A DNA stretch of 64,000 nucleotides, taken from contig NZ_CP041063.1 in NCBI RefSeq assembly GCF_011082085.1, positions 3,582,001 to 3,646,000 of the forward strand. The letters run 5' to 3'. The notes beneath the pieces are model-generated. The model worked only from the letters and a program-made list of their open reading frames with translations. It searched no databases and was not told the DNA's origin. Shown piece by piece: positions 1 through 64,000 of the stretch (positions within the stretch are counted from its first letter, which is position 1; every line of letters begins with the position of its first letter). Source of the DNA: Bacillus sp. Cs-700. GTDB taxonomy: Bacteria; Bacillota; Bacilli; Bacillales; Guptibacillaceae. The translations under genes and the position numbers were made by a program.

Positions 1-25
1 GACTCCGATTTCGGAGTCCTTTTCG
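1..25. terminator. Hairpin terminator at window edge
   Basis: Perfect 8-bp arms GACTCCGA and TCGGAGTC around a 2-nt centre, followed on the plus strand by CCTTTT. It probably ends a plus-strand gene lying before the window and may also serve the minus-strand gene whose stop codon is at 35. Confidence 0.6.
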
Positions 26-34
26 TATTTATAT

Positions 35-316
35 CTACTCTTTCTCTTTTTTCTTTCCAAAAACTTTTTTAGAAGCTCCTTTAAAAACGTTTGAAGCTGT
101 ATCAACTGATTTCCCAACCAATTTATTTCCTGTTTTACTTACATTTTTGACAAAGTCAGTGGAAGCATCAGCTGCTTTACCAACAAGGCCACCTTCTCCA
201 CTAACTGACTTTACAATATCGTTCGCTGTGTCAGCGGATTTATTCACAAGATCACTTGCGGCTTTAGATGTCTTCTTTACGAGGTTTTCTTCCTTCATTG
301 AATTATTTTCAGACAT
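35..316 (-). CDS. Small Lys-rich repeat protein, unknown function
   Basis: A 93-residue protein with no recognised family. It is built of degenerate amphipathic repeats of the type K-S-x-D-T-A-x-x-x-V-K (seen near residues 25, 45 and 67), alternating lysines with Ala/Val/Ser, and ends in a basic tail (KKVFGKKKEKE). This looks like a soluble, flexible LEA-like or apolipoprotein-like helical protein, which is an inference from composition only. The start is well supported: GGGAGGGGAT lies just upstream of the ATG on the minus strand (321-330). It stands alone, convergent with whatever lies left of the window. No signal peptide or hydrophobic segment is visible. Confidence 0.7.
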   Translation of the reverse strand: MSENNSMKEENLVKKTSKAASDLVNKSADTANDIVKSVSGEGGLVGKAADASTDFVKNVSKTGNKLVGKSVDTASNVFKGASKKVFGKKKEKE

Positions 317-425
317 CGCAATCCCCTCCCTAAGCGAATTTGATACATCTCTATGCTTATGAAGAGGTTAAAGAGAATATGATTTTTTTCGATATTAGAG
401 GCGTCTTTAGAGACTGGAAAGAAAT

Positions 426-448
426 AAACCCGCATTTGCTGCGGGTTT
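426..448 (-). terminator. Rho-independent terminator after the MBL hydrolase gene
   Basis: Perfect 9-bp arms AAACCCGCA and TGCGGGTTT with a 5-nt loop, immediately downstream of the stop codon at 454. On the minus strand it is followed by a T-rich stretch. Confidence 0.75.
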
Positions 449-453
449 GTGCT

Positions 454-1212
454 TTAAAATGACAGGGTTTGACCGTCATCAGGAATGAGGACTTTATTTT
501 GAAGCTCTTTTTCTTTAACGAATTGTTTTAACTCATCTCGTGTTAACAGACAGTGATTGAGTGCTTCCATATGAACGGCAACAATCGTTGCATCTGGTGC
601 CTCTTGATAAGTTTGCACAACGTTTTCTTTCGTCATTGTAATGGGGCCGCCTTCAAGAAATTGGGCAGCACCAGCATTCACTACAATGATTTCTGGTTTA
701 TGATGCTGAATCGCTGTTTGAACATCCTCGTTGAAGAGAGTATCGCCGGCAATATAAACGGTTTTTTCATTTGGATGAGAAAATGCAATACCGGATACTT
801 TCCCCGTTTGCTTTAAGATTTCGCCTGCTCCGTGCTTCCCGTCTGTACGTGATAAAGTAACATCTGCAAAAGAAGATTCCATCTCAAGGGAAACGACGTT
901 TTGAAAACCTTCTTCTTTTATCGCTTCGACATCTTCTTGGTTTTGCGCATAAATCAGGATCTCTTTTGGAAGAACCTGTTTCGCTTTCTCGTCAAAGTGG
1001 TCGGGATGCAGGTGAGTGACGATCACTGCGTCAACATCAACGATTTCATTGATTGATGTTGGTAAATCGACAGTAGGGTTTGAAAGGTGCTGGTTTGCCG
1101 TATTTGGGAAAGGCGGAATTGCTCCTTTATCAGATAGGAATGGATCGATTAGAAATTTTTTATTAGCAAAATGAAGAACGAGCGTTGCGTTACGAACAAA
1201 TTGAATTTTCAT
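454..1212 (-). CDS. MBL-fold metal-dependent hydrolase
   Basis: A 252-residue single-domain metallo-beta-lactamase-fold protein. The metal-binding motif THLHPDH (H67, H69, D71, H72) is intact, and further ligands appear at HG (about residue 126), AGD (about 156) and the C-terminal H of VAVHMEALNH. It resembles the UmuL/UlaG-like group of stand-alone MBL hydrolases, whose substrates are mostly unknown. Minus-strand AAGGAGGAAG precedes the ATG, so the start is secure. It is divergent from the Lrp-type regulator at 1332, and an inverted repeat lies between them, so that regulator could control it. Substrate not predictable. Confidence 0.85.
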   Translation of the reverse strand: MKIQFVRNATLVLHFANKKFLIDPFLSDKGAIPPFPNTANQHLSNPTVDLPTSINEIVDVDAVIVTHLHPDHFDEKAKQVLPKEILIYAQNQEDVEAIKEEGFQNVVSLEMESSFADVTLSRTDGKHGAGEILKQTGKVSGIAFSHPNEKTVYIAGDTLFNEDVQTAIQHHKPEIIVVNAGAAQFLEGGPITMTKENVVQTYQEAPDATIVAVHMEALNHCLLTRDELKQFVKEKELQNKVLIPDDGQTLSF

Positions 1213-1281
1213 TGTATCTTCCTCCTTTTGATCTGGTTCTCTTATAGGATAATATAGATGTGGACAAGGAATACATAGATG

Positions 1282-1313
1282 AATTCAAGTCTTTAAGAGA
1301 GGATACTTGAATT
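1282..1313. promoter_or_regulatory. Inverted repeat, likely operator of the adjacent Lrp-type regulator
   Basis: Perfect 9-bp arms AATTCAAGT (1282-1290) and ACTTGAATT (1305-1313), separated by 14 bp. They end 3 bp before the Shine-Dalgarno site of the regulator gene and lie in the divergent region. The position suits autoregulation or repression of transcription, but this is inference. Confidence 0.45.
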
Positions 1314-1331
1314 GTGAAAGGAGTTGATGGA

Positions 1332-1745
1332 ATGATCGATCAAACGGACCTATGGATTATTAAAGAATTATCGAAGAACGGACGCATCACAATGAAAGAG
1401 CTTGGTGAAAAAGTTCATTTAACGGGTCAGGCCGCTTCATCTCGAGTGTTGAGATTAGAAGAACAGGGGATCATAGAAGGTTACTCGGTTCAAGTAGATA
1501 AGTCGAAAATGGGTTATGCTGTGCATTGTTTTCTGACGATCTACACCTTAAATATTCATCATACCCCATACCTTTCTTTTATTAAGACAAAAGAAGAATA
1601 TGTTCTCAACAACTATAAAATAAGCGGTGATGGATGTTATTTGCTAGAATGTCGTTTTCCTTCCAATAAAGAACTTGATGAATTTCTTGTTCAATTAAAT
1701 GAGCACGTGAATTATAAACTGTCGATTGTGATTAAAGAAGCATAG
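1332..1745 (+). CDS. Lrp/AsnC-family transcriptional regulator
   Basis: A 137-residue protein with an N-terminal winged helix-turn-helix (about residues 4-60; IDQTDLWIIKELSKNGRI, then the recognition region TGQAASSRVLRLEEQGII) and a RAM-like ligand-binding C-terminal domain (GDGCYLLECRF, SNKELDEFL). Length and order match the Lrp family, which bind amino acids and form octamers. An in-frame GTG at 1314 exists, but AAAGGAG at 1317-1323 sits 8 nt before ATG 1332, so 1332 is preferred. It is divergent from the MBL hydrolase, with the inverted repeat at 1282-1313 just upstream. Effector unknown. Confidence 0.88.
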   Translation: MIDQTDLWIIKELSKNGRITMKELGEKVHLTGQAASSRVLRLEEQGIIEGYSVQVDKSKMGYAVHCFLTIYTLNIHHTPYLSFIKTKEEYVLNNYKISGDGCYLLECRFPSNKELDEFLVQLNEHVNYKLSIVIKEA

Positions 1746-1860
1746 TGCTGCTAGGCTTGATAATCCTCAAATTAAATGGAAACATTAAAAAATAGGTTTG
1801 TTTACTTCTTTCCAGGGTAGTAAGAAGAAGTATTTAAAACTTTGAGGAACGGTGGCTACT

Positions 1861-3267
1861 ATGGGGTTCATTTACTATATAAAGAAATATTTGAAAATGT
1901 CGAGGCGACAGCGGAAAAGTGAATTGAACTCAACCATTTGGTTTATGCCGTTTTGGTATATTGTTGGCGCGATCGCTCTTTCTGCTTTTACCTATTATCT
2001 CGATTATGTGGTGGATGTTAGCTTATATTTACCGATCGGGATCGGTTTCAGTGGACAGACACTGCAGGTGCTTCTAAGTGCACTCGTAGGAGGGGTGCTA
2101 ACGTTAAGTGCCTTTACACTTAACTCTTTGCTCGTCGCACTCACGACGTTTAGCGGTCAGTTCTCTTCCAAAATGTTAGTAAACTTCGTCAGTGACCGGG
2201 CAACCCAACACGTACTTGGTATTTTTAATGGAAGTTTTATTTATGTACTTTTAAACTTCTTATATGTGACACATGGTGAAGAGGAATACGTTGTTGCGAC
2301 ACCGGTATTATCCATCCTGACAGCTATTACAGCTGCTATCACTTTTATTTATTTTATCAATCATACAGCTACCTGGATGCAAGTTCATAACATCAGTTTT
2401 AATATGAATGTTAAGTCGAAATCCGTGCAGGCTTCCCTAGAAAAAGAATTAAACTCTTACCATCTTGAGAAGCAAGTAGAGAGTGAATCTCTTCCTCTTG
2501 AGTCTGATGGAAAGGTAATGAAAACAAGTCAATCTGGTTATTTTCAAGTCGCTGACTTTGCGAAACTTATTAAACAAGCGAATAAAGACAACTGCCTTTT
2601 AAGGTTTGATGTTAGAATTGGCGAATTTGTAGTAGAAGGAACGCCGCTTCTTACTTATTGGGAATATGGACAAAGCATTAATCCTGAACGGTACCACAAG
2701 TCTATTGAGATCGGAGTAAAGCGTACAGAAATTCAAGATTTGGAGTATGGATTAATAAAGCTTGCCGAAGTAGCGATCAAGGCTTTAGGGCATAATGATC
2801 CGCTTACGGTTACGAATACGATTCATCAGATTGCTGATTTGTTGAAAAGTATTGGACAGTCTACGAACTTTTCTCCCTATCTTTTCGATCAGGAAGAGGA
2901 GCTTCGCATTATCTTAAATCAAAAGAATTTTCCTTATTATCTTCACAAGGGATTCGCCTCCATTCGTGAGTATGCAAATCAAAATTCAACAGTGATGACG
3001 GAACTTTTAACGATGATCTCCCTTCTAAGTAAAACGTTGGATAAGGATGTACACGAAGATCTATGGGAGTTTGCTCGCCAGACGATTTTAGGATTTGATA
3101 ACTATAGTCTGTATGAAAATGATTGTTTGTATATTTTAGAGCAACTGTCCGATCTAGCGAAACACACAGGCAATCAGGAGGATTATCTTTTCCTGCTTGA
3201 ATATATGCTCCAGCGAGTTAGTTCAAAGAGTGCCTCTAAGGTGCTGAATGATCCTAATAAGGAATAA
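1861..3267 (+). CDS. DUF2254 family membrane protein
   Basis: A 468-residue protein recognised as DUF2254. It has a basic N-terminus, about four membrane segments within the first 170 residues, and a long soluble C-terminal domain. The conserved stretch between the second and third membrane segments (SGQFSSKMLVNFVSDRATQ) is typical of the family. Function is not established; a channel- or transporter-like role is only speculation. The reading frame is open from GTG 1852, but GAGGAA at 1844-1849 fits ATG 1861 better by spacing. It stands alone on the plus strand. Confidence 0.85.
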   Translation: MGFIYYIKKYLKMSRRQRKSELNSTIWFMPFWYIVGAIALSAFTYYLDYVVDVSLYLPIGIGFSGQTLQVLLSALVGGVLTLSAFTLNSLLVALTTFSGQFSSKMLVNFVSDRATQHVLGIFNGSFIYVLLNFLYVTHGEEEYVVATPVLSILTAITAAITFIYFINHTATWMQVHNISFNMNVKSKSVQASLEKELNSYHLEKQVESESLPLESDGKVMKTSQSGYFQVADFAKLIKQANKDNCLLRFDVRIGEFVVEGTPLLTYWEYGQSINPERYHKSIEIGVKRTEIQDLEYGLIKLAEVAIKALGHNDPLTVTNTIHQIADLLKSIGQSTNFSPYLFDQEEELRIILNQKNFPYYLHKGFASIREYANQNSTVMTELLTMISLLSKTLDKDVHEDLWEFARQTILGFDNYSLYENDCLYILEQLSDLAKHTGNQEDYLFLLEYMLQRVSSKSASKVLNDPNKE

Positions 3268-3472
3268 CCATACACTTTTTTGCAATATGACGGTAACATC
3301 CATGATGAGCATTTTTCTCTAAGGAATTTGCTCTTTTTTTAGGTTGTTTTTGGGTGGGTTAAACAACCAGATAAACGTGATCAAAAGAAACTTACCTCTA
3401 CATTACGGTGTTCCTCAGTTGGAATGAAACTTGCATAATAGTTTGATAACAATGAAAAAGGGAGTGTGGAAG

Positions 3473-4801
3473 TTGGGGAAATGGAAGCATGTTATCGCTG
3501 TTACTGCAATGCTCGCAGTTTGTATGGTAATAGTCATTCTAGGGAAGCAGTTGGAAACGGATGCCACTGGCGCAAATGAAACAAAAGGGTCACTGGTAAT
3601 AGTAGGAGGGGCTTTAAGCCCGGATAATGAAGAAGTATATGACTCGTTTCTTTCATTAGGGATGGATTATCGAAACAAGGCAAAGGATGAATTGAAAATT
3701 GGCATTATGCCAACTGCCAGTGCGACGCCAATAGAAAGTGCCTCTTCTTACAAAGCAGACTTCGTACGCTATGGTGTTAGTGAGGAGAATATTGATATTC
3801 TACCTATTGCCGTAAGTGATGACCCGTCTACAGAAGAAGATGAATCGAAGTGGAATGATGGTGCATACAGTGAAGATCTTGCTGACAAAGTGAAGCAGTA
3901 TGATGCGATTTGGTTTGTGGGGGGGAATCAGTTAGATTATACGAAGACTCTTATAAATGATGGGAAGGACACTCCTGTCTTAGCTTCAATCAGAGAGACT
4001 TATCAAGATGGTGCAGTTTTAGGTGGTTCCAGTGCGGGGGCAGCAATTATGAGTGATCCGATGATTGGCGCAGGGACAAGCTCTGGTGCGCTAAATGAAG
4101 GGGTCACCTATGAAGATAACTATGGTGATGCTGATGACAATCGCGTTTTCCTTACACAAGGGCTTGGTTTCTTTGAGGGGGGTACGGTTGATCAGCACTT
4201 TGTAAAGCGTGGCCGCTTTGGGAGACTAATCGTTGGGGCATGGGATGCTGGTAACGAAATGGGCTACGGTATTGACGAAAACAGTGCAATGATTGTTCAT
4301 CATGACGATCAATCGATTGAAGTTGTTGGAGAAAGTGGGCTTGTCATCGTTGATCTTTCTAATGCTAAAAAAACAACAGATTTTCCGACGGCAATGAAAG
4401 ATGTGAATATCAGTTACATTGAAAAAGGAGATCGGTATTTTTGGGAATCAAAAACGTATCAGATCAACGAGGACAAACCACTTATTGAACAACCTTATTA
4501 TCCGGTAAGCGCTACGAATACAGGGATTTTTGGTGAAGATGCACTAAAACAAGTTCTTACGTATGATCTCGTTGATAGTGACTCCAATGAAGCGATCGGC
4601 CTTGCTTATGAACTGACCGGAGACAAGAGAGGAGAAGGGTTTAAGCTTGTCTTCTCAGAAACGAATCAAACGAAAGGATACTGGGGGAAAATCAACGGCG
4701 AAGAATCTTATGCTGCCATTAACGTTTCCCTTGATGTAACACCAATGAAAGTGAAGTTAAAAATCGATAAAGTAAACGAAAAGAAAATGGAAAAATTCTA
4801 G
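3473..4801 (+). CDS. Secreted cyanophycinase-like peptidase (S51 family)
   Basis: The S51 signature GGSSAGAAIM is present with the serine nucleophile at about residue 187, plus upstream VGGNQLDYT and downstream DQHFVKRGRFGRL, both typical of cyanophycinases (exo-peptidases that release beta-Asp-Arg from cyanophycin). A membrane-spanning N-terminus (HVIAVTAMLAVCMVIVILG) indicates export or anchoring. The C-terminal 100 or so residues extend beyond a minimal S51 domain. Start is uncertain: AGGGAG at 3459-3464 favours TTG 3473, while ATG 3452 has no clear ribosome-binding site. No cyanophycin synthetase is in the window, so it probably attacks external polymer or another dipeptide-like substrate. 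Confidence 0.85.
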   Translation: MGKWKHVIAVTAMLAVCMVIVILGKQLETDATGANETKGSLVIVGGALSPDNEEVYDSFLSLGMDYRNKAKDELKIGIMPTASATPIESASSYKADFVRYGVSEENIDILPIAVSDDPSTEEDESKWNDGAYSEDLADKVKQYDAIWFVGGNQLDYTKTLINDGKDTPVLASIRETYQDGAVLGGSSAGAAIMSDPMIGAGTSSGALNEGVTYEDNYGDADDNRVFLTQGLGFFEGGTVDQHFVKRGRFGRLIVGAWDAGNEMGYGIDENSAMIVHHDDQSIEVVGESGLVIVDLSNAKKTTDFPTAMKDVNISYIEKGDRYFWESKTYQINEDKPLIEQPYYPVSATNTGIFGEDALKQVLTYDLVDSDSNEAIGLAYELTGDKRGEGFKLVFSETNQTKGYWGKINGEESYAAINVSLDVTPMKVKLKIDKVNEKKMEKF

Positions 4802-4815
4802 AAGTTTGTTTATGA

Positions 4816-4847
4816 AAAGAAGGATGTGCCAACGCACATCCTTCTTT
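4816..4847. terminator. Bidirectional terminator
   Basis: Perfect 14-bp stem, AAAGAAGGATGTGC and its complement, with loop CAAC. It lies between the convergent S51 peptidase gene and the guanine deaminase gene and overlaps the stop codon of the latter. Confidence 0.85.
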
Positions 4848-5316
4848 AGTATTCTACTCGTTCGCCATGTTTTTGCCAGTTTTGAAAAGGCTCGTTCTTT
4901 TCTTTCATTTCAATATGATGGAACGGGATGGTTCTTTGTTCAGGTTTTTTCTCAATTTCTTCATAGATGACAGCATCGTCAAATCCTGCATCGGCAGCTT
5001 CGTGTCTTGAAGCTGCGAAGTAAACGCGATCTGGCCGTGACCAGTAAATGGCACCGAGGCACATTGGGCATGGTTCGCAGCTTGCGTAAATGACACAGCC
5101 GTCAAGCTGATGTGTCCCGAGTTTTTGGCAAGCGTTTCGAATAGCGACAACTTCTGCATGAGCAGTTGGGTCGTGGTCGCTTGTCACTTGATTGAACCCT
5201 TCCCCAATCACAACGCCATCTTTTACAACGATAGCCCCAAATGGACCACCACGATAATCTGTAACGCTTTTTGATGCTAACTGAATGGCATGTGTGAGCC
5301 AATCTTTCTCTGTCAT
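4846..5316 (-). CDS. guaD: Guanine deaminase
   Basis: A 156-residue cytidine-deaminase-fold enzyme, the same length as B. subtilis GuaD, which hydrolyses guanine to xanthine and ammonia. The zinc site is complete: THAE-type motif AHAE (H53, catalytic E55) and SCEPCPMC (zinc ligands C83 and C86). The C-terminal region that closes the active site in the domain-swapped GuaD dimer is present and ends in Y, as in B. subtilis (VEY here, KEY there). The start ATG is preceded by AGGAGCG on the minus strand. It stands alone and shares a terminator with the S51 gene; another guanine-pathway gene, guaC, lies far away at 62.5 kb. Confidence 0.93.
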   Translation of the reverse strand: MTEKDWLTHAIQLASKSVTDYRGGPFGAIVVKDGVVIGEGFNQVTSDHDPTAHAEVVAIRNACQKLGTHQLDGCVIYASCEPCPMCLGAIYWSRPDRVYFAASRHEAADAGFDDAVIYEEIEKKPEQRTIPFHHIEMKEKNEPFQNWQKHGERVEY

Positions 5317-5500
5317 TTCACCACGCTCCTATCTAAATAGGTATTAGACATATCTATCATCATTCCCTTTCTTGTGAAAAAATTTCAAAGAAAGAGCCGA
5401 AAAATAATGAGGCGGTAGTCACGGTTACGAGTAGTGATATGCTAAAATCAGTTTTAGGCTATCGCTGTCCGTGATAGACCTTCACTTACAGGAGGTTTAT

Positions 5501-5866
5501 ATGATTTCCTTTCTTCTTACGTTAAAGAGAATGTTAACCGCATTATGGTGGGCGGTTAAAGATAAGGAATTCCAGGTGCTATTCTTTTTAACAACGATCA
5601 CCCTCATTTCAGGAAGGATTTTCTATCATGCGGTAGAGAAGTGGTCTGTGATCGATTCGCTGTATTTTAGTGTTGTTACGCTAACGACCGTTGGCTTTGG
5701 TGATATTAGTCCGCAAACCGATTTTGGTAAGATTTTTACGATCATTTATTTGTTTACTGGAGTTGGGCTTATTTTAGGATTTATGAATAAGCTTGCTTTG
5801 TATATGGGAAGAAGTAAATCAAGAAAACAAGATGACCGTGAAAGGAAGAGCTTAAACGAAAGTTAA
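5501..5866 (+). CDS. Two-TM potassium channel family protein
   Basis: A 121-residue protein with an Ion_trans_2 architecture: two transmembrane helices flanking a pore loop with the selectivity filter TVGFGD (residues 63-68). The second helix (IFTIIYLFTGVGLILGFM) is followed by a short charged tail with no RCK domain. Such minimal channels conduct K+ as tetramers. The start is set by AGGAGG at 5490-5495, 5 nt before ATG 5501; the frame is open from GTG 5471 but without a site. It is a single gene with its own terminator overlapping the stop codon. Confidence 0.9.
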   Translation: MISFLLTLKRMLTALWWAVKDKEFQVLFFLTTITLISGRIFYHAVEKWSVIDSLYFSVVTLTTVGFGDISPQTDFGKIFTIIYLFTGVGLILGFMNKLALYMGRSKSRKQDDRERKSLNES

Positions 5867-5880
5867 GCTCTTCCGAAGTT
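5844..5880 (+). terminator. Terminator overlapping the K+ channel stop codon
   Basis: Perfect 12-bp arms GGAAGAGCTTAA (5844-5855) and TTAAGCTCTTCC (5863-5874) followed by a T-rich run. The hairpin is partly inside the coding sequence. Confidence 0.75.
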
Positions 5881-5921
5881 CTCTTTCTTGCGTTATAACG
5901 AATAGAAGCATATAATACAAA

Positions 5922-5936
5922 ACGTAATTATTACGA
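5922..5936. promoter_or_regulatory. Zur box upstream of rpsN
   Basis: ACGTAATTATTACGA differs at only one position from the Bacillus Zur consensus TCGTAATNATTACGA. It lies about 90 bp before an S14 gene of the zinc-independent type, exactly the class that Zur represses in zinc-replete B. subtilis. A weaker partial match lies near 5990-6005, close to the ribosome-binding site. Confidence 0.85.
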
Positions 5937-6025
5937 TTTGAAAAAATGATTGATCGTTATAAGTTGTGGATAACTGCTTAATGCTCAAATCGCAACGATT
6001 ATAATAGAGAAAGGAATGCATTTAT

Positions 6026-6295
6026 TTGGCTAAGAAGTCGAAAGTAGTAAAAGAACAAAAACGGCAGGAAACTGTCTTGAAATATGCTGAGCTTCGTCAG
6101 GATTTGAAAGCGAAGGGTGATTATGAAGCTTTGCGTAAATTGCCGCGTGATTCTTCACCAACTCGGTTAAATAATCGCTGTGAAGTGACTGGTCGTCCGA
6201 AGGGGTACTTACGAAAATTTAAAATGTCTAGAATTGCGTTTCGTGAATATGCTCATAAGGGGCAGATCCCTGGAGTGAAGAAGTCAAGCTGGTAA
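6026..6295 (+). CDS. rpsN: 30S ribosomal protein S14, zinc-independent paralogue
   Basis: An 89-residue S14 (YhzA/RpsN type in B. subtilis). The CxxC pairs of the zinc-ribbon S14 are absent: the only cysteine is in [13 protein letters not shown], and the C-terminal [20 protein letters not shown] is conserved. Such C-minus paralogues replace the zinc-binding S14 in 30S subunits under zinc starvation. The start is TTG 6026 (the nearby ATG 6016 is out of frame), preceded by GAGAAAGGA with a rather long 11-nt spacing. A near-perfect Zur box upstream supports zinc-dependent repression. Confidence 0.95.
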
Positions 6296-6313
6296 AAGGG
6301 TAGGGGAAGATGA

Positions 6314-6655
6314 ATGGAGTGCAATGAACATTTATTGAAGATGCTCGTTCGTGATATCGTGGCAAAGCTCCCGGAGAAGGAGAAAGCCCTCTATCAGTTC
6401 ATTGATGAATTAGAAGTAAGGTTGATTGAAGCGGCTGCAACACCCGATCAATACCTGAACCTTCTAAAAAAATATTCTCCTTATCATGAAGCAGCGAATC
6501 AATTTGACATCTCTCCATATAAGGCGAGAACAATGATGCATCGAATTGAATGGAAAATTGCCGCGAAATTGGAAGAGAAACTTCAGCATATCAAGTGGTT
6601 GGAGCATCCTGCGCACGGAAAAAGAGTGAAAAAAGGGTATCTAGTGTTTAAATGA
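6314..6655 (+). CDS. Small HTH-like protein, unknown function
   Basis: A 113-residue protein that follows rpsN by 18 bp, so it may be co-transcribed. AGGGGA precedes ATG 6314. The C-terminal half (HEAANQFDISPYKARTMMHR) reads like the helix-turn-helix of sigma-factor region 4 or a related DNA-binding domain; the N-terminal half is helical and acidic (LPEKEKALYQFIDELEVRL). It has no membrane segment. No family could be named with confidence. If it is Zur-controlled with rpsN, it may act in zinc or translation stress, but this is inference. Confidence 0.65.
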   Translation: MECNEHLLKMLVRDIVAKLPEKEKALYQFIDELEVRLIEAAATPDQYLNLLKKYSPYHEAANQFDISPYKARTMMHRIEWKIAAKLEEKLQHIKWLEHPAHGKRVKKGYLVFK

Positions 6656-6659
6656 AAAG

Positions 6660-6693
6660 AGCTGCGAATCATTGATGAATTCGCAGCTTTTTT
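6660..6693 (+). terminator. Rho-independent terminator
   Basis: Perfect 10-bp arms AGCTGCGAAT and ATTCGCAGCT with a 9-nt loop, followed by six T residues. It ends the rpsN-HTH unit. Confidence 0.9.
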
Positions 6694-6778
6694 AAGTTCA
6701 CAATCACGCCGTTTTTTCATCTCAATACCCCTATAACACGGTGAACCGATCAAAAAAAAAGAGGAAGTATAACGTTCT

Positions 6779-6809
6779 ACTGTACAGTTCGAGTGTTTTA
6801 ACTTAGAAT
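6779..6809 (+). promoter_or_regulatory. Candidate MerR-type promoter/operator
   Basis: Contains the palindrome ACTGTACAGT (6779-6788). A possible -35 TGTACA (6781-6786) and -10 TAGAAT (6804-6809) are 17 bp apart. A dyad overlapping the -35 and spacer, just ahead of a merR gene, suggests autoregulation. The elements are weak individually. Confidence 0.3.
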
Positions 6810-6834
6810 ATATATAGAGGTGATCGATCTTGGG

Positions 6835-7248
6835 GTGTTGTTAAAAATAGGGGAGTTAGCTGAAGCGTGCCATGTTTCAAAACGCACAGTTGACTATTAT
6901 ACGAAAATGGGATTACTGCAGTGTGAGCGCTCTGAAACGAATTATCGTTTCTATGGGGAAGATGCGATCGATGATATTAAATTCATTGAACAATGCAAAG
7001 AAATGCAAATGACGTTAAGCCAAATCCAACAACGTCTAAGGGTAAAAAAGTCTAGTCAAGTTGATTCAGAAATGATTCATAGTCAGGTAAAACAAGTAAT
7101 GGATAAAATGGAATATTTAGGTGCGGAATTAAAGGATATTCACGAAAGTGTTGAGAAATTAGATGAAGAAACTCAAACGAAGATTAAGAAAAATCTTTCG
7201 CCTCAAACTGTTGCACTTATTCAATCATTGCTTCTTTACTCAACTTGA
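6835..7248 (+). CDS. MerR-family transcriptional regulator
   Basis: A 137-residue regulator. The N-terminal winged HTH is clear (KIGELAEACHVSKRTVDYY, then KMGLLQCERSETNYRFY), followed by a long coiled-coil dimerisation helix (about residues 75-125). The C-terminus lacks the Cys-rich metal-binding loop of CueR or ZntR. The start is ambiguous: GAGGTGAT at 6817-6824 could serve GTG 6835 or TTG 6838; GTG 6820 overlaps the site itself. The next gene is a CNNM/CorC-type exporter. B. subtilis has a MerR gene (yhdQ) next to yhdP/mpfA, so a regulatory link is plausible. Confidence 0.85.
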   Translation: MLLKIGELAEACHVSKRTVDYYTKMGLLQCERSETNYRFYGEDAIDDIKFIEQCKEMQMTLSQIQQRLRVKKSSQVDSEMIHSQVKQVMDKMEYLGAELKDIHESVEKLDEETQTKIKKNLSPQTVALIQSLLLYST

Positions 7249-7318
7249 CCGGGTAATAAGTAGAAATGCAATTTTAAAAAAAGTTAGGATAAACAACAAC
7301 TCAGGAGAGTGAAATTTT

Positions 7319-8602
7319 TTGAATGACATACCACTGGATTCGATTCTTTTATTAGGTTCCTTATTACTGTTATCTGCTTTTTTCTCATCAGCTGAAACAG
7401 CCTATTCGAGTGTTAACAAGATTAGGTTAAGAAATTTCGCAGATGAAGGAAGGCGTGGAAGTAAAAGAGCTTTAGCCATTGCAGAAAACTTCGATAAAGC
7501 CTTATCAACGATTCTTATCGGAAACAATATAGTCAATATTGCTGCTGCTAGTATTTCAGCTGCTGTAGCAACTGAAATATTTGGCGGGAATGCTGGCCTC
7601 GTGATTAGTACGGTGTTCATGACTATTTTAGTCTTGATCTTTGGTGAAATACTTCCTAAATCGTTAGCAAAGGAACATGCAGAATCTTATTCATTAATGA
7701 TCGCAACGGTGTTATATGTTCTCATTAAGTTACTTGCACCTATTAATTTCTTTTTTGTTAAATTGAAAGTGTGGGTATCAAGTCTTTTTGCGAAAAACAG
7801 CGCAATGCCATCTGTTACAGAAGAAGAGTTAAAAGTGATGTTAGACATTAGTGAAGAAGAGGGCGTCATCGATAAAGAGGAAAGAGACCTTATTCATCGA
7901 TCGATGGATTTCGATGATACGCTTGCGGGTGAGGTTTTAACACCGCGAATTGACATCGTGGCCATTGATATTGATCAATCCGTAGAAGAAATGAAAGAAA
8001 TCTTCTTTGAAGAAAGGTTTTCAAGAATACCTGTCTACCAAGATAGTATTGATAATATTATAGGGATTTTAACGGAGAAAGAATTTTTTACTCACTTGAT
8101 TAAGTATCAAACGGTTGATATTAAAGAATTAATTCGAGAACCTCTGTTTGTGGTAGAATCAATGAAGATTTCCACTCTGTTACCGAAATTGCAAAAGGAA
8201 AAGGTACACATGGCCATTGTGCTAGATGAATTTGGTGGTACGTCAGGAATCGTGACATTAGAAGACGTACTAGAAGAGATTGTGGGAGAAATTTGGGATG
8301 AGCAAGATGAGAAATTCAGTACAATGCAGCGAATTTCTGATCGCAACTATCGCTTTGATGCTCAATTTCAGCTAGATGATTTCTTCGATTTAATGGAGGC
8401 GGCTCCACCTGAAAGTTCTTATCACACGATAGGTGGATGGGTCATTGAGAATCTCGGAACAGTTCCTAGTAACGGGGATTCCTTCTATTATGAAAATCTT
8501 AAAATTGTCGTCGAACAAGTCGAAGAGCGTCGCGTAAGAAAAATACTCGTAGAAGTGCTTCCTAAAGATCAAACATACGAAGGTATGATGGTAAGAGTAT
8601 AG
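7319..8602 (+). CDS. CNNM/HlyC-CorC family ion exporter, MpfA-like
   Basis: A 427-residue membrane protein with the order DUF21/CNNM transmembrane domain (about residues 1-190), a CBS pair (about 205-330; VLTPRIDIVAID, then the second repeat ending GTSGIVTLEDVLEEIVGE), and a C-terminal CorC_HlyC domain (about 345-425). In B. subtilis the closest functional model is MpfA (YhdP), a Mg2+ exporter; CBS domains sense Mg-ATP. The start is TTG 7319 (ATG 7323 is out of frame) with CAGGAGAG at 7302-7309. It follows the merR gene by 70 bp. The substrate is inferred from family only. Confidence 0.88.
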   Translation: MNDIPLDSILLLGSLLLLSAFFSSAETAYSSVNKIRLRNFADEGRRGSKRALAIAENFDKALSTILIGNNIVNIAAASISAAVATEIFGGNAGLVISTVFMTILVLIFGEILPKSLAKEHAESYSLMIATVLYVLIKLLAPINFFFVKLKVWVSSLFAKNSAMPSVTEEELKVMLDISEEEGVIDKEERDLIHRSMDFDDTLAGEVLTPRIDIVAIDIDQSVEEMKEIFFEERFSRIPVYQDSIDNIIGILTEKEFFTHLIKYQTVDIKELIREPLFVVESMKISTLLPKLQKEKVHMAIVLDEFGGTSGIVTLEDVLEEIVGEIWDEQDEKFSTMQRISDRNYRFDAQFQLDDFFDLMEAAPPESSYHTIGGWVIENLGTVPSNGDSFYYENLKIVVEQVEERRVRKILVEVLPKDQTYEGMMVRV

Positions 8603-8633
8603 AGTCTTATTCATCTCACATAAAAAACAACGA

Positions 8634-8662
8634 GAGCAGCTGAACCAAATGGCTGCTTCTTT
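8634..8662 (+). terminator. Weak hairpin terminator
   Basis: AGCAGC (8635-8640) pairs with GCTGCT (8652-8657), followed by TCTTTAT. It lies between the exporter gene and the kinase gene. Short stem, so moderate support only. Confidence 0.45.
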
Positions 8663-8677
8663 ATAATGGGGTAAGGT

Positions 8678-9478
8678 ATGAATAACTGGAGAAGGCGATT
8701 GAAACACCTTTATCGTTTTATTATCGATCGACCCTACAAGCCGCAGTTTCTAATTGCTAATCAATATGACGTGAAGCGTGTTATTGGGATGGGAAGTTAC
8801 GGAATAACGTATCTCTGTCAAAATAAAAAAACGAGAGAGCGTTGTGTCGTAAAGCAAATACGTCCAAGTAAACTGAAAAACAGTGACACTTCTTTCTATC
8901 AAATGGAGGCAGAGATACTGGCTTCTTTAGACCATGTTCGTATTCCTAAGCTCCATGATGCTTTTCTTTTTAACAGGAATCAGTTTTTAGTAATGGACTA
9001 CATTGAGGGTGTGAACCTCGAAGACCTTCTGTTTGATCAATACAATCAATTCAATGAACTGGAATCTCTCGAGTTTCTTAAAGGTTTGACCGATATTGTA
9101 GCTTATTTACATAAGCACGAGATCAGTCATGGTGATCTCCGAATACCAAATGTGATAGTAAAAAACGCTCAGCTTTATGTTATTGATTTTGGATTAGCCG
9201 TCTCATTGAAAGATAAGTCAGATCAGCAGGCGCTTGAGCTCATTCAAAAGGATTTATACGATCTAGGTGATTTTCTACTCTTCTTGCTTTACTCTTCTTA
9301 CGATCCAACCAGTAGAAAAGACCGTCCATGGACAGAAGAACTAACCATTCATCCCGCTACGGAACATTTCATAAAGCGACTGCTGCAGATTGAGACTAAA
9401 TTTGAAAGTATCGATCAGGTTCGCGATCATCTTCATCAAACAATAAGTATCATTCCTAATAATAAATCCAGCACCTGA
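8678..9478 (+). CDS. Ser/Thr protein kinase-like protein (YbdM type)
   Basis: A 266-residue, single-domain Hanks-type kinase without transmembrane or PASTA domains. Visible motifs: glycine loop GMGSYG, the VVKQ lysine, catalytic loop HGDLRIPN and metal-binding DFG (VIDFGLAV). The catalytic loop has Gly in place of the Arg of HRD and Arg in place of the usual Lys, while Asp and Asn are kept, so it is probably active but atypical. Size resembles B. subtilis YbdM. The ribosome-binding site is weak (GGGGTAAGG). It is monocistronic with a strong terminator overlapping its end. Confidence 0.82.
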   Translation: MNNWRRRLKHLYRFIIDRPYKPQFLIANQYDVKRVIGMGSYGITYLCQNKKTRERCVVKQIRPSKLKNSDTSFYQMEAEILASLDHVRIPKLHDAFLFNRNQFLVMDYIEGVNLEDLLFDQYNQFNELESLEFLKGLTDIVAYLHKHEISHGDLRIPNVIVKNAQLYVIDFGLAVSLKDKSDQQALELIQKDLYDLGDFLLFLLYSSYDPTSRKDRPWTEELTIHPATEHFIKRLLQIETKFESIDQVRDHLHQTISIIPNNKSST

Positions 9479-9508
9479 TCAATTGACAGGGTGCTGGATT
9501 TATTGTTA
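9461..9508. terminator. Strong bidirectional terminator
   Basis: Perfect 15-bp arms AATAAATCCAGCACC (9461-9475) and GGTGCTGGATTTATT (9490-9504). The kinase stop codon lies in the loop. It separates the kinase gene from the convergent small gene at 9506-9670. Confidence 0.85.
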
Positions 9509-9670
9509 GCTACTACTGCTTGCGCCTCTACGCTTATAACGATGACTGCCACCATAAGGCGAATGCTTTCGCCCGCTTGAGCTGCTTCTATGATAATGTT
9601 TTCTTTTGTGGCTACTTCCACTCGACTTCTTAATTTGTTTTTCGACTCGTTTTAATATTTTTTTAAACAT
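9506..9670 (-). CDS. Small basic Ser-rich protein, unknown function
   Basis: A 54-residue protein with a lysine-rich amphipathic start (MFKKILKRVEKQIKK) and a tail of Ser, Lys, Arg, His and Tyr ending in four serines. There is no cysteine and no hydrophobic segment. The composition suggests a nucleic-acid- or spore-associated protein, but this is a guess. The start at 9670 is favoured by AAAGGAG on the minus strand about 10 nt upstream; the frame runs further up to 9709 without a site. Confidence 0.6.
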   Translation of the reverse strand: MFKKILKRVEKQIKKSSGSSHKRKHYHRSSSSGRKHSPYGGSHRYKRRGASSSS

Positions 9671-9795
9671 GATCCTTGGTCTCCTTTCAGTTTCAAATCG
9701 TGTTCGCATGCAGAAAAGAAAGATAGACTAGATTCTTTATAGCATATCATAGAGTTGTGAAATGTCGCTAATTTTAAAAAGTAGAGTCATTTTGA

Positions 9796-11148
9796 TCAGT
9801 TAAGCGACTTAAAATACGTACAAACGGTTTCGATCCCTTTTGTGAAATTATCAATATGAAAATGTTCATTAGGCGCATGTAAATTTTCTGATGGGAGTCC
9901 GAAGCCCATAAGTACAACAGGAGCTTCAAGAACGCGAGCGAATACTTCAACGATTGGAATCGATCCACCTTCTTTAGGAAAGAGAGCACGCACGCCATAT
10001 ACCTTTTCATAAGCATCAGCCGCTTTTTGAATCATCGGATCGTTTGAATCAAGCGAGACGGGACGGGCCTGAATAAATTGATTCATTGTCATCGTTGTCC
10101 CAGTTGGTTGATGGTCGAGGAGGTGTTTTTCAATTAATTCATAGACGTGCTGAGGGTCCTGCTCCCCCACGAGACGACAGCTAATTTTACCTGTGGCTTC
10201 AGACGGTACAATGGTCTTAATGCCGTCACCCTGGTATCCACCTGAAACCCCGTTCAATTCAAGCGTTGGACGAATACCCGTCTGTTCCTTGAAAGTGAAT
10301 CCTTTTTCTCCAAATAAAGAAGTTAATCCGAGCTCTTGCTTCATTCCTTCATCATCGGACGGAATCTGAGCGATTTCTTCTTTCAATTCCTCTGTAAGTT
10401 CTGGCACACCTTCGTAAAATCCATCCACGGCAATGGCGCCATCTTCGCTGTGAAGACTATCGAGTAGACGAACAAGGGAATGAACTGCGTTTGGAACCCC
10501 ACCGCCGTATACACCAGAATGGAGATCCGTATTCGCTGTTTTCACCTTCACTTCCATCGCAAGCGCCCCACGTAACGATGTACAAATCGCAGGTAAGCCT
10601 TCTTTAATAAAGGAAGTATCTGAAATCACAACAGCGTCTGCAGCGAGTTTGTCTGTATTTTTTTCAATAAAAGGTCCAAGGTGTGGGCTGGCGATTTCTT
10701 CTTCCCCTTCAATACAGAACTTCACATTAACGGGAAGCTTGCCATCTTCTTGCATCAAGAGTTCCATCGCCTTGATATGAATAAACAGCTGACCTTTATC
10801 ATCTGTTGCACCGCGCGCATAGATTTTGTTGTCGCGGATAGTAGGTTCAAATGGTGGCGTTTCCCAGAGATCGAGTGGATCAGCGGGCTGCACATCATAA
10901 TGGCCATAGATCAGAATCGTTGGTTTTCCTTCTGCATGAAGCCAATCAGCGTAGACGATCGGATGACCGTCTGTTTCGATCACTTCAATATTTTCCATGG
11001 CGGCCTTTTCCAAAGAGTTCGCAACCCATTTAGCTCCTTTTTGAACATCTGATTTATGGGCAGGGACGGCTGAAATGCTTTGGATTTTCAGAAATTCCTC
11101 TAGTTCCTTCAGGTAAGAATCTTTATGTAATTCGATGGTATTTTTCAT
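9796..11148 (-). CDS. M20-family dipeptidase
   Basis: A 450-residue metallopeptidase of the M20 (carnosinase/dipeptidase) group. Motifs in order: YGHYDVQPADP (zinc-ligand His and catalytic Asp), GATDDKGQ (bridging Asp), CIEGEEEIASP (catalytic Glu and ligand Glu), a dimerisation domain with DLHSGVYGGGVPN, and ENLHAPNEH (final His ligand). It cleaves dipeptides in the cytosol; no signal peptide is seen. The start at 11148 has AAGGAGGT 7 nt upstream on the minus strand; the frame continues upstream to 11208 without need. Single gene, divergent from the fructan block. Confidence 0.9.
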   Translation of the reverse strand: MKNTIELHKDSYLKELEEFLKIQSISAVPAHKSDVQKGAKWVANSLEKAAMENIEVIETDGHPIVYADWLHAEGKPTILIYGHYDVQPADPLDLWETPPFEPTIRDNKIYARGATDDKGQLFIHIKAMELLMQEDGKLPVNVKFCIEGEEEIASPHLGPFIEKNTDKLAADAVVISDTSFIKEGLPAICTSLRGALAMEVKVKTANTDLHSGVYGGGVPNAVHSLVRLLDSLHSEDGAIAVDGFYEGVPELTEELKEEIAQIPSDDEGMKQELGLTSLFGEKGFTFKEQTGIRPTLELNGVSGGYQGDGIKTIVPSEATGKISCRLVGEQDPQHVYELIEKHLLDHQPTGTTMTMNQFIQARPVSLDSNDPMIQKAADAYEKVYGVRALFPKEGGSIPIVEVFARVLEAPVVLMGFGLPSENLHAPNEHFHIDNFTKGIETVCTYFKSLN

Positions 11149-11545
11149 AAATATAACCTCCTTAGTTAGGTTGTCTTTATTATAATCCAGAGATGGAAAT
11201 TTGCACATGAATCGAGCAATTTGTAGTGGGAAATTAAGGGGATTTGATAACAGGTCATTAACTTTTATATTAAAATTATGACATTGCAGTTAAGTGGTTG
11301 TCATATAAGATGGGTCTAAATGCCTCTGTGTGGAATCGATTCCTGATACTAAGGAACTATTTATTTTTGCAATGAAAGCCTTTTCGATGTCTAGTTGATA
11401 ACCGCTTTCTTGATTGACAGAATAAGGCTTTTCTATCTAAAGACCTGTAAGATTTCTCTTTTTTCGGGCGTATTGACGGGTTCACATATTTTCCATACAG
11501 TTATGGCGAACGAAACATTTTACTAAATTTTGAGGAGTGTGGCAG
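11149..11545. other. 397-bp intergenic region before the levansucrase genes
   Basis: It holds the minus-strand ribosome-binding site of the dipeptidase, the palindrome at 11332-11343, and a long-range inverted repeat AAAGCCTT (11375-11382) with AAGGCTTTT (11424-11432) enclosing 41 nt and followed by TCTATCT. The repeat could be a leader terminator or regulatory hairpin for the GH68 genes. No match to the RAT antiterminator of B. subtilis sacB was seen. The GH68 ribosome-binding site TGAGGAG is at 11531-11537. Confidence 0.5.
11332..11343. promoter_or_regulatory. 12-bp palindrome, possible operator
   Basis: GGAATCGATTCC is a perfect palindrome about 200 bp before the first GH68 gene. It resembles a LacI-family half-site arrangement and loosely a catabolite-response element, but the final cre position does not match. 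Candidate only. Confidence 0.3.
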
Positions 11546-12853
11546 ATGGGGAACGTGAAAAAGTCTTCTGTTTTTAAGGGGATTGCACTATCGACAATTA
11601 TGCTTGTAAGTGGATTTGCAGGCATGCCGTTATCTACGAATGCGGCAGAGGATGTAGAGACAGCAGTTTGGTCTCGTCAAGACGCGCAAGGTTATGATTT
11701 ATCGAAAGACAACACTGCACCTAACATCGACAACGTGGATGAAGTGGCTCCAGATTATTGGGTTTGGGACACATGGCCACTACGTAATCGTGACGGATCG
11801 ATTGCCCAGGTAAATGGTTACCAGGTTGTCTTTGCTCTTACAGCTTCTAAAGAATATACATGGAGCGGTCGTCACGACGAAGCTCAAATTCGCTACTTCT
11901 ACTCGAAGAACGGAAAAGATTGGAAAATGGGCGGACTCGCTTATGAAGCAGAAGATGCACTAGGCGCTCGCCAATGGGCAGGATCAGCAATGATGGATGA
12001 CGATGATAAGGTTCACCTTTTCTATACAGCAACTGGACGTAAAGGTGAAGAACAAACAACTTTTGAACAACGTCTTGCGAAGACAACGTTTGATATCGAA
12101 GCAGATAAGAAATCGAAATCTATTGAGCTAAGCAACTTTGGTGAGCATGAAATCCTTGCTGAAGCTGACGGTGAGTACTATGAAACGCAAGAACAAAAAA
12201 CAGGAAATATCATTTATTCATTCCGTGACCCATGGTTCTTCCAGGATCCTAAAACAGGAAAAGAATACTTAATCTTTGAAGGAAATACAGCAGGAGACGA
12301 CAAGTCACTAGACCCAGAAAACATTGGTGATGCTGATTTCCGTGAAACTCACAACGTACCAGCTGGCGCTGAAGATTACAACGGTAACGTTGGGATTGCT
12401 GAAGCACAGAACGAAGAGCTAACAGACTTTGAATTGCTTCCACCACTACTAGAAGCAAATGGTGTCAACCAGCAACTTGAGCGTCCACACATCCTTGTTA
12501 AAGGTGGAGAGTACTACCTCTTTACCATCACACATAAATTTACGTTTGCTCCTGGATTAACGGGTCCTGATGGTCTTTATGGCTTTACGAATGATTCTCT
12601 TCGCGGTGATTACGAGCCACTTAACGGTAACGGTCTTGTTGTGGCAAACCCTGAAGATGATCCATTTATGACATACTCTCACGCAGTTATGCCGAATGGT
12701 ACAGTGATCAGCTTTGTGAACGAGTATCGTGATGAAAACGGTGAGCTTCAGTTTGGCGGTACGTTTGCCCCAACGCTTAAACTTTCGATTCATGGTGATG
12801 AAACAAAAGTAACTGACGCACTTAAGCCAGGCCAAATCATGCCTTCACACTAA
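11546..12853 (+). CDS. Secreted levansucrase-type GH68 enzyme (copy 1)
   Basis: A 435-residue fructosyltransferase that acts on sucrose outside the cell. A signal peptide ends near STNAA (about residue 34). Catalytic residues are visible: nucleophile D75 in YWVWDTWPL, the stabilising Asp in FRDPWFF, and the acid/base Glu in QQLERPHI. Features such as WDTWPLRN, APGLTGPDGLYGF and EPLNGNGLVVANP match proteobacterial (Zymomonas/Erwinia-like) GH68 enzymes rather than B. subtilis SacB. Whether it makes levan or inulin cannot be read from sequence. ATG 11546 is chosen because TGAGGAG lies 8 nt upstream. It is first in a three-gene fructan block. Confidence 0.9.
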   Translation: MGNVKKSSVFKGIALSTIMLVSGFAGMPLSTNAAEDVETAVWSRQDAQGYDLSKDNTAPNIDNVDEVAPDYWVWDTWPLRNRDGSIAQVNGYQVVFALTASKEYTWSGRHDEAQIRYFYSKNGKDWKMGGLAYEAEDALGARQWAGSAMMDDDDKVHLFYTATGRKGEEQTTFEQRLAKTTFDIEADKKSKSIELSNFGEHEILAEADGEYYETQEQKTGNIIYSFRDPWFFQDPKTGKEYLIFEGNTAGDDKSLDPENIGDADFRETHNVPAGAEDYNGNVGIAEAQNEELTDFELLPPLLEANGVNQQLERPHILVKGGEYYLFTITHKFTFAPGLTGPDGLYGFTNDSLRGDYEPLNGNGLVVANPEDDPFMTYSHAVMPNGTVISFVNEYRDENGELQFGGTFAPTLKLSIHGDETKVTDALKPGQIMPSH

Positions 12854-12887
12854 AACTGGGAAACCAGATTAAAGGAGACTTACCCAT

Positions 12888-14216
12888 ATGAATAAGTTTT
12901 CAAAAACAGTAGCGACATCCGTTCTCGGATTCGCTACCCTGTTTTCAAGTTTTGCTCCGGCAACAAGCTTTGCAGCAGAAAGTGAAACATCGAACTGGAC
13001 AAGAGAAGATGCATCTAAAATTGTTCAAAACAAAGATAATACGGCTCCAGAAATTAACACAGAAGACCTTGAACAAATTGCGCCAGAGTACCATATTTGG
13101 GATACGTGGCCACTACGTAACAAAGATGGTTCGATCGCAACATTAAACGGCTATAAAGTGATTTTCTCGCTAACAGCACCAAGTGATGTATTACCTGGTA
13201 AGCGTCATGATATCGCTGAAATTCGCTACTTCGTTTCAAAGAACGGGAAAGATTGGAAGCTTGGCGGTACTGTTTTTAATGAAGAACAGGCACTAGGTTC
13301 ACGTCAATGGGCAGGTTCAGCCATGATTGAAGATGGCGAAATTAATTTCTTCTATACGGCAACAGGTCGTAAAGGCGAAGAGCAGCTAACTTATGAGCAG
13401 CGTCTCGTAAAGGCTTCTGCTGATGTCGATGCATCAAATAAGGGAATCGATTTCAACAACTGGTCTGATCATGAAGTGATTCTTGAGCCAGATGGCGAAT
13501 ACTACCAGACAATGGAACAAAGTAAGCAAGGAGACATTGCTTATGCATTCCGTGATCCGTGGTTCTTTGAAGATCCTAAAACAGGTGAAGATTACATCTT
13601 GTTTGAAGGGAACTCTGGCGGTACACCTGCTGAACGCTCTGTTGAACAAGAGCACATCGGTTCTGAAGACTTCGCTACAGTTGACGAAGTACCAGAAGAA
13701 TCAAAACTCTTTAACGGTAATATCGGAATCGCAAAAGCTGAAAACGATGATTACACAGAGTTTGACATCATGCCTCCACTGATGGAAGCAAACAGCCTCA
13801 ATCAGGAGCTTGAACGTCCCCATATCGTGACCAAAGGAAATAAATACTATCTTTTCACTGATACGCACAAAAACAAGTTTGCTCCAGGAATTACTGGTCC
13901 AGATGGTCTTTATGGCTTTGTATCGGATTCTCTAACATCAGACTATGAGCCTCTTAACGGAAGTGGTCTTGTTGTTGCAAATCCAGAGAATGAGCCTTAT
14001 CAAACCTATTCATGGATGGTTATGCCGAATGGTACAGTGATTAGCTTTGCTAACTTCTATGACCTAAACGGTTTAACAATCAATGAACTTGGCGCGCAGT
14101 CAGAGCAATATCAATTTGATCACTTTGGCGGAACATTAGCTCCATCTCTTAAACTTTCGATTCACAATGATGAAACGAAGATTTTAAAAGAAATGGATGC
14201 TGGCGTATTTAAATAA
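12888..14216 (+). CDS. Secreted levansucrase-type GH68 enzyme (copy 2)
   Basis: A 442-residue paralogue of the preceding enzyme, only 34 bp downstream and clearly a tandem duplicate. The signal peptide ends near TSFAA. The same catalytic positions are conserved: HIWDTWPLRN (nucleophile Asp), AFRDPWFF, and QELERPHI (acid/base Glu). It has a short extra segment near the C-terminus (DLNGLTINELGAQSEQYQFD) absent from copy 1, and differs near the substrate-binding region (MEQSKQGDIAYAF), so product or acceptor preference may have diverged. AAAGGAG precedes the ATG. A hairpin after its stop may reduce transcription into the GH32 gene. Confidence 0.9.
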   Translation: MNKFSKTVATSVLGFATLFSSFAPATSFAAESETSNWTREDASKIVQNKDNTAPEINTEDLEQIAPEYHIWDTWPLRNKDGSIATLNGYKVIFSLTAPSDVLPGKRHDIAEIRYFVSKNGKDWKLGGTVFNEEQALGSRQWAGSAMIEDGEINFFYTATGRKGEEQLTYEQRLVKASADVDASNKGIDFNNWSDHEVILEPDGEYYQTMEQSKQGDIAYAFRDPWFFEDPKTGEDYILFEGNSGGTPAERSVEQEHIGSEDFATVDEVPEESKLFNGNIGIAKAENDDYTEFDIMPPLMEANSLNQELERPHIVTKGNKYYLFTDTHKNKFAPGITGPDGLYGFVSDSLTSDYEPLNGSGLVVANPENEPYQTYSWMVMPNGTVISFANFYDLNGLTINELGAQSEQYQFDHFGGTLAPSLKLSIHNDETKILKEMDAGVFK

Positions 14217-14224
14217 ACGTGATG

Positions 14225-14259
14225 GTAACTGTCGGGGATAAGCTTCGACAGTTACTTTT
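14225..14259 (+). terminator. Terminator or attenuator between GH68 copy 2 and GH32
   Basis: Perfect 10-bp arms GTAACTGTCG and CGACAGTTAC followed by TTTTC. It sits inside the apparent operon, so it may give partial read-through. Confidence 0.8.
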
Positions 14260-14296
14260 CTATTTAGAGGCATGACAGACAGGAGAGCTTGATACT

Positions 14297-15871
14297 ATGA
14301 GAAAATGGTTGCTAGCTGTAGGCGTTATTGTTGTGATCGCCATTCTTATCTTTGCGAGCTTTAATGGCAGAAATGAATCGCCACAACAAGAAGAGAAAGA
14401 GCCTGAGATACCAACAGAATACAATCAGTCGCTACGTCCCCAGTTTCACTATACGCCAGAACAAAATTGGATGAACGATCCAAACGGGATGGTATATGTT
14501 GAAGGGAAATACCATTTGTTTTACCAGCATAACCCTACAGGAAATGAATTCGGAAACATGGGGTGGGGCCATGCGGTCAGTGAAGATCTTTATCACTGGG
14601 AAGAAAAACCGATGGCGCTAGAAGCGGTTGATCAGGGGATGATTTTCTCTGGTGGCGCGATTTATGACAAAACCAATACGAGCGGCCTTTTTGCAGAAGG
14701 AAAAGCGGGACTTGTGGCTTTTTATACAATAGCGGGCGAAGAACAAACGCAGGGTCTGGCTTATAGTGAAGATGGTGGAGAAACGTGGAAGAAATACCGG
14801 GGGAACCCGATCCTTCCGAACCCTGGGATCAAAGATTTTCGAGATCCTAAAGTGGTCTGGCACGAGGAGTCTGACAAGTGGATCATGCTTCTTGCTGCAG
14901 GAAATAAAGTGATTTTCTATGGTTCTGATAATTTAATCGACTGGGAGAAATTAAGTGAATTCGGCGTTGATCAGGGGGCACAGGGTGGCGTTTGGGAGAC
15001 GCCAGAACTTTTCCAATTACCGGTTGATGGCGATTCTTCTAATGAGAAATGGGTATTGCAGGTGGATATGAATCCAGGAAGTATTGCTGGCGGATCGGGT
15101 GGACAATATTTTATCGGTGATTTCGATGGAAAGACGTTCACAAGAGAAGGGGCAAAAGACGACATTAACTGGGTTGATTACGGCACCGATTTTTATGCGG
15201 CACAAGCTTTCAGCAACCATGAGGGCAATCCCATTTGGCTTGCCTGGATGAGTAACTGGATGTATGCGTCTGATTTACCGACAGATCCATGGAAGGGTGC
15301 CATGTCTTTACCACGTGAGGTTTCTTTGAAAGAAGTGAATGGAGAAACCCGTCTGATCCAAGAGCCAGCGGGTGAGATTGAGTCGAATCGTTCTAAGAAG
15401 TTAGTGGATTTATCGGATAAAGAAGTGGAAGGTCGAATGCCGCTTGATGATTTTAAGGCAAATACGTATGAAGTCGTTGCCGAATTTGATTTAGATACGT
15501 CAGGTGAATTCGGCTTCCGCGTTCGAAAAGGAGACGAAGAGGAAACGATTGTAGGATACGATTCAAAAAATAATCTTGCATTTGTTGATCGACAGAATAG
15601 TGGTGATACAAGTTTTCATGAACAGTTTCCTGGTGTGTATAGGGCACCGCTAGAACCAACGGAAGATGGAAAAGTAAAGCTTCACCTGTTTGTCGATCGC
15701 TCTTCTGTTGAGCTGTTTGCGAATGATGGAAAACGTGTCATGACAAATCGAATTTTCCCATCAGAAGATAGTGATGGTTTTGAAATCTATGCGATGAATG
15801 GAAAGGTGACGCTTGAATCTCTAGAAGTGTATGAGCTTGAATCATCTTGGAAAACGAGTGAAAAAGAGTAA
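14297..15871 (+). CDS. Membrane-anchored GH32 levanase/fructan hydrolase
   Basis: A 524-residue protein closest to the catalytic part of B. subtilis SacC, which removes fructose from levan, inulin and sucrose. Motifs: NWMNDPNGMVY (nucleophile Asp), KDFRDPKVVW (RDP motif) and GGVWETPELF (acid/base Glu; Thr replaces the Cys of the usual EC motif), then the beta-sandwich domain with FVDRSSVELFANDGK. The N-terminus is a single hydrophobic helix without a lipobox cysteine, so it is probably tethered to the membrane. It lacks the C-terminal fructan-binding module of SacC. Located after two GH68 genes, it likely recycles the polymer they make. Confidence 0.9.
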   Translation: MRKWLLAVGVIVVIAILIFASFNGRNESPQQEEKEPEIPTEYNQSLRPQFHYTPEQNWMNDPNGMVYVEGKYHLFYQHNPTGNEFGNMGWGHAVSEDLYHWEEKPMALEAVDQGMIFSGGAIYDKTNTSGLFAEGKAGLVAFYTIAGEEQTQGLAYSEDGGETWKKYRGNPILPNPGIKDFRDPKVVWHEESDKWIMLLAAGNKVIFYGSDNLIDWEKLSEFGVDQGAQGGVWETPELFQLPVDGDSSNEKWVLQVDMNPGSIAGGSGGQYFIGDFDGKTFTREGAKDDINWVDYGTDFYAAQAFSNHEGNPIWLAWMSNWMYASDLPTDPWKGAMSLPREVSLKEVNGETRLIQEPAGEIESNRSKKLVDLSDKEVEGRMPLDDFKANTYEVVAEFDLDTSGEFGFRVRKGDEEETIVGYDSKNNLAFVDRQNSGDTSFHEQFPGVYRAPLEPTEDGKVKLHLFVDRSSVELFANDGKRVMTNRIFPSEDSDGFEIYAMNGKVTLESLEVYELESSWKTSEKE

Positions 15872-15883
15872 GAATTTATGTTG

Positions 15884-15920
15884 AGAGCGGTCATCTGCGA
15901 TAAAGATGACCGCTCTTTCT
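15884..15920 (+). terminator. Strong terminator of the fructan block
   Basis: Perfect 13-bp arms AGAGCGGTCATCT (15884-15896) and AGATGACCGCTCT (15904-15916) followed by TTCTTTT. Confidence 0.9.
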
Positions 15921-15950
15921 TTTAGAAGAACTTTTATTGAGAGAGGATTT

Positions 15951-16070
15951 TGTTATTTCCGCGGATTTCGAAATATATCCTCGATATTTATTTTTATTCC
16001 GCGAAAACCACAATATATCTGCGATATTCTCAGTAATTCCTCGAAATGCTCGATAATCGAAAATAAATAG
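15951..16070. repeat. Degenerate tandem array, exact 20-bp period, six units
   Basis: Starting at 15951 the sequence divides into six consecutive 20-bp units sharing a core near TATNTCCNCGAWAT (for example AAATATATCCTCGATATTTA and TTTTTATTCCGCGAAAACCA). Alternating units are better matched to each other. The array fills the gap between the GH32 terminator and the next gene. No coding potential is apparent. Confidence 0.75.
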
Positions 16071-16139
16071 GTCCTTAGAAGTGGTTTCCTTTTCTTGGAT
16101 TGGGGAACAAATAGCTATCTTGTAAATAATGGGGGATGT

Positions 16140-18131
16140 ATGGAAATGGAAACATCATTTTCAAATTCAGAACAGCAAAAGTTTGTCAGGACTCTTCAGT
16201 CATTCAAGGAAAATCGCCAAAATCCAGTTGTGTTAGAAGAATTGTTATCAGACGCTGCCGTTCTCATTGACCAGAATAAGCTCGAATCCCTTTATCAACA
16301 TGCGGGTGACTATGATAAGGCGGGCATTTTTGAAGGTGGACCATGGGAAGAACCTCGTAAATTACAACCGCCTCTTGTAGGTGGATCGTTTAAAATAGAC
16401 GGTAACTATTCGATCTTTGAAGTATTAAGTGAGCTGCGTATGCTTGCAATTGCGAAAGAGGACTATACCCATCCAGATGTTTCAAGCGAGCAAGCCCGCA
16501 CTTTTCTAAACAAAGTGATGGCGCTGAATCTCCAAATGATTTTTCCAGCTGAGACGGAGGAAGCAAGAATTAATCAAGGGCAAGAACAAAAGAGAGGCAT
16601 CCTCCTTTTTCAATTTTTAGCTGATAAAATGTCGCTAGGATCGCTATCAGCTACGTTTGTGGATGAAATTGATCGATTGACTGCTCAACGTCCGATTATG
16701 GTGAAACGAATTAAAGAGATGATCGGCTATGCTGAAAATCTCTTATCTTCAGAGGATTTAAGCGTAGAAGGACGTGAAAGCATTCAGCGCTACCTTGATA
16801 GCGTGCATGCCCCAACAGAACTTAGTAAGTCTTACCCTAACTATGCTGACTATCAAAATCAGTTCAATGCGTTATCTGAGATGGAAAAAGAATTAGAAGC
16901 GGAGCGATTTGCAGACGTGATGCGTGATACGGGCCTCGTTTCACCAGTTCATGCCAAACTTGCACGTACTCTTGCAGAAGAGGACTCGTCTCATTTACTC
17001 GTCTTAACACTTGGGTTGACTGAAAAAGGGGAAGCGAACTTAAATGAGCATTTTTCCTTAATAAAACAGTTGGTTTCATTAGCGATTTATCCTGTCACTG
17101 CTCAGTCGCTTTACGGACTTGCGCGTATGCTTGAGCGCGGCGTATTATCCTCTCCGCCTGTTATTCCAGGACTGGAGCGTATGGTTGAAATTGAGATGCT
17201 CCCTGAAGTCGAAAAGGATTTACTCGCATCACGTGATAATCCAGAGGACATCACACCGGTTGGAATTCTATTGTCTGGACTTTTAAGCGTATTAGGGCAA
17301 CCGCTTGGTATTGGACAGGGAATGAACCCAACCTGTCAATCAGCCCGAGGCATCAGCCTTTGGTCACAGCACGATCCGGGATTTTTGCTAGAGCTTGTCG
17401 CAAGAGCGTGTCGAGATGGGGAAATTGATATCTCGTTTGAGGGTGCTGAAATTAATTCGTCGCTTATCGCGGGAGGCCTTGCCCCGGATCTTCATAAAGA
17501 TCTTGATGCCGTTTCGCTTATTCTGGTTCCGCATCTTGATCGCGTTTACGATGAAATGATGAAGCGAAGTGCTCTACGTGGTGAAGATGGTCATAAATTT
17601 GTGAATCCGGAATTTTATGGTCAGTGGATTTCTAAGGAGTTTTCATCTGTTATTAATCCAGTAACCGGAGCCGTAACAAACTATGAACAGTTTGCACGAC
17701 TCTTTTATGCAACGCATCATCCGGATTACAATGAAGGTCATCAGCTGATTTATCCAAATCCGGTCGGGATCTTCGTCACTACAGCGAACGCCGATTTACT
17801 CGGTCTTCATGCGATTAGCATCCAACGTATTGATGCTGATCCATCTGGGGAAACGAGAGTCTACTTTTATAACCCGAATAATGATAGCGGACAGGATTGG
17901 GGACAGGGAATTAAGTCAACGGTCCGAAATCATGGGGAAGAGGAAGGAGAAGCCTCTCTTCCATTTGATCAGTTTTTATCCCGTGTGTATGCCTATCATT
18001 ATAATCCGAATGAAATGGGAGCCGTCGAAACGGTTCCACAGGAAATCGTTGATCGGGTAACGACGCTCGCAAAAGAAAGCTGGGGACAAAAATACCAGTG
18101 GACTGATTTAGCTAATCCGTTTTTAATTTAA
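16140..18131 (+). CDS. Large papain-like protein, unknown function
   Basis: A 663-residue cytosolic protein (no signal peptide or membrane segment) that I cannot place in a named family. The C-terminal third has a Cys-His-Asn order typical of papain-like cysteine hydrolases: GMNPTCQSARGISLW (C399), LGLHAISIQRI (H557) and VYFYNPNNDSGQDWG (N578). The C-H and H-N spacings (158 and 21 residues) are compatible with that fold. The N-terminal two thirds are largely helical. The start at ATG 16140 is near GGGGG (16131-16135); the frame opens at 16095. It is monocistronic, between the 20-bp repeat array and a weak terminator. Protease, transglutaminase or other acyl-transfer activity is possible. Confidence 0.75.
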   Translation: MEMETSFSNSEQQKFVRTLQSFKENRQNPVVLEELLSDAAVLIDQNKLESLYQHAGDYDKAGIFEGGPWEEPRKLQPPLVGGSFKIDGNYSIFEVLSELRMLAIAKEDYTHPDVSSEQARTFLNKVMALNLQMIFPAETEEARINQGQEQKRGILLFQFLADKMSLGSLSATFVDEIDRLTAQRPIMVKRIKEMIGYAENLLSSEDLSVEGRESIQRYLDSVHAPTELSKSYPNYADYQNQFNALSEMEKELEAERFADVMRDTGLVSPVHAKLARTLAEEDSSHLLVLTLGLTEKGEANLNEHFSLIKQLVSLAIYPVTAQSLYGLARMLERGVLSSPPVIPGLERMVEIEMLPEVEKDLLASRDNPEDITPVGILLSGLLSVLGQPLGIGQGMNPTCQSARGISLWSQHDPGFLLELVARACRDGEIDISFEGAEINSSLIAGGLAPDLHKDLDAVSLILVPHLDRVYDEMMKRSALRGEDGHKFVNPEFYGQWISKEFSSVINPVTGAVTNYEQFARLFYATHHPDYNEGHQLIYPNPVGIFVTTANADLLGLHAISIQRIDADPSGETRVYFYNPNNDSGQDWGQGIKSTVRNHGEEEGEASLPFDQFLSRVYAYHYNPNEMGAVETVPQEIVDRVTTLAKESWGQKYQWTDLANPFLI

Positions 18132-18139
18132 AAAGGCAT

Positions 18140-18177
18140 GGGTTCCCTTCTTATACTATAGAAGGTGGACCCTTTTC
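18140..18177 (+). terminator. Imperfect hairpin terminator
   Basis: GGGTTCCCTTC (18140-18150) pairs imperfectly with GAAGGTGGACCC (18161-18172), followed by TTTTC. Confidence 0.6.
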
Positions 18178-18233
18178 TTATTAAGGGTTAAAGTAGAGAG
18201 AATAGAAGATTCACTAATCAGGAGGTACATCTT

Positions 18234-19106
18234 ATGGAAGCAAAACTAGTTATTGATGCACGCGCAATACTCGGGGAGGGACCCTGCTGGGATGATCAAA
18301 GTCAGCTTCTTTATTGGGTTGATATTGAAGGAAAGAAGGTTCATGCTTACAACCCGATGACAGCAGGTAATATCGAGATGAAGCAGGAGCAAATGGTTGG
18401 AACGATTGCACCACGTGAATCAGGTGGTCTTGTGATGGCGATGGCTGGGGGGTTTTACGCTATGAATCTTTCAACTGAGAACGTAGAGGCAATTACTGAT
18501 CCAGAGAGTCATTTGCCTGATAATCGGTTTAATGATGGAAAATGCGATCCAGCTGGGCGGTTCTGGGCAGGAACGATGCACATGGAAGGGTTAAAAGGGG
18601 AAGGCGCGCTCTATTGTCTTGATGAAAATCTTGAAGTGACAAAAAAAATCGATCATGTGAGTACTTCCAATGGACTCGCTTGGTCACCTGATACGCGCTA
18701 TTTGTATTTTATTGATACGCCGACAAAAAAAGTCGTTCGCTATGACTATGATTTGTCTACAGGCGATATCCGAAATCCTGTTGAAGTGATTACGATTCCT
18801 GATGGCGAGGGTATGCCAGATGGTATGACGAGTGATGAAGAAGGAAATCTATGGATCGCTCACTGGGGAGGTTCTAAGGTAACAAGATGGAACCCAGATA
18901 CTGGAGAAAGAATGCTAGAAGTTAGCGTACCAGCGTTGAACGTGACGTCATGCGTCTTTGGCGGAAAAGAGCGAAATGAGCTCTACATCACCACAGCACG
19001 AACTAATACGAGTGAAGATGAACTGAAGCAGTTTCCGTATGCCGGCGGAGTGTTTCGTGTGAAAACAAATGTAAAAGGAAGTCGCACTTACGCATTCAAA
19101 GGATAA
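18234..19106 (+). CDS. SMP-30/gluconolactonase-like sugar lactonase
   Basis: A 290-residue six-bladed propeller of the SMP-30/regucalcin family, like B. subtilis YvrE. Conserved features: ILGEGPCWDD (metal-ligand Glu near residue 15), RFNDGKCDPAGRFW, STSNGLAWSPD (Asn ligand) and MPDGMTSDEEGNLW (Asp ligand). Such enzymes hydrolyse sugar lactones in the cytosol using Ca2+ or another divalent metal. AGGAGGT lies 9 nt before ATG 18234. Neighbouring genes give no pathway, so the substrate is open. Confidence 0.9.
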   Translation: MEAKLVIDARAILGEGPCWDDQSQLLYWVDIEGKKVHAYNPMTAGNIEMKQEQMVGTIAPRESGGLVMAMAGGFYAMNLSTENVEAITDPESHLPDNRFNDGKCDPAGRFWAGTMHMEGLKGEGALYCLDENLEVTKKIDHVSTSNGLAWSPDTRYLYFIDTPTKKVVRYDYDLSTGDIRNPVEVITIPDGEGMPDGMTSDEEGNLWIAHWGGSKVTRWNPDTGERMLEVSVPALNVTSCVFGGKERNELYITTARTNTSEDELKQFPYAGGVFRVKTNVKGSRTYAFKG

Positions 19107-19178
19107 TCTTTTTCCCTTTCTTCCTGTCTTAAAGTCTTTTATAATAAGAGGAAAATAATAGAAAAAGAGGGGCAGAGT

Positions 19179-21179
19179 GTGAAACTAAAATCATTTATCG
19201 CAATGGGGCTATTTTTACTGTTTTTAGCGGGATGTTCGGATCAACCATCAGCGGTTGATGCATTCGATACATATGTGAAGGACTGGAACAAGCAGGAGTT
19301 TAGCAGCATGTATGAGCAATTATCTCCAGCAACACAAAAATCGATTTCAGAAGATGAATTCGTCGAGCGGTACCAGTCTATTTATAACGATGTAGAAGTT
19401 GAAGATTTAAGCGTTACTTTTAAGAAACCTGAAGAAGAGCCAGAGCCAAATGATAAAGGAGAAGTGAACTTCCCTTTTTCAGTGTCAATGCAAACACTAG
19501 CTGGCGAAGTCTCATTTGATCATGAAGCAACGCTTGTCCTGACTGAAGGAGAAGAAACGGACTCTTACGGCGTAAACTGGGATCCTTCGTTTATTTTTAA
19601 GGAATTAGAAGAAGGTGATGAGGTTGCGATTCGTTCTTCTGTTCCAGTCCGCGGTGAAATAACCGATCGGAATGGCGATGGGTTAGCCGTTAATGGTACG
19701 GTTAAGCAAATTGGAGTGGTGCCGCAAGCTATTGAATCTAATGAAGAAAAGATTGTGGCTGAGCTTAGTGATGCTTTGAAAATGAGTGTAGAGGATATTG
19801 AAAAAGAACTTAATCAGGGATGGGTGCAGTCTGATCCAACGCAGTTCGTTCCGCTAAAAAGCGTCATGGAATCAGAGGAAAAGCTTATTGCTGAAGCTGG
19901 TGAAATTACCGGTGTTCAGATTAATGATACGAAAGAAAGAATTTATCCTTTAGGCGAAAGTGCTGCTCATTTGACGGGTTATATTCGACAAATGCAGCAA
20001 GAAGATCTCGAGAAGTATGCAGGACAGGGCTATTCCAGCTATGAAAGCATTGGGAAAGCTGGCTTAGAGCAAGTGTATGAAGATGAGCTTCATGGTGTAA
20101 CAGGGTGGTCCATTGAAGTAAAGGGAGCAGATCCCGAGAAAGTGATCGCTAGTAAGGAAAAGGTAGATGGCGAGAACATTCAGGTTACAATCGATGGATC
20201 GATTCAACAGAATTTATTTGAGCAACTTGGAAAAGATCCAGGTACAGCGGTAGCGCTCCATCCTACAACAGGTGAAACGCTCGCATTAACAAGTTCACCC
20301 TCGTATAATCCAAATGATTTTACACTAGGATTTGACGAAGGCGAGTATGCGAAGTTGGCCGATAATAAGGATCTTCCTTTTTCAGCGAAGTTTAATAAAA
20401 CGTATTCACCAGGCTCAACGATTAAGCCGCTTACTGCTTCGATCGCACTTCGAGATGGTGATTTAGATCCGAATGCCGTTGAGAAAATTGATGGTTTGAA
20501 GTGGCAGCCAGACTCAAGCTGGGGTGGATATAAAGTGACGCGCGTGAAGCCGGCTGATCCGGAAGTCACACTTGAAGAAGCGCTTATGCATTCGGATAAT
20601 ATTTATTTTGCACGAAAAGCGCTGGATCTTGGCGCTGAAAAGTTCCAAAAAGGTTTGGAATCGTTCCAAATTGGTCAGGAAGTCGAGTTCCCTTTTCCAA
20701 CTGAAAACTCATCGATTTCAAACGGTGGACTCGGTGAAAATGACATTCTTTTAGCTGACTCTGCCTATGGACAGGGGGAGCTACAAATCTCTCCTTACCA
20801 GCTAGCTATGACGTATACGACGTTTGCGAATGATGGTGTAATGCTGAAGCCAACGCTTCGAGTGGGAGAGGAACAGTCAGTGGAGAAGTATAAGGTGATC
20901 TCACCTGAAATCGCCTCGATTGTGAGCGATGATCTTGCAAAGGTGGTTTCAGATCCTGAGGGCACGGCATATGATCCTGTAGTAAAAGGCATTTCGCTCG
21001 CTGGTAAGACAGGAACGGCAGAGTTAAAGGCGGCAGGCGAAGAGGAAGGCCCAGAAAATGGACTTTTTGTCGCATATAACACGGATGAGAAGGACTTATT
21101 GATCGCGATGATGGTTGAAGGCGCCTCAAGTCACGATATTACAGGCAAAGTGAAAGACGTTTTCGTGGAAATGCAGTGA
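19179..21179 (+). CDS. pbpC: Penicillin-binding transpeptidase, PBP3-like lipoprotein
   Basis: A 666-residue class B PBP, almost the length of B. subtilis PbpC (PBP3). Order: lipobox LFLAGC at the N-terminus, a MecA_N-like domain (about 25-150), a dimerisation domain (about 155-320; PVRGEITDRNGDGLA), then the transpeptidase with STIK (S413-K416), SDN (472-474) and KTG (610-612). It cross-links peptidoglycan on the outer face of the membrane; MecA_N-type PBPs often have low beta-lactam affinity. The start is GTG 19179 behind AGAGGGG. Monocistronic, ended by the hairpin at 21300. Confidence 0.92.
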   Translation: MKLKSFIAMGLFLLFLAGCSDQPSAVDAFDTYVKDWNKQEFSSMYEQLSPATQKSISEDEFVERYQSIYNDVEVEDLSVTFKKPEEEPEPNDKGEVNFPFSVSMQTLAGEVSFDHEATLVLTEGEETDSYGVNWDPSFIFKELEEGDEVAIRSSVPVRGEITDRNGDGLAVNGTVKQIGVVPQAIESNEEKIVAELSDALKMSVEDIEKELNQGWVQSDPTQFVPLKSVMESEEKLIAEAGEITGVQINDTKERIYPLGESAAHLTGYIRQMQQEDLEKYAGQGYSSYESIGKAGLEQVYEDELHGVTGWSIEVKGADPEKVIASKEKVDGENIQVTIDGSIQQNLFEQLGKDPGTAVALHPTTGETLALTSSPSYNPNDFTLGFDEGEYAKLADNKDLPFSAKFNKTYSPGSTIKPLTASIALRDGDLDPNAVEKIDGLKWQPDSSWGGYKVTRVKPADPEVTLEEALMHSDNIYFARKALDLGAEKFQKGLESFQIGQEVEFPFPTENSSISNGGLGENDILLADSAYGQGELQISPYQLAMTYTTFANDGVMLKPTLRVGEEQSVEKYKVISPEIASIVSDDLAKVVSDPEGTAYDPVVKGISLAGKTGTAELKAAGEEEGPENGLFVAYNTDEKDLLIAMMVEGASSHDITGKVKDVFVEMQ

Positions 21180-21221
21180 TTTCTTTGGCTGCTGTGGTGG
21201 CAGGAGGACGGCTGTTCGACG

Positions 21222-21301
21222 TTTATTGCCCAAACTGCGTTTTTATTGTCCAAAATTCAATTATATTGTCCAAAACCAGATTTTATTGGCGAAACACACA
21301 A
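21222..21301. repeat. Tandem array, exact 20-bp period, four units
   Basis: Four consecutive 20-bp units begin at 21222, 21242, 21262 and 21282. The shared core is TWTATTGNCCAAAA (for example TTTATTGTCCAAAATTCAAT); the last unit has GGCGAAA in place of GTCCAAA. It lies between pbpC and its terminator hairpin, so it would be in the 3' untranslated region of pbpC. Confidence 0.8.
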
Positions 21302-21337
21302 AAGCTCTTGATCCTATATTAGGATCAAGAGCTTTTT
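21300..21337 (+). terminator. Strong terminator after pbpC
   Basis: Perfect 16-bp arms AAAGCTCTTGATCCTA (21301-21316) and TAGGATCAAGAGCTTT (21320-21335) with a 3-nt loop, then T residues. Confidence 0.9.
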
Positions 21338-21430
21338 CTGGAAAAGTAAGGAACTAAAGAGGGATTATAGACTCTCCTATGGAAAGTAGTAAGAATAAGC
21401 TAGATTTGATTAAAAGGGGGATGTCGAACG

Positions 21431-21955
21431 ATGCCACATCATGATCTTTGTATGATTGATCGTAAGAAAGGCTTTACGCCTGAGGTTGGTAGGTTAGTGT
21501 CGATGATGGATTATGCCAGACACACAACAGAAGAGGCAATCAGGGGCTTAGCAGCGGATCAACTCGATTTTCACATGGACGACAAGAGTAATTCCATTGG
21601 GATGCTCCTTTATCATATGTCTACAATCGAAAGAGCATTTCAAATCATGACGTTTCAAGAGCGGGAATTAAATGATGCGGAATGGGAGGAACTTGAAACA
21701 GGCATTGAGCTTGGGGAAAAAGCGAGAACTGTGATTCAGGGGCGCGACCTTGATTATTATTGGAGTGAACTTAGTCTTGTTCGTGCTAAAACGCTTGATG
21801 ATTTAAGAGAAAAAGACGACACCTGGCTAGAAAAAGTAACGCCTTTTGGCTGGGATGAAAAGGCGAATCATTATTTCAAATGGTTCCATGTAATGGAGGA
21901 TGAAATTAGCCATCGTGGCCAAATCCTCATGATAAAAAGAAGACTAACGACTTAG
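21431..21955 (+). CDS. DinB-family protein (DUF664-like)
   Basis: A 174-residue four-helix-bundle protein of the DinB/YfiT-like superfamily, which binds a divalent metal through three histidines. Candidates are visible: the His of MLLYHMSTIE, and the two His of KWFHVMEDEISHRGQI. Many relatives are thiol-dependent S-transferases (bacillithiol or mycothiol), so a detoxification role is possible. The ATG at 21431 is near AAAGGGGGATG; an internal ATG at 21452 is an alternative. A GNAT gene follows 80 bp downstream. Confidence 0.85.
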   Translation: MPHHDLCMIDRKKGFTPEVGRLVSMMDYARHTTEEAIRGLAADQLDFHMDDKSNSIGMLLYHMSTIERAFQIMTFQERELNDAEWEELETGIELGEKARTVIQGRDLDYYWSELSLVRAKTLDDLREKDDTWLEKVTPFGWDEKANHYFKWFHVMEDEISHRGQILMIKRRLTT

Positions 21956-22035
21956 AGGAAAAACAAGGTACATAACCGAAACCGGATGACAAGACGAGAC
22001 AAAGTCTTAAGGTGAAAAAAGAGGAGAATAGGAAC

Positions 22036-22593
22036 ATGTTTACATATCAACTTAACGAGGATCTTTATTTACGTATGTATACAATTAACGATGCAGAAGC
22101 GCTTTATAACTTGATCGATGGTTCAAGAGATCACTTAAAAAAGTGGCTCGCATGGGTCGATTACAATACGGATGTTGAGGCTTCCAGGGATTTTATCCAA
22201 AGTACGTTAAAAGGAGTTAGTGAAACGGGAGGGTATCCGAAAACGCTAGGCATGTTTTATAAAGGTGAGCTTGCTGGTACGGTGGGTTTTAATGAAGTGA
22301 ATCAAAACCATCAATACGCTACGATTGGCTACTGGCTTAGTGAGAAATTTCAGCGGAAGGGGATTGTGACTGAGGCGTGCCGGGGAATGATTCATTTAGG
22401 GTTTAAGGAAATGGGATTAAATCGAATTGAGATCCGTGCGGCGTCTGCCAATAAGAAAAGCCGTGCCATTCCTGAACGACTTGGGTTTACGAAAGAAGGT
22501 GTGCTTAGACAGGTGGAAATTGTAAACGGAGAATTCTATGATCACGTTGTCTATAGTATGCTGGCGAGTGAGTGGTTGGAAAAGGGTAGATAG
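22036..22593 (+). CDS. GNAT acetyltransferase, YdaF/RimL-like
   Basis: A 185-residue GNAT enzyme of the ribosomal-protein-serine acetyltransferase group (B. subtilis YdaF type). Diagnostic stretches are LKKWLAWVDYNTD, ATIGYWLSEKFQRKGIVTEA (acetyl-CoA binding loop) and NRIEIRAASANKKSRAIPERLGF. It transfers acetyl from acetyl-CoA to an amine; the natural substrate is unknown. GAGGAG at 22021-22026 is 9 nt before ATG 22036, preferred over the in-frame GTG at 22012. Convergent with the fbpA-like gene. Confidence 0.9.
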   Translation: MFTYQLNEDLYLRMYTINDAEALYNLIDGSRDHLKKWLAWVDYNTDVEASRDFIQSTLKGVSETGGYPKTLGMFYKGELAGTVGFNEVNQNHQYATIGYWLSEKFQRKGIVTEACRGMIHLGFKEMGLNRIEIRAASANKKSRAIPERLGFTKEGVLRQVEIVNGEFYDHVVYSMLASEWLEKGR

Positions 22594-22600
22594 TTGCACA

Positions 22601-22633
22601 AAAAAACATCTCCCAGTATCCTCTAGAGATGTT
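22601..22633 (-). terminator. Terminator of the fbpA-like gene
   Basis: Arms AACATCTC (22605-22612) and GAGATGTT (22626-22633). On the minus strand the hairpin is followed by a run of T and directly follows the stop codon at 22632-22634. Confidence 0.75.
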
Positions 22634-22787
22634 ATGGTAGCTCAACCATATGAAGAAGTCGTTCTAATTCTTCCATTGTGCATTCATAAAGCTGTTTGTC
22701 TTTTAATTTATATACACCGCGGTCTAATAAACGTTGAATGAATGATTGTTTTTGTTGGGGATCATGTTGCTTTAATAAGTGGGACAC
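22632..22787 (-). CDS. FbpA-like small Fur-regulated basic protein family member
   Basis: A 51-residue protein encoded from a GTG start at 22787, with AGGAGG 8 nt upstream on the minus strand and a terminator at its end. Residues such as QSFIQRLLDRGVYKLKDKQL and YECTMEELERLL match the short FbpA family of Bacillus, in which the B. subtilis member is a Fur-regulated putative RNA chaperone acting with the sRNA FsrA. The pattern [QK]-x-F-I-x-R-L-x-x-x-G-V-Y-K, then Q-L-Y-E-x-T-x-x-E-L-E is the basis for the call. No clear Fur box was seen upstream, so iron control is unproven here. Confidence 0.75.
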   Translation of the reverse strand: MSHLLKQHDPQQKQSFIQRLLDRGVYKLKDKQLYECTMEELERLLHMVELP

Positions 22788-22875
22788 GTTGCATTCCTCC
22801 TGTTAAGTATATCCAGGTAATATGTTCCACTATAGGGCGCCGTTTAAACCTCTATTTGTACATTGTTATAAAGGA

Positions 22876-22890
22876 ATAAAGCGCTTTCGT
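22876..22890. promoter_or_regulatory. Candidate catabolite-response element
   Basis: Contains the perfect core AAAGCGCTTT (22878-22887) and then C, close to the cre consensus TGNAANCGNNNNCA, about 35 bp before the esterase gene. Flanks match imperfectly (three mismatches). Confidence 0.35.
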
Positions 22891-22923
22891 GACGAATAAC
22901 AAAATTCATTAGGAGGGATTTAA

Positions 22924-23667
22924 ATGGAAAAATACGCTATTCAACAAGGAGCAGAGCCATTTTATTTTGAAGGAAATAAGGTAGGCGTTTTGGTTCTTCA
23001 TGGTTTTACAGGTTCAACGCAAAGCATGCGTTATCTAGGGGAGCAAATCGCTTCGGAAGGTTATACGGTTTGTGGTCCAAGATTAAAAGGGCACGGAACA
23101 CATTATGAGGATATGGAACAGAGTACATATGAAGAGTGGATTCAGTCCGTTGAAGAGGGCTACCAATGGTTGAATGAACGGTGTGATACGCTCTTCATCA
23201 CTGGGTTATCAATGGGCGGTACGCTAACGCTTTATTTAGCTAGCAAACACCCAGAAGTAAAAGGCATTATGCCAATTAATGCCGCGATTGATATGCCAGA
23301 TCTTGAACAAATGAGAGGGAAAACAGAGCCTCGCTTCCTAGATGCGATTGGATCAGATATTAAAGCAGAAGGCGTCGACGAACTTGCTTATGAGAAAACG
23401 CCGACAAAGTCGATTCAAGAGATTTTGAAGCTAGTAGAGATAACAAGAAAGGATCTTTCAAACATTGAGATGCCAGCGTTAATCTTTAAATCAATCGAGG
23501 ATCATGTTGTACCGCCAGAAAATTCAACTACTATTTATGAAGAAATTGCTTCAATGAATAAAGAAGTGATTGATTTGAATGATAGCTATCACGTGGCAAC
23601 GCTTGATCATGATAAAGAATTCATTGCAGAGAAATGTAAGGCATTTATAAAAGGAATCATAGCTTAG
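22924..23667 (+). CDS. Carboxylesterase, Est30/YvaK-like
   Basis: A 247-residue alpha/beta hydrolase of the small carboxylesterase group (Geobacillus Est30, B. subtilis YvaK). Visible: oxyanion-hole LHGFTGS, nucleophile S96 in GLSMGG, acid in SIEDHVVPP, catalytic His in DSYHVATLDHD. It hydrolyses short- to medium-chain esters in the cytosol. AGGAGGGA precedes the ATG. In B. subtilis the homologue lies in a secG-yvaK-rnr-smpB cluster; here it is instead followed 11 bp later by a GNAT gene, so the two are likely co-transcribed. Confidence 0.92.
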   Translation: MEKYAIQQGAEPFYFEGNKVGVLVLHGFTGSTQSMRYLGEQIASEGYTVCGPRLKGHGTHYEDMEQSTYEEWIQSVEEGYQWLNERCDTLFITGLSMGGTLTLYLASKHPEVKGIMPINAAIDMPDLEQMRGKTEPRFLDAIGSDIKAEGVDELAYEKTPTKSIQEILKLVEITRKDLSNIEMPALIFKSIEDHVVPPENSTTIYEEIASMNKEVIDLNDSYHVATLDHDKEFIAEKCKAFIKGIIA

Positions 23668-23678
23668 GAGGTTTTGAC

Positions 23679-24176
23679 ATGGAAGTAAGACAGTTAACAG
23701 CAAATGATGCAGAAGCTTATTGGGAGCTTCGGTTAGAAGCATTAAAGAAAAATCCTGAAGCGTTTGCGTCGAGTTACGAAGAGGCGATCTTAAAGGATGA
23801 CCCGATCAAAAGCACAGCGAGAAACATGGAGTCAGGCGCTACTTTTGGCGCTTTTGATAATGAAGCGTTAATCGGTGTCATTACGTTCGTCAGAGGTTCT
23901 GGGATAAAGGTCCGGCACAAAGCGGATTTGTTTGCTGTCTACGTTACCCCAGCATATCGTGGCAAAGGTGCAGGAAGAGCGCTTCTATCTCGCGTCATTG
24001 ATTATGCAAAGAACCAGGATGCGCTGATTAAATTAAGTGTATCCGTCGTATCAACGAATGAACGAGCAAAGCACCTCTACAAGAGCTTTGGTTTTAAAAC
24101 CGTTTATATTGAAGAGAAAGCTCTCTATGTGAAGGGTCAGTTTCTAAACGAAGAGCATATGGTTCAATATTTCTAA
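23679..24176 (+). CDS. GNAT-family N-acetyltransferase
   Basis: A 165-residue GNAT protein. The acetyl-CoA loop is VTPAYRGKGAGRALLSRVID, followed by the motif B region STNERAKHLYKSFGFKTV. AGGAGG lies 7 nt before the ATG, and the gene starts 11 bp after the esterase stop, so it is in the same transcript. The acceptor substrate cannot be told. Confidence 0.88.
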   Translation: MEVRQLTANDAEAYWELRLEALKKNPEAFASSYEEAILKDDPIKSTARNMESGATFGAFDNEALIGVITFVRGSGIKVRHKADLFAVYVTPAYRGKGAGRALLSRVIDYAKNQDALIKLSVSVVSTNERAKHLYKSFGFKTVYIEEKALYVKGQFLNEEHMVQYF

Positions 24177-24178
24177 TC

Positions 24179-24210
24179 AAAAGCAGACGTCCACGAGGCG
24201 TCTGCTTTTT
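24179..24210 (+). terminator. Terminator of the esterase-GNAT unit
   Basis: Perfect 11-bp arms AAAAGCAGACG (24179-24189) and CGTCTGCTTTT (24199-24209). Confidence 0.9.
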
Positions 24211-24228
24211 AACTGATCAATCCAGAAG

Positions 24229-24546
24229 CTAACGTGTTGAGAAAGTATCGTTATACAGGGCAACGCTGTAAGGAAATAGCTCTGCAGTCATAATTCCTTC
24301 TCGTACGGCAGGATCATTGTTCATTAATGCTTCTGCTTCATCTTCAGATGGGACTTGAATGACAACAATTCCAAAAGCAGAAGGGTCATTGTTTAGGGTT
24401 CGTCCTGCCATTATGAGCGTATCATTTTTCAACAGAAGTTGAAGGGCGTGAAAATGCTCTGAGACGATATTGTTTTCTTTGTCGGTCCAGCTGCTTTCTT
24501 CAAGTAGTTCAGGAATTAACGTAAGCTTGTATAGAAATTGCTTCAT
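24229..24546 (-). CDS. YciI-like domain protein
   Basis: A 105-residue single-domain protein of the YciI-like (ferredoxin-fold) family: EHFHALQLLLKNDTLIMAGR contains the conserved His and the hydrophobic core, and SEDEAEALMNNDPAVREGI is the typical C-terminal half. Members have been proposed to be small hydrolases, but most have no known reaction. ATGGAGG precedes the start on the minus strand. Single gene, convergent with the GNAT gene. Confidence 0.85.
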   Translation of the reverse strand: MKQFLYKLTLIPELLEESSWTDKENNIVSEHFHALQLLLKNDTLIMAGRTLNNDPSAFGIVVIQVPSEDEAEALMNNDPAVREGIMTAELFPYSVALYNDTFSTR

Positions 24547-24617
24547 AAAAAAACCTCCATTTGTTGTCTACTATTTCTCTTTAGAATGAGCAAACTCCTT
24601 CTGAATTAACTTAAAGT

Positions 24618-24655
24618 AAAAGCCGCAGTTGTCATTATGGCACAGCGGCTTTTTA
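24618..24655. terminator. Orphan terminator-like hairpin
   Basis: AAAAGCCGC (24618-24626) pairs with GCGGCTTTT (24645-24653), with T-runs on both strands. It lies between the YciI gene start and the symporter promoter, downstream of no gene on either strand. Confidence 0.5.
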
Positions 24656-24711
24656 ATGCCTCGGTAATGGAATAAAGCAAAAAAGTGCACAACTTTCTGT
24701 TTTTTTTACCG

Positions 24712-24725
24712 TTGAAACGCTTACA
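24712..24725. promoter_or_regulatory. Candidate cre/LacI-type operator upstream of the symporter
   Basis: TTGAAACGCTTACA fits the cre pattern TGNAANCGNNNNCA except for T in place of G at position 2. It lies about 90 bp before the symporter start, consistent with glucose repression of a sugar-uptake gene. Confidence 0.45.
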
Positions 24726-24815
24726 GAACGCGGTATAGAATAAAACACAGACATTAAAACGCATACATAGCGGTATGGATTACTTTGATTCCGCTTACAA
24801 AAAGGAGAGGCACCA

Positions 24816-26405
24816 ATGAGTTTCTTTACAGTCGGTTCATTTCTATTTTTTACAGGTATGGTTGCTGTTATCTCATACCTCGTTACTCGAAAAGAAGATT
24901 TAGCAACACAGGACGGTTATTTTCTAGGAGGAAGAAGTCTCGGTGCTTGGGTTATTGCTGGATCATTGATGCTGACGAATCTATCAACCGAGCAATTAAT
25001 AGGTTTGAATGCACAGGGATATTCAGACACGATCGCCGTGATGGGATGGGAAGTCGGTTCTGCTATTTCCCTGGTGATTGTCGCTTTCTTCTTATTGCCT
25101 CGTTATCTTAAAGGTGGTATTACAACGATTCCTGATTTTCTAGAGGAGCGATATGATTTTGGCACGAAGCAAATTGTAACCATCCTTTTTCTTTTTGGTT
25201 ATGTTTTCAACTTGCTTCCTCCTATTCTTTATTCAGGGGCCGTTGCATTAAACGGACTATTTAATATTCCAGAGACGTTAGGACTTAGTCGGATGGCTAG
25301 TCTTTATGTAACCGTTTTTGCGATTGGAATTATAGGCGCAATTTACGCAATCTTCGGTGGTTTAAAAGCCGTCGCTGTATCGGATACGATTAACGGAATC
25401 GGTCTTTTAATTGGAGGATTAATGATTCCCATTATCGGACTGTATGTACTTGGTGATGGATCGGTTTTTGGTGGGTTTAACACGATTGTGGAAAATTCTC
25501 CTGAAAAACTAAATTCCGTCGGAGATGAGAATAGTCCTGTTCCATTCGGGACAATGTTTACAGGGATGCTTCTAGTAAACTTGTTTTATTGGGGAACAGC
25601 TCAGCACATTATGCAACGTGCGATTGCTGCGAAGAATTTGAAGGAAGGGCAGAAGGGCGTATTGATTGCAGCCTTCTTGAAGCTGCTAGGACCTGTTTTT
25701 CTTATTTTACCTGGTATTATCGCCTTCAACATGTTTGGACCAGGTCTTGAGCCAACGGATGCCTATCCGATGTTAGTAAATGAAGTGTTACCAAAACCGC
25801 TCGTTGGATTTTTTGCGGCAGTGTTATTCGGGGCAATTCTATCATCGTTTAACTCTGCACTAAATTCATCCGTTACGCTAATTGCACTTAACATTTACAA
25901 GCCATATTTCAATCCGAAAGCGCCAGACAATGTGGTTGTGCGAAAAGGGAAATTTGTCGGGATTATTCTCGCAATCTTTGCGATGTGTATCGCCCCGTTG
26001 ATTGATAAAGTGCCACAAGGATTCTTTCAATACTTACAAATTGTGAACGGTTTCTATAACGTACCAATCTTTACGATTCTAATCGTTGGTTATTTAACGA
26101 AACGCGTTCCTTCAATTGCAGCTAAAGTATCCCTATTCGTGTTTATCTCCGTTTATGCAACAACTCAACTTGTTTGGGATACAGGTATTCACTTCTTGCA
26201 TATACTTGGGATTCTGTTTGTTGCATGTACGATTCTGATGCTTGTTATCGGGAAAATTGCACCTCGGGATAAAGAGTTTGTTCTTGAAGAAAATGCCCAA
26301 GTCGATATGTCACCGTGGAAGCTTCTATATCCGGTAGGCATTGCAGCAACTGTCGCCATGATTGTAATTTATACGTTGCTTTCGCCGATTGGCATCATTT
26401 CGTAA
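24816..26405 (+). CDS. Sodium:solute symporter (SSS family), probable sugar transporter
   Basis: A 529-residue SSS-family protein with about 14 membrane helices. Family hallmarks are DGYFLGGRSLGAWVIAGSL near the N-terminus and GFFAAVLFGAILSSFNSALN in the middle (Na+ site region), with SPVPFGTMFTGMLLVNLFYW similar to the SGLT subgroup. It is likely an Na+/galactose or glucose symporter, like Vibrio vSGLT, because alpha-galactosidase, galK and galT follow 1.4 kb downstream and a cre-like site precedes it. GGAGAGG is 6 nt before the ATG. Sugar specificity is inference. Confidence 0.88.
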   Translation: MSFFTVGSFLFFTGMVAVISYLVTRKEDLATQDGYFLGGRSLGAWVIAGSLMLTNLSTEQLIGLNAQGYSDTIAVMGWEVGSAISLVIVAFFLLPRYLKGGITTIPDFLEERYDFGTKQIVTILFLFGYVFNLLPPILYSGAVALNGLFNIPETLGLSRMASLYVTVFAIGIIGAIYAIFGGLKAVAVSDTINGIGLLIGGLMIPIIGLYVLGDGSVFGGFNTIVENSPEKLNSVGDENSPVPFGTMFTGMLLVNLFYWGTAQHIMQRAIAAKNLKEGQKGVLIAAFLKLLGPVFLILPGIIAFNMFGPGLEPTDAYPMLVNEVLPKPLVGFFAAVLFGAILSSFNSALNSSVTLIALNIYKPYFNPKAPDNVVVRKGKFVGIILAIFAMCIAPLIDKVPQGFFQYLQIVNGFYNVPIFTILIVGYLTKRVPSIAAKVSLFVFISVYATTQLVWDTGIHFLHILGILFVACTILMLVIGKIAPRDKEFVLEENAQVDMSPWKLLYPVGIAATVAMIVIYTLLSPIGIIS

Positions 26406-26470
26406 TGTTCCATTGGATTTCCATTTGATATAATAGGAACAATGTCAAATGGAATGAAGGATGATGTGGG

Positions 26471-26722
26471 ATGAGTAAGGCAAATGAGCCAATCGAATCG
26501 CTATATCATAGCGTTTACGAATCATTAGAGAAACTGCACAAAGAAGTAAACGAGCAGGAAATGAAGCTGGATCTTGTGGATCCGGCTGATATAGAGAAGC
26601 TTGAACGTACGCAGTTCGCACTGCAGCTATCAAAAGATGTGCTAGAGAATTTTGTAGCTTCAGGAAAAAGTATGACCATTAATTATGACAAGCGATCGAT
26701 TACAATTGAAGTTTCAAAGTAG
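26471..26722 (+). CDS. Small acidic helical protein, unknown function
   Basis: An 83-residue soluble protein with no recognised family. Mostly charged helix (ESLEKLHKEVNEQEMKLD), then a short C-terminal beta-like part (SMTINYDKRSITIEVSK). A good extended -10 (TTTGATATAATAGG near 26425-26438) lies just upstream, so it has its own promoter, and a terminator follows its stop at once. Its place between symporter and AraC regulator may be accidental. Confidence 0.65.
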   Translation: MSKANEPIESLYHSVYESLEKLHKEVNEQEMKLDLVDPADIEKLERTQFALQLSKDVLENFVASGKSMTINYDKRSITIEVSK

Positions 26723-26747
26723 AAAGGACCGCATTTGCGGTCCTTTT
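26723..26747. terminator. Bidirectional terminator
   Basis: Perfect 11-bp arms AAAGGACCGCA (26723-26733) and TGCGGTCCTTT (26736-26746), between the small plus-strand gene and the convergent AraC regulator. Confidence 0.9.
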
Positions 26748-26750
26748 CGC

Positions 26751-27617
26751 TTACTTCTGGAGCAACAACGTTGTCCGATACTTTCCAGGTGAGGTGCCTG
26801 TCACTTTTTTAAACACTTTATTAAAGTAGTTGGCGTTTTTGTACCCAATAAGTAGCGCAATATCTTCTGATGAATATTTGGTGTTCACTAGAAGTTCTTT
26901 TGCTTTTTTAATCCGAATATCCGTTAAATACTGAATGGGCGTTTGGTTCGTATATTCTTTGAATTGTCTCGTGAAATGATAACGGGACATACCAGAAGAA
27001 GCGGCCATTTCATCTGGACCAATTTCTTCGCTGTAATGATTCATCGCATACATCGACGCTTCAACAATAGCCTCTGGCCAATCGGAGAGCCGCTTTTCAA
27101 GATTCGAACAATACGTAAAGAGCATCATCGTAAATTGATAGGCATAACCAGATGCTTGATGCGCGTTCGAAATTTGACGGTTTGAGGCCATGTTTAACAA
27201 GTTCAATAAGTAAAGAACCGGATCGGAGTCAGGTTGGAAATGAATGATATGCCCAATGTCTTTTTGGATGTCTTCCCAATATTTTTGGACAACATCCCCG
27301 TATAACGTTAAGTAAATAAATTCCCAGCGTTCGCTGTCTTCAGGTAGATAGTATCGATAGTTGCCAGGAATATTGACGATAAATGCTTGCCCTGGGATTA
27401 GTTCATGACGTTCGCCCTCAATATCGATACATCCCTTTCCCGAAATGGTGTATTGAAAAATAAATTTTCCTGTATCCAGCCGGTTTTTCCCATCCCAGTC
27501 ATACAGCGTCGTCGTTTGTTCATCCCACCCCAGTGACCAGATTTGCGCAAGGTTTTGAAGCACCGGATCTGAGAAACGATATCCGTAAGTCCCATATTGT
27601 GATGGCTTTTCTTCCAT
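26751..27617 (-). CDS. AraC-family regulator of the alpha-galactoside genes
   Basis: A 288-residue regulator: N-terminal cupin-like sugar-sensing domain (about 30-110; IDIEGERHELIPGQAFIVN) and C-terminal double HTH (about 190-288; PDEMAASSGMSRYHFTRQFK and SSEDIALLIGYKNANYFNKV). It resembles RafR/MsmR-type activators. The minus-strand AGGAG spacing favours ATG 27617 over ATG 27623. It is divergent from the GH36 alpha-galactosidase gene, the usual arrangement for a local activator responding to melibiose or raffinose; the inducer is inference. Confidence 0.9.
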   Translation of the reverse strand: MEEKPSQYGTYGYRFSDPVLQNLAQIWSLGWDEQTTTLYDWDGKNRLDTGKFIFQYTISGKGCIDIEGERHELIPGQAFIVNIPGNYRYYLPEDSERWEFIYLTLYGDVVQKYWEDIQKDIGHIIHFQPDSDPVLYLLNLLNMASNRQISNAHQASGYAYQFTMMLFTYCSNLEKRLSDWPEAIVEASMYAMNHYSEEIGPDEMAASSGMSRYHFTRQFKEYTNQTPIQYLTDIRIKKAKELLVNTKYSSEDIALLIGYKNANYFNKVFKKVTGTSPGKYRTTLLLQK

Positions 27618-27757
27618 AATCATTCTCCTTAATGAGCAAAATAGTACTGTTTAATAGAGTGGATAGGTCAAATGAATTGCTTTCTAAATAGCATTTTATA
27701 TTATCCCAAGAGAGAAGTCTAAGCAATATAAGGCATTAATCTTTATTTTTTTTACCA

Positions 27758-27786
27758 TTGAACAGAAACGAAGATTTTTTTAAACT
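27758..27786 (+). promoter_or_regulatory. Candidate promoter of the alpha-galactosidase operon
   Basis: -35 TTGAAC (27758-27763) and -10 TAAACT (27781-27786) spaced by 17 bp. Suboptimal hexamers are consistent with an activator-dependent promoter. Confidence 0.4.
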
Positions 27787-27811
27787 AGATACGGGAACGA
27801 AAACGGAGAAA

Positions 27812-27825
27812 TGGAAACGTTTTCG
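27812..27825. promoter_or_regulatory. Catabolite-response element (cre)
   Basis: TGGAAACGTTTTCG matches TGNAANCGNNNNCA at all but the last position. It lies just downstream of the candidate promoter and 22 bp before the GH36 start, a position where CcpA would block elongation or initiation. Confidence 0.65.
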
Positions 27826-27847
27826 AATAGGACGTGGAGGGAAACAA

Positions 27848-30097
27848 ATGCCAGTATTTATTAATGAAGAAAATCTTCAGTTTCATCTGCAAGGAAAAGA
27901 GCTCAGCTATGTGTTTCACGTAATGAAAAATGGTCAGCTTGGTCAGCTTTATTTTGGAAAAAAGTTACGTGACCGAGCTGATTTTAGTCATCTATCAAAA
28001 AAAGAGGCGAGAGTGGCGTCTTCGTATGTGTATGAAGATGACCCAACTTTTTCACTAGATTTAATCAAACAGGAATATCCGGGGTACGGCACGTCAGACT
28101 ATCGAGAGCCTGCTTTTCAAATCGAGCATCCGGATGGAAGCCGCATTTCAAATTTTACTTATCAATCGTATGAACTTGTGAAAGGAAAGCCAAGTCTATC
28201 AGGTTTACCTGCCACATATGTAGAAGATGAATCAGAAGCAGATACGTTAGTGATCCATTTGCATGATTCGTCTATGAATCTCTCACTTTCTTTAATGTAC
28301 TCGGTGTATCACGAGCGGAATGTCATGATTCGTTCGGCTGCATTTACGAATAAAGGTGATCGTGATCATGTGATCAAGCGAGCACACAGTGCTTCTGTGG
28401 ATTTTCCGGATGCAGATTTTGGTATGATGCAGCTTTCAGGTTCGTGGTCGAGAGAGCGACACGTTCATGAACGACAACTTAGCCCAGGTTTGCAAAGCAT
28501 TCAAAGTACACGTGGAACGAGCAGTGCACAGCACAACCCGTTTCTTGCTTTAAAAAGACCGATGACAACAGAACATGCGGGAGAAGTTTATGGCTTTAGC
28601 TTCGTTTATAGCGGGAATTTCCAGGCGCAGGTTGAGGTTGATCATTACGAGACAGCGAGAGTGACGATGGGAATTAATCCATTTGATTTTTCTTGGGTGC
28701 TCCAAAGTGGTGAAACATTTCAAACACCAGAAGTTGTGATGGCATATTCAAAACATGGGTTAAATGATCTCAGCCAAACGTATCATGATCTTTATCGCTC
28801 TCGTCTTGCTCGAGGAAAGTGGCGTGATGCTGAACGCCCGGTGTTACTAAACAACTGGGAGGCCACGTATTTCGATTTTAATGAGGAAAAATTATTGAGC
28901 ATTGCGAAACAAGCAAAGGAAACTGGTGTCGAGCTGTTTGTGTTAGATGATGGATGGTTCGGGAAACGAAATGACGATCGGAGTTCTCTCGGTGACTGGT
29001 TTGTGGATTCAACGAAGCTCCCAAAAGGGCTATCAAGTCTCGCGTCTAAAATGAGTGATCTGGGATTATTGTTCGGGCTCTGGTTTGAACCTGAAATGGT
29101 ATCGAAAGAGAGCGAACTGTACAAAAAGCATCCAGAGTGGGTCATTCAAGTGCCTGGAAGATCAAAATCGGTTGGGCGCCATCAGCTTGTGCTTGATTTT
29201 TCCAATCCCAAAGTTGTCGATTATATCTATGAGCAGATGGCAACGATTTTAAAAGAAGCAAACATTGATTATGTGAAATGGGATATGAATCGCTATATGA
29301 CGGAAATCGGCTCCCTTTCTTTGATGAAAAATCAGCAGGCAGAAGTACCGCACCGGTATATTTTAGGCGTATATGCGTTGTATGAACGCTTAATTGAATC
29401 CTTCCCACATGTGCTGTTTGAATCGTGTGCCAGTGGTGGAGCGAGGTTTGATCCAGGAATGCTTTATTATGCTCCGCAGGCGTGGACGAGTGATGATACA
29501 GATGCTGTTGAACGATTGAGCATTCAATACGGAACGTCTATGGTTTATCCTATCAGCAGTATGGGGGCGCATGTTTCAGCTGTTCCGAATCATCAAGTAA
29601 AGCGGATTACGTCGCTAGAGACAAGGGCAAATGTGGCTTATTTTGGTGCCTTTGGCTATGAGCTTGACGTCACGAAGATGAGTGATGCTGAGCTTACTAC
29701 AATGACTGAGCAAATCAACTGGTATAAAGAAAACCGTGCGCTTCTTCAATATGGAACATTTTACCGCTTAATCAGTCCATTCGATGGAAAAGGCAATGTG
29801 ACAAGCTGGATGAGTGTGTCAGCTGATCGAAAGAAAGCGATCGTTGGGTATTATCAAGTGCTAGCTGAGGCCAATCCATCGTTTAAGCGATTGTATGTAA
29901 AAGGACTCGATCCGGAAAAAGAATATGAAGTAAGTGGCTATGAAAGAACGTATTATGGAGACGAGCTTATGAGCGCTGGTATTCAACTACCAGGCGAGTA
30001 TGATGGATCACAAACAGGTGGACTAGAAGAATCAGGAGATTTTTCTTCTTATGTCTTTGTGATATCGGAGCATAACGATAGGGGAGAAGCAAGATGA
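27848..30097 (+). CDS. GH36 alpha-galactosidase
   Basis: A 749-residue cytosolic enzyme, the usual length for bacterial GH36 (AgaN/RafA type), that releases galactose from melibiose, raffinose and related oligosaccharides. Motifs: FVLDDGWFGKRNDD, nucleophile Asp in YVKWDMNRYM, ESCASGGARFDPGML and acid/base Asp in WTSDDTDAVERL. ATG 27848 is chosen because GGAGGG sits 6 nt upstream; the frame is open further up to 27758, but that stretch holds the promoter and cre. First gene of a three-gene operon with overlapping stops and starts (galK overlaps by 4 bp). Confidence 0.94.
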   Translation: MPVFINEENLQFHLQGKELSYVFHVMKNGQLGQLYFGKKLRDRADFSHLSKKEARVASSYVYEDDPTFSLDLIKQEYPGYGTSDYREPAFQIEHPDGSRISNFTYQSYELVKGKPSLSGLPATYVEDESEADTLVIHLHDSSMNLSLSLMYSVYHERNVMIRSAAFTNKGDRDHVIKRAHSASVDFPDADFGMMQLSGSWSRERHVHERQLSPGLQSIQSTRGTSSAQHNPFLALKRPMTTEHAGEVYGFSFVYSGNFQAQVEVDHYETARVTMGINPFDFSWVLQSGETFQTPEVVMAYSKHGLNDLSQTYHDLYRSRLARGKWRDAERPVLLNNWEATYFDFNEEKLLSIAKQAKETGVELFVLDDGWFGKRNDDRSSLGDWFVDSTKLPKGLSSLASKMSDLGLLFGLWFEPEMVSKESELYKKHPEWVIQVPGRSKSVGRHQLVLDFSNPKVVDYIYEQMATILKEANIDYVKWDMNRYMTEIGSLSLMKNQQAEVPHRYILGVYALYERLIESFPHVLFESCASGGARFDPGMLYYAPQAWTSDDTDAVERLSIQYGTSMVYPISSMGAHVSAVPNHQVKRITSLETRANVAYFGAFGYELDVTKMSDAELTTMTEQINWYKENRALLQYGTFYRLISPFDGKGNVTSWMSVSADRKKAIVGYYQVLAEANPSFKRLYVKGLDPEKEYEVSGYERTYYGDELMSAGIQLPGEYDGSQTGGLEESGDFSSYVFVISEHNDRGEAR

Positions 30098-31263
30098 AAG
30101 AACTGAAACAGACATTTAACGAACAGTTTGGAGAAGAAGGAGAAAAAGCGCTCTTTTTTGCACCGGGGCGAGTGAATTTGATTGGTGAACATACGGATTA
30201 TAATGGCGGGCATGTCTTTCCTTGTGCGTTAAGTGTTGGCACGTATGCCGTGGCACGAAAGCGAGAGGATCAGAAAATCCGGTTCTATTCGATGAATTTT
30301 CCTAATCAGGGAATCATTGAAACATCAGTAGACTCCCTTTTGTATAAGGAGCAAGATGATTGGGCCAATTATCCGAAAGGTGTAATTGCTCTTTTTCAGA
30401 AGGCAGGTTATACGATTCCAAGCGGACTAGATCTTGCATTCTATGGCAATATTCCTAATGGAGCGGGACTATCTTCATCAGCATCGATTGAGCTAGTCAC
30501 ATCGGTTGTTCTAAGAGATCTTTTTGGTCTTTCCGTTGGTATGGTTGAAATGGTGAAGCTTTCTCAACGAGCAGAGAATGAATTTGTAGGTGTGAACTGC
30601 GGCATTATGGACCAGTTTGCGATTGGCATGGGGGAAAAAGATCATGCCATTTTACTTAACTGTGACACGCTTCATTATAAGCAAACGCCGATTAAGTTAG
30701 AGAGCCATGCGTTGATTATTGCGAATACAAACAAGCGAAGAGGGCTAGCGGATTCCAAATACAATGAACGCAGGAATCAGTGCGAAGAGGCTCTTAAAGC
30801 CTTGCAGCAAGTGCTTCCGATTGACACGTTAGGTGATGTGACGGAAGAGCAGTTCAATACTTATCAGCATGTAATTCGAGATGAGGAAACGAGGAAACGT
30901 GCTCGTCATGCAGTTTATGAAAATCGTCGCACAATGAAAGCAGTAGATTTTCTAAATGAAGGAAATGTTGAAGCTTTTGGTCAGCTAATGAATGAATCTC
31001 ATGTTTCACTGCGTGACGATTATGAAGTAACCGGCAAAGAATTAGATACGATGGTAGAAGCCGCCTGGGAAGAAGGAGCTGTGGGGTCAAGAATGACTGG
31101 CGCTGGCTTTGGAGGTTGTACGATTAGTATCGTGAAAAAAGGTCACATCCAGTCTTTTATTACTCTTGTTGGAGAGACATACACAAAGAAAACCGGTCTT
31201 GAAGCGGATTTCTATGTCGTTGAAATAGGCGATGGTGCTCATAAGGTGGAGGACTTTGCATGA
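30094..31263 (+). CDS. galK: Galactokinase
   Basis: A 389-residue GHMP kinase that phosphorylates galactose to galactose-1-phosphate (Leloir pathway). All three motifs are present: RVNLIGEHTDYNGG (sugar binding), NGAGLSSSASIE (ATP loop) and GSRMTGAGFGGCTISIV near the C-terminus; catalytic Asp is likely in CGIMDQFAIGMG. It overlaps the GH36 stop by 4 bp and the galT start by 4 bp, implying translational coupling. It uses the galactose released by GH36 and imported by the SSS symporter. Confidence 0.96.
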   Translation: MKELKQTFNEQFGEEGEKALFFAPGRVNLIGEHTDYNGGHVFPCALSVGTYAVARKREDQKIRFYSMNFPNQGIIETSVDSLLYKEQDDWANYPKGVIALFQKAGYTIPSGLDLAFYGNIPNGAGLSSSASIELVTSVVLRDLFGLSVGMVEMVKLSQRAENEFVGVNCGIMDQFAIGMGEKDHAILLNCDTLHYKQTPIKLESHALIIANTNKRRGLADSKYNERRNQCEEALKALQQVLPIDTLGDVTEEQFNTYQHVIRDEETRKRARHAVYENRRTMKAVDFLNEGNVEAFGQLMNESHVSLRDDYEVTGKELDTMVEAAWEEGAVGSRMTGAGFGGCTISIVKKGHIQSFITLVGETYTKKTGLEADFYVVEIGDGAHKVEDFA

Positions 31264-32768
31264 TTTATTTAGAAATCGAACGACTTATTCAATATGGATT
31301 GCAAAAGCAAATGATCTCAGAATATGATGTTGATTACGTTCGAAACTCTCTTTTTCACCTTTTTGAGCTCGATGGAACAGAATCATTGCCTTCACCTCCA
31401 GAAGAGCAAATCGACACGCCAACGTCTATTCTTGAAAAGATGCTTGATTATGCTGTTGTAGAGGGATTAATGGAAGAAAACACGATAACAGAGCGCGATT
31501 TGTTTGATCCAAAGATTATGAATACATTCGTTCCGCGACCGTCCGAAATCGTCCGTGCGTTTTACGATCGCTATAAGCATAGCCCAATCGCGGCTACTGA
31601 CTTCTTCTATCAGCTATCAAAGGATTCGGATTACATTCGAACGAATCGCATCAGGAAAAACGTACACTGGTATAGTGAAACAGAATATGGTGATCTTGAA
31701 ATCACGATTAATCTCTCAAAGCCTGAGAAAGATCCTAAAGCGATTGCAGCGGCGAAAGCGAATACGTCTTCTTCTTATCCAAAATGCTTGCTCTGCAAGG
31801 AAAATGTCGGGTATGGCGGAAGACTTGATCATCCAGCACGCGATCAACATCGGATTATTCCAGTTAACCTTGAAGGAGAGAAGTGGTACCTGCAATACTC
31901 TCCATATGTTTACTACAATGAGCATGCGATTATTTTATCTGAACACCATCGCCCGATGACCATTTCGAAAGACGGGTTTGATCGACTGCTTCACTTTACC
32001 GAACAGTTTCCACATTATTTTATCGGTAGCAATGCAGATCTTCCAATTGTCGGAGGATCGATTTTAAGTCATGATCATTTCCAGGGAGGACATCATGAAT
32101 TTCCGATGGCGAAAGCTGAGATCCAAGAGGAAGTTCAGCTCGAGAGATATGCCGGGGTAACGGTTGGGATCGTGAATTGGCCAATGTCCGTCATTCGGTT
32201 ACGAGGAAAGGACCGGAAGCGGATAACTGAACTTGCGAGTGAGATTCTAACTTTGTGGCGAGGTTATAGCGATCCTGAAGTTGATCTAATAGCCGAATCA
32301 AACGGTGAACCTCATAATACGATTACACCGATCGCAAGAAAACGTGATGACCAGTTTGAACTTGATCTCGTATTACGAAATAACAGAACGAACGAGGCGC
32401 ACCCGATGGGCATCTTCCATCCGCATGAAGAAGTGCACCATATTAAGAAAGAGAACATTGGTTTAATCGAAGTGATGGGACTTGCCGTTCTACCTGGAAG
32501 ACTTGTTGATGAAATGGACATTCTTGCGACTTATATCGAAAAAGAACAGCTTGACGAGGCACAACAGGATGAACGGATTGCAAAACATGTCCCCTGGGCG
32601 AAAAAGATCGTTGAACAACACAGTACAATGGAAAAGGAACAGATCCAAAACGTACTGAGAGATGAAATTGGTTTGAGGTTTTCGACGGTTTTAGAACATG
32701 CGGGAGTGTTTAAACGAGATGAAGCGGGACAAACGGCGTTTCGACGCTTTTTAAAACAAATGAATTAA
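31260..32768 (+). CDS. galT: Galactose-1-phosphate uridylyltransferase, Firmicutes type
   Basis: A 502-residue class-II GalT, similar in length to B. subtilis GalT and unrelated in detail to the short E. coli type. Conserved: YPKCLLCKENVGYGGR and SHDHFQGGHHEFPM, with the HxxGxxH-like catalytic histidine region. It exchanges UDP between UDP-glucose and galactose-1-phosphate. ATG overlaps the galK stop (ATGA). A hairpin follows. UDP-galactose epimerase (galE) is not in the window, so that step must be encoded elsewhere. Confidence 0.95.
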   Translation: MIYLEIERLIQYGLQKQMISEYDVDYVRNSLFHLFELDGTESLPSPPEEQIDTPTSILEKMLDYAVVEGLMEENTITERDLFDPKIMNTFVPRPSEIVRAFYDRYKHSPIAATDFFYQLSKDSDYIRTNRIRKNVHWYSETEYGDLEITINLSKPEKDPKAIAAAKANTSSSYPKCLLCKENVGYGGRLDHPARDQHRIIPVNLEGEKWYLQYSPYVYYNEHAIILSEHHRPMTISKDGFDRLLHFTEQFPHYFIGSNADLPIVGGSILSHDHFQGGHHEFPMAKAEIQEEVQLERYAGVTVGIVNWPMSVIRLRGKDRKRITELASEILTLWRGYSDPEVDLIAESNGEPHNTITPIARKRDDQFELDLVLRNNRTNEAHPMGIFHPHEEVHHIKKENIGLIEVMGLAVLPGRLVDEMDILATYIEKEQLDEAQQDERIAKHVPWAKKIVEQHSTMEKEQIQNVLRDEIGLRFSTVLEHAGVFKRDEAGQTAFRRFLKQMN

Positions 32769-32770
32769 AG

Positions 32771-32810
32771 AATAATGTCGCTACCCGATAAAGGGAAGCG
32801 ACTTTATTAT
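32771..32810 (+). terminator. Terminator of the alpha-galactoside operon
   Basis: AATAATGTCGCT pairs with AGCGACTTTATT (one mismatch) around a purine-rich loop, followed by ATTATG. Confidence 0.65.
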
Positions 32811-32916
32811 GTTATGGTAGAAACGTACCTTATGGCCGATTCTGGTTCAGGTGCGTTATTTTGTATATAATGAAATCTGAAACAGCCATACGACAGGAAA
32901 TGGGAGGGGAGACGAA

Positions 32917-34341
32917 ATGGATGAATTACTATATTTAAGCGTTTTCCTCATTTATACCATTGCCATTCTTATTCTAGGAAAGCATGGGTTTGACAAAACG
33001 GATGAATTGAAGGGGTATTTTCTAGCAGGAAGAAATCTTCCTTTGTTTCCAAGCGTGGCTTCCTTCTGTGCAACCTGGTTTAGTGCAGCCTCTTTACTTG
33101 GATTGCCAGGATTGATTTATGAGGGTGGGGTCTCCGTTATTTGGACGACGGCCATTGCCTGGTTACTTGGACTTATAGGTTTGTTTTTTCTTGCATCTAA
33201 ACTTTATACATATAACGTGGTCACCGTTCCGGAATTTTTTCTCGTGCGCTATGATTCAAAGCTTCTTCAAATTTGGGTCGGCATCATTCTGAGTGTGAGC
33301 TACCTTCTCTATGTTGTGATTCAAATTCGAGGGTTCGGGATTGTGGTTAGCCAGATGCTTGAAATTCCTTATACGGTTAGTGTGTTTTTAATTTATCTTT
33401 TCGTTCTCTACACGACGTTTGGCGGGCTTCACTCTGTAGCACGAACCGATATTTTTCACTTTTGCTTAATTCTCTTTGGAACCATTCTAGGTGCCGTTTT
33501 TATTGTTGGAGAAATTGGTGGGCTTGGTGAAATTACAAGTGGTCTTTCAGATTTAGACCAAAATGGATCGACAACTTATTTGGCGCTTTTTCCTGAAGGC
33601 GGCTTATCATTCTGGGCGTTGTTAAGTGCGTTCTTTTCGCTCGGACTTGGCGTTGCGGCGAATCCTCAATATGCGGTTCGTATTCTTTCTGCTCGCTCGA
33701 AACAGGTGGCGCTAAAAATGGTTGGTACCAGTACGGTTTTTCTTGTCCTCATCTATTTTTCGATTTTTGTGATTGGAATTGGGTCACGTGTGCTTGATCC
33801 TAGCGTTCCATTTACGAGTACAGATGAAATCTATCCGTTCATTATTGCTTATCTACTCGAAACACCGTTAAAAGGCGTATTGTTAATTAGCGTAGTCGCA
33901 GCTGCCATTTCAACAGCAAATTCACAGCTGTTGATCATGGCGACGAGCTTTGTCTATGATATCACGCTCCCTATACGGAAAAAGAAAGCCGTTGATCTCA
34001 AAGTGATTTCCTGGACGAGGTGGATGATTTTTATCTTTGCGACCTTTTCTCTTGTCATTGCTTTTACACCACCGCAGGGAATTGTCCAATTTAGTGGTCA
34101 CATTTGGGGAATTATTGCGGTGTCTTTGTTCTTTCCACTATATGGAGGTCTATATACGAACGTCGATCATCGTCAGGCACTTCTCTCGACATTTGGCGGA
34201 TTGATCACGTATGTACTGGCTTTCCTCCTTATCCCAAGTGCCCTACAGTCAGTGTATCATCCTGTTCTCCCTTCGCTTATCGTTGCAGGCATTCTTTTCT
34301 TTCTAAAAGGAAGGGGGCGATTAGATGCGTCACTCCATTGA
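32917..34341 (+). CDS. Sodium:solute symporter (SSS family), substrate unknown
   Basis: A 474-residue SSS transporter of the PutP/PanF-like branch with about 13 helices: ELKGYFLAGRNLPLFPSVAS, then VVAAAISTANSQLLIMATS (Na+ site region). The last 17 bp overlap the start of a sensor kinase gene, so the two are translated together; transporter-kinase pairing often means the transporter also helps sense its solute. GGGAGGGGA lies upstream. With the pxp operon downstream, an organic acid or amino-acid derivative is a reasonable substrate guess. Confidence 0.87.
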   Translation: MDELLYLSVFLIYTIAILILGKHGFDKTDELKGYFLAGRNLPLFPSVASFCATWFSAASLLGLPGLIYEGGVSVIWTTAIAWLLGLIGLFFLASKLYTYNVVTVPEFFLVRYDSKLLQIWVGIILSVSYLLYVVIQIRGFGIVVSQMLEIPYTVSVFLIYLFVLYTTFGGLHSVARTDIFHFCLILFGTILGAVFIVGEIGGLGEITSGLSDLDQNGSTTYLALFPEGGLSFWALLSAFFSLGLGVAANPQYAVRILSARSKQVALKMVGTSTVFLVLIYFSIFVIGIGSRVLDPSVPFTSTDEIYPFIIAYLLETPLKGVLLISVVAAAISTANSQLLIMATSFVYDITLPIRKKKAVDLKVISWTRWMIFIFATFSLVIAFTPPQGIVQFSGHIWGIIAVSLFFPLYGGLYTNVDHRQALLSTFGGLITYVLAFLLIPSALQSVYHPVLPSLIVAGILFFLKGRGRLDASLH

Positions 34342-36010
34342 ACGAAAGATTCTAGTGCCTTTCTTAATTATTGTACTCGTGCCGATTTTCATTATAGGTG
34401 CCGTCTCTATGTGGTCAAGTTATCAGTCAGAAAAGCAGTTAAAGCAGGCGACGGCTCAAGAACACTTAACGAGCCTTGGTCGGTATGCGGCGAAGCTTGA
34501 TGATCGTGTGAAAAGCGGGAGTATGGAGGAAGAAGAAGCCAAATCACTGATCAAAATCATGATTAATGAAACGAAGGGTTTGTACGTGGAAGAAGCCGAT
34601 GGCACCATTTCGTCTGAAGGAGAAGTTGTTCAAGCAAGTGAACTCGATTGGTATAATGGCGAAGCGAAAACGAGCTTTTTTACCGAAAGTACGGTGCTTA
34701 CAGAACAAATCGAGCAGTGGACTTGGACGCTTTACCAGCCGATGTCCTTTTCCTTTTATTCAGGTTCACTTCCTAATATTCAAAAATACACCCTTCTCAT
34801 CAGCATTTTTACTGGTGTGATTGCGGTTCAATTTACGATTATTCTTTCTTACCATCTTTCAAAGCCGATTAAGAGTTTAGCAACTTTTTGTAAAAGAATC
34901 GCGTTAGGCGAGAGAACGAAAGGCATAGAAATGAACGATAACCGAAAAGATGAGATCGGGGTTCTGTCGTCGTCGTTAAAAGATATGGTTGAAACGCTCG
35001 ATGAACGGAACGCTCAAATCGATAAAATTAAGAAGTTGAATGAGACGATTTTAAATAGCGTTCACGTTGGTATGGTGCTAGTGATTGAAGGTGCTGATTC
35101 CGTTTATAATGAAGCGGCTCAGACGATGATGAACGAAGATCCACTGTTAAAGGAACGGCTGAGCAAGCTAACGATTCATGAAACGAAAAGAAGAAGTGAG
35201 GAAATTTGGGATCATAAGCGGAAGGAAGAGAAAGTTTTCTATGCGGTGAGCTATAAAGTACTCGGTACGTCAGAAAAGCAGCGTTCGATTATTACCTTTG
35301 AAGACATCACACATCGTCGAAAATTAGAGCAACGCGTGGAACGAATGTCTCGACTTGCTTCATTAGGTGAGATGGCTTCTGGTATTGCCCACGAAATCCG
35401 TAACCCACTCGCAGGCATTAAAACAACGACGGAATTATTGACACGCAGGCTAGAGCTAACGAAGGATCAGCTTACTTTAACGGAGAATATGCTGCTGGAC
35501 ATTGACCGTGTGAATAAGATCATTACCAATATTCTGCAGTTTTCAAGGCCAATGGAAACGAACCCTTCTTTGTTAAAAGTAGATGAAACGCTCCATTCTC
35601 TCGTTTTACTCATGAAAACAATCGCCGATGAAAAGAATGTCGTTCTTCATCATTTTAAAAACGATACAGAAATCTTTGTGGATCGTGATCATCTCCGTCA
35701 GATTCTTTTAAACCTTATTTTAAATGGGATGAACGCGATGCCAGATGGGGGCGAACTGATTCTGTCAAGTTTTCAAAGAGAAAGTGACGTGACGATCATG
35801 ATAGCTGACACAGGTGTTGGAATGGAGGATACCGTTATGGAGAAAATTTTTGATCCATTTTATACAACGCGTGCAGAAGGAACGGGTCTTGGGCTATCAA
35901 TCGTTCATCAGTTAGTCGTTCAAAACAATGGGGAAATTGATGTAAAGAGTATACTTGGAAAAGGGACGGAGTTTTCAATCACATTTCCAACAGGAAGGGA
36001 GGAGACATAA
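34325..36010 (+). CDS. Sensor histidine kinase (NtrB/AtoS-like)
   Basis: A 561-residue membrane kinase. TM1 at about 10-30, an extracytoplasmic region of about 120 residues, TM2 at about 155-175, HAMP (about 176-230), a short PAS-like domain (about 240-330), HisKA with the phospho-acceptor H356 in ASGIAHEIRNPLAG, and HATPase_c (N box LNLILNGMNAMPDGG, G boxes ADTGVGMED and GTGLGLSIV). It overlaps the SSS transporter gene by 17 bp and abuts its response regulator with no gap (stop 36010, ATG 36011). Confidence 0.93.
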   Translation: MRHSIERKILVPFLIIVLVPIFIIGAVSMWSSYQSEKQLKQATAQEHLTSLGRYAAKLDDRVKSGSMEEEEAKSLIKIMINETKGLYVEEADGTISSEGEVVQASELDWYNGEAKTSFFTESTVLTEQIEQWTWTLYQPMSFSFYSGSLPNIQKYTLLISIFTGVIAVQFTIILSYHLSKPIKSLATFCKRIALGERTKGIEMNDNRKDEIGVLSSSLKDMVETLDERNAQIDKIKKLNETILNSVHVGMVLVIEGADSVYNEAAQTMMNEDPLLKERLSKLTIHETKRRSEEIWDHKRKEEKVFYAVSYKVLGTSEKQRSIITFEDITHRRKLEQRVERMSRLASLGEMASGIAHEIRNPLAGIKTTTELLTRRLELTKDQLTLTENMLLDIDRVNKIITNILQFSRPMETNPSLLKVDETLHSLVLLMKTIADEKNVVLHHFKNDTEIFVDRDHLRQILLNLILNGMNAMPDGGELILSSFQRESDVTIMIADTGVGMEDTVMEKIFDPFYTTRAEGTGLGLSIVHQLVVQNNGEIDVKSILGKGTEFSITFPTGREET

Positions 36011-37387
36011 ATGGCTGTCAAAGTAGGCATTATTGACGATGAAACAACGCTTCGCCTCACGCTCCAAATGTTTCTTGAAGATGAAGGATATGATGTGAGG
36101 GCAGCAGCAACGCTTGAAGAAGGATGGCACATGCTTGATGAATTTAGTCCGCATGTCCTTCTATTGGATATTCGCCTTCCTGATGGAAACGGGCTTGATT
36201 CGCTCCATGAATTTAAAGAACGCTACCCTGAAATGGCCGTGATGATGTTAACGGCGTATGGTGATGCAAAAACAGCCGTTCGCTCGATTAAAGAAGGTGC
36301 TTTTGATTATTTAACGAAGCCTTTTGAGTTAGAAGAGCTAAAGATCATCCTTCAAAAATGGATTAAACAGCACCATCTTGAGAAGGAAGTCGAGCGTTAC
36401 CGAGAGGAAGAGCGACGGACGAAACTTGTTCAGATGATCGGTGAAAGTAAGCAAATGCATGAGTTAAAAGATAAAATTTCCTTAATCTCAGAAAGTAATG
36501 ATACGACGGTTTTAGTTCGAGGCGAGACAGGTACAGGCAAAGAGCTTGTGGCAAGAAGCATTCATCAGCAAAGTAAGCGTCATGAAGGACCGTTTGTTGC
36601 CGTGAATTGTGCAAGTATTCCAGCAGACTTAATTGAAATGGAACTTTTCGGTCGAGAAAAAAATGGTGTGACGGAGCAAGCGAACCCCAAAGTTGGTTTA
36701 ATGGAGTGGGCAGATGGAGGGACATTGTTTCTTGATGAAATTGGAGATCTTTCACTCGATATTCAAGTGAAACTTCTTCGTTTTCTTGAGGATAAGAAAA
36801 TCAAGCGAATCGGTAGCGTACATGATATTGAGATTGATGTGCGCGTCATTGCTGCAACCAATCGATCGCTCGAGGAAATGATTCAAGAGAAGACGTTTCG
36901 ATCCGATCTCTATTATCGATTAAATGTTGTACCAGTAAAACTAACGCCGCTTCGAGAGCGAGGCGACGATATTATCATGCTAACCGAACATTTTCTCCAC
37001 GAATTCTGTCAGCAAATGAGAAAAGAAAAACCATCACTACGGGCTGACGCCAAAAAACGGTTAGTGAGCTACGACTGGCCAGGGAATGTACGGGAACTGA
37101 AGAATACGATTGAACGAATCGCCATTCTCCACCAGGAGAAAGAGCTTGCTGCGTATCACTTTGATTTTCTAAACCCGGTTGAAGGTCACGTAGAAGGAGC
37201 GAAATCAGTTGATGACGTCGTCTTCGATGATCGCTTCTCATTAGAAGATCATATTGAAGCGATTGAAAAGAAATACATTGAGAAAGCCATTCAAGAAGCG
37301 AAGTGGAATATTACGCAGGCAAGTAAGTTACTAGGGATGAGCCGGTACGCTCTTCAGCGCAGAATTGATAAATATGAGATAACATGA
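36011..37387 (+). CDS. NtrC-family response regulator lacking the GAFTGA motif
   Basis: A 458-residue regulator: receiver domain (phospho-acceptor D53 in LLLDIRLPDG), AAA+ domain with Walker A GETGTGKE (171-178) and Walker B GGTLFLDEIGD, and a C-terminal Fis HTH (NITQASKLLGMSRYALQRRI). At the loop that normally reads GAFTGA and contacts sigma-54, residues 218-223 are NGVTEQ. The rest of the ATPase, including R-finger region and WPGNVRELKN, is intact. It is therefore unlikely to activate sigma-54 polymerase and may act at sigma-70-type promoters or as a repressor. It precedes the pxp/acc operon. Confidence 0.92.
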   Translation: MAVKVGIIDDETTLRLTLQMFLEDEGYDVRAAATLEEGWHMLDEFSPHVLLLDIRLPDGNGLDSLHEFKERYPEMAVMMLTAYGDAKTAVRSIKEGAFDYLTKPFELEELKIILQKWIKQHHLEKEVERYREEERRTKLVQMIGESKQMHELKDKISLISESNDTTVLVRGETGTGKELVARSIHQQSKRHEGPFVAVNCASIPADLIEMELFGREKNGVTEQANPKVGLMEWADGGTLFLDEIGDLSLDIQVKLLRFLEDKKIKRIGSVHDIEIDVRVIAATNRSLEEMIQEKTFRSDLYYRLNVVPVKLTPLRERGDDIIMLTEHFLHEFCQQMRKEKPSLRADAKKRLVSYDWPGNVRELKNTIERIAILHQEKELAAYHFDFLNPVEGHVEGAKSVDDVVFDDRFSLEDHIEAIEKKYIEKAIQEAKWNITQASKLLGMSRYALQRRIDKYEIT

Positions 37388-37390
37388 GCG

Positions 37391-37417
37391 AAACCGCCCG
37401 AAATGGGCGGTTTTTTT
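37391..37417 (+). terminator. Terminator of the two-component unit
   Basis: Perfect 9-bp arms AAACCGCCC (37391-37399) and GGGCGGTTT (37405-37413), followed by a T-run. Confidence 0.92.
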
Positions 37418-37526
37418 GTGCGAAATCTTATAAAATTATCTGAAAATTACGTGATATCGTAGAGGTAAGAGAAAAAACGCATCGATTCAAGCAAAGAATG
37501 AATCATATAGTAAAAGGGGGAATTTG

Positions 37527-38756
37527 ATGGGTATTGAAAAACAAAAGCCAACAGAGTTAGAGGGCGGTCCAACGAAAAGCAAGTGGGGCGTTATCCTCGG
37601 TGCCGCCTTCTTAATGGGCTCATCTGCAATCGGACCAGGCTTTTTAACACAAACGGCCGTCTTTACTGAGCAGCTACTCGCAAGTTTTGGATTTGTTATT
37701 TTAATGTCAATTATTTTAGATATTGGAGTTCAAGCGAACATCTGGCGGATTATTGCTGTTTCTAAGAGAAAAGGACAGGATATCGCAAACATGGTCGTAC
37801 CTGGACTTGGTTATTTTCTCGCATTTGCGGTAGCACTTGGTGGACTTGCTTTTAATATCGGGAATGTCGGTGGGGCTGGACTTGGTATGAACGTTCTCTT
37901 CGGCATTGATCCACGGATAGGCGCAGCGATTACCGGTGTGATTACAATCGGAATTTTCCTTTCGAAAGAAGCAGGAGTAGCGATGGATAAAATCGCACGA
38001 ATTCTCGGTGGGATCATGATTCTTCTTACATTGTACGTTGCTTTTCAAAGTAACCCACCAGTTGGCGATGCGATAGTTCATACATTCGCACCTGATAAAA
38101 TCGATGTCTTTGCGATTATTACACTTGTAGGTGGAACAGTAGGAGGATATATCACGTTTGCTGGTGGACACCGTTTACTTGATGCAGGTATTTCAGGTAA
38201 AGAGAATTTACACCAGGTAACGAAGAGCTCTGTTTCAGGTATTCTCATTGCTTCGATCATGCGCGTCTTTTTATTCCTAGCGGTGTTAGGTGTTGTCGCA
38301 ACAGGGTTTAAACTAGACCCGTCAAACCCACCTGCTTCTGTTTTCCAACAAGCAGCTGGAGCTGTCGGATATAAAATGTTTGGCGTCGTTCTTTGGGCAG
38401 CAGGGATTACGTCAGTCGTTGGTGCGGCGTATACATCTGTTTCATTCCTTAGAACGTTGTCCAAAAAAGTGGATCGTCATCACTCAGGTGTAACGATCGG
38501 GTTTATCGCTGTATCAACGATCATCTTCGCATTTATCGGTAAGCCGGTTCTGTTACTGATCCTTGCCGGAGCTTTTAACGGATTGATTTTGCCTGTTGCA
38601 CTCGGAACGCTTCTTGTCGCAGCTTATAAAAAATCCATTGTCGGTGACTACAAACATCCGCTTTGGCTCACGATCTTTGGCGGTTTTGTTTTTCTGATTA
38701 CTGCTTACTTAGCGATCGTGACGCTAATTGATAAAGTACCACAGCTTTTTTCTTAA
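37527..38756 (+). CDS. NRAMP-like transporter of the 5-oxoproline cluster (YcsG type)
   Basis: A 409-residue protein with about 11 membrane helices, in the NRAMP superfamily branch of B. subtilis YcsG. The metal-binding DPGN motif of true NRAMP metal transporters is replaced by SSAIGPGFLTQT in helix 1, so a metal is an unlikely substrate. It is first in an operon with pxpB, pxpA and pxpC, and YcsG is linked to the same genes in B. subtilis, which suggests uptake of 5-oxoproline or a related compound. AAAGGGGG is 6 nt before ATG 37527. Confidence 0.85.
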   Translation: MGIEKQKPTELEGGPTKSKWGVILGAAFLMGSSAIGPGFLTQTAVFTEQLLASFGFVILMSIILDIGVQANIWRIIAVSKRKGQDIANMVVPGLGYFLAFAVALGGLAFNIGNVGGAGLGMNVLFGIDPRIGAAITGVITIGIFLSKEAGVAMDKIARILGGIMILLTLYVAFQSNPPVGDAIVHTFAPDKIDVFAIITLVGGTVGGYITFAGGHRLLDAGISGKENLHQVTKSSVSGILIASIMRVFLFLAVLGVVATGFKLDPSNPPASVFQQAAGAVGYKMFGVVLWAAGITSVVGAAYTSVSFLRTLSKKVDRHHSGVTIGFIAVSTIIFAFIGKPVLLLILAGAFNGLILPVALGTLLVAAYKKSIVGDYKHPLWLTIFGGFVFLITAYLAIVTLIDKVPQLFS

Positions 38757-38774
38757 TGGTTAGGAGGAACATGT

Positions 38775-39518
38775 GTGAAACTTGATTATTACCCTCTTGG
38801 GGATACAGGCATTCAGCTTGTATTTGGCACCGAGATTTCAGAAGAAACGAATCGAAGAATTAGAATGTTTGCCGATGAGTTAGCGCAACATCCGATTGAC
38901 GGTGTTGTGGAATGGGTACCAGCGTATACCACATTAACGATCTACTATCTTCCAAATAAGATTTCATTCAACACGTTGAAAGAAAAGCTGGAAGAGATGG
39001 ACAAACAACATGGAAGAGAAGCAGATGCTGCTTCTCTTGTTTATATCATCCCAACCTATTATGGAGATGAAACTGGCGCAGATTTAGCGTATGTAGCGGA
39101 ACACAATGGATTGAGTGAAGAAGAAGTGATCTCGATTCACGCGAATAAAGATTATCTTATTTATATGATGGGATTTGTTCCGGGCTTTCCTTATTTAGGG
39201 GGAATGCCAGAAGAAATTGCAACGCCGAGGCGTGAAAACCCACGTGCCGAAATCGAGCCAGGATCTGTTGGGATAGCTGGCGCACAAACAGGTATCTATC
39301 CACTTGAATCGCCTGGAGGCTGGCAACTTATCGGACAAACTCCGTTGAAACTATATGACCCAACAGGAGAGCGACCGATTTTACTCGAGTCCGGTCATTA
39401 TTTGCGGTTTGTTCCGATTAGTAAAGAAGAGTTTTTAAACATAAAAGAAGCGATTAAACGTGGAGAGTATGAAGTCGAAACCGAAGAAAAGAAGGTGAGC
39501 GTTCATGAAGTCGGTTGA
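38775..39518 (+). CDS. pxpB: 5-oxoprolinase subunit PxpB (KipI family)
   Basis: A 247-residue KipI/allophanate-hydrolase-subunit-1 family protein. Signature FVPGFPYLGGMPEEIATPRR and GSVGIAGAQTGIYPLESPGGW are present. Established: bacterial PxpA, PxpB and PxpC together form an ATP-dependent 5-oxoprolinase (5-oxoproline to glutamate). The same fold makes half of the carboxyltransferase domain of urea carboxylase. The start is GTG 38775 behind AGGAGGAAC (ATG 38771 is out of frame). It overlaps pxpA by 14 bp. Confidence 0.93.
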   Translation: MKLDYYPLGDTGIQLVFGTEISEETNRRIRMFADELAQHPIDGVVEWVPAYTTLTIYYLPNKISFNTLKEKLEEMDKQHGREADAASLVYIIPTYYGDETGADLAYVAEHNGLSEEEVISIHANKDYLIYMMGFVPGFPYLGGMPEEIATPRRENPRAEIEPGSVGIAGAQTGIYPLESPGGWQLIGQTPLKLYDPTGERPILLESGHYLRFVPISKEEFLNIKEAIKRGEYEVETEEKKVSVHEVG

Positions 39519-40278
39519 TTTGAATAGCGACTTAGGAGAAAGCTTTGGGGCTTATAAGATAGGAAACGATGAGAATGTACTTGAATTTATTTCATCAGCG
39601 AACATCGCCTGTGGCTATCATGCAGGCGACCACAATGTGATGATGAAGACAGTGGCAGTAGCGAAAGATCTTGGCGTCAGTATTGGTGCACATCCGGGAT
39701 TTCCTGACCTTGGAGGATTCGGTAGGCGTGAGATGAAACTGCCACCTGAAGAGGTGTTCAACCTTGTTGCTTATCAGATTGGGGCCATTCAGGGTGTTGC
39801 GAATGTTCACCAAACAAAAGTCCACCATGTGAAACCGCACGGAGCCTTATATAATCTAGCAGCGAAAGATCCAGCCGTTGCAAAAGCGATTGCAAACGCT
39901 GTCTACGCAGTGGATCCAGAGTTGATTTTATATGGTTTAGCGGGGAGTGAACTCATTAAGGCAGGACGAGAGCGAGGGCTCACCGTTGCTCAGGAAGTTT
40001 TTGCAGATCGTTCGTATCAGCCTGACGGTACCCTAACTCCACGCTCAGAACCGAACGCCATGATTCACAATGCCGATCAAGCGGTTGAGCGTGTGATTCG
40101 CATGATCAATGAACAGCAGGTGAAAGCAGTTAATGGAGAAGATATTGCCATTCAAGCGGATACGATTTGTGTTCACGGGGATGAGCCTGAAGCTCTGCAG
40201 TTTGTTCAGCAGTTAAGAGAGCGACTCGTTAATGAAGGAATTCGCATTCAGCCGGTTGGAGTGAATGCCCATGTCTAA
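39505..40278 (+). CDS. pxpA: 5-oxoprolinase subunit PxpA (LamB/YcsF family)
   Basis: A 257-residue LamB/YcsF-family protein. The conserved N-terminal DLNSDLGESFGAY, ANIACGYHAGDHNVM and GAHPGFPDLGGFGRR, and the downstream HVKPHGALYN, are all intact; these contain the presumed metal/substrate His and Asp residues. PxpA is the subunit that opens the 5-oxoproline ring with PxpB and PxpC. It overlaps both neighbours (14 bp with pxpB, 8 bp with pxpC from ATG 40271), supporting co-translation of a complex. Confidence 0.94.
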   Translation: MKSVDLNSDLGESFGAYKIGNDENVLEFISSANIACGYHAGDHNVMMKTVAVAKDLGVSIGAHPGFPDLGGFGRREMKLPPEEVFNLVAYQIGAIQGVANVHQTKVHHVKPHGALYNLAAKDPAVAKAIANAVYAVDPELILYGLAGSELIKAGRERGLTVAQEVFADRSYQPDGTLTPRSEPNAMIHNADQAVERVIRMINEQQVKAVNGEDIAIQADTICVHGDEPEALQFVQQLRERLVNEGIRIQPVGVNAHV

Positions 40279-41221
40279 ACCAATTTTTAAAGTTCGAAAA
40301 TCTGGATTGCTTTCCACGATCCAGGATAGTGGAAGAAAAGGCTACCAACAATACGGAATTGTGGTTTCCGGTGCAATGGATCCTTTTTCAATGAACGTGG
40401 CGAACTTCCTTGTAGGAAACAAAGGAAATGAAGCCGTTCTTGAAATTACCGTTATGGGACCAGCCTTCGAGGTGCTTGATGATGCTGTGATTGCCATTTG
40501 CGGTGGTGATCTATCCCCAAAAGTGAATGGAGAAAAAGCACCAATGTGGAAAAGCTTTACTGTGAAGGAAGGCGATCGTCTGGAGTTTGGTCAGCCTCTC
40601 TCTGGTGCTCGTTCGTATATTAGTGTGGCAGGTGGTTATGATGTACCGCTTGTGATGGGGAGTAAGTCGACCTATTTGAAAGCTGGAATTGGCGGCGTCG
40701 AAGGACGAGCCCTTGTAAAAGGCGATGTGCTTCATACGACTGAAAAAATAAACGGAATCAGTGGACGTGCTCTTCATCCGGATGAAGTTCCTTCTTATAA
40801 AAAAGAATTAACCGTCCGAGTCGTACTTGGACCGCACCAGCATGCATTTACGGAGGAGGGGATTCAAACATTCCTTTCAACCCCATATGAGGTAACGCCT
40901 CAGTCCGATCGAATGGGCTTTCGTTTAAAAGGGGAAAAGGTGGAGCACGCAACGTCTGCTGATATCATTTCGGAAGCGATTCCGCTTGGCGGGATTCAGG
41001 TTCCGGCAAACGGTGATCCAATTATTCTGATGTCAGATCGACAAACAACCGGTGGCTATACGCGCATTGCCACGGTCATCTCAAGTGATATTCCGTATTT
41101 GGCGCAAGCGATGCCAGGTTGTACAATCCATTTTCGTGAAGTGACCGTTGAGGAAGCTCAGGAAGTATATGAAACGAATGATCGTTTTCTTCGAACGTTA
41201 GAAAAAGTATCTGTGAGATAA
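40271..41221 (+). CDS. pxpC: 5-oxoprolinase subunit PxpC (KipA family)
   Basis: A 316-residue KipA/allophanate-hydrolase-subunit-2 family protein; YGIVVSGAMDPFSMNVANF and GNEAVLEITVMGP mark the family. It pairs with PxpB in 5-oxoprolinase, and the KipA fold forms the other half of the urea-carboxylase carboxyltransferase domain. The start may be ATG 40265 or ATG 40271; GGAG at 40258-40261 fits the second better. A biotin carrier gene follows 14 bp after its stop. Confidence 0.92.
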   Translation: MSKPIFKVRKSGLLSTIQDSGRKGYQQYGIVVSGAMDPFSMNVANFLVGNKGNEAVLEITVMGPAFEVLDDAVIAICGGDLSPKVNGEKAPMWKSFTVKEGDRLEFGQPLSGARSYISVAGGYDVPLVMGSKSTYLKAGIGGVEGRALVKGDVLHTTEKINGISGRALHPDEVPSYKKELTVRVVLGPHQHAFTEEGIQTFLSTPYEVTPQSDRMGFRLKGEKVEHATSADIISEAIPLGGIQVPANGDPIILMSDRQTTGGYTRIATVISSDIPYLAQAMPGCTIHFREVTVEEAQEVYETNDRFLRTLEKVSVR

Positions 41222-41235
41222 AGGGAGGACACTGC

Positions 41236-41709
41236 ATGTTAAGTTCAAAAGAAATTATTGAGATTATTAAATATGTCGATGGGTCAACAGTTGATGAAGT
41301 CCATTACGAGCATGATAGCTTTGTCGTTAAGGTGAAAAATCAAAATCCGGAGGGTGAGAAAAGCGAACCCCAGGAAGCTAAAGCGCAGGTTCCAACCGCT
41401 GTTGCTGAGCGAGGACAGGAGGATCTAACTCCTGAGGTGGAGGCGCCGAAGGAGATGCCTACACCTGAAGCACACACGGTGAAAGCACCTATGGTTGGCA
41501 TGTTCTATTCATCCCCTTCTCCAGATGATCCAGCTTTTATTCAAGTAGGGGATGCGGTGAAGGAAGAAACGGTTGTTTGTTGTCTGGAAGCGATGAAAAT
41601 GTTTAATGATGTGCACGCAGATGTGAACGGTGAAATCACTGAAATTTTAGTAGAAAACGGAGATCTTGTAGAATTTGGCCAACCACTCTTTACTGTAAAA
41701 CCAGAATAG
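41236..41709 (+). CDS. accB: Biotin carboxyl carrier protein (accessory AccB)
   Basis: A 157-residue BCCP: N-terminal [17 protein letters not shown] region, a Pro/Glu/Ala-rich linker (about 38-80), and a C-terminal biotinyl domain with the biotinylation site EAMKM (K121) preceded by two cysteines ([11 protein letters not shown]). GGGAGG precedes the ATG. It lies inside the pxp operon, 14 bp after pxpC and 11 bp before the biotin carboxylase, so it is not the usual accBC fatty-acid pair. No accA or accD is nearby. Confidence 0.92.
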
Positions 41710-41720
41710 GAGGGAATCAG

Positions 41721-43076
41721 ATGGGGATCAAAAAAGTACTAATCGCAAATCGCGGCGAAATTGCTGTACGCATTATTCGCGCCTGTCACGAGCTGGATTT
41801 AACTGCCGTCGCCGTCTATTCTGAAGCGGATCGTGATGCCTTGCATGTGCAATTAGCGGATGAAAGTTATTGTATCGGCCCAACATCTTCTAGCGATAGC
41901 TACTTAAACGTAGGGAATATCATGACAATTGCTACGAATAGTGGCGTTGATGCCATTCATCCTGGCTACGGTTTTCTTGCTGAAAATGCGGACTTTGCTG
42001 AGATGTGTGAGGATTGTAACCTTGCGTTTATCGGTCCAAACAAAGCATCCATTCGTCAAATGGGAATCAAGGATGTGGCGAGAAAGACAATGCAAGATGC
42101 GAACGTTCCGGTCGTTCCAGGTTCAAAGGGCATTATTTCAAGTAAAGAAGAAGCGCTTGAACTGGCAGGTGAAATGGGATTCCCTGTCATTATTAAAGCA
42201 ACAGCCGGTGGTGGCGGTAAAGGGATTCGCGTTGTAAGAGAAGAAGAGGAACTAATCAAAGCGATTAACATGACCCAGCAGGAAGCGGAAAAGGCATTCG
42301 GTAATCCTGGAGTGTATATGGAGAAGTTTATCGAGAATTTTCGTCATATTGAAATTCAAGTTCTGGCGGATCTTTATGGCAACGTGATTCACCTCGGGGA
42401 GCGCGACTGCTCGATTCAAAGACGGATGCAAAAGCTTGTGGAGGAAACCCCATCTCCAGCTTTAACGGCATCGATTCGATCCGAAATGGGGGAAGCCGCT
42501 GTACGAGCAGCGAAGGCGGTAAACTATGCTGGTGCTGGAACAGTTGAATTTATTTATGATCAGGATGGAAACTATTATTTTATGGAAATGAATACGCGCA
42601 TTCAGGTCGAACATCCTGTTACAGAAATGGTGACCGGTGTTGATTTAATTAAAAAACAAATCAAAATCGCTGATGGTGAGCGACTATCTCTCACGCAAGC
42701 CGAAGTAGAGATGAGCGGCTGGGCAATTGAATGTCGTATTAATGCCGAAGACCCAGATAATGGCTTTATGCCTTCACCCGGTAAAGTTAAAACGTATCTC
42801 CCACCAGGTGGCTTTGGCGTTCGAGTAGATTCGGCCGTTTATCCAGGATATGTGATCCCCCCATTCTATGATTCGATGGTAGCGAAGCTGATTACATACG
42901 GCGCAACTCGGACAGAAGCGATACAGCGGATGAAGCGTGCGCTCAGTGAATTTAAAATCGAAGGCGTGAAAACAACGATTCCGTTTCATCAGAGATTATT
43001 CAACCATGAGAAGTTTGTAGAAGGTGATTTTAATACGAAGTTTCTTGAAATCTATGAACTAAAGGAGATGGTGTAA
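41721..43076 (+). CDS. accC: Biotin carboxylase (accessory AccC)
   Basis: A 451-residue ATP-grasp biotin carboxylase. Landmarks: [37 protein letters not shown], the glycine-rich [12 protein letters not shown], the catalytic [18 protein letters not shown] and the C-terminal domain. It carboxylates biotin on the adjacent carrier with bicarbonate and ATP. Full length, so it is a functional stand-alone subunit. The only candidate carboxyltransferase in the operon is PxpB/PxpC. The stop codon overlaps the DUF1445 start (TAATG). Confidence 0.94.
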
Positions 43077-43831
43077 TGGAAACTCCTCAAATACAACGAC
43101 TAAAGTATCGCGACAATCTTGAGAGTGGGACAACCTCAGGCGTATGTGATGGTTACTTGCAGGCAAATATGATTACGCTTCCTTCAAAATACGCTTTCGA
43201 ATTTCTCCTTTTTTGTCAGCGAAACCCGAAGCCCTGTCCGATTGTTGATGTCCTTGAAGCAGGTCAGGTTAAGCCTCGAATTGCCGATGCAGATATTCGA
43301 ACAGATCTTCCGAAATACCGCATCTACAAAAACGGAGAGTTGGAGAAGGAACCGCTTGATCTTAAGGAGGTCTGGCAAGATGACTTTGTCACCTTTCTAT
43401 TAGGATGTAGCTTTACGTTTGAAAAAGCGCTCGTTGAACGAGGCATTAGCTTATTACATCAGGAAATGGGTCTCGTTGTACCAATGTATCAAACAAACAT
43501 TCCTTGCGAAGAAGCGGGGCAGTTTAACGGGAATATGGTCGTCAGCATGAGAGCGATTCGAAAAGAAGAGCTTGATGAAACCATTGCGATTACATCAAAG
43601 TTTCCAAATGCGCACGGGGCACCTATCCACGTTGGTCATCCTTCTGAGATTGGAATTCAAAACATTGAAAGACCAGATTACGGAGAATTTCCTCCTTATG
43701 ATGAAGAAGAACGCATCCCTGTGTTCTGGGCGTGCGGGGTCACACCTCAATATGTGGGCTTGAATGTAAAACCTGAGATCATGATCACGCATGCGCCGGG
43801 GCATATGCTGATTACAGATCAAAAAGAATAG
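43076..43831 (+). CDS. DUF1445 protein, YcsI-like putative hydro-lyase
   Basis: A 251-residue DUF1445 protein (annotated 'putative hydro-lyase' in many genomes; YcsI in B. subtilis). Typical stretches: SGTTSGVCDGYLQANMITLP, YRIYKNGELEKEP and FLLGCSFTFEKAL, then HVGHPSEIGI. Mammalian DGLUCY, with the same domain, cyclises D-glutamate to 5-oxo-D-proline, which fits a 5-oxoproline operon. The start overlaps the accC stop. It is the last gene before a terminator. Confidence 0.9.
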   Translation: METPQIQRLKYRDNLESGTTSGVCDGYLQANMITLPSKYAFEFLLFCQRNPKPCPIVDVLEAGQVKPRIADADIRTDLPKYRIYKNGELEKEPLDLKEVWQDDFVTFLLGCSFTFEKALVERGISLLHQEMGLVVPMYQTNIPCEEAGQFNGNMVVSMRAIRKEELDETIAITSKFPNAHGAPIHVGHPSEIGIQNIERPDYGEFPPYDEEERIPVFWACGVTPQYVGLNVKPEIMITHAPGHMLITDQKE

Positions 43832-43836
43832 AGTGT

Positions 43837-43880
43837 AGCCGTTTAGTCGGGGGCCGCTTCTGACTGAACGGCTTTTTTTT
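43837..43880 (+). terminator. Terminator of the pxp/acc operon
   Basis: AGCCGTTTAGTC (43837-43848) pairs with GACTGAACGGCT (43862-43873) with one mismatch; eight T follow. Confidence 0.9.
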
Positions 43881-43958
43881 GTACAAAAGAATTGCTTAGA
43901 GACGTATGATAAAATGAAGAGGATAATCGTGTTGATTAAAGTAGGGGGAAGATACATC

Positions 43959-44153
43959 ATGACAATCGTTAGCTTCTTACTTATAGCTTGGATTTTAAGC
44001 TGGTTTAAATTTGAACAGCTGTTTATTCAAGCTTTTCAAGAGCTTTTCAACAAATCGATAACCAAAGCAAGCTATTATTTTATCTTTTTTTGTATCGGTG
44101 CCCTGGGAGACATCGTGCTTCTATTGAATGGAACATTTTATGATAAGTTGTAA
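43959..44153 (+). CDS. Small two-TM membrane protein, unknown
   Basis: A 64-residue protein with two hydrophobic segments (VSFLLIAWILSWF and YYFIFFCIGALGDIVLLL) and few charges. GGGGG at 43944-43948 precedes ATG 43959; the frame opens earlier at 43914 without a good site. It has its own terminator. No family recognised. It marks the left edge of the accessory island. Confidence 0.6.
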   Translation: MTIVSFLLIAWILSWFKFEQLFIQAFQELFNKSITKASYYFIFFCIGALGDIVLLLNGTFYDKL

Positions 44154-44159
44154 TTGTTG

Positions 44160-44192
44160 AAAGGCTGAAGGTGTATCTTTAGCCTTTTTTTT
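44160..44192 (+). terminator. Rho-independent terminator
   Basis: AAAGGCTGAAG (44160-44170) pairs with CTTTAGCCTTT (44177-44187) with one G-T pair; T-run follows. Confidence 0.85.
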
Positions 44193-44294
44193 GCGTTAAT
44201 CAGAAGTCATTTTTAAAAACAGATGACAAAGCCAACTGGAAGTGAAAAAATGGAAATAGATGTTTAGCATTTTTGAAAGAGGAGCGCTCTAAAA

Positions 44295-44675
44295 ATGAAA
44301 AAAGCAAATCGACTGTCATTACTTTTATTTAGTTTGATGCTATTGAGTTTAGGGGTTATGGCTTACTCAGTGTATTGGAATGATTCCTATCCATATGCAT
44401 CAGAAGTGATTATTGGGTGTTTAGCTTATTTTTTTCTGTCCATTCTGTACTTTATTCTTATGGCAGCCTGGAATACGAGAAAGCTACACAAGTACGAAAG
44501 GAAAGAGAGAGTCGGTACATTTATCAAATGGTTTGCCGGACTAAGTGCCATTCACGTGTTCGTCTCATTACTCACTTCCTCCAGTATTAACGGATATCAA
44601 TTGTTTACTTCCTTTGGACTAGCAGCGGGTATTGCATTTAGCGATATGATGTTTCAAAAGAAGAGGTCTTACTAA
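44295..44675 (+). CDS. Four-TM membrane protein, unknown
   Basis: A 126-residue integral membrane protein with about four helices (LLLFSLMLLSLGVMAYSVYW, VIIGCLAYFFLSILYFILMA, WFAGLSAIHVFVSLL, FTSFGLAAGIAFSDMMF) and a basic cytosolic loop (NTRKLHKYERKERVG). AGAGGAG precedes the ATG. A GNAT gene follows 26 bp later and may be co-transcribed. No family recognised. Confidence 0.7.
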   Translation: MKKANRLSLLLFSLMLLSLGVMAYSVYWNDSYPYASEVIIGCLAYFFLSILYFILMAAWNTRKLHKYERKERVGTFIKWFAGLSAIHVFVSLLTSSSINGYQLFTSFGLAAGIAFSDMMFQKKRSY

Positions 44676-44701
44676 ACCACATTGTGAAGGGAGATGAGTA
44701 A

Positions 44702-45211
44702 ATGAATGTAATTCTTCGACTGATTAAAGAAGAGGATCTTCCACTTATTCAACATTACTTATCCTTAGAAGGTGTTTCTAGAATGACAAATGTACCAGAG
44801 CCTTACCCAACAAATGGAGCAAGAGAATGGTTTGAGCTGGTTTCAGAAGAACATCAGGCAGAAAGCCACTACCCCTTCGCAATCATAGCTGATGGTGAAT
44901 TCGCTGGAAGTATTTCCGTTAGATGTGAACAAGGTGATATCGGCGCAATCGATTATTGGGTGGCTCCTCCTTTTTGGAAGAAAGGGATTGGAACACAAGC
45001 TGCTGAACAAGCCGTGGACTTTGGTAGAAATAAGCTAGGATTTAAAAGCTTTGAAACGTGCTGTCTTATTGAAAATAAAGGCTCTGCCCGTCTTCTCGAG
45101 AAAATTGGTTTTCAAAGAGGGAAGGAGTTTCTGATTGGAAGTGGGGAAAAGCATGAAGGAAAAATGGCGAGGGTGTATTATTTGAATGGAGGGGTTAGTA
45201 GTCTTCAGTAA
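44702..45211 (+). CDS. GNAT-family N-acetyltransferase
   Basis: A 169-residue GNAT of the RimJ/RimL-like group. Acetyl-CoA-binding region: DYWVAPPFWKKGIGTQAAEQ, then ENKGSARLLEKIGFQRGKEF. AAGGGAGATGAG precedes the ATG. It follows a small membrane protein by 26 bp. Substrate unknown. Confidence 0.88.
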   Translation: MNVILRLIKEEDLPLIQHYLSLEGVSRMTNVPEPYPTNGAREWFELVSEEHQAESHYPFAIIADGEFAGSISVRCEQGDIGAIDYWVAPPFWKKGIGTQAAEQAVDFGRNKLGFKSFETCCLIENKGSARLLEKIGFQRGKEFLIGSGEKHEGKMARVYYLNGGVSSLQ

Positions 45212-45352
45212 TCGGGCAGGATTGTGGAAGACTCAGTTCCAAGATAATATGCCTATACCTTCTGCTTTTAGTCTTAAATGCAAAAGAGTTTGAAATTTTT
45301 AGTTCTTTTCTTTTCTAGTTATGAGAACCATTAATAAAATTATAGTGATGAA

Positions 45353-45397
45353 AGCCGCACCTTAATCTGTTATAGATTACGGTGCGGCCTGTTTTTT
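45353..45397 (+). terminator. Terminator
   Basis: GCCGCACC (45354-45361) pairs with GGTGCGGC (45381-45388), with an inner TAATCT/AGATTA stem, followed by TTTTTT. Confidence 0.88.
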
Positions 45398-45460
45398 GAA
45401 ATTAACTCATAAATTTTCAAGTGTTTAATTTACATGATGTAAAAAGATTATACATATATG

Positions 45461-45489
45461 TGTAAACTTTTTGATTGTATCTACGTTAT
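45461..45489 (+). promoter_or_regulatory. Candidate ECF-type autoregulatory promoter
   Basis: TGTAAAC (45461-45467) and CGTTAT (45484-45489) are separated by 16 bp, resembling Bacillus ECF promoters (TGWAAC, 16-17 bp, CGWM). It lies 22 bp before the sigma-factor start, so the leader would be very short. Confidence 0.35.
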
Positions 45490-45511
45490 ATCAGTAGGAA
45501 GGAGGGTGACT

Positions 45512-46015
45512 GTGGATGTAGCGCTTTTACAACAGAAAGCTCAATTTATTAGAAGATATCTTATCAAACTTGGCGCATCACCCCAGGATGCTGAAGATAT
45601 TGCTCAAGAGTCTATCTATAAATTGTTTTTATATGTCGATTCTATTGATGCGGAAAAGGTTTCAAGCTGGCTTTTTCGAGTAGCTAGAAACCATTATTAT
45701 GATCTTTGTAGGAAACAAAATAAAGAAATAATCATTACAACAGATATACTTACTTTAGTAGATGGTGAGCCTTTGCCAGAAGATCACTATCACTCTTATG
45801 AACAACGAATAGAAATAAATAGCGTACTAAACAAGTTAAAACCTATATATAAAAATCTACTATTGCTTAAATATGAATTGGAATTAACATATGAAGAGAT
45901 ATGCGAGTTGTTAGACATGAAGCCTGGAACATTAAAGACCTATTTATACAGAGCTAGAGAGAATTTTAAGTTTTTATATGAAAGAGAGGTTATCGTTAAT
46001 GAGAAGAAAAAATGA
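45512..46015 (+). CDS. ECF RNA polymerase sigma factor
   Basis: A 167-residue ECF sigma factor: region 2 (GASPQDAEDIAQESIYKLFL, then VSSWLFRVARNHYYDL) and region 4 (ELTYEEICELLDMKPGTLKT, YLYRARENFKFLY). The start GTG 45512 is set by AGGAAGGAGGG ending at 45506; the frame is open from ATG 45458 but without a site. It overlaps the next gene, an anti-sigma-like membrane protein, by 17 bp, the standard ECF/anti-sigma arrangement. Regulon unknown. Confidence 0.92.
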   Translation: MDVALLQQKAQFIRRYLIKLGASPQDAEDIAQESIYKLFLYVDSIDAEKVSSWLFRVARNHYYDLCRKQNKEIIITTDILTLVDGEPLPEDHYHSYEQRIEINSVLNKLKPIYKNLLLLKYELELTYEEICELLDMKPGTLKTYLYRARENFKFLYEREVIVNEKKK

Positions 46016-46991
46016 TAAAGAAAAAAAAGATATATATAAAGCAGAAAAACTTTTCGACGAAGAGTCCATTGGTGGGTCTAGTTTAAAAAGCACTATAAAA
46101 AAAGCTCAGCGAAGATCATTATTCCGTACAGTTTTCATTTCCAGTCTGGTAACATTGTTCATCATTGTTGGGGGAGGGTTTGCGTATCCCTTCTTGATGC
46201 AATATCAGGAACAAAAAGCAGTAAATGAATCGGGAATATTAGTTGTAGACGATTATAAAAGTCCTAATATCCATCTAACTGGACCACAAACTTCTTATAA
46301 TGGTTTATTTAATGGAACTGTCACTTTTGAACAGTATAAAATCATCGATGGGAAACCAGTTGATTGGGGTGAAAAAAGTGTAAACTATTCATTATTTGGA
46401 AATGGCCATGAACCATATGGAGATTATTCACCAATACAGTTAGAGCAGGTGAAAAATAGCCGTAGTTATGATAAAGCCACGAAGCAACTCTTGATGGAAT
46501 TTTACCAACCTGGCGTTGATTATAAGACAATGATCAATGATTTTTCAAGAATAGAATCTATGGGAGAAAATTATGCTGCAGAGGTTGCTTTATCATTTAA
46601 TAAGCCACTATCTCCACAACAAGTAAGGGAATTACTACCGGAAGATGTTTCGTTAGAGTGGTATTGGATATACGTAAGCGATCAAATCGATGACTATCCA
46701 ATCTCATCAAATGCTCCCTATATTGTCGGATTTGAGCATAGGAACGATGTGAAAAGTGAAACACGTTTTACGAATTGGATAAATACGTTTGTCAAAAATG
46801 AAAATTTGCAATCAAATTCTATCATTAAAGAGGCCTATGATTCATTGAAAAATAAAGAAGGGATCGTTAAAGAAGATGATATTAAGGTTATGGGTGTTGT
46901 TGTTACAGGAAGACCACAAGATTTAATGAAAACAAAAGAAGTTTCTGAGGTAAGGACAGGTGTATTAGGAGCTCTCACCAATAGCTATTAA
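45999..46991 (+). CDS. Membrane anti-sigma factor-like protein (Sigma_reg_N / Sigma_reg_C)
   Basis: A 330-residue single-pass protein. A short basic/acidic cytosolic part (about 1-45) would hold the sigma factor, one membrane helix follows (about 47-70; VFISSLVTLFIIVGGGFAYP), and a large extracytoplasmic domain typical of the 'sigma factor regulator' families fills the rest (YWIYVSDQIDDYPISSNAPY). No zinc-binding HxxxCxxC motif is present. AGAGAGGT 8 nt upstream supports ATG 45999 rather than 45978. It overlaps the ECF gene by 17 bp. Confidence 0.85.
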   Translation: MRRKNDKEKKDIYKAEKLFDEESIGGSSLKSTIKKAQRRSLFRTVFISSLVTLFIIVGGGFAYPFLMQYQEQKAVNESGILVVDDYKSPNIHLTGPQTSYNGLFNGTVTFEQYKIIDGKPVDWGEKSVNYSLFGNGHEPYGDYSPIQLEQVKNSRSYDKATKQLLMEFYQPGVDYKTMINDFSRIESMGENYAAEVALSFNKPLSPQQVRELLPEDVSLEWYWIYVSDQIDDYPISSNAPYIVGFEHRNDVKSETRFTNWINTFVKNENLQSNSIIKEAYDSLKNKEGIVKEDDIKVMGVVVTGRPQDLMKTKEVSEVRTGVLGALTNSY

Positions 46992-47123
46992 TAGAAGTAT
47001 GGAAATTTATGTATAATTGAGTAAAAGTTAGCATCTCTTCCGGTATTTTGGAGTTTTTGCGTATTAAATTCTAAGCCTATATAGGCTTGGGGAAGGATGG
47101 AAGAATAAACGGGAGGACAAAGA

Positions 47124-47558
47124 ATGAAAAGAAACCTATTGATCAAGATCATACTTTTAATATCTTTAAGCGCTTGTTCAACGAACGAATTAGAAGATGT
47201 TGAAAAAGTAAAAGCAAGCTTTTGGATTGGAAATGAAAAACAATCAGAAGAAGTAGCGTTTAAAGAGCAAGATGAGGTAGATGTATTCGTTGGTGCTACC
47301 AACAATGCAAAAGAACTTGATGATCAAAAAGTTATTAAAACCCCCCCGGTATTGACCTACGATCTTATTATTGAAGGAAGCAATAATAAAGCATTTCAAT
47401 TATGGATTACTAAAGACGGAGAAGGATTCATTCAAAGTCTTTTACCAGAAGATAGCCTAACATACCGATTGGATGAAGGTTCGGTAAAAAATGTAACAAA
47501 TATTTTAAACAAACAAGATAATGTTACGCTTCTTCCAGACATCGAATTTGAAAAATAA
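47124..47558 (+). CDS. Putative lipoprotein, unknown function
   Basis: A 144-residue protein with a lipobox (LLISLSAC, Cys at residue 18) and a small extracytoplasmic domain. No family recognised. GGGAGGAC precedes the ATG. It lies 132 bp after the anti-sigma gene and could belong to the same stress response. A shared terminator element of the island follows its stop. Confidence 0.7.
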   Translation: MKRNLLIKIILLISLSACSTNELEDVEKVKASFWIGNEKQSEEVAFKEQDEVDVFVGATNNAKELDDQKVIKTPPVLTYDLIIEGSNNKAFQLWITKDGEGFIQSLLPEDSLTYRLDEGSVKNVTNILNKQDNVTLLPDIEFEK

Positions 47559-47576
47559 ATCAGTATTTGTGATATT

Positions 47577-47618
47577 CCATAATCTCGGAGCTTATCTGTA
47601 ATTAAAATAAGCTCTTTT
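47577..47618 (+). terminator. Island repeat element R1, terminator part
   Basis: AATCTCGGAGCTTATCTGTA (47581-47600) then AATTAAAATAAGCTCTTTTAT; AGCTTAT pairs with ATAAGCT. It shares its first 20 bases with elements at 47965 and 49931. Confidence 0.75.
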
Positions 47619-47634
47619 ATATGTGAAGTAAAGA

Positions 47635-47674
47635 TTGAGTTCTGTATACAAATTTGAAATAATTGGAATTAAAG
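47635..47674 (+). promoter_or_regulatory. Island repeat element R1, promoter part
   Basis: -35-like TTGAGT (47635-47640), 17 bp, -10-like AATAAT (47658-47663), followed by TGG. The core TTTGAAATAATTGG recurs at 48039 and 56853 and, with one change, at 53965. Confidence 0.55.
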
Positions 47675-47748
47675 ACTGGTGGCAGGAGATTGGGTAATTT
47701 TAGACAATATTATCAAATATGTTGGGGAGGATTTGAAGGAGGTTTTTT

Positions 47749-47937
47749 ATGTTTCAAACGATTATTTGGATTTTATTAATTTTAGTTTTGTTTGCAATAG
47801 TGACTATTTACAAGTACAAAAAATCAATAAAATCGAAAAAGCAATGGGAAGGCAAAAATTCACTTGAAAGAACTAAGTCAACAGAGGAACTCCGACAGAA
47901 TGAGAATAAACATCGGAATACTAACGGAGGATTTTAG
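47749..47937 (+). CDS. Small single-TM protein, unknown
   Basis: A 62-residue protein with one N-terminal membrane helix (IIWILLILVLFAIVTIY) and a highly charged cytosolic tail rich in Lys, Glu, Asn and Arg. AAGGAGG lies 6 nt before ATG 47749. It is bracketed by repeat elements R1 and R2, so it forms a one-gene cassette. No family recognised. Confidence 0.65.
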   Translation: MFQTIIWILLILVLFAIVTIYKYKKSIKSKKQWEGKNSLERTKSTEELRQNENKHRNTNGGF

Positions 47938-47964
47938 GTATGTTGCTTTAGTGTACACCTTGCT

Positions 47965-48007
47965 CAACAATCTCGGAGCTTATCTGTAATAAGATAGGCT
48001 TCTTTTT
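47965..48007 (+). terminator. Island repeat element R2, terminator part
   Basis: CAACAATCTCGGAGCTTATC begins the element; arms AGCTTATCT and AGATAGGCT (one G-T pair) enclose GTAATA, then TCTTTTT. It is almost identical over about 40 bp to the element at 49931. Confidence 0.85.
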
Positions 48008-48020
48008 AATTAAATAAAGA

Positions 48021-48058
48021 TGGAATTATAGTTGATGTTTTGAAATAATTGGTACTAA
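48021..48058 (+). promoter_or_regulatory. Island repeat element R2, promoter part
   Basis: TGGAAT (48021-48026) at the -35 position, 17 bp, then AATAAT (48044-48049) in the conserved TTTTGAAATAATTGGTACTA. It precedes the hydrolase gene. Confidence 0.5.
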
Positions 48059-48119
48059 GCTATTGAGCAATATAGCAATACATTGGAATTCAAAGCAAAA
48101 TAGGAAGAGGTTCTTGTTT

Positions 48120-48854
48120 ATGTCTAAGGAGACGTTTATACAAGTAAGTGATTATAAATTGTTTACTAAATTGATTGGAAAGAAGAACGGTAAACCGACT
48201 GTTGTTATGGAAGCCGGATATGGGGATTATTCAAAGGGGTGGGATTCAATTATTTCTGAAGTTGCTTCGTTAACAGAAGTGCTTGTTTATGATCGAGCAG
48301 GTTTAGGAAAAAGTGAAGCAAGCTCTAAACCTAGAACTAGCTTAGAGATGGTAAAAGAACTGAAGGAACTCCTTGAGGAAATGTCCATTACCCCTCCATA
48401 CCTATTAGTTGGACATTCCTTTGGTGGAGTTAACGCAAGGCTGTATGCCAGTAAATATCCTGATGATGTTAGTGGCTTAATACTAGTGGACTCGACTCCG
48501 GAAGATTATAGAGAAAGGTTCCTGCCCACTATGTCAGAAGAATTTCAAGAAGCCTATTGTAAACAATTCACTGTAGAAGGCAACTATAATGAATTTGGTG
48601 AAAGTTTAAATCAATTAAAGGAATGCAATGTGCGGCTAAGCGTCCCTTTGATTGTTCTATCAGCTGGCAAAAAAGATCACTATTCGGGTGAATCACAAAA
48701 ACTATGGAATCAAATGCAGGAGGAGATCCTTCGGATTTCTTCTAATAGTGAACTGATAATTGCTGAAAATAGCGCTCACTACATACAAGATGATGAACCA
48801 TCCGTTGTTATAGGTGCAATAAAAAGGCTATTAGAAACATCGGAAGAGATTTAA
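48120..48854 (+). CDS. Alpha/beta hydrolase
   Basis: A 244-residue alpha/beta-hydrolase. Visible: YDRAGLGKSE, nucleophile elbow GHSFGG (S100), ILVDSTPEDY, and a C-terminal His in ENSAHYIQDDEP. The closest general type is a small esterase/haloperoxidase-like hydrolase; substrate unknown. AAGAGG at 48105-48110 supports ATG 48120 (the frame is open from 48063). Element R2 lies directly upstream and supplies the likely promoter. Confidence 0.87.
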   Translation: MSKETFIQVSDYKLFTKLIGKKNGKPTVVMEAGYGDYSKGWDSIISEVASLTEVLVYDRAGLGKSEASSKPRTSLEMVKELKELLEEMSITPPYLLVGHSFGGVNARLYASKYPDDVSGLILVDSTPEDYRERFLPTMSEEFQEAYCKQFTVEGNYNEFGESLNQLKECNVRLSVPLIVLSAGKKDHYSGESQKLWNQMQEEILRISSNSELIIAENSAHYIQDDEPSVVIGAIKRLLETSEEI

Positions 48855-48920
48855 TCTACTATTATCTAAGTTTCCATACTCACAAATGCAATCAGTTTAT
48901 TAAAATGGAGGAAAGACAAC

Positions 48921-49331
48921 ATGGAAAACAACTTTACTATTATTCATGAGCCACCAACTCCTGAGGAATACATTGAATTACGATTAGAAGGTGGTATTAG
49001 TGGTAAGTCACACAAAGCTGCAAAAGTTGGCTTGAAAAATTCATTGTTTGCGGTGAGCATCTACGATAATAAGTCATTAATTGGCATGAGGCGTGTAATT
49101 GGTGATGCTGGCGCCTTTTTTCAAATTGTCGATATAGTCGTAAAACCAAGCTATCAAGGTCGAGGGCTTGGTAAAATGGTAATGAAGGAACTAATTAACT
49201 ATCTTGGTGAAAATACGTATTCTGGTTCTTATGTAAGTCTTATAGCGGACGATCCAGCAAACAAACTGTATGAACAGTTTGGATTCAAGTATACGTATCC
49301 TAATTCACATGGCATGTATAGATTATATTAA
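48921..49331 (+). CDS. GNAT-family N-acetyltransferase
   Basis: A 136-residue compact GNAT. The acetyl-CoA loop is VVKPSYQGRGLGKMVMKELI; the end reads NKLYEQFGFKYT and SHGMYRLY, typical of the PhnO/Eis-unrelated small GNATs. TGGAGGAAAG precedes the ATG. It follows the hydrolase gene by 66 bp and may share its transcript. Substrate unknown. Confidence 0.87.
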   Translation: MENNFTIIHEPPTPEEYIELRLEGGISGKSHKAAKVGLKNSLFAVSIYDNKSLIGMRRVIGDAGAFFQIVDIVVKPSYQGRGLGKMVMKELINYLGENTYSGSYVSLIADDPANKLYEQFGFKYTYPNSHGMYRLY

Positions 49332-49342
49332 AAACTCTTATT

Positions 49343-49369
49343 CCATAAACTCGGAGCGATTATTTAATA
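49343..49369. repeat. Island repeat element R3 (degenerate)
   Basis: CCATAAACTCGGAGC shares the CTCGGAGC start of the other elements but the following hairpin is degenerate (GATTATTTAATAAGAA). No convincing T-run. Confidence 0.4.
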
Positions 49370-49448
49370 AGAATATTGTTCCATTTAGATTGAAGAACAA
49401 TATCTATAAGACTTGCTTTTCTAATTCTAACTTGAAAGGTGTTCTAGA

Positions 49449-49925
49449 ATGGACTATGTAAAAGATTTAAGACTATTAGTTGGTCATAAGCCACTTATAT
49501 TAACAGGTGCAGTAGTCTTGATTATTAATGAAAAGGGAGAGTTATTGCTTCAACACCGTACTGACGGAGGTTGGGGTTTGCCGGGCGGATTAATGGAGCT
49601 TGGTGAAAGTCTTCAAGATACTGCTAGGAGAGAAGTAAAAGAAGAAACAGGACTTAAAGTTGGTGATCTTGAATTATTAGATGTTTTCTCTGGTCCAGAA
49701 TATTACGTGAAGGTTTCCAATGGTGATGAATTATATTCTGTAACAACTGTTTATCTTACAAGTGATGTGAACGGAAACTTTGAGATTGATCGTTCTGAAT
49801 CTATAGAAGTAGAGTATTTCAGCCTAATCAATTTGCCTGAAGGTTTAACTGATGAATATCGAAGTTATATAATGCCATATCTTAAAAGAGTAGAAAGTAG
49901 ATTCGACTCAATATTAGATAAATAA
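49449..49925 (+). CDS. NUDIX hydrolase
   Basis: A 158-residue NUDIX protein with a complete Nudix box (residues 47-69: GLMELGESLQDTARREVKEE then TGL), GX5EX7REUXEEXGU. It hydrolyses a nucleoside-diphosphate-linked compound; the specificity is unknown. The ribosome-binding site is modest (GAAAGGTG). Bracketed by R3 and R4. Confidence 0.92.
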   Translation: MDYVKDLRLLVGHKPLILTGAVVLIINEKGELLLQHRTDGGWGLPGGLMELGESLQDTARREVKEETGLKVGDLELLDVFSGPEYYVKVSNGDELYSVTTVYLTSDVNGNFEIDRSESIEVEYFSLINLPEGLTDEYRSYIMPYLKRVESRFDSILDK

Positions 49926-49930
49926 GTCTT

Positions 49931-49972
49931 CAACAATCTCGGAGCTTATCTGTAATAAGATAGGCTTTTTAA
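49931..49972 (+). terminator. Island repeat element R4 (terminator)
   Basis: CAACAATCTCGGAGCTTATC, then arms AGCTTATCT and AGATAGGCT with loop GTAATA and T-run. Nearly identical to R2. The promoter half that follows R2 is only vaguely similar here (AGATTGGAGTATTG). Confidence 0.85.
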
Positions 49973-50083
49973 TTTGCCTTAATAGATTGGAGTATTGTAT
50001 TAGCTTTCTCAGATTAAGAAATATTTTACATACTTGAACGGAGGGTAGTACAAACTTTGGAGGATCCTCTCTTTTTTACCAAA

Positions 50084-50134
50084 TTGACATCAAAAAGAGA
50101 TTTTGCTACGATTACCTTACGAACGTTCGTAAGG
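50084..50134 (+). promoter_or_regulatory. Promoter and TetR operator of the SMR/speE operon
   Basis: -35 TTGACA (50084-50089) and -10 TACGAT (50107-50112) with a 17-bp spacer, followed at 50115-50134 by the perfect 20-bp palindrome CCTTACGAACGTTCGTAAGG. The palindrome covers the expected start site and its end merges with the Shine-Dalgarno site. This is a textbook layout for TetR autorepression. Confidence 0.85.
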
Positions 50135-50143
50135 AGGATGAGA

Positions 50144-50716
50144 ATGAAATCTAATGACTTAAAAGAAGTTGCTTTAAATCAATTTGCTATACATGGGTAT
50201 CAGGGAGCTTCGCTTTCTTCTATTGCTAATGAAGTGGGAATTAAAAAACAATCGATCTACGCACATTTTAAGAGCAAGGAAGACCTTTTTATTAGCACGT
50301 ATAATGATTCTCTAGTAAACGAGTTGCACTTTATTAAACAATACATGTTGGAGAACAGTTCTTCATCTCTTAAAGAAGTTTTATATAACTTCTTGAACGA
50401 GTACTTGGGACGCTATCAAAAAAGTCATAATATGAATTTCTTTATGAGAACTTCTTTTTTTCCACCAGTACAATTTGAACAACAAATTAAGAAGGGTACT
50501 AATGAATTTGTTGAAGAATTAGAGGCAATGTATTTATTGTTATTTGAAGAAAAGAAAGATGATTTAAAGCCTGTGATTAATTCTGAATTTGCCGTGCTGT
50601 CATTTTTAACAATACTTGATGGTCTACTAGTTGAACTTTTATATGGATTTCCTGACCGTCTACAAAAACGTTTAACTAGTTCATGGGAAATTTATTGGCA
50701 AGGCATAAGTAAATAA
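50144..50716 (+). CDS. TetR-family regulator (YvdT-like)
   Basis: A 190-residue TetR regulator. The N-terminal HTH is [20 protein letters not shown], then [20 protein letters not shown]; the C-terminal ligand-binding region is helical. ATG 50144 is fixed by AAGGAGG at 50131-50137; the open frame upstream to 50057 covers the promoter and operator. In B. subtilis, YvdT is the TetR gene in front of the SMR pair yvdS-yvdR, and the same order occurs here. Likely represses its own operon. Confidence 0.92.
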
Positions 50717-50730
50717 AAGGAGAAATTTAT

Positions 50731-51072
50731 ATGAATCGCGCTTGGACTTTGTTGGTATTAGGATCTGTTCTTGAGATTTTTTGGGTTATTGGATTAAAAC
50801 ACGCTGATGATATTCTGACGTGGACTGGCACGCTTATTGCAATTGTTGCATCTTTTGGTCTGTTGATTAAAGCTACCTCAGAACTTCCTGTAGGAACAGC
50901 CTATGCTGTCTTTACTGGACTCGGAACAACCGGCACAGTATTAGTTGAAATGCTCGTATTTGGAGAACCATTTAAGCTTCTCAAAATTATCTTAATCCTT
51001 GTTCTTCTTACAGGTGTTATGGGTCTTAAATTTGTGACTGGAAAACCTAATCAAGAAGGGAGTGCAGCATAG
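50731..51072 (+). CDS. SMR-family efflux subunit (YvdS-like)
   Basis: A 113-residue small multidrug resistance protein with four helices. The membrane-embedded Glu of helix 1 is present ([17 protein letters not shown]) and the [20 protein letters not shown] signature is typical. It should form a heterodimer with the next gene product. AAAAGGAG precedes the ATG. It overlaps the partner gene by one base. Substrates may be guanidinium-like compounds or polyamines. Confidence 0.92.
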
Positions 51073-51386
51073 TGGGTTGGATTTTTCTTGTTTTTGCAGG
51101 AATCTTTGAAGTTGTAGGTGTGGCAGGTTTAAACCTCATACTACGTAATAAAAACAATTGGTCATTTGCCGTTTTCCTTCTAGGTATAGGAAGTAGCTTC
51201 ACGTTCTTAAGCTTAGCCATGCAATCTTTACCAATGGGAACGGCCTATGCCATATGGACCGGAATCGGCACAGTGGGATCAGGGCTTGTAGGAACACTAT
51301 TTTACGGAGAATCGAAGAGCTTAGCTAGAATTATCTTTATGGCTATGGTATTAAGTGCTGCAGTCGGTCTAAAACTCATTAGTTAA
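51072..51386 (+). CDS. SMR-family efflux subunit (YvdR-like)
   Basis: A 104-residue SMR partner with four helices: helix-1 Glu in [15 protein letters not shown] and [20 protein letters not shown]. The start is GTG 51072, sharing its G with the TAG stop of the first subunit, so the two are translationally coupled. Paired SMRs of this type include YkkCD, YvdSR and E. coli MdtJI, the last exporting spermidine. speE follows 17 bp later. Confidence 0.92.
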
Positions 51387-51403
51387 TAGAAGGAGAACAT
51401 ATT

Positions 51404-52231
51404 ATGTCATTATGGTTTACAGAGAAACAAACATCTTCATTCGGTATCACAGGAAAAGTCAATCGCACACTTGAAAGTGAACAAACAACTTTTCAAAAGC
51501 TAGATATGGTAGAAACGAAGCAGTTCGGAAATATGTTGTTATTAGACGGTATGGTTATGACGTCTGAAAAAGATGAGTTTGTCTATCATGAAATGATTGC
51601 TCACGTACCATTATTTACACATCCTTCACCTAAAAATGTTTTAATCGTTGGCGGTGGTGACGGAGGAACAATTAGAGAAGTACTTAAGCATAATAAAGTA
51701 GAAAAAGTAGCACAAGTTGAAATTGATGGGAAAGTAGTGGAATATTCAAAGAAACATTTACCTCATATTTCGTCTGGATATAGTGATCCAAGAGCTAAAT
51801 TGATCATAGGAGATGGATTTGAACATATTATCAAAAGTGAAGGTAAATATGATGTTATCCTGGTTGATTCTACTGAGCCTGTTGGTCCAGCTGCAGGTTT
51901 GTTTACAAAAGGTTTTTATGCAGGGATTGCAAAGGCTTTAAAAAAGGATGGTATTTTTGTAGCTCAAACGGATAATCCGTGGTTTAAAGCAGACCTCATT
52001 AAAAATGCTATACGTGATACGAAAGAAATCTTTCCAATTGCTCGTCTTTACACTTGCAACATTCCCACTTACCCAAGTGGCATGTGGACGTTTACTATGG
52101 GTTCAAAGGTTTACGATCCTTTAGAAGTACCAGTGAATAACATTACGGATATCGATGGACATTACTATACACCAGAAGTACATTATGCAAGTTTTGTATT
52201 ACCTAAATTTGTTAAAAACTTATGTGAATAA
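51404..52231 (+). CDS. speE: Spermidine synthase
   Basis: A 275-residue polyamine aminopropyltransferase that transfers aminopropyl from decarboxylated S-adenosylmethionine to putrescine. Conserved: [43 protein letters not shown] and TDNPWF. Full length compared with B. subtilis SpeE (276). GAAGGAGA precedes the ATG and the gene is 17 bp after the SMR pair, so it is under the TetR operator. Its partner genes (speB, speD) are not in the window. Confidence 0.95.
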
Positions 52232-52299
52232 AAGATAAATTCCTTAGATTTTTATCTAGAAAACGAGACGTTTTAGATTAACTAGTGTACGCACAGTCA

Positions 52300-52409
52300 T
52301 TTGGGGCGTCCGGTTCCTAATCGTCCTAGTACAGGATTAGGAGTTACTCATAAACCTATTGATCGCCCCCTAACTAACGATCGTTAGTTAGGGGGCGGCT
52401 GATTTTTTA
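52300..52409 (+). other. Structured intergenic region with 34-bp perfect palindrome
   Basis: CGCCCCCTAACTAACGA (52364-52380) is followed directly by its exact reverse complement (52381-52397), then GCTGATTTTTT, so it can act as terminator of the speE operon. Upstream, GGGGCG (52302-52307) could pair instead with CGCCCC of the palindrome, and CCTAATC/GATTAGG form another hairpin between them. The alternative pairings resemble an attenuator. Confidence 0.6.
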
Positions 52410-52491
52410 GAGTTAACTCGAAGGAGTAACTACCTGAAAAGCAACGGAGAAGTGATTGGAAAATTTGATTTGGTAGAGGGAGTTGTGGAAG

Positions 52492-52773
52492 GTGACGAAT
52501 ATCGTTTTGATGACTGTGAATTTCTGTATGGCTATAATAGGAATTTCTCTCCTTTTATTATTATACAGAGCTTTAAAAGGGCCAACGGAAGCTGACAAAG
52601 CAGTTGCTTTAGATGCGATAGGCACATGTATCATAGCCTTTTGTGGCTTGTTAGCAATTAAATTATCCTCTACAGCCCTTAATGATGTCATATTACTTGT
52701 AGGGATATTATCATTTATAGGTACTGTTGCCACGGCAAAGTTTTTAGAAAAGGGAAAACTTATTGAAAAATAA
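52492..52773 (+). CDS. mrpF: MrpF-like Na+/H+ antiporter subunit, orphan
   Basis: A 93-residue three-helix protein matching MrpF (B. subtilis 94 aa): YRALKGPTEADKAVALDAIG and NDVILLVGILSFIGTVATAKF, then EKGKLIEK. MrpF normally works only in the seven-subunit Mrp Na+/H+ antiporter. No other complete mrp gene is here. GAGGGAG fits GTG 52492 (9-nt spacing) better than TTG 52483. A stub with the position of mrpG follows, so this looks like a fragment of an mrp operon carried into the island. Confidence 0.85.
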   Translation: MTNIVLMTVNFCMAIIGISLLLLLYRALKGPTEADKAVALDAIGTCIIAFCGLLAIKLSSTALNDVILLVGILSFIGTVATAKFLEKGKLIEK

Positions 52774-52788
52774 GGAAGTGGAGGACAC

Positions 52789-52830
52789 ATGAGATCTTCT
52801 AATAAATCGGAGCACTTCTTTAAGAAGTAG
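52789..52830 (+). pseudogene. Possible mrpG start remnant
   Basis: Ribosome-binding site GTGGAGG and ATG follow mrpF at the spacing expected for mrpG, but the frame ends after 13 codons (MRSSNKSEHFFKK). Within four codons the DNA runs into an island repeat (AATAAATCGGAGC), which suggests that the rest of mrpG was lost at that junction. No residue similarity to MrpG remains, so this is positional inference. Confidence 0.3.
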
Positions 52831-52836
52831 AAGAAC
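52800..52836. repeat. Island repeat element R5 (degenerate)
   Basis: TAATAAATCGGAGC followed by hairpin ACTTCTT-T-AAGAAGT. It shares only the TCGGAGC start with R2/R4. Confidence 0.4.
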
Positions 52837-52942
52837 ATTTTTTTGTGAAATAAGTGTTCAAAATAAAGATTAATGCAGTAAAATAAGGTATATTATATTG
52901 TTGAATAGATTCTCTTGTAAGAGAAGAAAAGTGGTGAACAAA

Positions 52943-53092
52943 ATGGGGAGATATCAATTGGATCACAAAGGTAAGGTAGCTGTGACAAAGTTTCATGAAA
53001 AACAGACGACAGCCAAATTTGATAAAAAGAATCATCTTGAAAAAATACGTGCGGAGTATTTAAAAAAGAAGCAAAAACAGACAGATAAATAA
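52943..53092 (+). CDS. Small Lys-rich protein, unknown
   Basis: A 49-residue strongly basic protein (GRYQLDHKGKVAVTKFHEKQ at the start, a Lys-rich end). The start is uncertain between GTG 52931 and ATG 52943; neither has a strong Shine-Dalgarno site (AGTGGTG). A clear terminator 9 bp after its stop supports a real transcription unit. No family recognised. Confidence 0.5.
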   Translation: MGRYQLDHKGKVAVTKFHEKQTTAKFDKKNHLEKIRAEYLKKKQKQTDK

Positions 53093-53100
53093 TATGATGG

Positions 53101-53136
53101 AAAACATAGGGAGATTAAATTCTTCCTATGTTTTTC
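53101..53136 (+). terminator. Rho-independent terminator
   Basis: AAAACATAGG (53101-53110) pairs perfectly with CCTATGTTTT (53125-53134), followed by TCTT. Confidence 0.85.
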
Positions 53137-53170
53137 TTATGAGAAGTTTTATTTCAATATCTTCTGCAAT

Positions 53171-53207
53171 TGGGAGCTTCCTTAAGAAGGAGAAGTGCTT
53201 TTTTTAT
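53171..53207 (+). terminator. Island repeat element R6 (terminator-like)
   Basis: TTGGGAGCTTCCTTAAGAAG then GAGAAGTGCTTTTTTT; outer AGC/GCT and inner CTTCCTT/AAGAAGG-type pairing with a good T-run. Divergent member of the island family. Confidence 0.5.
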
Positions 53208-53347
53208 TGAACTCATTGAACAATCGTAGCAGGTAACCTAGAAAGGATTACCCACTTATTTTTTAAGTTAATAGTGAGTTTAGTTGAATAATCCATTAAG
53301 AATTAATATATAGTAATTCACATCACAAAATAGGGGAGGGCCTACAA

Positions 53348-53875
53348 ATGTTTGATAAGTTTAATTTCGACTTAATTTATCGTGATAGAAATGATTTAAC
53401 TCCTCTTGCGGTCATGATGTGTGGGATTGCTGGTTCTGGGAAAACTACATTTTCGCAAGTATTAGAACAGGAAGGGTTTGTACGTCTTTCAATTGATGAA
53501 GAAATATGGGCTACACATGGCCGCTGGGGGATCGATTTTCCCATGGGAAAGTTTGATGAATATAGGAAAAATGCAGAAAGCAAGCTACGTAACCGTTTAA
53601 TAAAGTTAATTCAAGATAAACAACAGGTGGTAATTGACTTTAGTTTTTGGGACCGTGTTAGAAGAAACCAGTATAAAAAAATTATTGAGGATTCTGGTGG
53701 TAGATGGAAACTTATTTATTTAAGAGTTCATCCTAATGATCTACATGAACGTCTTAAGTTACGTAATCAACGTTTTGATGCAAATTCGTTTCCAATCTCA
53801 GAAGAACGTTTACAGTCTTATCTTACTTGTTTCGAAATACCAAATGGAGAAGGAGAAATTGTAATTGAAAATTAA
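53348..53875 (+). CDS. P-loop kinase-like protein (zeta-toxin/AAA_33 type)
   Basis: A 175-residue P-loop protein: Walker A GIAGSGKTTF, a lid-like region rich in Arg (RVRRNQYKKI), and LIYLRVHPNDLHERLKLRNQ. Such proteins phosphorylate small molecules or nucleosides; some are zeta toxins, but no antitoxin gene lies next to it. AGGGGAGG precedes the ATG. A second relative is at 55748. Bracketed by R6 and R7. Confidence 0.82.
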   Translation: MFDKFNFDLIYRDRNDLTPLAVMMCGIAGSGKTTFSQVLEQEGFVRLSIDEEIWATHGRWGIDFPMGKFDEYRKNAESKLRNRLIKLIQDKQQVVIDFSFWDRVRRNQYKKIIEDSGGRWKLIYLRVHPNDLHERLKLRNQRFDANSFPISEERLQSYLTCFEIPNGEGEIVIEN

Positions 53876-53898
53876 ATTAGACCTATCAGATTATCATC

Positions 53899-53936
53899 AA
53901 ACGGGGGCTTATCTTTAATAAGGTAGGCTTTTTTCT
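53899..53936 (+). terminator. Island repeat element R7, terminator part
   Basis: GCTTATCT pairs with AGGTAGGC (with G-T pairs) around TTAATA, then TTTTTTCTTTT. Sequence variant of R2/R4 with pairing preserved. Confidence 0.75.
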
Positions 53937-53946
53937 TTTAAATTAA

Positions 53947-53986
53947 AGATAGAGTTATGTAGATTTTGATATAATTGGTAGTAGAG
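53947..53986 (+). promoter_or_regulatory. Island repeat element R7, promoter part
   Basis: TTTTGATATAATTGGTAGTA (53964-53983) contains a perfect -10 TATAAT (53970-53975); upstream AAAGATAGAGTTATG aligns with the TTGAGT region of R1 and R10. Confidence 0.55.
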
Positions 53987-54146
53987 GTTTGGGCGAGACG
54001 AACCATAAAAAATGGAGAGTCTCCATTTCTAAAACTTTTGATACAAATATGAAACTATAGAGTATCGTACTAAAAAAACTACTTGATTTTTCCTATGTTA
54101 TTGTAAAATTCAGGAGTTTTAAAAATACAAGGAGTCATTCCAACTC

Positions 54147-54854
54147 ATGAAAAAGAAAACAATAATTATTAGTACAGTCCTGTTGTTAGTGTTTCTGTTG
54201 TTTTTTGGTACTTATAAATTGATGAATTCAAGAACGTTTCAATTGTATGGGGGATTAACCTATAAAGTGGAAACGAATCAGAAAGTAGTGGCCTTAACTT
54301 TTGATGATGGTCCAACAGAGAATGTAGATGACATTCTCACATTATTAAATGATTATGATATAAAAGCTACATTTTTTCTGATTGGGAATGAAATTGAAAA
54401 AAATCAGGAAGAAGCAAAGGCAATAGTAAACGAAGGTCATCAAATCGGAAATCATTCTTATTCTCACCAACGTATGATTTTCAAATCACCCTCATTTATC
54501 AAAGAAGAAATTGAAAAAACAGACGATTTCATTCGAACCGTTGGTTATAAAGGGGAAATAGACTTTAGACCACCAAATGGAAAAAAGATTGTAGGATTAC
54601 CTTATTATTTATCTACACATAACAAAGAGACGATAACATGGAACATTGAACCAGATACTGTTTATACTGATGTTGCCAATAAAATAGAATTTGTTAAGGA
54701 AAATGTTACACCTGGCTCAATTATTTTAGTACATGCCATGTATGACAAAACTGGTGAAGAACTTAAGGCGATTGAAGGAATAATACAATCATTATCAAAT
54801 AAAGGCTACAAATTTGTAACAGTTAATGAGCTTCAAAGTTTAAGTGTTAAATAG
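54147..54854 (+). CDS. Polysaccharide deacetylase family protein
   Basis: A 235-residue NodB-domain (CE4) enzyme with an N-terminal membrane anchor (IIISTVLLLVFLLFFGTYKL). All motifs are visible: TFDDGP (catalytic and metal Asp), HSYSH (metal His pair), RPPNGKK, and ILVHAMYD. It would remove acetyl groups from peptidoglycan or an exopolysaccharide at the cell surface. AAGGAG is 13 nt before the ATG, slightly long. R7 lies upstream. Confidence 0.92.
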   Translation: MKKKTIIISTVLLLVFLLFFGTYKLMNSRTFQLYGGLTYKVETNQKVVALTFDDGPTENVDDILTLLNDYDIKATFFLIGNEIEKNQEEAKAIVNEGHQIGNHSYSHQRMIFKSPSFIKEEIEKTDDFIRTVGYKGEIDFRPPNGKKIVGLPYYLSTHNKETITWNIEPDTVYTDVANKIEFVKENVTPGSIILVHAMYDKTGEELKAIEGIIQSLSNKGYKFVTVNELQSLSVK

Positions 54855-54981
54855 GATAAATTACTTGTCCAACTCAGAGATATCTTGAAATTGAGCCTGG
54901 CATTATACGGTAGATTACCGTACATAACCTTTAGTGTAAACCTAGAGAGTTACAAAATTACATTTATAGGATGATAAGTCG

Positions 54982-55653
54982 ATGATCGGAATAAGTATAG
55001 CAACGAAGTGGGAATATGAAGCGACATTGGAATATTTCGGCGTAAAAGATAATGAACGTTTCGCTTATCCTTATGGCGAGTTTTTCATACGAACCATTAA
55101 TGATACCGAACTTGTTTTTTATAGTACTGGTGTAAGAAAAGTAAATGGTGTCGGTGGTAATCAGTATATGATTTCTAAATTTAATTTAACGAAAGTAATC
55201 GTTGCTGGAACATGTGCAGGAATAGATGATAGGTTCAGTAATTTGGATATTTTTGTACCCAATGAAGCCGTTCAATATGATTGCACAGTAAAAGAGGTTG
55301 AGCCTCTTATAAAACAATCCTTCGTAGTTGATATCAATCTATCCAAATATGGAAATGATTTTTATACCGGAACAATTGGATCCGCTGATAAAGCAGTCGT
55401 TATGTGGAAGGATTATTTAGAACTGAAAGAAAACGACATCACAATAGCCGATACAGAAGCAGGTGCCATTGCTTATATCTGTAAGAAGAATGATGTTGAA
55501 TGTATTATTATTAAAGGCATATCTGATTTTCCAACAGATGAAAGAAACTCTGATAAATTCGAATCAAACATTAAACAAATGAATGTTTATTTAGAAAACA
55601 CACCAAAAGTGATGTACAAAATATTAGGCGAATACTTAAAACGATTTATATAA
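54982..55653 (+). CDS. Nucleoside phosphorylase/nucleosidase-like protein
   Basis: A 223-residue PNP_UDP_1-fold protein. VFYSTGVRKVNGVGGNQYMI and VIVAGTCAGIDDRFSNLDIF match the phosphate/ribose side of MTA/SAH-nucleosidase-like enzymes, and ADTEAGAIAYICKKN, then IIIKGISDFPTDE is the typical Glu and Asp region at the base and ribose site. Substrate is a nucleoside, not further resolved. AGGATGA precedes the ATG. Single gene in the island. Confidence 0.87.
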   Translation: MIGISIATKWEYEATLEYFGVKDNERFAYPYGEFFIRTINDTELVFYSTGVRKVNGVGGNQYMISKFNLTKVIVAGTCAGIDDRFSNLDIFVPNEAVQYDCTVKEVEPLIKQSFVVDINLSKYGNDFYTGTIGSADKAVVMWKDYLELKENDITIADTEAGAIAYICKKNDVECIIIKGISDFPTDERNSDKFESNIKQMNVYLENTPKVMYKILGEYLKRFI

Positions 55654-55668
55654 ATAGATCGATGTAAG

Positions 55669-55701
55669 TAATCTCGGAATGATTAATGAATCGCTTTTTT
55701 C
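55669..55701 (+). terminator. Island repeat element R9 (terminator-like)
   Basis: TAATCTCGGAATGATTAATG then AATCGCTTTTTT: starts with the shared AATCTCGGA, has a short GATT/AATC stem and a good T-run. Confidence 0.5.
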
Positions 55702-55747
55702 TATTTAATTGTTCTGAAAGTCAAAACATAAGCATTGGGGCAAAAAC

Positions 55748-56245
55748 ATGCGGATATTGGGAACATTATACTTTTTCTGTGGGAAAATGGGCGCAGGAAA
55801 ATCAACTAAATCAAAACAATTCGCAATCGATCATCAGGCGGTACTGTTGTCTGAGGATGAATGGCTTTCATCTCTTTATCCTAATCAGATTGTCTCATTT
55901 GATGACTATTTAACATTCTCAGCGCAACTCAAGCCATTGTTGAAAAAGCATGTTCAAAACATATTAAGTGTCGGGACAGATGTAGTGATGGATTTTCCGG
56001 CGAACACCCAAAAACAGCGGAAGTGGTTTTTGGATTTGGCATCTGAGATTAATGCAAACCATCAATTAATTTATCTTAATCGATCTAACGAGCAGTGCTT
56101 ACGTCAGATCGAACAAAGGCGTAAGGAACAACCAGAAAGAGCAGCTTTTGATACGGAAGCGGTATTTATTGATGTGACTAACTTTTTTGAAGCGCCAAAA
56201 GCATCCGAGGGTATTCATATTATGGAGTTTACTGAGAAAGATTAG
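55748..56245 (+). CDS. P-loop ATPase/kinase-like protein
   Basis: A 165-residue AAA_33/zeta-like protein: Walker A FFCGKMGAGKSTKSK at the very N-terminus, SEDEWLSSLYPN, VVMDFPANTQKQRKW, and LIYLNRSNEQCLRQIEQRRK with a lid region. It resembles small-molecule kinases often found next to GNAT and phosphotransferase genes. It shares overall plan with the product at 53348 but is not a close copy. The Shine-Dalgarno site is weak (TTGGGG). Confidence 0.82.
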   Translation: MRILGTLYFFCGKMGAGKSTKSKQFAIDHQAVLLSEDEWLSSLYPNQIVSFDDYLTFSAQLKPLLKKHVQNILSVGTDVVMDFPANTQKQRKWFLDLASEINANHQLIYLNRSNEQCLRQIEQRRKEQPERAAFDTEAVFIDVTNFFEAPKASEGIHIMEFTEKD

Positions 56246-56375
56246 CAAGGAACTTTCGGCTAAGCTTTTTTGAAGCAGTTTAGTGTCGCCTATTCGTTTA
56301 ACAAGGAGCTTTAAAACTTGTACCTAAAAGAATGTCCGACCACTCACCTTCATAGACTTAGAGAAAAGAAGGGAA

Positions 56376-56747
56376 GTGATCTCAATTTTTGGATGGAGTG
56401 CAGTTGTTGTAGCCGCCGCGTTTGTGATTCTTGTTGTCTATTTGATTTTAACTTTACGAAAAGTTATGGCAACACTGGCTGAAACGAAAGAGACGCTGTC
56501 TGGTGTCCGAAGTTCAGTTAACGGCATTACAGAAGAAGCAGAGGAACTGATTCATACCGCCAACCAAATTTCCGATGATGTGAAAGGAAAAATGGAAGCC
56601 GTTGATCCATTGATCGAGTCCGCGCATGATGTGGGGGATATGATACATGATGTAACGAGCTCAATTAAACGAACGGCTTTGCAAAAGAAGGGTAGGAAAA
56701 CCATTCGTGCGCACGAAAGCAAGCCGGTGCAGATTAAATTGAAGTAA
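56376..56747 (+). CDS. DUF948 family protein
   Basis: A 123-residue protein: one N-terminal membrane helix (GWSAVVVAAAFVILVVYLIL), a helical segment with regular heptads (TLAETKETLSGVRSSVNGIT), and a basic tail. This is the DUF948 pattern seen in several Bacillus general-stress-linked proteins. Function unknown. The start is GTG 56376, close to AAGAAGGGA. Confidence 0.8.
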   Translation: MISIFGWSAVVVAAAFVILVVYLILTLRKVMATLAETKETLSGVRSSVNGITEEAEELIHTANQISDDVKGKMEAVDPLIESAHDVGDMIHDVTSSIKRTALQKKGRKTIRAHESKPVQIKLK

Positions 56748-56807
56748 TAAGCTGGGTAGAGGGGTTTCTTTGGGGAGCCAGACCTAGCAAGATTATATAA
56801 CTAGGAA

Positions 56808-56834
56808 AAGAAGCCTGCGGTGGGCTTCTTTTTC
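56808..56834 (+). terminator. Island repeat element R10, terminator part
   Basis: AAGAAGCC (56808-56815) pairs with GGCTTCTT (56823-56830), then TTTC. Sequence differs from R2/R4 but it is joined to the same promoter element. Confidence 0.75.
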
Positions 56835-56873
56835 TTGAGTTATAACACGTGTTTTGAAATAATTGGTAGTAAG
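56835..56873 (+). promoter_or_regulatory. Island repeat element R10, promoter part
   Basis: TTGAGT (56835-56840), 17 bp, AATAAT (56858-56863), in TTTTGAAATAATTGGTAGTA. Same hexamers and spacing as R1. Confidence 0.6.
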
Positions 56874-56922
56874 GTTTTTGAAATTGTAACGAATACAAGT
56901 TGAATTTAGAGGAGGCATCCCG

Positions 56923-57162
56923 GTGTACGCTTCACTTTGGATTATTATTGGTTTCTGTACAATCGGATTGATTGTCCTTATGTCTATGAAGAAAACGATG
57001 GAAAATAGGCTGGCCCTTATAAAAGTAAATGGGAAAAGTAAAGAAAGTGCCCGAGCAAGTCGGTCTATTATTTGGTGGATCGTGAGTACAGTAGCGTGGG
57101 GAATCCTGAGTATTAGTCTTTTTATATGGTGGTTAAATCAATACTTTGAAATGAGTGGTTAG
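56923..57162 (+). CDS. Small two-TM membrane protein, unknown
   Basis: A 79-residue protein with two helices (LWIIIGFCTIGLIVLMSM and IIWWIVSTVAWGILSISLFI) joined by a basic loop. GTG start 56923 with GAGGAGGC upstream. It follows R10 and is 30 bp before another membrane-protein gene, so a small operon of membrane proteins is likely. No family recognised. Confidence 0.65.
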   Translation: MYASLWIIIGFCTIGLIVLMSMKKTMENRLALIKVNGKSKESARASRSIIWWIVSTVAWGILSISLFIWWLNQYFEMSG

Positions 57163-57192
57163 AAGATTAATAGCTCCTTCAATTAGAAAAGG

Positions 57193-57606
57193 GTGGATGT
57201 TCTTATTAAATCAATTGTAAATGCAACTATGTCAGTGATTTTTATGTCTTTAGGGTTATTGTTTGGTCTAATTTCATTTGCCTATAAAATGTTAATCATA
57301 TCGGATATTCCTGTATCCTTTACAACGACTGAAGCGCTTTTTTCACAGCTGTTGTTTTTTATTGCAACATTATTCTTCGCACTTTTTTTAGCTTCTATAA
57401 AAAAGAATAGTGTTAAAGGCATTTCAATTGGGTTTCTCATTCTGGCATTTTCTTTTAATCTGCTAGTGTTTAGAACTGATTTAGCAAATGATTCTCCCGC
57501 GCTAGCACAACTGCAAATCGCGCCTGTCTTACATTTAGGTTTTTTAGTCGTGTTGAATCTTTTTTTACTTATTAAAAACTGGAATAAAAGTTACTCATTA
57601 AATTAG
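57193..57606 (+). CDS. Four-TM membrane protein, unknown
   Basis: A 137-residue hydrophobic protein with about four helices and no conserved polar motif that I recognise. GTG 57193 is preceded by AGAAAAGGG. It ends 13 bp before a short reading frame encoding another single-helix peptide. Confidence 0.65.
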   Translation: MDVLIKSIVNATMSVIFMSLGLLFGLISFAYKMLIISDIPVSFTTTEALFSQLLFFIATLFFALFLASIKKNSVKGISIGFLILAFSFNLLVFRTDLANDSPALAQLQIAPVLHLGFLVVLNLFLLIKNWNKSYSLN

Positions 57607-57618
57607 GAGGATTTTTCG

Positions 57619-57759
57619 ATAGACAGTGATCATGTGGGTATGGGCGGAATGAGTATAGCATTCATCTCACTAGGTCTAATTGTTTTAATCCTGATTGTTA
57701 TCCTATTTGTCATGCGAAAAAAGGAGATAAAAGTTTTAATTGACTGTTTCATGCATTGA
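57619..57759 (+). pseudogene. Short membrane-peptide frame with ATA at the start position
   Basis: A perfect AGGAGG (57605-57610) is followed 8 nt later by ATA GAC AGT GAT CAT, opening a 46-codon frame that encodes one clear membrane helix (SIAFISLGLIVLILIVILFV) and a basic end (MRKKEIK). No ATG, GTG or TTG is at the proper distance; the next in-frame GTG is 57634. Either the gene initiates at ATA, starts late at 57634 or 57640, or lost its ATG by a single base change. Confidence 0.4.
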
Positions 57760-57818
57760 AGGAACGAAATATCCACCTAACTCGTAAGTATTGTAAAAGG
57801 CAATTGGGAGGCAAATGG

Positions 57819-58313
57819 ATGAAGCAACTTTATATGAAGCAGAAGGTCTTCAGTCTTAGTGGGAAATATACAGTAAAGGATCAGCAAGAGAATGATCGCT
57901 ATTATGTGGAAGGAAGTTTTATGCAAGTGCCAAAGACTTTCTCCATACTGAACACTTCAAGAGAGGAAGTAGCCCTTATTGAGAAAAAAGCCTTCACCTT
58001 GTTACCCAAATTTTTTGTAGAGGTAAATGGTCAGGAGATTTTAAGCATCAAGAAGGAATTTTCTTTCTTAAAAGCACGTTATACCATTGATGTGGCAGGA
58101 ATTGAAGTGAGTGGTAATTGGTGGGATATGGATTTCCAAGTGTTGCAGGATGGTGAAATCATAGCGAAAGTGGGCAAGGAATGGTTCACCTGGGGCGATA
58201 GTTACAAACTTCAAATCCTAGATGATGAGATGGAAACGATTATTATTGCGCTCGTTGTGGCGATCGATTGTGTGAAGTCTGACCAGGCAGCTGCAGCTTC
58301 AGCGTCGGTTTAA
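57819..58313 (+). CDS. LURP-one-related/scramblase-like protein (YxjI type)
   Basis: A 164-residue Tubby-like/LURP-one-related protein very similar in outline to B. subtilis YxjI: MKQLYMKQKVFSLSGKYTVK at the start, EGSFMQVPKTFSI, GNWWDMDFQVLQDGEII, and EWFTWGDSYKLQ, ending with Ala/Ser. The fold is a beta-barrel with a central hydrophobic helix. Role unknown, with a membrane or lipid link suspected in the family. GGGAGG is 7 nt before ATG 57819; the open frame upstream to 57756 is not needed. Confidence 0.9.
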   Translation: MKQLYMKQKVFSLSGKYTVKDQQENDRYYVEGSFMQVPKTFSILNTSREEVALIEKKAFTLLPKFFVEVNGQEILSIKKEFSFLKARYTIDVAGIEVSGNWWDMDFQVLQDGEIIAKVGKEWFTWGDSYKLQILDDEMETIIIALVVAIDCVKSDQAAAASASV

Positions 58314-58349
58314 GCAATAGAAACAATGAGCTTCTGTTGGGGGAGTAAG

Positions 58350-58859
58350 ATGAAGAAAAAATTAAAAAAAGTGATTATACCTATCCTTCTGCTATCGTTC
58401 GCTTTGAATTTATTCCTAATTTATCACTACTATGACGAAGAGAAGAAAGAAAAGGAAGAATTAGGGTTTGTGGTGAATAACCTTATTTTTAATATGAATG
58501 AATCTGTCAATCATTTAAATGATCTTGATATGAGTCATCCTGATTACAAAAACCGCTTGATATTAGTTTATAGGAACTTTGCAGAAAATGAAGGATTCAT
58601 TAATGCGCACATAAAGGAAATGCCTCAAAATTTAGTATCGTGGAACGGTGAAATGGTAGTCGGATTAGGCAATGGAATTTATGAGGTGGATGAAGAAGGC
58701 ACAGAAGAAACGGTAGAAGATATTTTGAATTTTAGTAACGGTTATCATAATGAAATTCAACATCTTAACCCCGAAGAACATCCTTATGAAGCTTTACAAG
58801 TGATAGAAACGGTCCTTAGCAATCAAAAATATATGGGGGAACGTTTCATTTATCAATAA
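58350..58859 (+). CDS. Membrane-anchored protein, unknown
   Basis: A 169-residue protein: Lys-rich start, one membrane helix (VIIPILLLSFALNLFLIYHY), and an acidic, helical extracytoplasmic domain (EEKKEKEELGF onward; YEVDEEGTEETVEDILNF). GGGGGAG precedes ATG 58350. It could be a small regulator or surface protein. It follows the YxjI-like gene by 36 bp and shares the terminator at 58903. No family recognised. Confidence 0.7.
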   Translation: MKKKLKKVIIPILLLSFALNLFLIYHYYDEEKKEKEELGFVVNNLIFNMNESVNHLNDLDMSHPDYKNRLILVYRNFAENEGFINAHIKEMPQNLVSWNGEMVVGLGNGIYEVDEEGTEETVEDILNFSNGYHNEIQHLNPEEHPYEALQVIETVLSNQKYMGERFIYQ

Positions 58860-58902
58860 AATCCGAGTAATTGGCTAAAATTTCGTTATATTAGCTAAAT
58901 CT

Positions 58903-58936
58903 AAAAAGTTGAACGCAGCGGCGTTCAACTTTTTTA
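58903..58936. terminator. Bidirectional terminator at right edge of the island
   Basis: Perfect 14-bp arms AAAAAGTTGAACGC (58903-58916) and GCGTTCAACTTTTT (58921-58934). It separates the island from the convergent spore-coat gene. Confidence 0.92.
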
Positions 58937-58938
58937 AG

Positions 58939-59574
58939 TTAATGAATGGTTCCCTGGCTCGGAACAGTAGCGTAGCTTTGAAGCATGAGTTGCATGTCCT
59001 GTTGAGCAAGTTGAGGGACTTGATAATAAGAATGCTTATTTTGATAAAGGAAAATTTCATAACTTAATTCAATCAGGTTTGGCACACTGTCACTCACAAC
59101 GCGTCGTAAGATCGGATTCGTCATTTCAAGAGCGGTCATGGTGAATAAAGAAGCGAGAGATTTTGTGTGACCTAACATATAAGCGGTTAACCCTTTATCG
59201 GAAAGCTCATTGACCGACTGATTTGGTTTTTTTGGCGGTCCAGGGTTAATACCATACACAACCTCATTTGATTGTTGCATCGTATATTGTCCAGTCGGCA
59301 CCTTTGGATCTTGTCCTGTTTGAAAGCTCTGTACAATCGTATTATACATCGTTGTAACGAACTGAGATTGATGGTTTAAGATGGTCTTTAATTCAGGATC
59401 CTGGACGTGTTGTTCATACATTTGATAGTGATCCAATAAGTTTATGATGCCGGCAATGACTTCATGAGCATCGAATAATTCGTGCCCTCCATGATTTGTA
59501 TTACCTGCGTTTTGGATAGGGGATTGTGCATTTGGCATTGCCTGATTTTGTTGATTCGGTCTTTGTTGTTGCAT
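58939..59574 (-). CDS. CotF-family spore coat protein
   Basis: A 211-residue protein: a Gln/Asn/Pro-rich N-terminus (QQQRPNQQNQAMPN) followed by a CotF-like ferritin-type helical domain (ELFDAHEVIAGIINLLDHYQ; SLASLFTMTALEMTNPILRR; ELSYEIFLYQNKHSYYQVPQ). Members are spore coat or forespore-associated proteins. AGGAGG lies 7 nt before the ATG on the minus strand, fixing the start at 59574. It confirms a spore-forming host. Confidence 0.88.
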   Translation of the reverse strand: MQQQRPNQQNQAMPNAQSPIQNAGNTNHGGHELFDAHEVIAGIINLLDHYQMYEQHVQDPELKTILNHQSQFVTTMYNTIVQSFQTGQDPKVPTGQYTMQQSNEVVYGINPGPPKKPNQSVNELSDKGLTAYMLGHTKSLASLFTMTALEMTNPILRRVVSDSVPNLIELSYEIFLYQNKHSYYQVPQLAQQDMQLMLQSYATVPSQGTIH

Positions 59575-59650
59575 GTTTATTCCTCCTTTTTTTCGAAAAG
59601 TCACAAGAGAGCAGAATACCCTCCGAATAAATTCCTCGAGGGATATTTCC

Positions 59651-59800
59651 ATGCCAAAAATTGGTTCCCTTATTGAAGAAACACAAAGCTTATCTTTTGC
59701 TTTACCGGCGAGTTTATACACTAACAGGATCATCATGTACGAATGGAATGAATTACCCTTGCAGATTGAGAATGGTTTGATCGAAACCTTCAAACACTGA
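59651..59800 (+). CDS. Possible short gene, unknown
   Basis: A 49-codon frame (starting MPKIGSLIEETQSL) with GAGGG 8 nt upstream, divergent from the CotF gene. No hydrophobic segment or family recognised. Coding status is uncertain; it could be chance. Confidence 0.3.
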   Translation: MPKIGSLIEETQSLSFALPASLYTNRIIMYEWNELPLQIENGLIETFKH

Positions 59801-59843
59801 ACAGATAAGGCTCATCAGTAAGGTACAGATAGGAGGAAATAAC

Positions 59844-60683
59844 GTGAAGCCATTAGATAGTGATTTTTCTAACGTTCATCTTCCCTTTACTAGCATGAAT
59901 AATAGAAAAGGGCGTGAAGTCTGTAACGATCTTTATTATTGGACGAATCAGGTTGTGAATATTTGTCTTTATGGTGATTCAAATGCGAGAGAGTGGGTGT
60001 TGATTGATTGTGGAATGCCTCATTCGAAGCAGGCGATCATGGATGCTGCTGAGAAAAGGTTCGGACATTCTAGAAAACCGAAAGCCATTGTATTAACGCA
60101 TGGACACTTTGATCATGTAGGTTCACTCGAGCCATTACTAAAAGAGTGGGACGTACCGGTTTATGCTCATGAAGATGAAATTCCTTATTTAAACGGGGAA
60201 CTGGATTATCCAAAAGGGGATGCGAAAGCTGATGGTGGACTTGTTAGCGAGCTCTCGCCTCTGTATCCACATCATGGAATTGACATTTCATCTAACCTTT
60301 ATCCTCTACCCCATAGTGGTGAAGTGCCCTATATGGAGGGCTGGAACTGGATCCATACGCCAGGACATACTCCTGGTCATATCTCTCTTTATCGTGAAAA
60401 AGATGGCGTCTTGATTGCGGGGGATGCTTTTGTAACGGTGAAGCAGGAATCTTTATATCGCGTGGTACTTCAACATAAGGAAATTAGCGGTCCTCCAAAG
60501 TACTTTACGATGGATTGGGAGGAAGCGAGAAAGTCAGTAACAACGCTAGCTAGTTTGCATCCTACACTAGCTGTGACGGGGCATGGAGAAGAAATGGAAG
60601 GCGAAGAGCTAGAAGAGGCTTTAGAAAAGTTAGTCGAAAACTTTGATCAAATCGCATTACCGGCTAATCAAAAGCGACATTAA
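59844..60683 (+). CDS. MBL-fold metallo-hydrolase
   Basis: A 279-residue metallo-beta-lactamase-fold enzyme. The metal motif THGHFDH (H86, H88, D90, H91) is complete, and further ligands follow in HTPGHTPGHISLY and IAGDAFV, with a C-terminal TGHGE. This glyoxalase-II-like pattern suggests thioester or lactone hydrolysis, but the substrate is unknown. The start is GTG 59844 behind AGGAGG (59831-59836). Single gene, convergent with dacC. Confidence 0.9.
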   Translation: MKPLDSDFSNVHLPFTSMNNRKGREVCNDLYYWTNQVVNICLYGDSNAREWVLIDCGMPHSKQAIMDAAEKRFGHSRKPKAIVLTHGHFDHVGSLEPLLKEWDVPVYAHEDEIPYLNGELDYPKGDAKADGGLVSELSPLYPHHGIDISSNLYPLPHSGEVPYMEGWNWIHTPGHTPGHISLYREKDGVLIAGDAFVTVKQESLYRVVLQHKEISGPPKYFTMDWEEARKSVTTLASLHPTLAVTGHGEEMEGEELEEALEKLVENFDQIALPANQKRH

Positions 60684-60725
60684 ATATACAAAAAATAATG
60701 AAGCGGCAAGTCACTGGTATACAAA

Positions 60726-60752
60726 AAAGGGAGACTGATGTAGTCTCCCTTT
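60726..60752. terminator. Bidirectional terminator
   Basis: Perfect 11-bp arms AAAGGGAGACT (60726-60736) and AGTCTCCCTTT (60742-60752) between convergent genes. Confidence 0.9.
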
Positions 60753-60759
60753 GCTCATT

Positions 60760-62241
60760 CTATTTTTCATTTGAATACGTAGCCAAAACAACAGCGATTT
60801 CATCTTCAATATCCTTAATGTCATCCTCTTCAACATATTGATTCAGCATAATGGAAAAAACAAGGCCATTGCCCTGTTCAACATAGCCTGAAAGAGAAGA
60901 AACGCCAGTTAAGGAACCAGTTTTCGCATGAACAATTAGTTCTGCAGCGGTATCTCTCATGCGATAACGAAGGGTACCCCCCTCAAAGCGATCAGCATCG
61001 CCTGCAATGGGGAGAGAATAGTGAAATGCTTCAAACCAGCTTTTCGTTTGGATGCGATACAGGTAGTCGGAAAGCTGATTGGGCTTAATTAACGAAACGT
61101 GGCTAATGCCCGACCCGTCTCTTAGTCGCATCTCATCCGTATCCAGTCCAACCTCTTCTAGAAAATCGTTCATGACTTCCAATCCTGCATCCCAACTGCC
61201 TTCCTTTTTCTTCACTTTTCCCATTTCTTTTACTAATATTTCTGCGTGGCCGTTATTACTTAGCTTCATGAAAGGAATAAGAAGCTCTGATAATGGCATT
61301 GATTTCTTCTCAATGAGAAGTGTTGCGTCATCAGGTGTTTTGCGAAGCAACAAATCGCCTTTAAATTGAATACCAGCTTCCTTGAGGGATTGCTTCATTA
61401 AGCTAAGCGCATATTCCGCTGGATTCCAAACCGCAATCCACTCGCGCTTACGCGTTGCATCCACAGATATTTCCCCTTCAACTAAGATCGTATTTGAACC
61501 ATGTTCACGTGTGATGCTTAATTCCGCATCCTCGTCTGCACTGACTGTTCTAGCACGGTTCTGTACTTTGATCACATCAGATGAAGGTGACAGACGAACA
61601 TCAACTGGATCGCCAGGGTGTTTGCCAGGGTAAGCTTCTACAATGACCGTACCGGCATCGTAATCTTCATTTGGTGAAGCGGTTAGTGCTGAAACCTTGG
61701 CACCGTAGTAATTATCTTCATCTGACCAGGAAAGATCCTGTGACAGAGCTTCATCTTCATACCAGCTGTTATCTCCAATCAAATCACCTTTAATTTTATG
61801 TACACCTTTTTCTTTCAGTGAGTGTGCGAGTTCATCGAAATCTTCTTTCAGGAGAGTAGGATCGCCTTTCCCTTTAAGGTATAGATTTCTTTTCAACAAT
61901 TTGTTTTTCACTTCTCCATCCGTTAAAAGTTCGGTGGTAAAACGATAATCCGCTCCAAGTGTTTCAAGGGCAGCGCCAGCCGTGAATAATTTCATGTTAG
62001 AGGCAGGCGTAAGGCGGGTCTCGCTGTAATTCTCGTAAATCAATTCTCCGGAGTTTGCCGATCGGACGCTTATACCGGCAATGGCGCCATCAAGGCTTTC
62101 ATCTGAGAGGATCTCATTAAGTTCTGTGGAAAGATTACTATTCGTTTTGTCCGCACTGACATCCTGGTTCGATGATAAAGGAGGAAGGATTAGAAGGACT
62201 AGCAGCAGGAAAACCAGACTGGTTTTTAAGATTTGTTTCAA
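60760..62241 (-). CDS. dacC: D-alanyl-D-alanine carboxypeptidase/endopeptidase (PBP4a type)
   Basis: A 493-residue S13 peptidase, close to B. subtilis DacC (491). A signal peptide ends near residue 30; SxxK motif SNMK (S81-K84) in TPASNMKLFTAG, SxN in MKLSNNGHAEI, and KTG in VHAKTGSLTG. The large insertion between SxxK and SxN (domains II and III of PBP4a) is present. It trims peptidoglycan stem peptides outside the membrane. The start is TTG 62241 behind GGAG; the ATG 5 nt upstream is closed by an in-frame stop. Confidence 0.93.
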   Translation of the reverse strand: MKQILKTSLVFLLLVLLILPPLSSNQDVSADKTNSNLSTELNEILSDESLDGAIAGISVRSANSGELIYENYSETRLTPASNMKLFTAGAALETLGADYRFTTELLTDGEVKNKLLKRNLYLKGKGDPTLLKEDFDELAHSLKEKGVHKIKGDLIGDNSWYEDEALSQDLSWSDEDNYYGAKVSALTASPNEDYDAGTVIVEAYPGKHPGDPVDVRLSPSSDVIKVQNRARTVSADEDAELSITREHGSNTILVEGEISVDATRKREWIAVWNPAEYALSLMKQSLKEAGIQFKGDLLLRKTPDDATLLIEKKSMPLSELLIPFMKLSNNGHAEILVKEMGKVKKKEGSWDAGLEVMNDFLEEVGLDTDEMRLRDGSGISHVSLIKPNQLSDYLYRIQTKSWFEAFHYSLPIAGDADRFEGGTLRYRMRDTAAELIVHAKTGSLTGVSSLSGYVEQGNGLVFSIMLNQYVEEDDIKDIEDEIAVVLATYSNEK

Positions 62242-62465
62242 TTCATCAGCTCCTCGTTGTTTAGTATGATCAAATAGCCTTTTACGTAAAAGTTCAGAAG
62301 AAGTTTAAATTATTCACTCACCTCCCCATATATTTACCGAATATTCGATCTCAATAAAACTTTCGTGTATCGCAGTCAAATCCCCTTTGATTTCAATGTA
62401 AGTTGAATCTTTTTACACATAGGAAAAGAAGAGAAGTAGTTCATTAAGCCTATGCGAACAGAACA

Positions 62466-62494
62466 TAAAAAAGCAGCTGCATGTTTGCAGCTGC
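62466..62494 (-). terminator. Terminator of guaC
   Basis: GCAGCTGCA (62473-62481) and TGCAGCTGC (62486-62494) with a 4-nt loop; on the minus strand a T-run follows, just after the guaC stop at 62500. Confidence 0.9.
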
Positions 62495-62499
62495 GCTTC

Positions 62500-63483
62500 T
62501 TAATACACTTTATCTCCATTAAAAATCGAGTTCTTGACGACAACGTAATCGACTGTACGAATGGATTCAAGCTTGTCTCCACCAGAATAAGAGATAGCTG
62601 ACTGAAGATCCTGTTCCATTTCTGTAAGGGTGTCTTGAAGGTTTCCTTTATGTTCCACAAACATTTTCTTACCTTCTACATTTTTCTTCTCGCCTTTTTG
62701 GAATTCAGAAGCTGATCCAAAGTATTCTTTGAATCGCTTACCCTCGCGTTCGACGGTTTCTCCAGGAGATTCTTCATGGCCAGCAAAAAGGGAGCCAATC
62801 ATGACCATCGAAGCTCCAAAGCGTACGGATTTTGCGATATCGCCATGCGTACGAATACCGCCGTCAGCAATAATCGGCTTCGTTGCAGCTTTTGCACACC
62901 AGCGAAGTGCCGCTAGCTGCCAGCCACCAGTTCCAAAACCGGTTTTAATTTTTGTAATACACACTTTTCCGGGACCAATTCCAACCTTTGTTGCGTCCGC
63001 TCCAGCATGCTCGAGCTCACGGACAGCTTCCGGTGTTCCAACATTTCCGGCAATGACAAAGCTATCAGGCAAGTGGTTTTTAATGTGCCCAATCATTTCG
63101 ATAACCGCATTCGAATGACCGTGCGCAATATCAATCGTAATATAGTCCGGTGTAAGTCCTTGTTCTTTAAGCTGTTCGATAAACGCGTATTCCTCGTCTT
63201 TTACACCAACGCTAATCGATGTGATCAGCTCACGTGCGTTCATATCTTGAATAAAAGCAATCCGCTTTTCTGGTTCAAAACGATGCATCACGTAGAAATA
63301 TCCTTTTTCAGCCAACGTAACCGCAATCGTTTCATCAATAATTGTCTGCATGTTTGCAGGTACAACTGGTAGTTTAAATGTATGCTTGCCAAGTGTAACA
63401 GAAGTATCACACTCTGATCGACTGTTTACGACACATTTAGCGGGAATTAGTTGGATATCTTCATAATCAAATACGTTTTCCAT
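62500..63483 (-). CDS. guaC: GMP reductase
   Basis: A 327-residue IMPDH-family enzyme that reduces GMP to IMP with NADPH. Signature residues: [20 protein letters not shown] with the catalytic Cys, [20 protein letters not shown], and [16 protein letters not shown]. It lacks CBS domains, as expected for GuaC. AGGAGTG on the minus strand sets the start at 63483; the frame continues upstream to 63540 without a site. Two PurR-box-like sequences lie in the upstream region, as for guaC (yumD) in B. subtilis. Confidence 0.96.
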
Positions 63484-63497
63484 GAGATTCACTCCTA

Positions 63498-63539
63498 AAA
63501 ACGAATAATACGTTTTAATTTTATTTAAACGTTCGTCCA
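63498..63539. promoter_or_regulatory. Candidate PurR box pair upstream of guaC
   Basis: AAAACGAATAAT (63498-63509) matches the PurBox AWWWCGAACWWT at 11 of 12 positions; the inverted partner at 63528-63539 keeps the CGAAC core (as GTTCG on plus) but matches less well. Spacing is 18 bp against the usual 16-17. Confidence 0.4.
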
Positions 63540-63680
63540 TTTGATAATTTACAGCAATTTCTTATTGTTGTCAAAGACTTTTTTTATATCTATTTCTTAA
63601 CTAGTATTAAAGATGGAAGGGATTTCATACGTGTTTATGGAACAGTACATTTAAGAAAATGTAATAAAGGAGATGGTGTG

Positions 63681-64000
63681 ATGAAGCAGTCCTTGCTTCG
63701 CATCGGTTCTACTTATCTACCTGTTATGGATGTTAAACGAGCGACAGAGTGGTATGTAGCGAATTTAAATGCTGAGCTTAGCTATCTAGATCAGGATAAA
63801 GCGATTTTGAATATGGCGCATCAAAGTATTTTTCTAGTCAAAGCCCAAGAGAAAGAATGTGCTAATTTCTATGATCGTGAAGGAAAAGAGCACTTTTCTT
63901 TAACGTTTGAAGTGGATGGTCTTCGGGAGCTTGAAATGCTTCGAGAGGAATTTTTGTCAAAAAACATGAAGGTCGGTGAACTGGAAAACAGGGGACATGC
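63681..64000 (+). CDS. VOC/glyoxalase-family protein (partial, cut by window end)
   Basis: At least 106 residues. STYLPVMDVKRATEWYVANL is the typical start of a vicinal-oxygen-chelate domain, followed by LNMAHQSIFLVKAQ and EHFSLTFEVDGLRELEMLRE, the beta-strand pattern of such folds. Members are glyoxalases, dioxygenases or antibiotic-binding proteins; the class cannot be told from half a gene. AAGGAGATGG lies 7-8 nt before the ATG. The 3' end is outside the window. Confidence 0.8.
   Translation, partial: MKQSLLRIGSTYLPVMDVKRATEWYVANLNAELSYLDQDKAILNMAHQSIFLVKAQEKECANFYDREGKEHFSLTFEVDGLRELEMLREEFLSKNMKVGELENRGH

Follow-up and report, generated by a model that had tools for sequence, protein, structure and literature searches.

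What is a biotin carboxylase with its carrier protein doing in an operon of PxpABC type in Bacillus sp. Cs-700, and is it the partner of the neighboring PxpB and PxpC or of carboxyltransferases encoded elsewhere in the genome? The locus lies within the window, that is, the whole stretch of 64,000 nucleotides that was analyzed.

The operon and its second accB-accC pair

The operon of seven plus-strand genes that the sequence-only reading had described was recovered in full, in the order ycsG-pxpB-pxpA-pxpC-accB-accC-DUF1445, and the family scans agree with it (Table 1). The spacing is operon-like, with gaps of 14 bp between pxpC and accB and of 11 bp between accB and accC, and with overlaps in the pairs pxpB/pxpA, pxpA/pxpC and accC/DUF1445.

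Table 1. Genes and terminator-like elements of the locus, in window coordinates
Feature	Position	Strand	Family evidence or basis
Terminator-like GC-rich stem (CCGCCC / GGGCGG) and T run, between response-regulator gene and operon	about 37393..37417	+	by eye
ycsG / pxpT-like NRAMP-family transporter, 410 aa	37524..38756	+	PF01566
pxpB (KipI), 247 aa	38775..39518	+	TIGR00370 over cut-off; CT_C_D PF02682
pxpA (LamB/YcsF), 257 aa	39505..40278	+	LamB_YcsF PF03746; NF003814 over cut-off
pxpC (KipA), 318 aa	40265..41221	+	CT_A_B PF02626; TIGR00724 over cut-off
accB2, biotin carboxyl carrier protein (BCCP), 157 aa	41236..41709	+	Biotin_lipoyl PF00364; TIGR00531 over cut-off
accC2, biotin carboxylase (BC), 451 aa	41721..43076	+	TIGR00514 over cut-off, 779.8 bits
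DUF1445 / D-glutamate cyclase family, 251 aa	43076..43831	+	D-Glu_cyclase PF07286; NF003969 over cut-off
Terminator-like stem-loop, 17 pairs, then T run; operon end, 3′ of DUF1445	43837..43873	+	consensus match only

The start of ycsG may be the TTG at 37524 or the ATG at 37527. The terminator scan gave 11 sites in the whole stretch, against 6.2 in shuffles; the stem upstream of ycsG, which also occurs at this place in the genus, was not listed by it on the plus strand. A search for a sigma-54 pattern 5′ of ycsG, in the window and in those relatives that were scanned, found none. C. glutamicum reportedly requires its ycsG-type homologue to grow on 5-oxoproline (PMC13274462), and that of B. subtilis is reported as an Mn2+ importer (PMC10448178).

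The three subunits are those of the known PxpABC 5-oxoprolinases (B. subtilis ycsF-kipI-kipA, E. coli ybgJKL, C. glutamicum pxpTABC), where ycsG likewise adjoins the pxp genes, as DUF1445 does in many loci, and both are in the window operon too. What differs is the accB-accC pair after pxpC: E. coli pxpBCA has no accBC alongside, and the pxpTABC operon, on which C. glutamicum depends to grow on 5-oxoproline, is described without accB/accC in the parts of the source drawn on here (PMC13274462). The window PxpC scores 276.5 bits against the NCBIfam equivalog NF045499, below its cut-off of 500, although it passes the broader TIGR00724; this cut-off may be suited only to near relatives of E. coli PxpC, and the operon is therefore filed as PxpABC-type rather than as a proven 5-oxoprolinase.

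A separate canonical accBC exists elsewhere in the same genome, so that the pair in the operon is an extra one and not the only accBC of the genome, which settles a check that the sequence-only reading had proposed. Identity to the canonical counterpart is 75.3% for AccC2 and 42.6% for AccB2, and these values, together with an AccC2 clade that spans 13 genomes, rule out a recent duplicate. The biotin attachment residue of AccB2 is Lys121 in an EAMKM motif (codon 41596-41598). Among the thirteen positions that we take to be those of the BC active site, twelve are identical in AccC2 and in all 76 aligned BC rows, while the thirteenth (236) varies across these rows. The pair has these marks of the BC and BCCP of acetyl-CoA carboxylase: scores above the equivalog cut-offs, the biotin lysine and the BC active site. 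The absence of accA/accD, to which the sequence-only reading had appealed, holds for the operon but not for the genome, where accD/accA-type matches lie at 1431848-1433256 and three further carboxyltransferases are present.

Urea-carboxylase active-site positions in PxpB and PxpC

In urea and guanidine carboxylases, BC, CT and BCCP form one chain; all of these parts are present in the window, but as separate chains, split into BC, BCCP, CT_A_B and CT_C_D, and PxpA stands in the place of the allophanate hydrolase that accompanies urea carboxylase. The best single chain for TIGR02712 (urea carboxylase) is AccC, with 546 against 1303.85 bits, a cut-off that a split enzyme could not reach. In the numbering of K. 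lactis urea amidolyase, the general base Lys1605 corresponds to Arg152 of the window PxpB (codon 39228-39230), in an alignment that is possibly shifted by one in one table, the window having Arg at both 152 and 153; Asp1584 corresponds to Phe134 of PxpB, and N1330 (D1330 in guanidine carboxylase) to Gln245 of PxpC. Membership among the urea carboxylases is rejected on the lack of Lys1605, Asp1584 and Asn/Asp1330.

Nor is the arginine a mark of the association with biotin, as every one of the 221 readable sequences of this kind of PxpB (hereafter R-type) has Arg at the Lys1605 column, the 36 accBC-linked and the 185 unlinked ones alike. Thus the proposal that PxpB and PxpC act as a carboxyltransferase of urea-carboxylase type finds no backing in these residues. 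Lysine is kept, in all 11 rows, by a separate biotin-linked clade (K-type), whose rows align ungapped at this position. K-type split biotin enzymes were found in six loci of Bacilli (L052, L054, L071, L106, L122, L209) and two of haloarchaeal plasmids (L364, L365), where the genes for PxpB-like, PxpC-like and BCCP proteins lie together as in the window, with BC near in 4/8 and PxpA in 7/8. However, they form one clade with support 100, with BCCP of 78-98 aa and PxpB-like ORFs of 271-357 aa, and the window falls outside it; its Arg at the 1605 column and its place on the tree rule out membership of this group.

When the columns at least 97% conserved in unlinked PxpA, PxpB and PxpC are taken as near-invariant (105 columns), the window keeps all 105 (26 in PxpB, 38 in PxpC and 41 in PxpA), so that the sequence of its PxpABC gives no sign of an altered mechanism. 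A signature exclusive to linked PxpABC was not found either: no near-invariant column splits linked from unlinked operons across lineages.

Recurrence of the association

The PxpB table on which these counts rest holds 233 rows, with ORFs over 420 aa left out. A row is called “unlinked” when the phmmer search of the stretch examined gave neither an accB up to 4.5 kb nor an accC up to 5.5 kb from pxpB, and for the stretches L333-L361 this call rests on flanks of only 1.5 kb. In the class sample, 150 of 200 genomes had a match, and 97 stretches were taken from these.

The gene order of the window is the same in 13 of the 14 genomes of the genus; the remaining one (G211) is without accBC, yet it retains pxpABC and DUF1445, with 105/105 near-invariant residues. 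On the AccC tree, the 13 rows of the window clade stand as sister group to three canonical sequences from this family (support 96/93). A single origin is rejected by the AU test both for all 35 R-type pxp-linked AccC (p 0.0024) and for those of the genus together with six other pxp-linked AccC of Bacillota (p 0.0008), which rules out that all descend from a single ancient accBC of pxp type. On the tree of PxpB plus PxpC, the linked label takes 11 changes, 7 of them forced by the starred branches; this tree was made by a quick method from the 104 of 224 rows with usable PxpC (41 linked, and 63 of the 183 unlinked), six near-identical rows of the genus having been dropped. The pxp-accBC association has arisen several times independently. 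Of the 36 linked R-type rows, 32 have accB at −43 to +49 bp from pxpC, and in two alphaproteobacterial rows, missed by phmmer, the record annotation places a BCCP gene directly 3′ of pxpC. The linked form is nevertheless rare, with 3 of the 87 R-type rows in the sample of Bacilli. The association proposed from the sequence therefore stands as a conserved and recurrent one that involves an extra pair, but without urea-carboxylase-like residues in PxpBC.

Two arrangements elsewhere resemble that of the window. A plasmid cluster of Lactiplantibacillus (L362) has accB-accC behind pxpC, although with another gene order and with an AccC placed elsewhere on the tree. In S. aureus, a six-gene operon that is a target of CcpE, and that is known here from the description in the paper, joins pxpBCA and accBC as in the window, and its authors assign it to fatty-acid synthesis (PMC11315280).

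The closest form of association is an intact fusion of PxpC with BCCP, found in Faecalispora jeddahensis; another genome of the same family has it too, with 70% identity. The BCCP part has a pN/pS of 0.156, and the presence of the fusion in two genomes points to a physical coupling between carrier and PxpC.

The possible roles of AccB2 and AccC2

The reading that we place first, just short of an even chance, is that a 5-oxoprolinase operon captured a dedicated copy of housekeeping-type accB-accC behind pxpC, and that AccBC serves PxpBC, perhaps in carboxylating 5-oxoproline or a related lactam. AccC2 would carboxylate the biotin on AccB2 with ATP and bicarbonate; the carboxyl would then be handed to the PxpB-PxpC pair, which has a carboxyltransferase fold. 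There it would activate a lactam, either 5-oxoproline itself (the L form, or the D form made by the DUF1445 cyclase) or a close relative, after which PxpA would open the ring with release of glutamate and CO2. Because its conserved residues are intact, the window PxpBC could probably still follow the classical ATP-driven route. In favor of this reading count the separate canonical pair, the gene order kept within the genus, the kinship of AccC2 with the canonical AccC of the family, the repeated captures behind pxpC, the fusion, the low pN/pS of accB and accC, and the lack of carboxyltransferase matches near pxp-linked accC; as chemical precedent, and as a proposal only, a lactim carboxyester is one of three mechanisms weighed for a caprolactamase (PMC8453981). 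Against it count the arginine shared by linked and unlinked PxpB, the near-invariant residues kept in the window and in G211, the C. glutamicum operon, the rarity of the linked form, the BCCP matches of the fusion genomes, and the ATP hydrolysis reported for co-purified PxpB and PxpC (PMC8453981). The literature drawn on here offers no more than an assumption on how PxpBC spends ATP on the lactam; a recurrent biotin-linked form, beside one that shares its residues but is free of biotin, would be a direct way to probe the role of the fold.

That this arrangement was assembled several times, and elsewhere even fused into one protein, suggests a use of biotin and bicarbonate by some 5-oxoprolinases, although the known active-site residues of urea carboxylase are missing. 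In its general form, which is possible but doubtful, the proposal is that some prokaryotic 5-oxoprolinases are biotin enzymes, in which arginine-type PxpBC carboxylates the lactam transiently and PxpA opens the ring, assembled several times through accBC behind pxpC and through the BCCP-PxpC fusion in Faecalispora and its relative. If this is true, accBC copies read as fatty-acid genes (S. aureus, L. pentosus) would need reinterpretation, and biotin would have a further use, in nitrogen metabolism.

The main rival, which we hold to be rather unlikely, makes AccB2-AccC2 a second half of acetyl-CoA carboxylase, working with the AccA/AccD of the genome under the control of a 5-oxoproline/glutamate operon. 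The equivalog scores of both proteins, the proximity of AccC2 to the canonical AccC of the family and the accD/accA-type matches in the genome agree with it, as do the interpretation given to the S. aureus operon and that of two carrier genes of this species as two Acc alleles (PMC12642757). The fusion genomes lend themselves to it too: neither has a BCCP over the TIGR00531 cut-off, the fused BCCP scores highest, with 94.0 and 91.8 bits against 58.2 and 56.1 for the next, one of them (G252) has no second AccC at E 1e-90 or better, and both carry accD/accA-type matches, so that the fused protein may also have a role in fatty-acid synthesis. What this rival does not predict is the recurrent capture at one place, behind pxpC, or the fusion with PxpC, and within 50 kb of pxp-linked accC no PF01039 carboxyltransferase match was found (0/46, in 16 genomes); a genome with pxp-linked BC/BCCP but without any such carboxyltransferase was also sought, and all 16 have one. 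The gene SAUSA300_1563 is presumably the pxp-linked accC copy of S. aureus. Its transposon mutant is listed among the mutants screened in one study (PMC8944730), which, if the gene is that copy, also speaks against the rival.

It is less likely still that AccBC and PxpBC carboxylate some other substrate, such as a different lactam, an amide or an imide, and that the ordinary hydrolysis of 5-oxoproline falls to a second PxpBAC set. A second PxpC does occur in 14/14 genomes of the genus, that of the window's genome sitting in a pxpBAC set without accBC, and two Sporomusa loci carry linked and unlinked pxpBC pairs side by side; moreover, the linked PxpB of Eubacterium ER2, BA299 and two alphaproteobacterial plasmids departs at 5-11 of the 26 conserved positions, although some unlinked rows reach 9. 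In the window, however, it is the linked set that is fully conserved and the unlinked paralogue that departs (PxpC at 3/38, PxpA at 1/41), and genome G215 has the linked PxpC only.

Finally, accBC could be an incidental neighbor that hitch-hiked into the operon and is now being lost, which we regard as highly improbable. The loss would fit G211, with its intact pxpABC, the 84 of 87 R-type rows without accBC in the sample of Bacilli, and a faster evolution of AccC2 than of canonical AccC (genus pair comparison). Against it stand the retention of accBC in the other 13 genomes of the genus and purifying selection in the five pairs compared (pN/pS 0.13-0.28 for accB and 0.05-0.13 for accC, rough values, as pS is near saturation for most); and independent captures at the same position, together with the fusion, make chance very unlikely.

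The operon and related genes of the genome

The seven plus-strand genes described in the sequence-only reading are confirmed by the gene calls and by Pfam and NCBIfam, with ycsG assigned to the NRAMP family and DUF1445 to the D-glutamate cyclase family. The genes overlap at three junctions, pxpC and accB are separated by 14 bp and accB and accC by 11 bp, and a second terminator-like stem, read by eye, lies upstream. AccB2, the operon's biotin carrier (BCCP), bears the attachment motif EAMKM (Lys121), and at the twelve positions which we take to be active-site residues of biotin carboxylase (BC), AccC2 and 76/76 BC rows have the same residues, a presumed thirteenth, position 236, being variable. 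The symporter, kinase and regulator genes are found at the same place in 14/14 genomes of the genus, with shorter ORFs in one (G207); a simple pattern scan found no sigma-54 motif upstream of ycsG.

The operon pair is not the sole accBC copy of the 4.30 Mb genome, as there is a separate canonical pair, to which AccC2 is 75.3% and AccB2 42.6% identical, and two additional BC matches. The suggestion that accA and accD are absent is valid for the operon only, because accD/accA-type matches, plus three other carboxyltransferases, occur elsewhere in the genome. A second pxpB-pxpA-pxpC set has no accBC in the 19 kb examined; unlike the window's set, it deviates in PxpC at 3 of the 38 conserved columns. 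A second PxpC is present in 14/14 genus genomes.

Coordinates of the features, in the window, the genome or fetched stretches (L-numbers)
Feature	Position	Strand	Remarks
ycsG-pxpB-pxpA-pxpC-accB-accC-DUF1445	Window 37524-43831	+	Families concordant for 7/7
Terminator-like stem	Window 43837-43873		Downstream of operon
Sodium:solute symporter, histidine kinase, NtrC/AtoC-like response regulator	Window 32917-37387		Directly upstream of operon
Galactokinase and galactose-1-phosphate uridylyltransferase genes	Window 30094-32768
Penicillin-binding protein	Window 19179-21179		Best likeness enterococcal PBP4(5), under that family's cut-off
Cyanophycinase-family protein	Window 3431-4801		Above family cut-off
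Canonical accB-accC	Genome 1070288-1072122
BC match	Genome 148613
BC match in 1150-residue open frame	Genome 119335		Probably pyruvate carboxylase
accD/accA-type matches	Genome 1431848-1433256
Second pxpB-pxpA-pxpC set	L045 7829-10253		At about 2.51 Mb
230-bp stretch containing GC-rich repeat-like sequence	L207 about 8785-9016		G211, at accBC site of relatives
PxpC-BCCP fusion	L236 9979-11346		Faecalispora jeddahensis (G252)
Two plasmid operons	L366 3524-8174; L367 4818-9566		Alphaproteobacterial; two different BCCP genes flank pxpB-pxpC, plus accC, pxpA
pxp-accBC-DUF1445-ycsG cluster	L362 5256-11530		Between transposase genes, mobilizable Lactiplantibacillus plasmid

Recurrence of the pxp-accBC association

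The association of pxp with accBC is real and recurrent. A second AccB of the operon type was found in 13 of the 14 genus genomes, the window's included (61 genomes compared), all 13 with the window's gene order from ycsG to DUF1445; in the exception, G211, pxpC is followed after 230 bp by DUF1445 and accBC is absent there. Since G211 is nested inside the genus on the PxpB+PxpC tree, and the AccC of the 13 form a single clade, the simplest reading would be that accBC was lost in G211. The closest PxpC outside the genus (G151, G223) have no accBC within the stretches examined. Over five genus pairs pN/pS was 0.05-0.13 for the operon accC and 0.13-0.28 for accB, against 0.036 for canonical accC (window genome and G211), so that the operon accC is faster-evolving than the housekeeping gene and yet under selection; in most of the pairs pS is close to saturation.

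In the AccC tree, which has 76 rows, the sister group of the 13 window-clade rows consists of three canonical AccC from the same family (support 96/93), and the label "pxp-linked R-type", that is, a PxpB with Arg at the column of urea carboxylase Lys1605 and accB or accC nearby, requires 7 changes, 4 of them forced by starred branches. A single clade of all 35 such AccC, a group defined by gene context, was rejected (p 0.0024), as was one uniting the genus with six further Bacillota rows, which was chosen after seeing the tree (p 0.0008). On the PxpB+PxpC tree, built by the quick method from 104 rows, the linked label requires 11 changes, 7 forced; in both trees a change may stand for either a gain or a loss, and some rows are long-branched.

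In a wider sample (80 named genome loci with a PxpC alignment, among the matches listed), accB or accC lies near at least 14 of 82 PxpB rows: two Sporomusa, Alkalihalobacillus BA299, Bacillus FJAT-44742, Faecalispora, Eubacterium ER2, Clostridium brassicae (accB only, 2 kb from pxpC), and seven titled Lachnospiraceae, Mediterraneibacter, Pelethocola, Oscillospiraceae or Clostridiales. In the Bacilli sample 3/87 R-type rows are linked, with 8 K-type rows (Lys at that column) besides, and plasmid records add lactobacilli, Microvirga, Bradyrhizobium and K-type haloarchaea. Of the 36 linked R-type rows, 13 come from the genus itself. In 32 of the 36, the distance between pxpC and accB is within -43 to +49 bp; the other four are the Faecalispora fusion, the distant accB of C. 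brassicae, and two alphaproteobacteria with an annotated BCCP directly behind pxpC.

Active-site residues and the two biotin-linked kinds

Lys1605 of Kluyveromyces lactis urea amidolyase is given as the likely carboxyltransferase (CT) base (PMC5770610), and Asp1584 and residue 1330 as CT markers (PMC11410670). By alignment and count the window has PxpB Arg152, PxpB Phe134 and PxpC Gln245 at these places, so that neither PxpB/PxpC as a CT of the urea-carboxylase type nor a mechanism of that type is supported by the residues. At the Lys1605 column, 233 PxpB rows comprise 185 unlinked R plus one gapped, 36 linked R and 11 linked K; three urea carboxylases have K. Given that the K-type rows are a single clade (support 100, PxpB+PxpC tree) and that K occurs in none of the 185 unlinked rows, two biotin-linked kinds are distinguished by sequence, a K-type split enzyme and the R-type, with the window in the latter. 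The K-type is nearer to urea carboxylase in its Lys1605 residue, yet it is also without Asp1584. It is a distinct split carboxylase-like enzyme, for which no name was found, with PxpA adjacent in most loci; three loci (L052, L054, L122) have two PxpB-PxpC pairs and one BCCP.

Unlinked PxpA/B/C share 105 columns with a conservation of 97% or more, and neither the window nor G211 deviates at any of them. Eubacterium ER2, BA299 and two alphaproteobacteria deviate at 5-11 of the 26 PxpB columns, the unlinked rows having a median of 0 and a maximum of 9.

The role of AccB2-AccC2 and the fused carrier

One paper states as an assumption that PxpBC phosphorylates 5-oxoproline and that ring opening falls to PxpA (PMC13274462). 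Another cites ATP hydrolysis by PxpB and PxpC purified together, and weighs three mechanisms for caprolactamase, one of them a carboxyester of the lactim (PMC8453981). The most likely reading would be that AccBC supplies carboxyl groups to PxpBC, which would use them for lactam activation, perhaps alongside the classical route; we give this about an even chance, because the PxpABC residues are intact, Arg replaces Lys, and accBC is absent in G211. The main rival is that AccB2-AccC2 is an acetyl-CoA carboxylase isozyme, and in Staphylococcus aureus the accBC beside pxpBCA, in an operon targeted by CcpE, was interpreted as fatty-acid synthesis (PMC11315280). Elsewhere, two Acc alleles are mentioned in a study where two bands could not be told apart (PMC12642757), the extra BCCP/BC pair and pxpBC of Lactiplantibacillus pentosus are given as separate findings (PMC12427679), and split UCT genes are noted, in the passage concerned, without function (PMC3199775). 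Literature titles and abstract openings, with subscription literature mostly outside coverage, yielded no proposal of a biotin-dependent 5-oxoprolinase.

A physical union of PxpC and carrier is found in F. jeddahensis, in one 455-aa protein (PF02626 at 27-286, PF00364 at 382-453) encoded between an unfused pxpC and accC, the only BCCP-ending PxpC ORF of 237 in the set. A class-wide search (291 genomes, 33 with a match) gave an uninterrupted full-length fusion in G252 only, a match over 5-455 in G429 containing two stops and so representing neighbouring genes; a family search (200 genomes, 19 with a match) gave G252 and G601, the latter intact, 70% identical and with accC next. Between the two, constraint is strongest in the BCCP part, with 82.5% identity and pN/pS 0.156, against 68.6% and 0.357 for the PxpC part. 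The fused carrier may also serve fatty-acid synthesis, since no other AccC was found in G252 at E 1e-90 or better, the fused BCCP is the best BCCP match in G252 and G601 (94.0 and 91.8 bits, the others reaching at most 58.2 and 56.1 bits), and both have accD/accA-type matches; neither has a BCCP over the TIGR00531 cut-off. Some distance past the fusion operon, downstream of L236 12824, there is a small extra biotin-carrier-like ORF, and in the corresponding area of G601 a weak match with stops.
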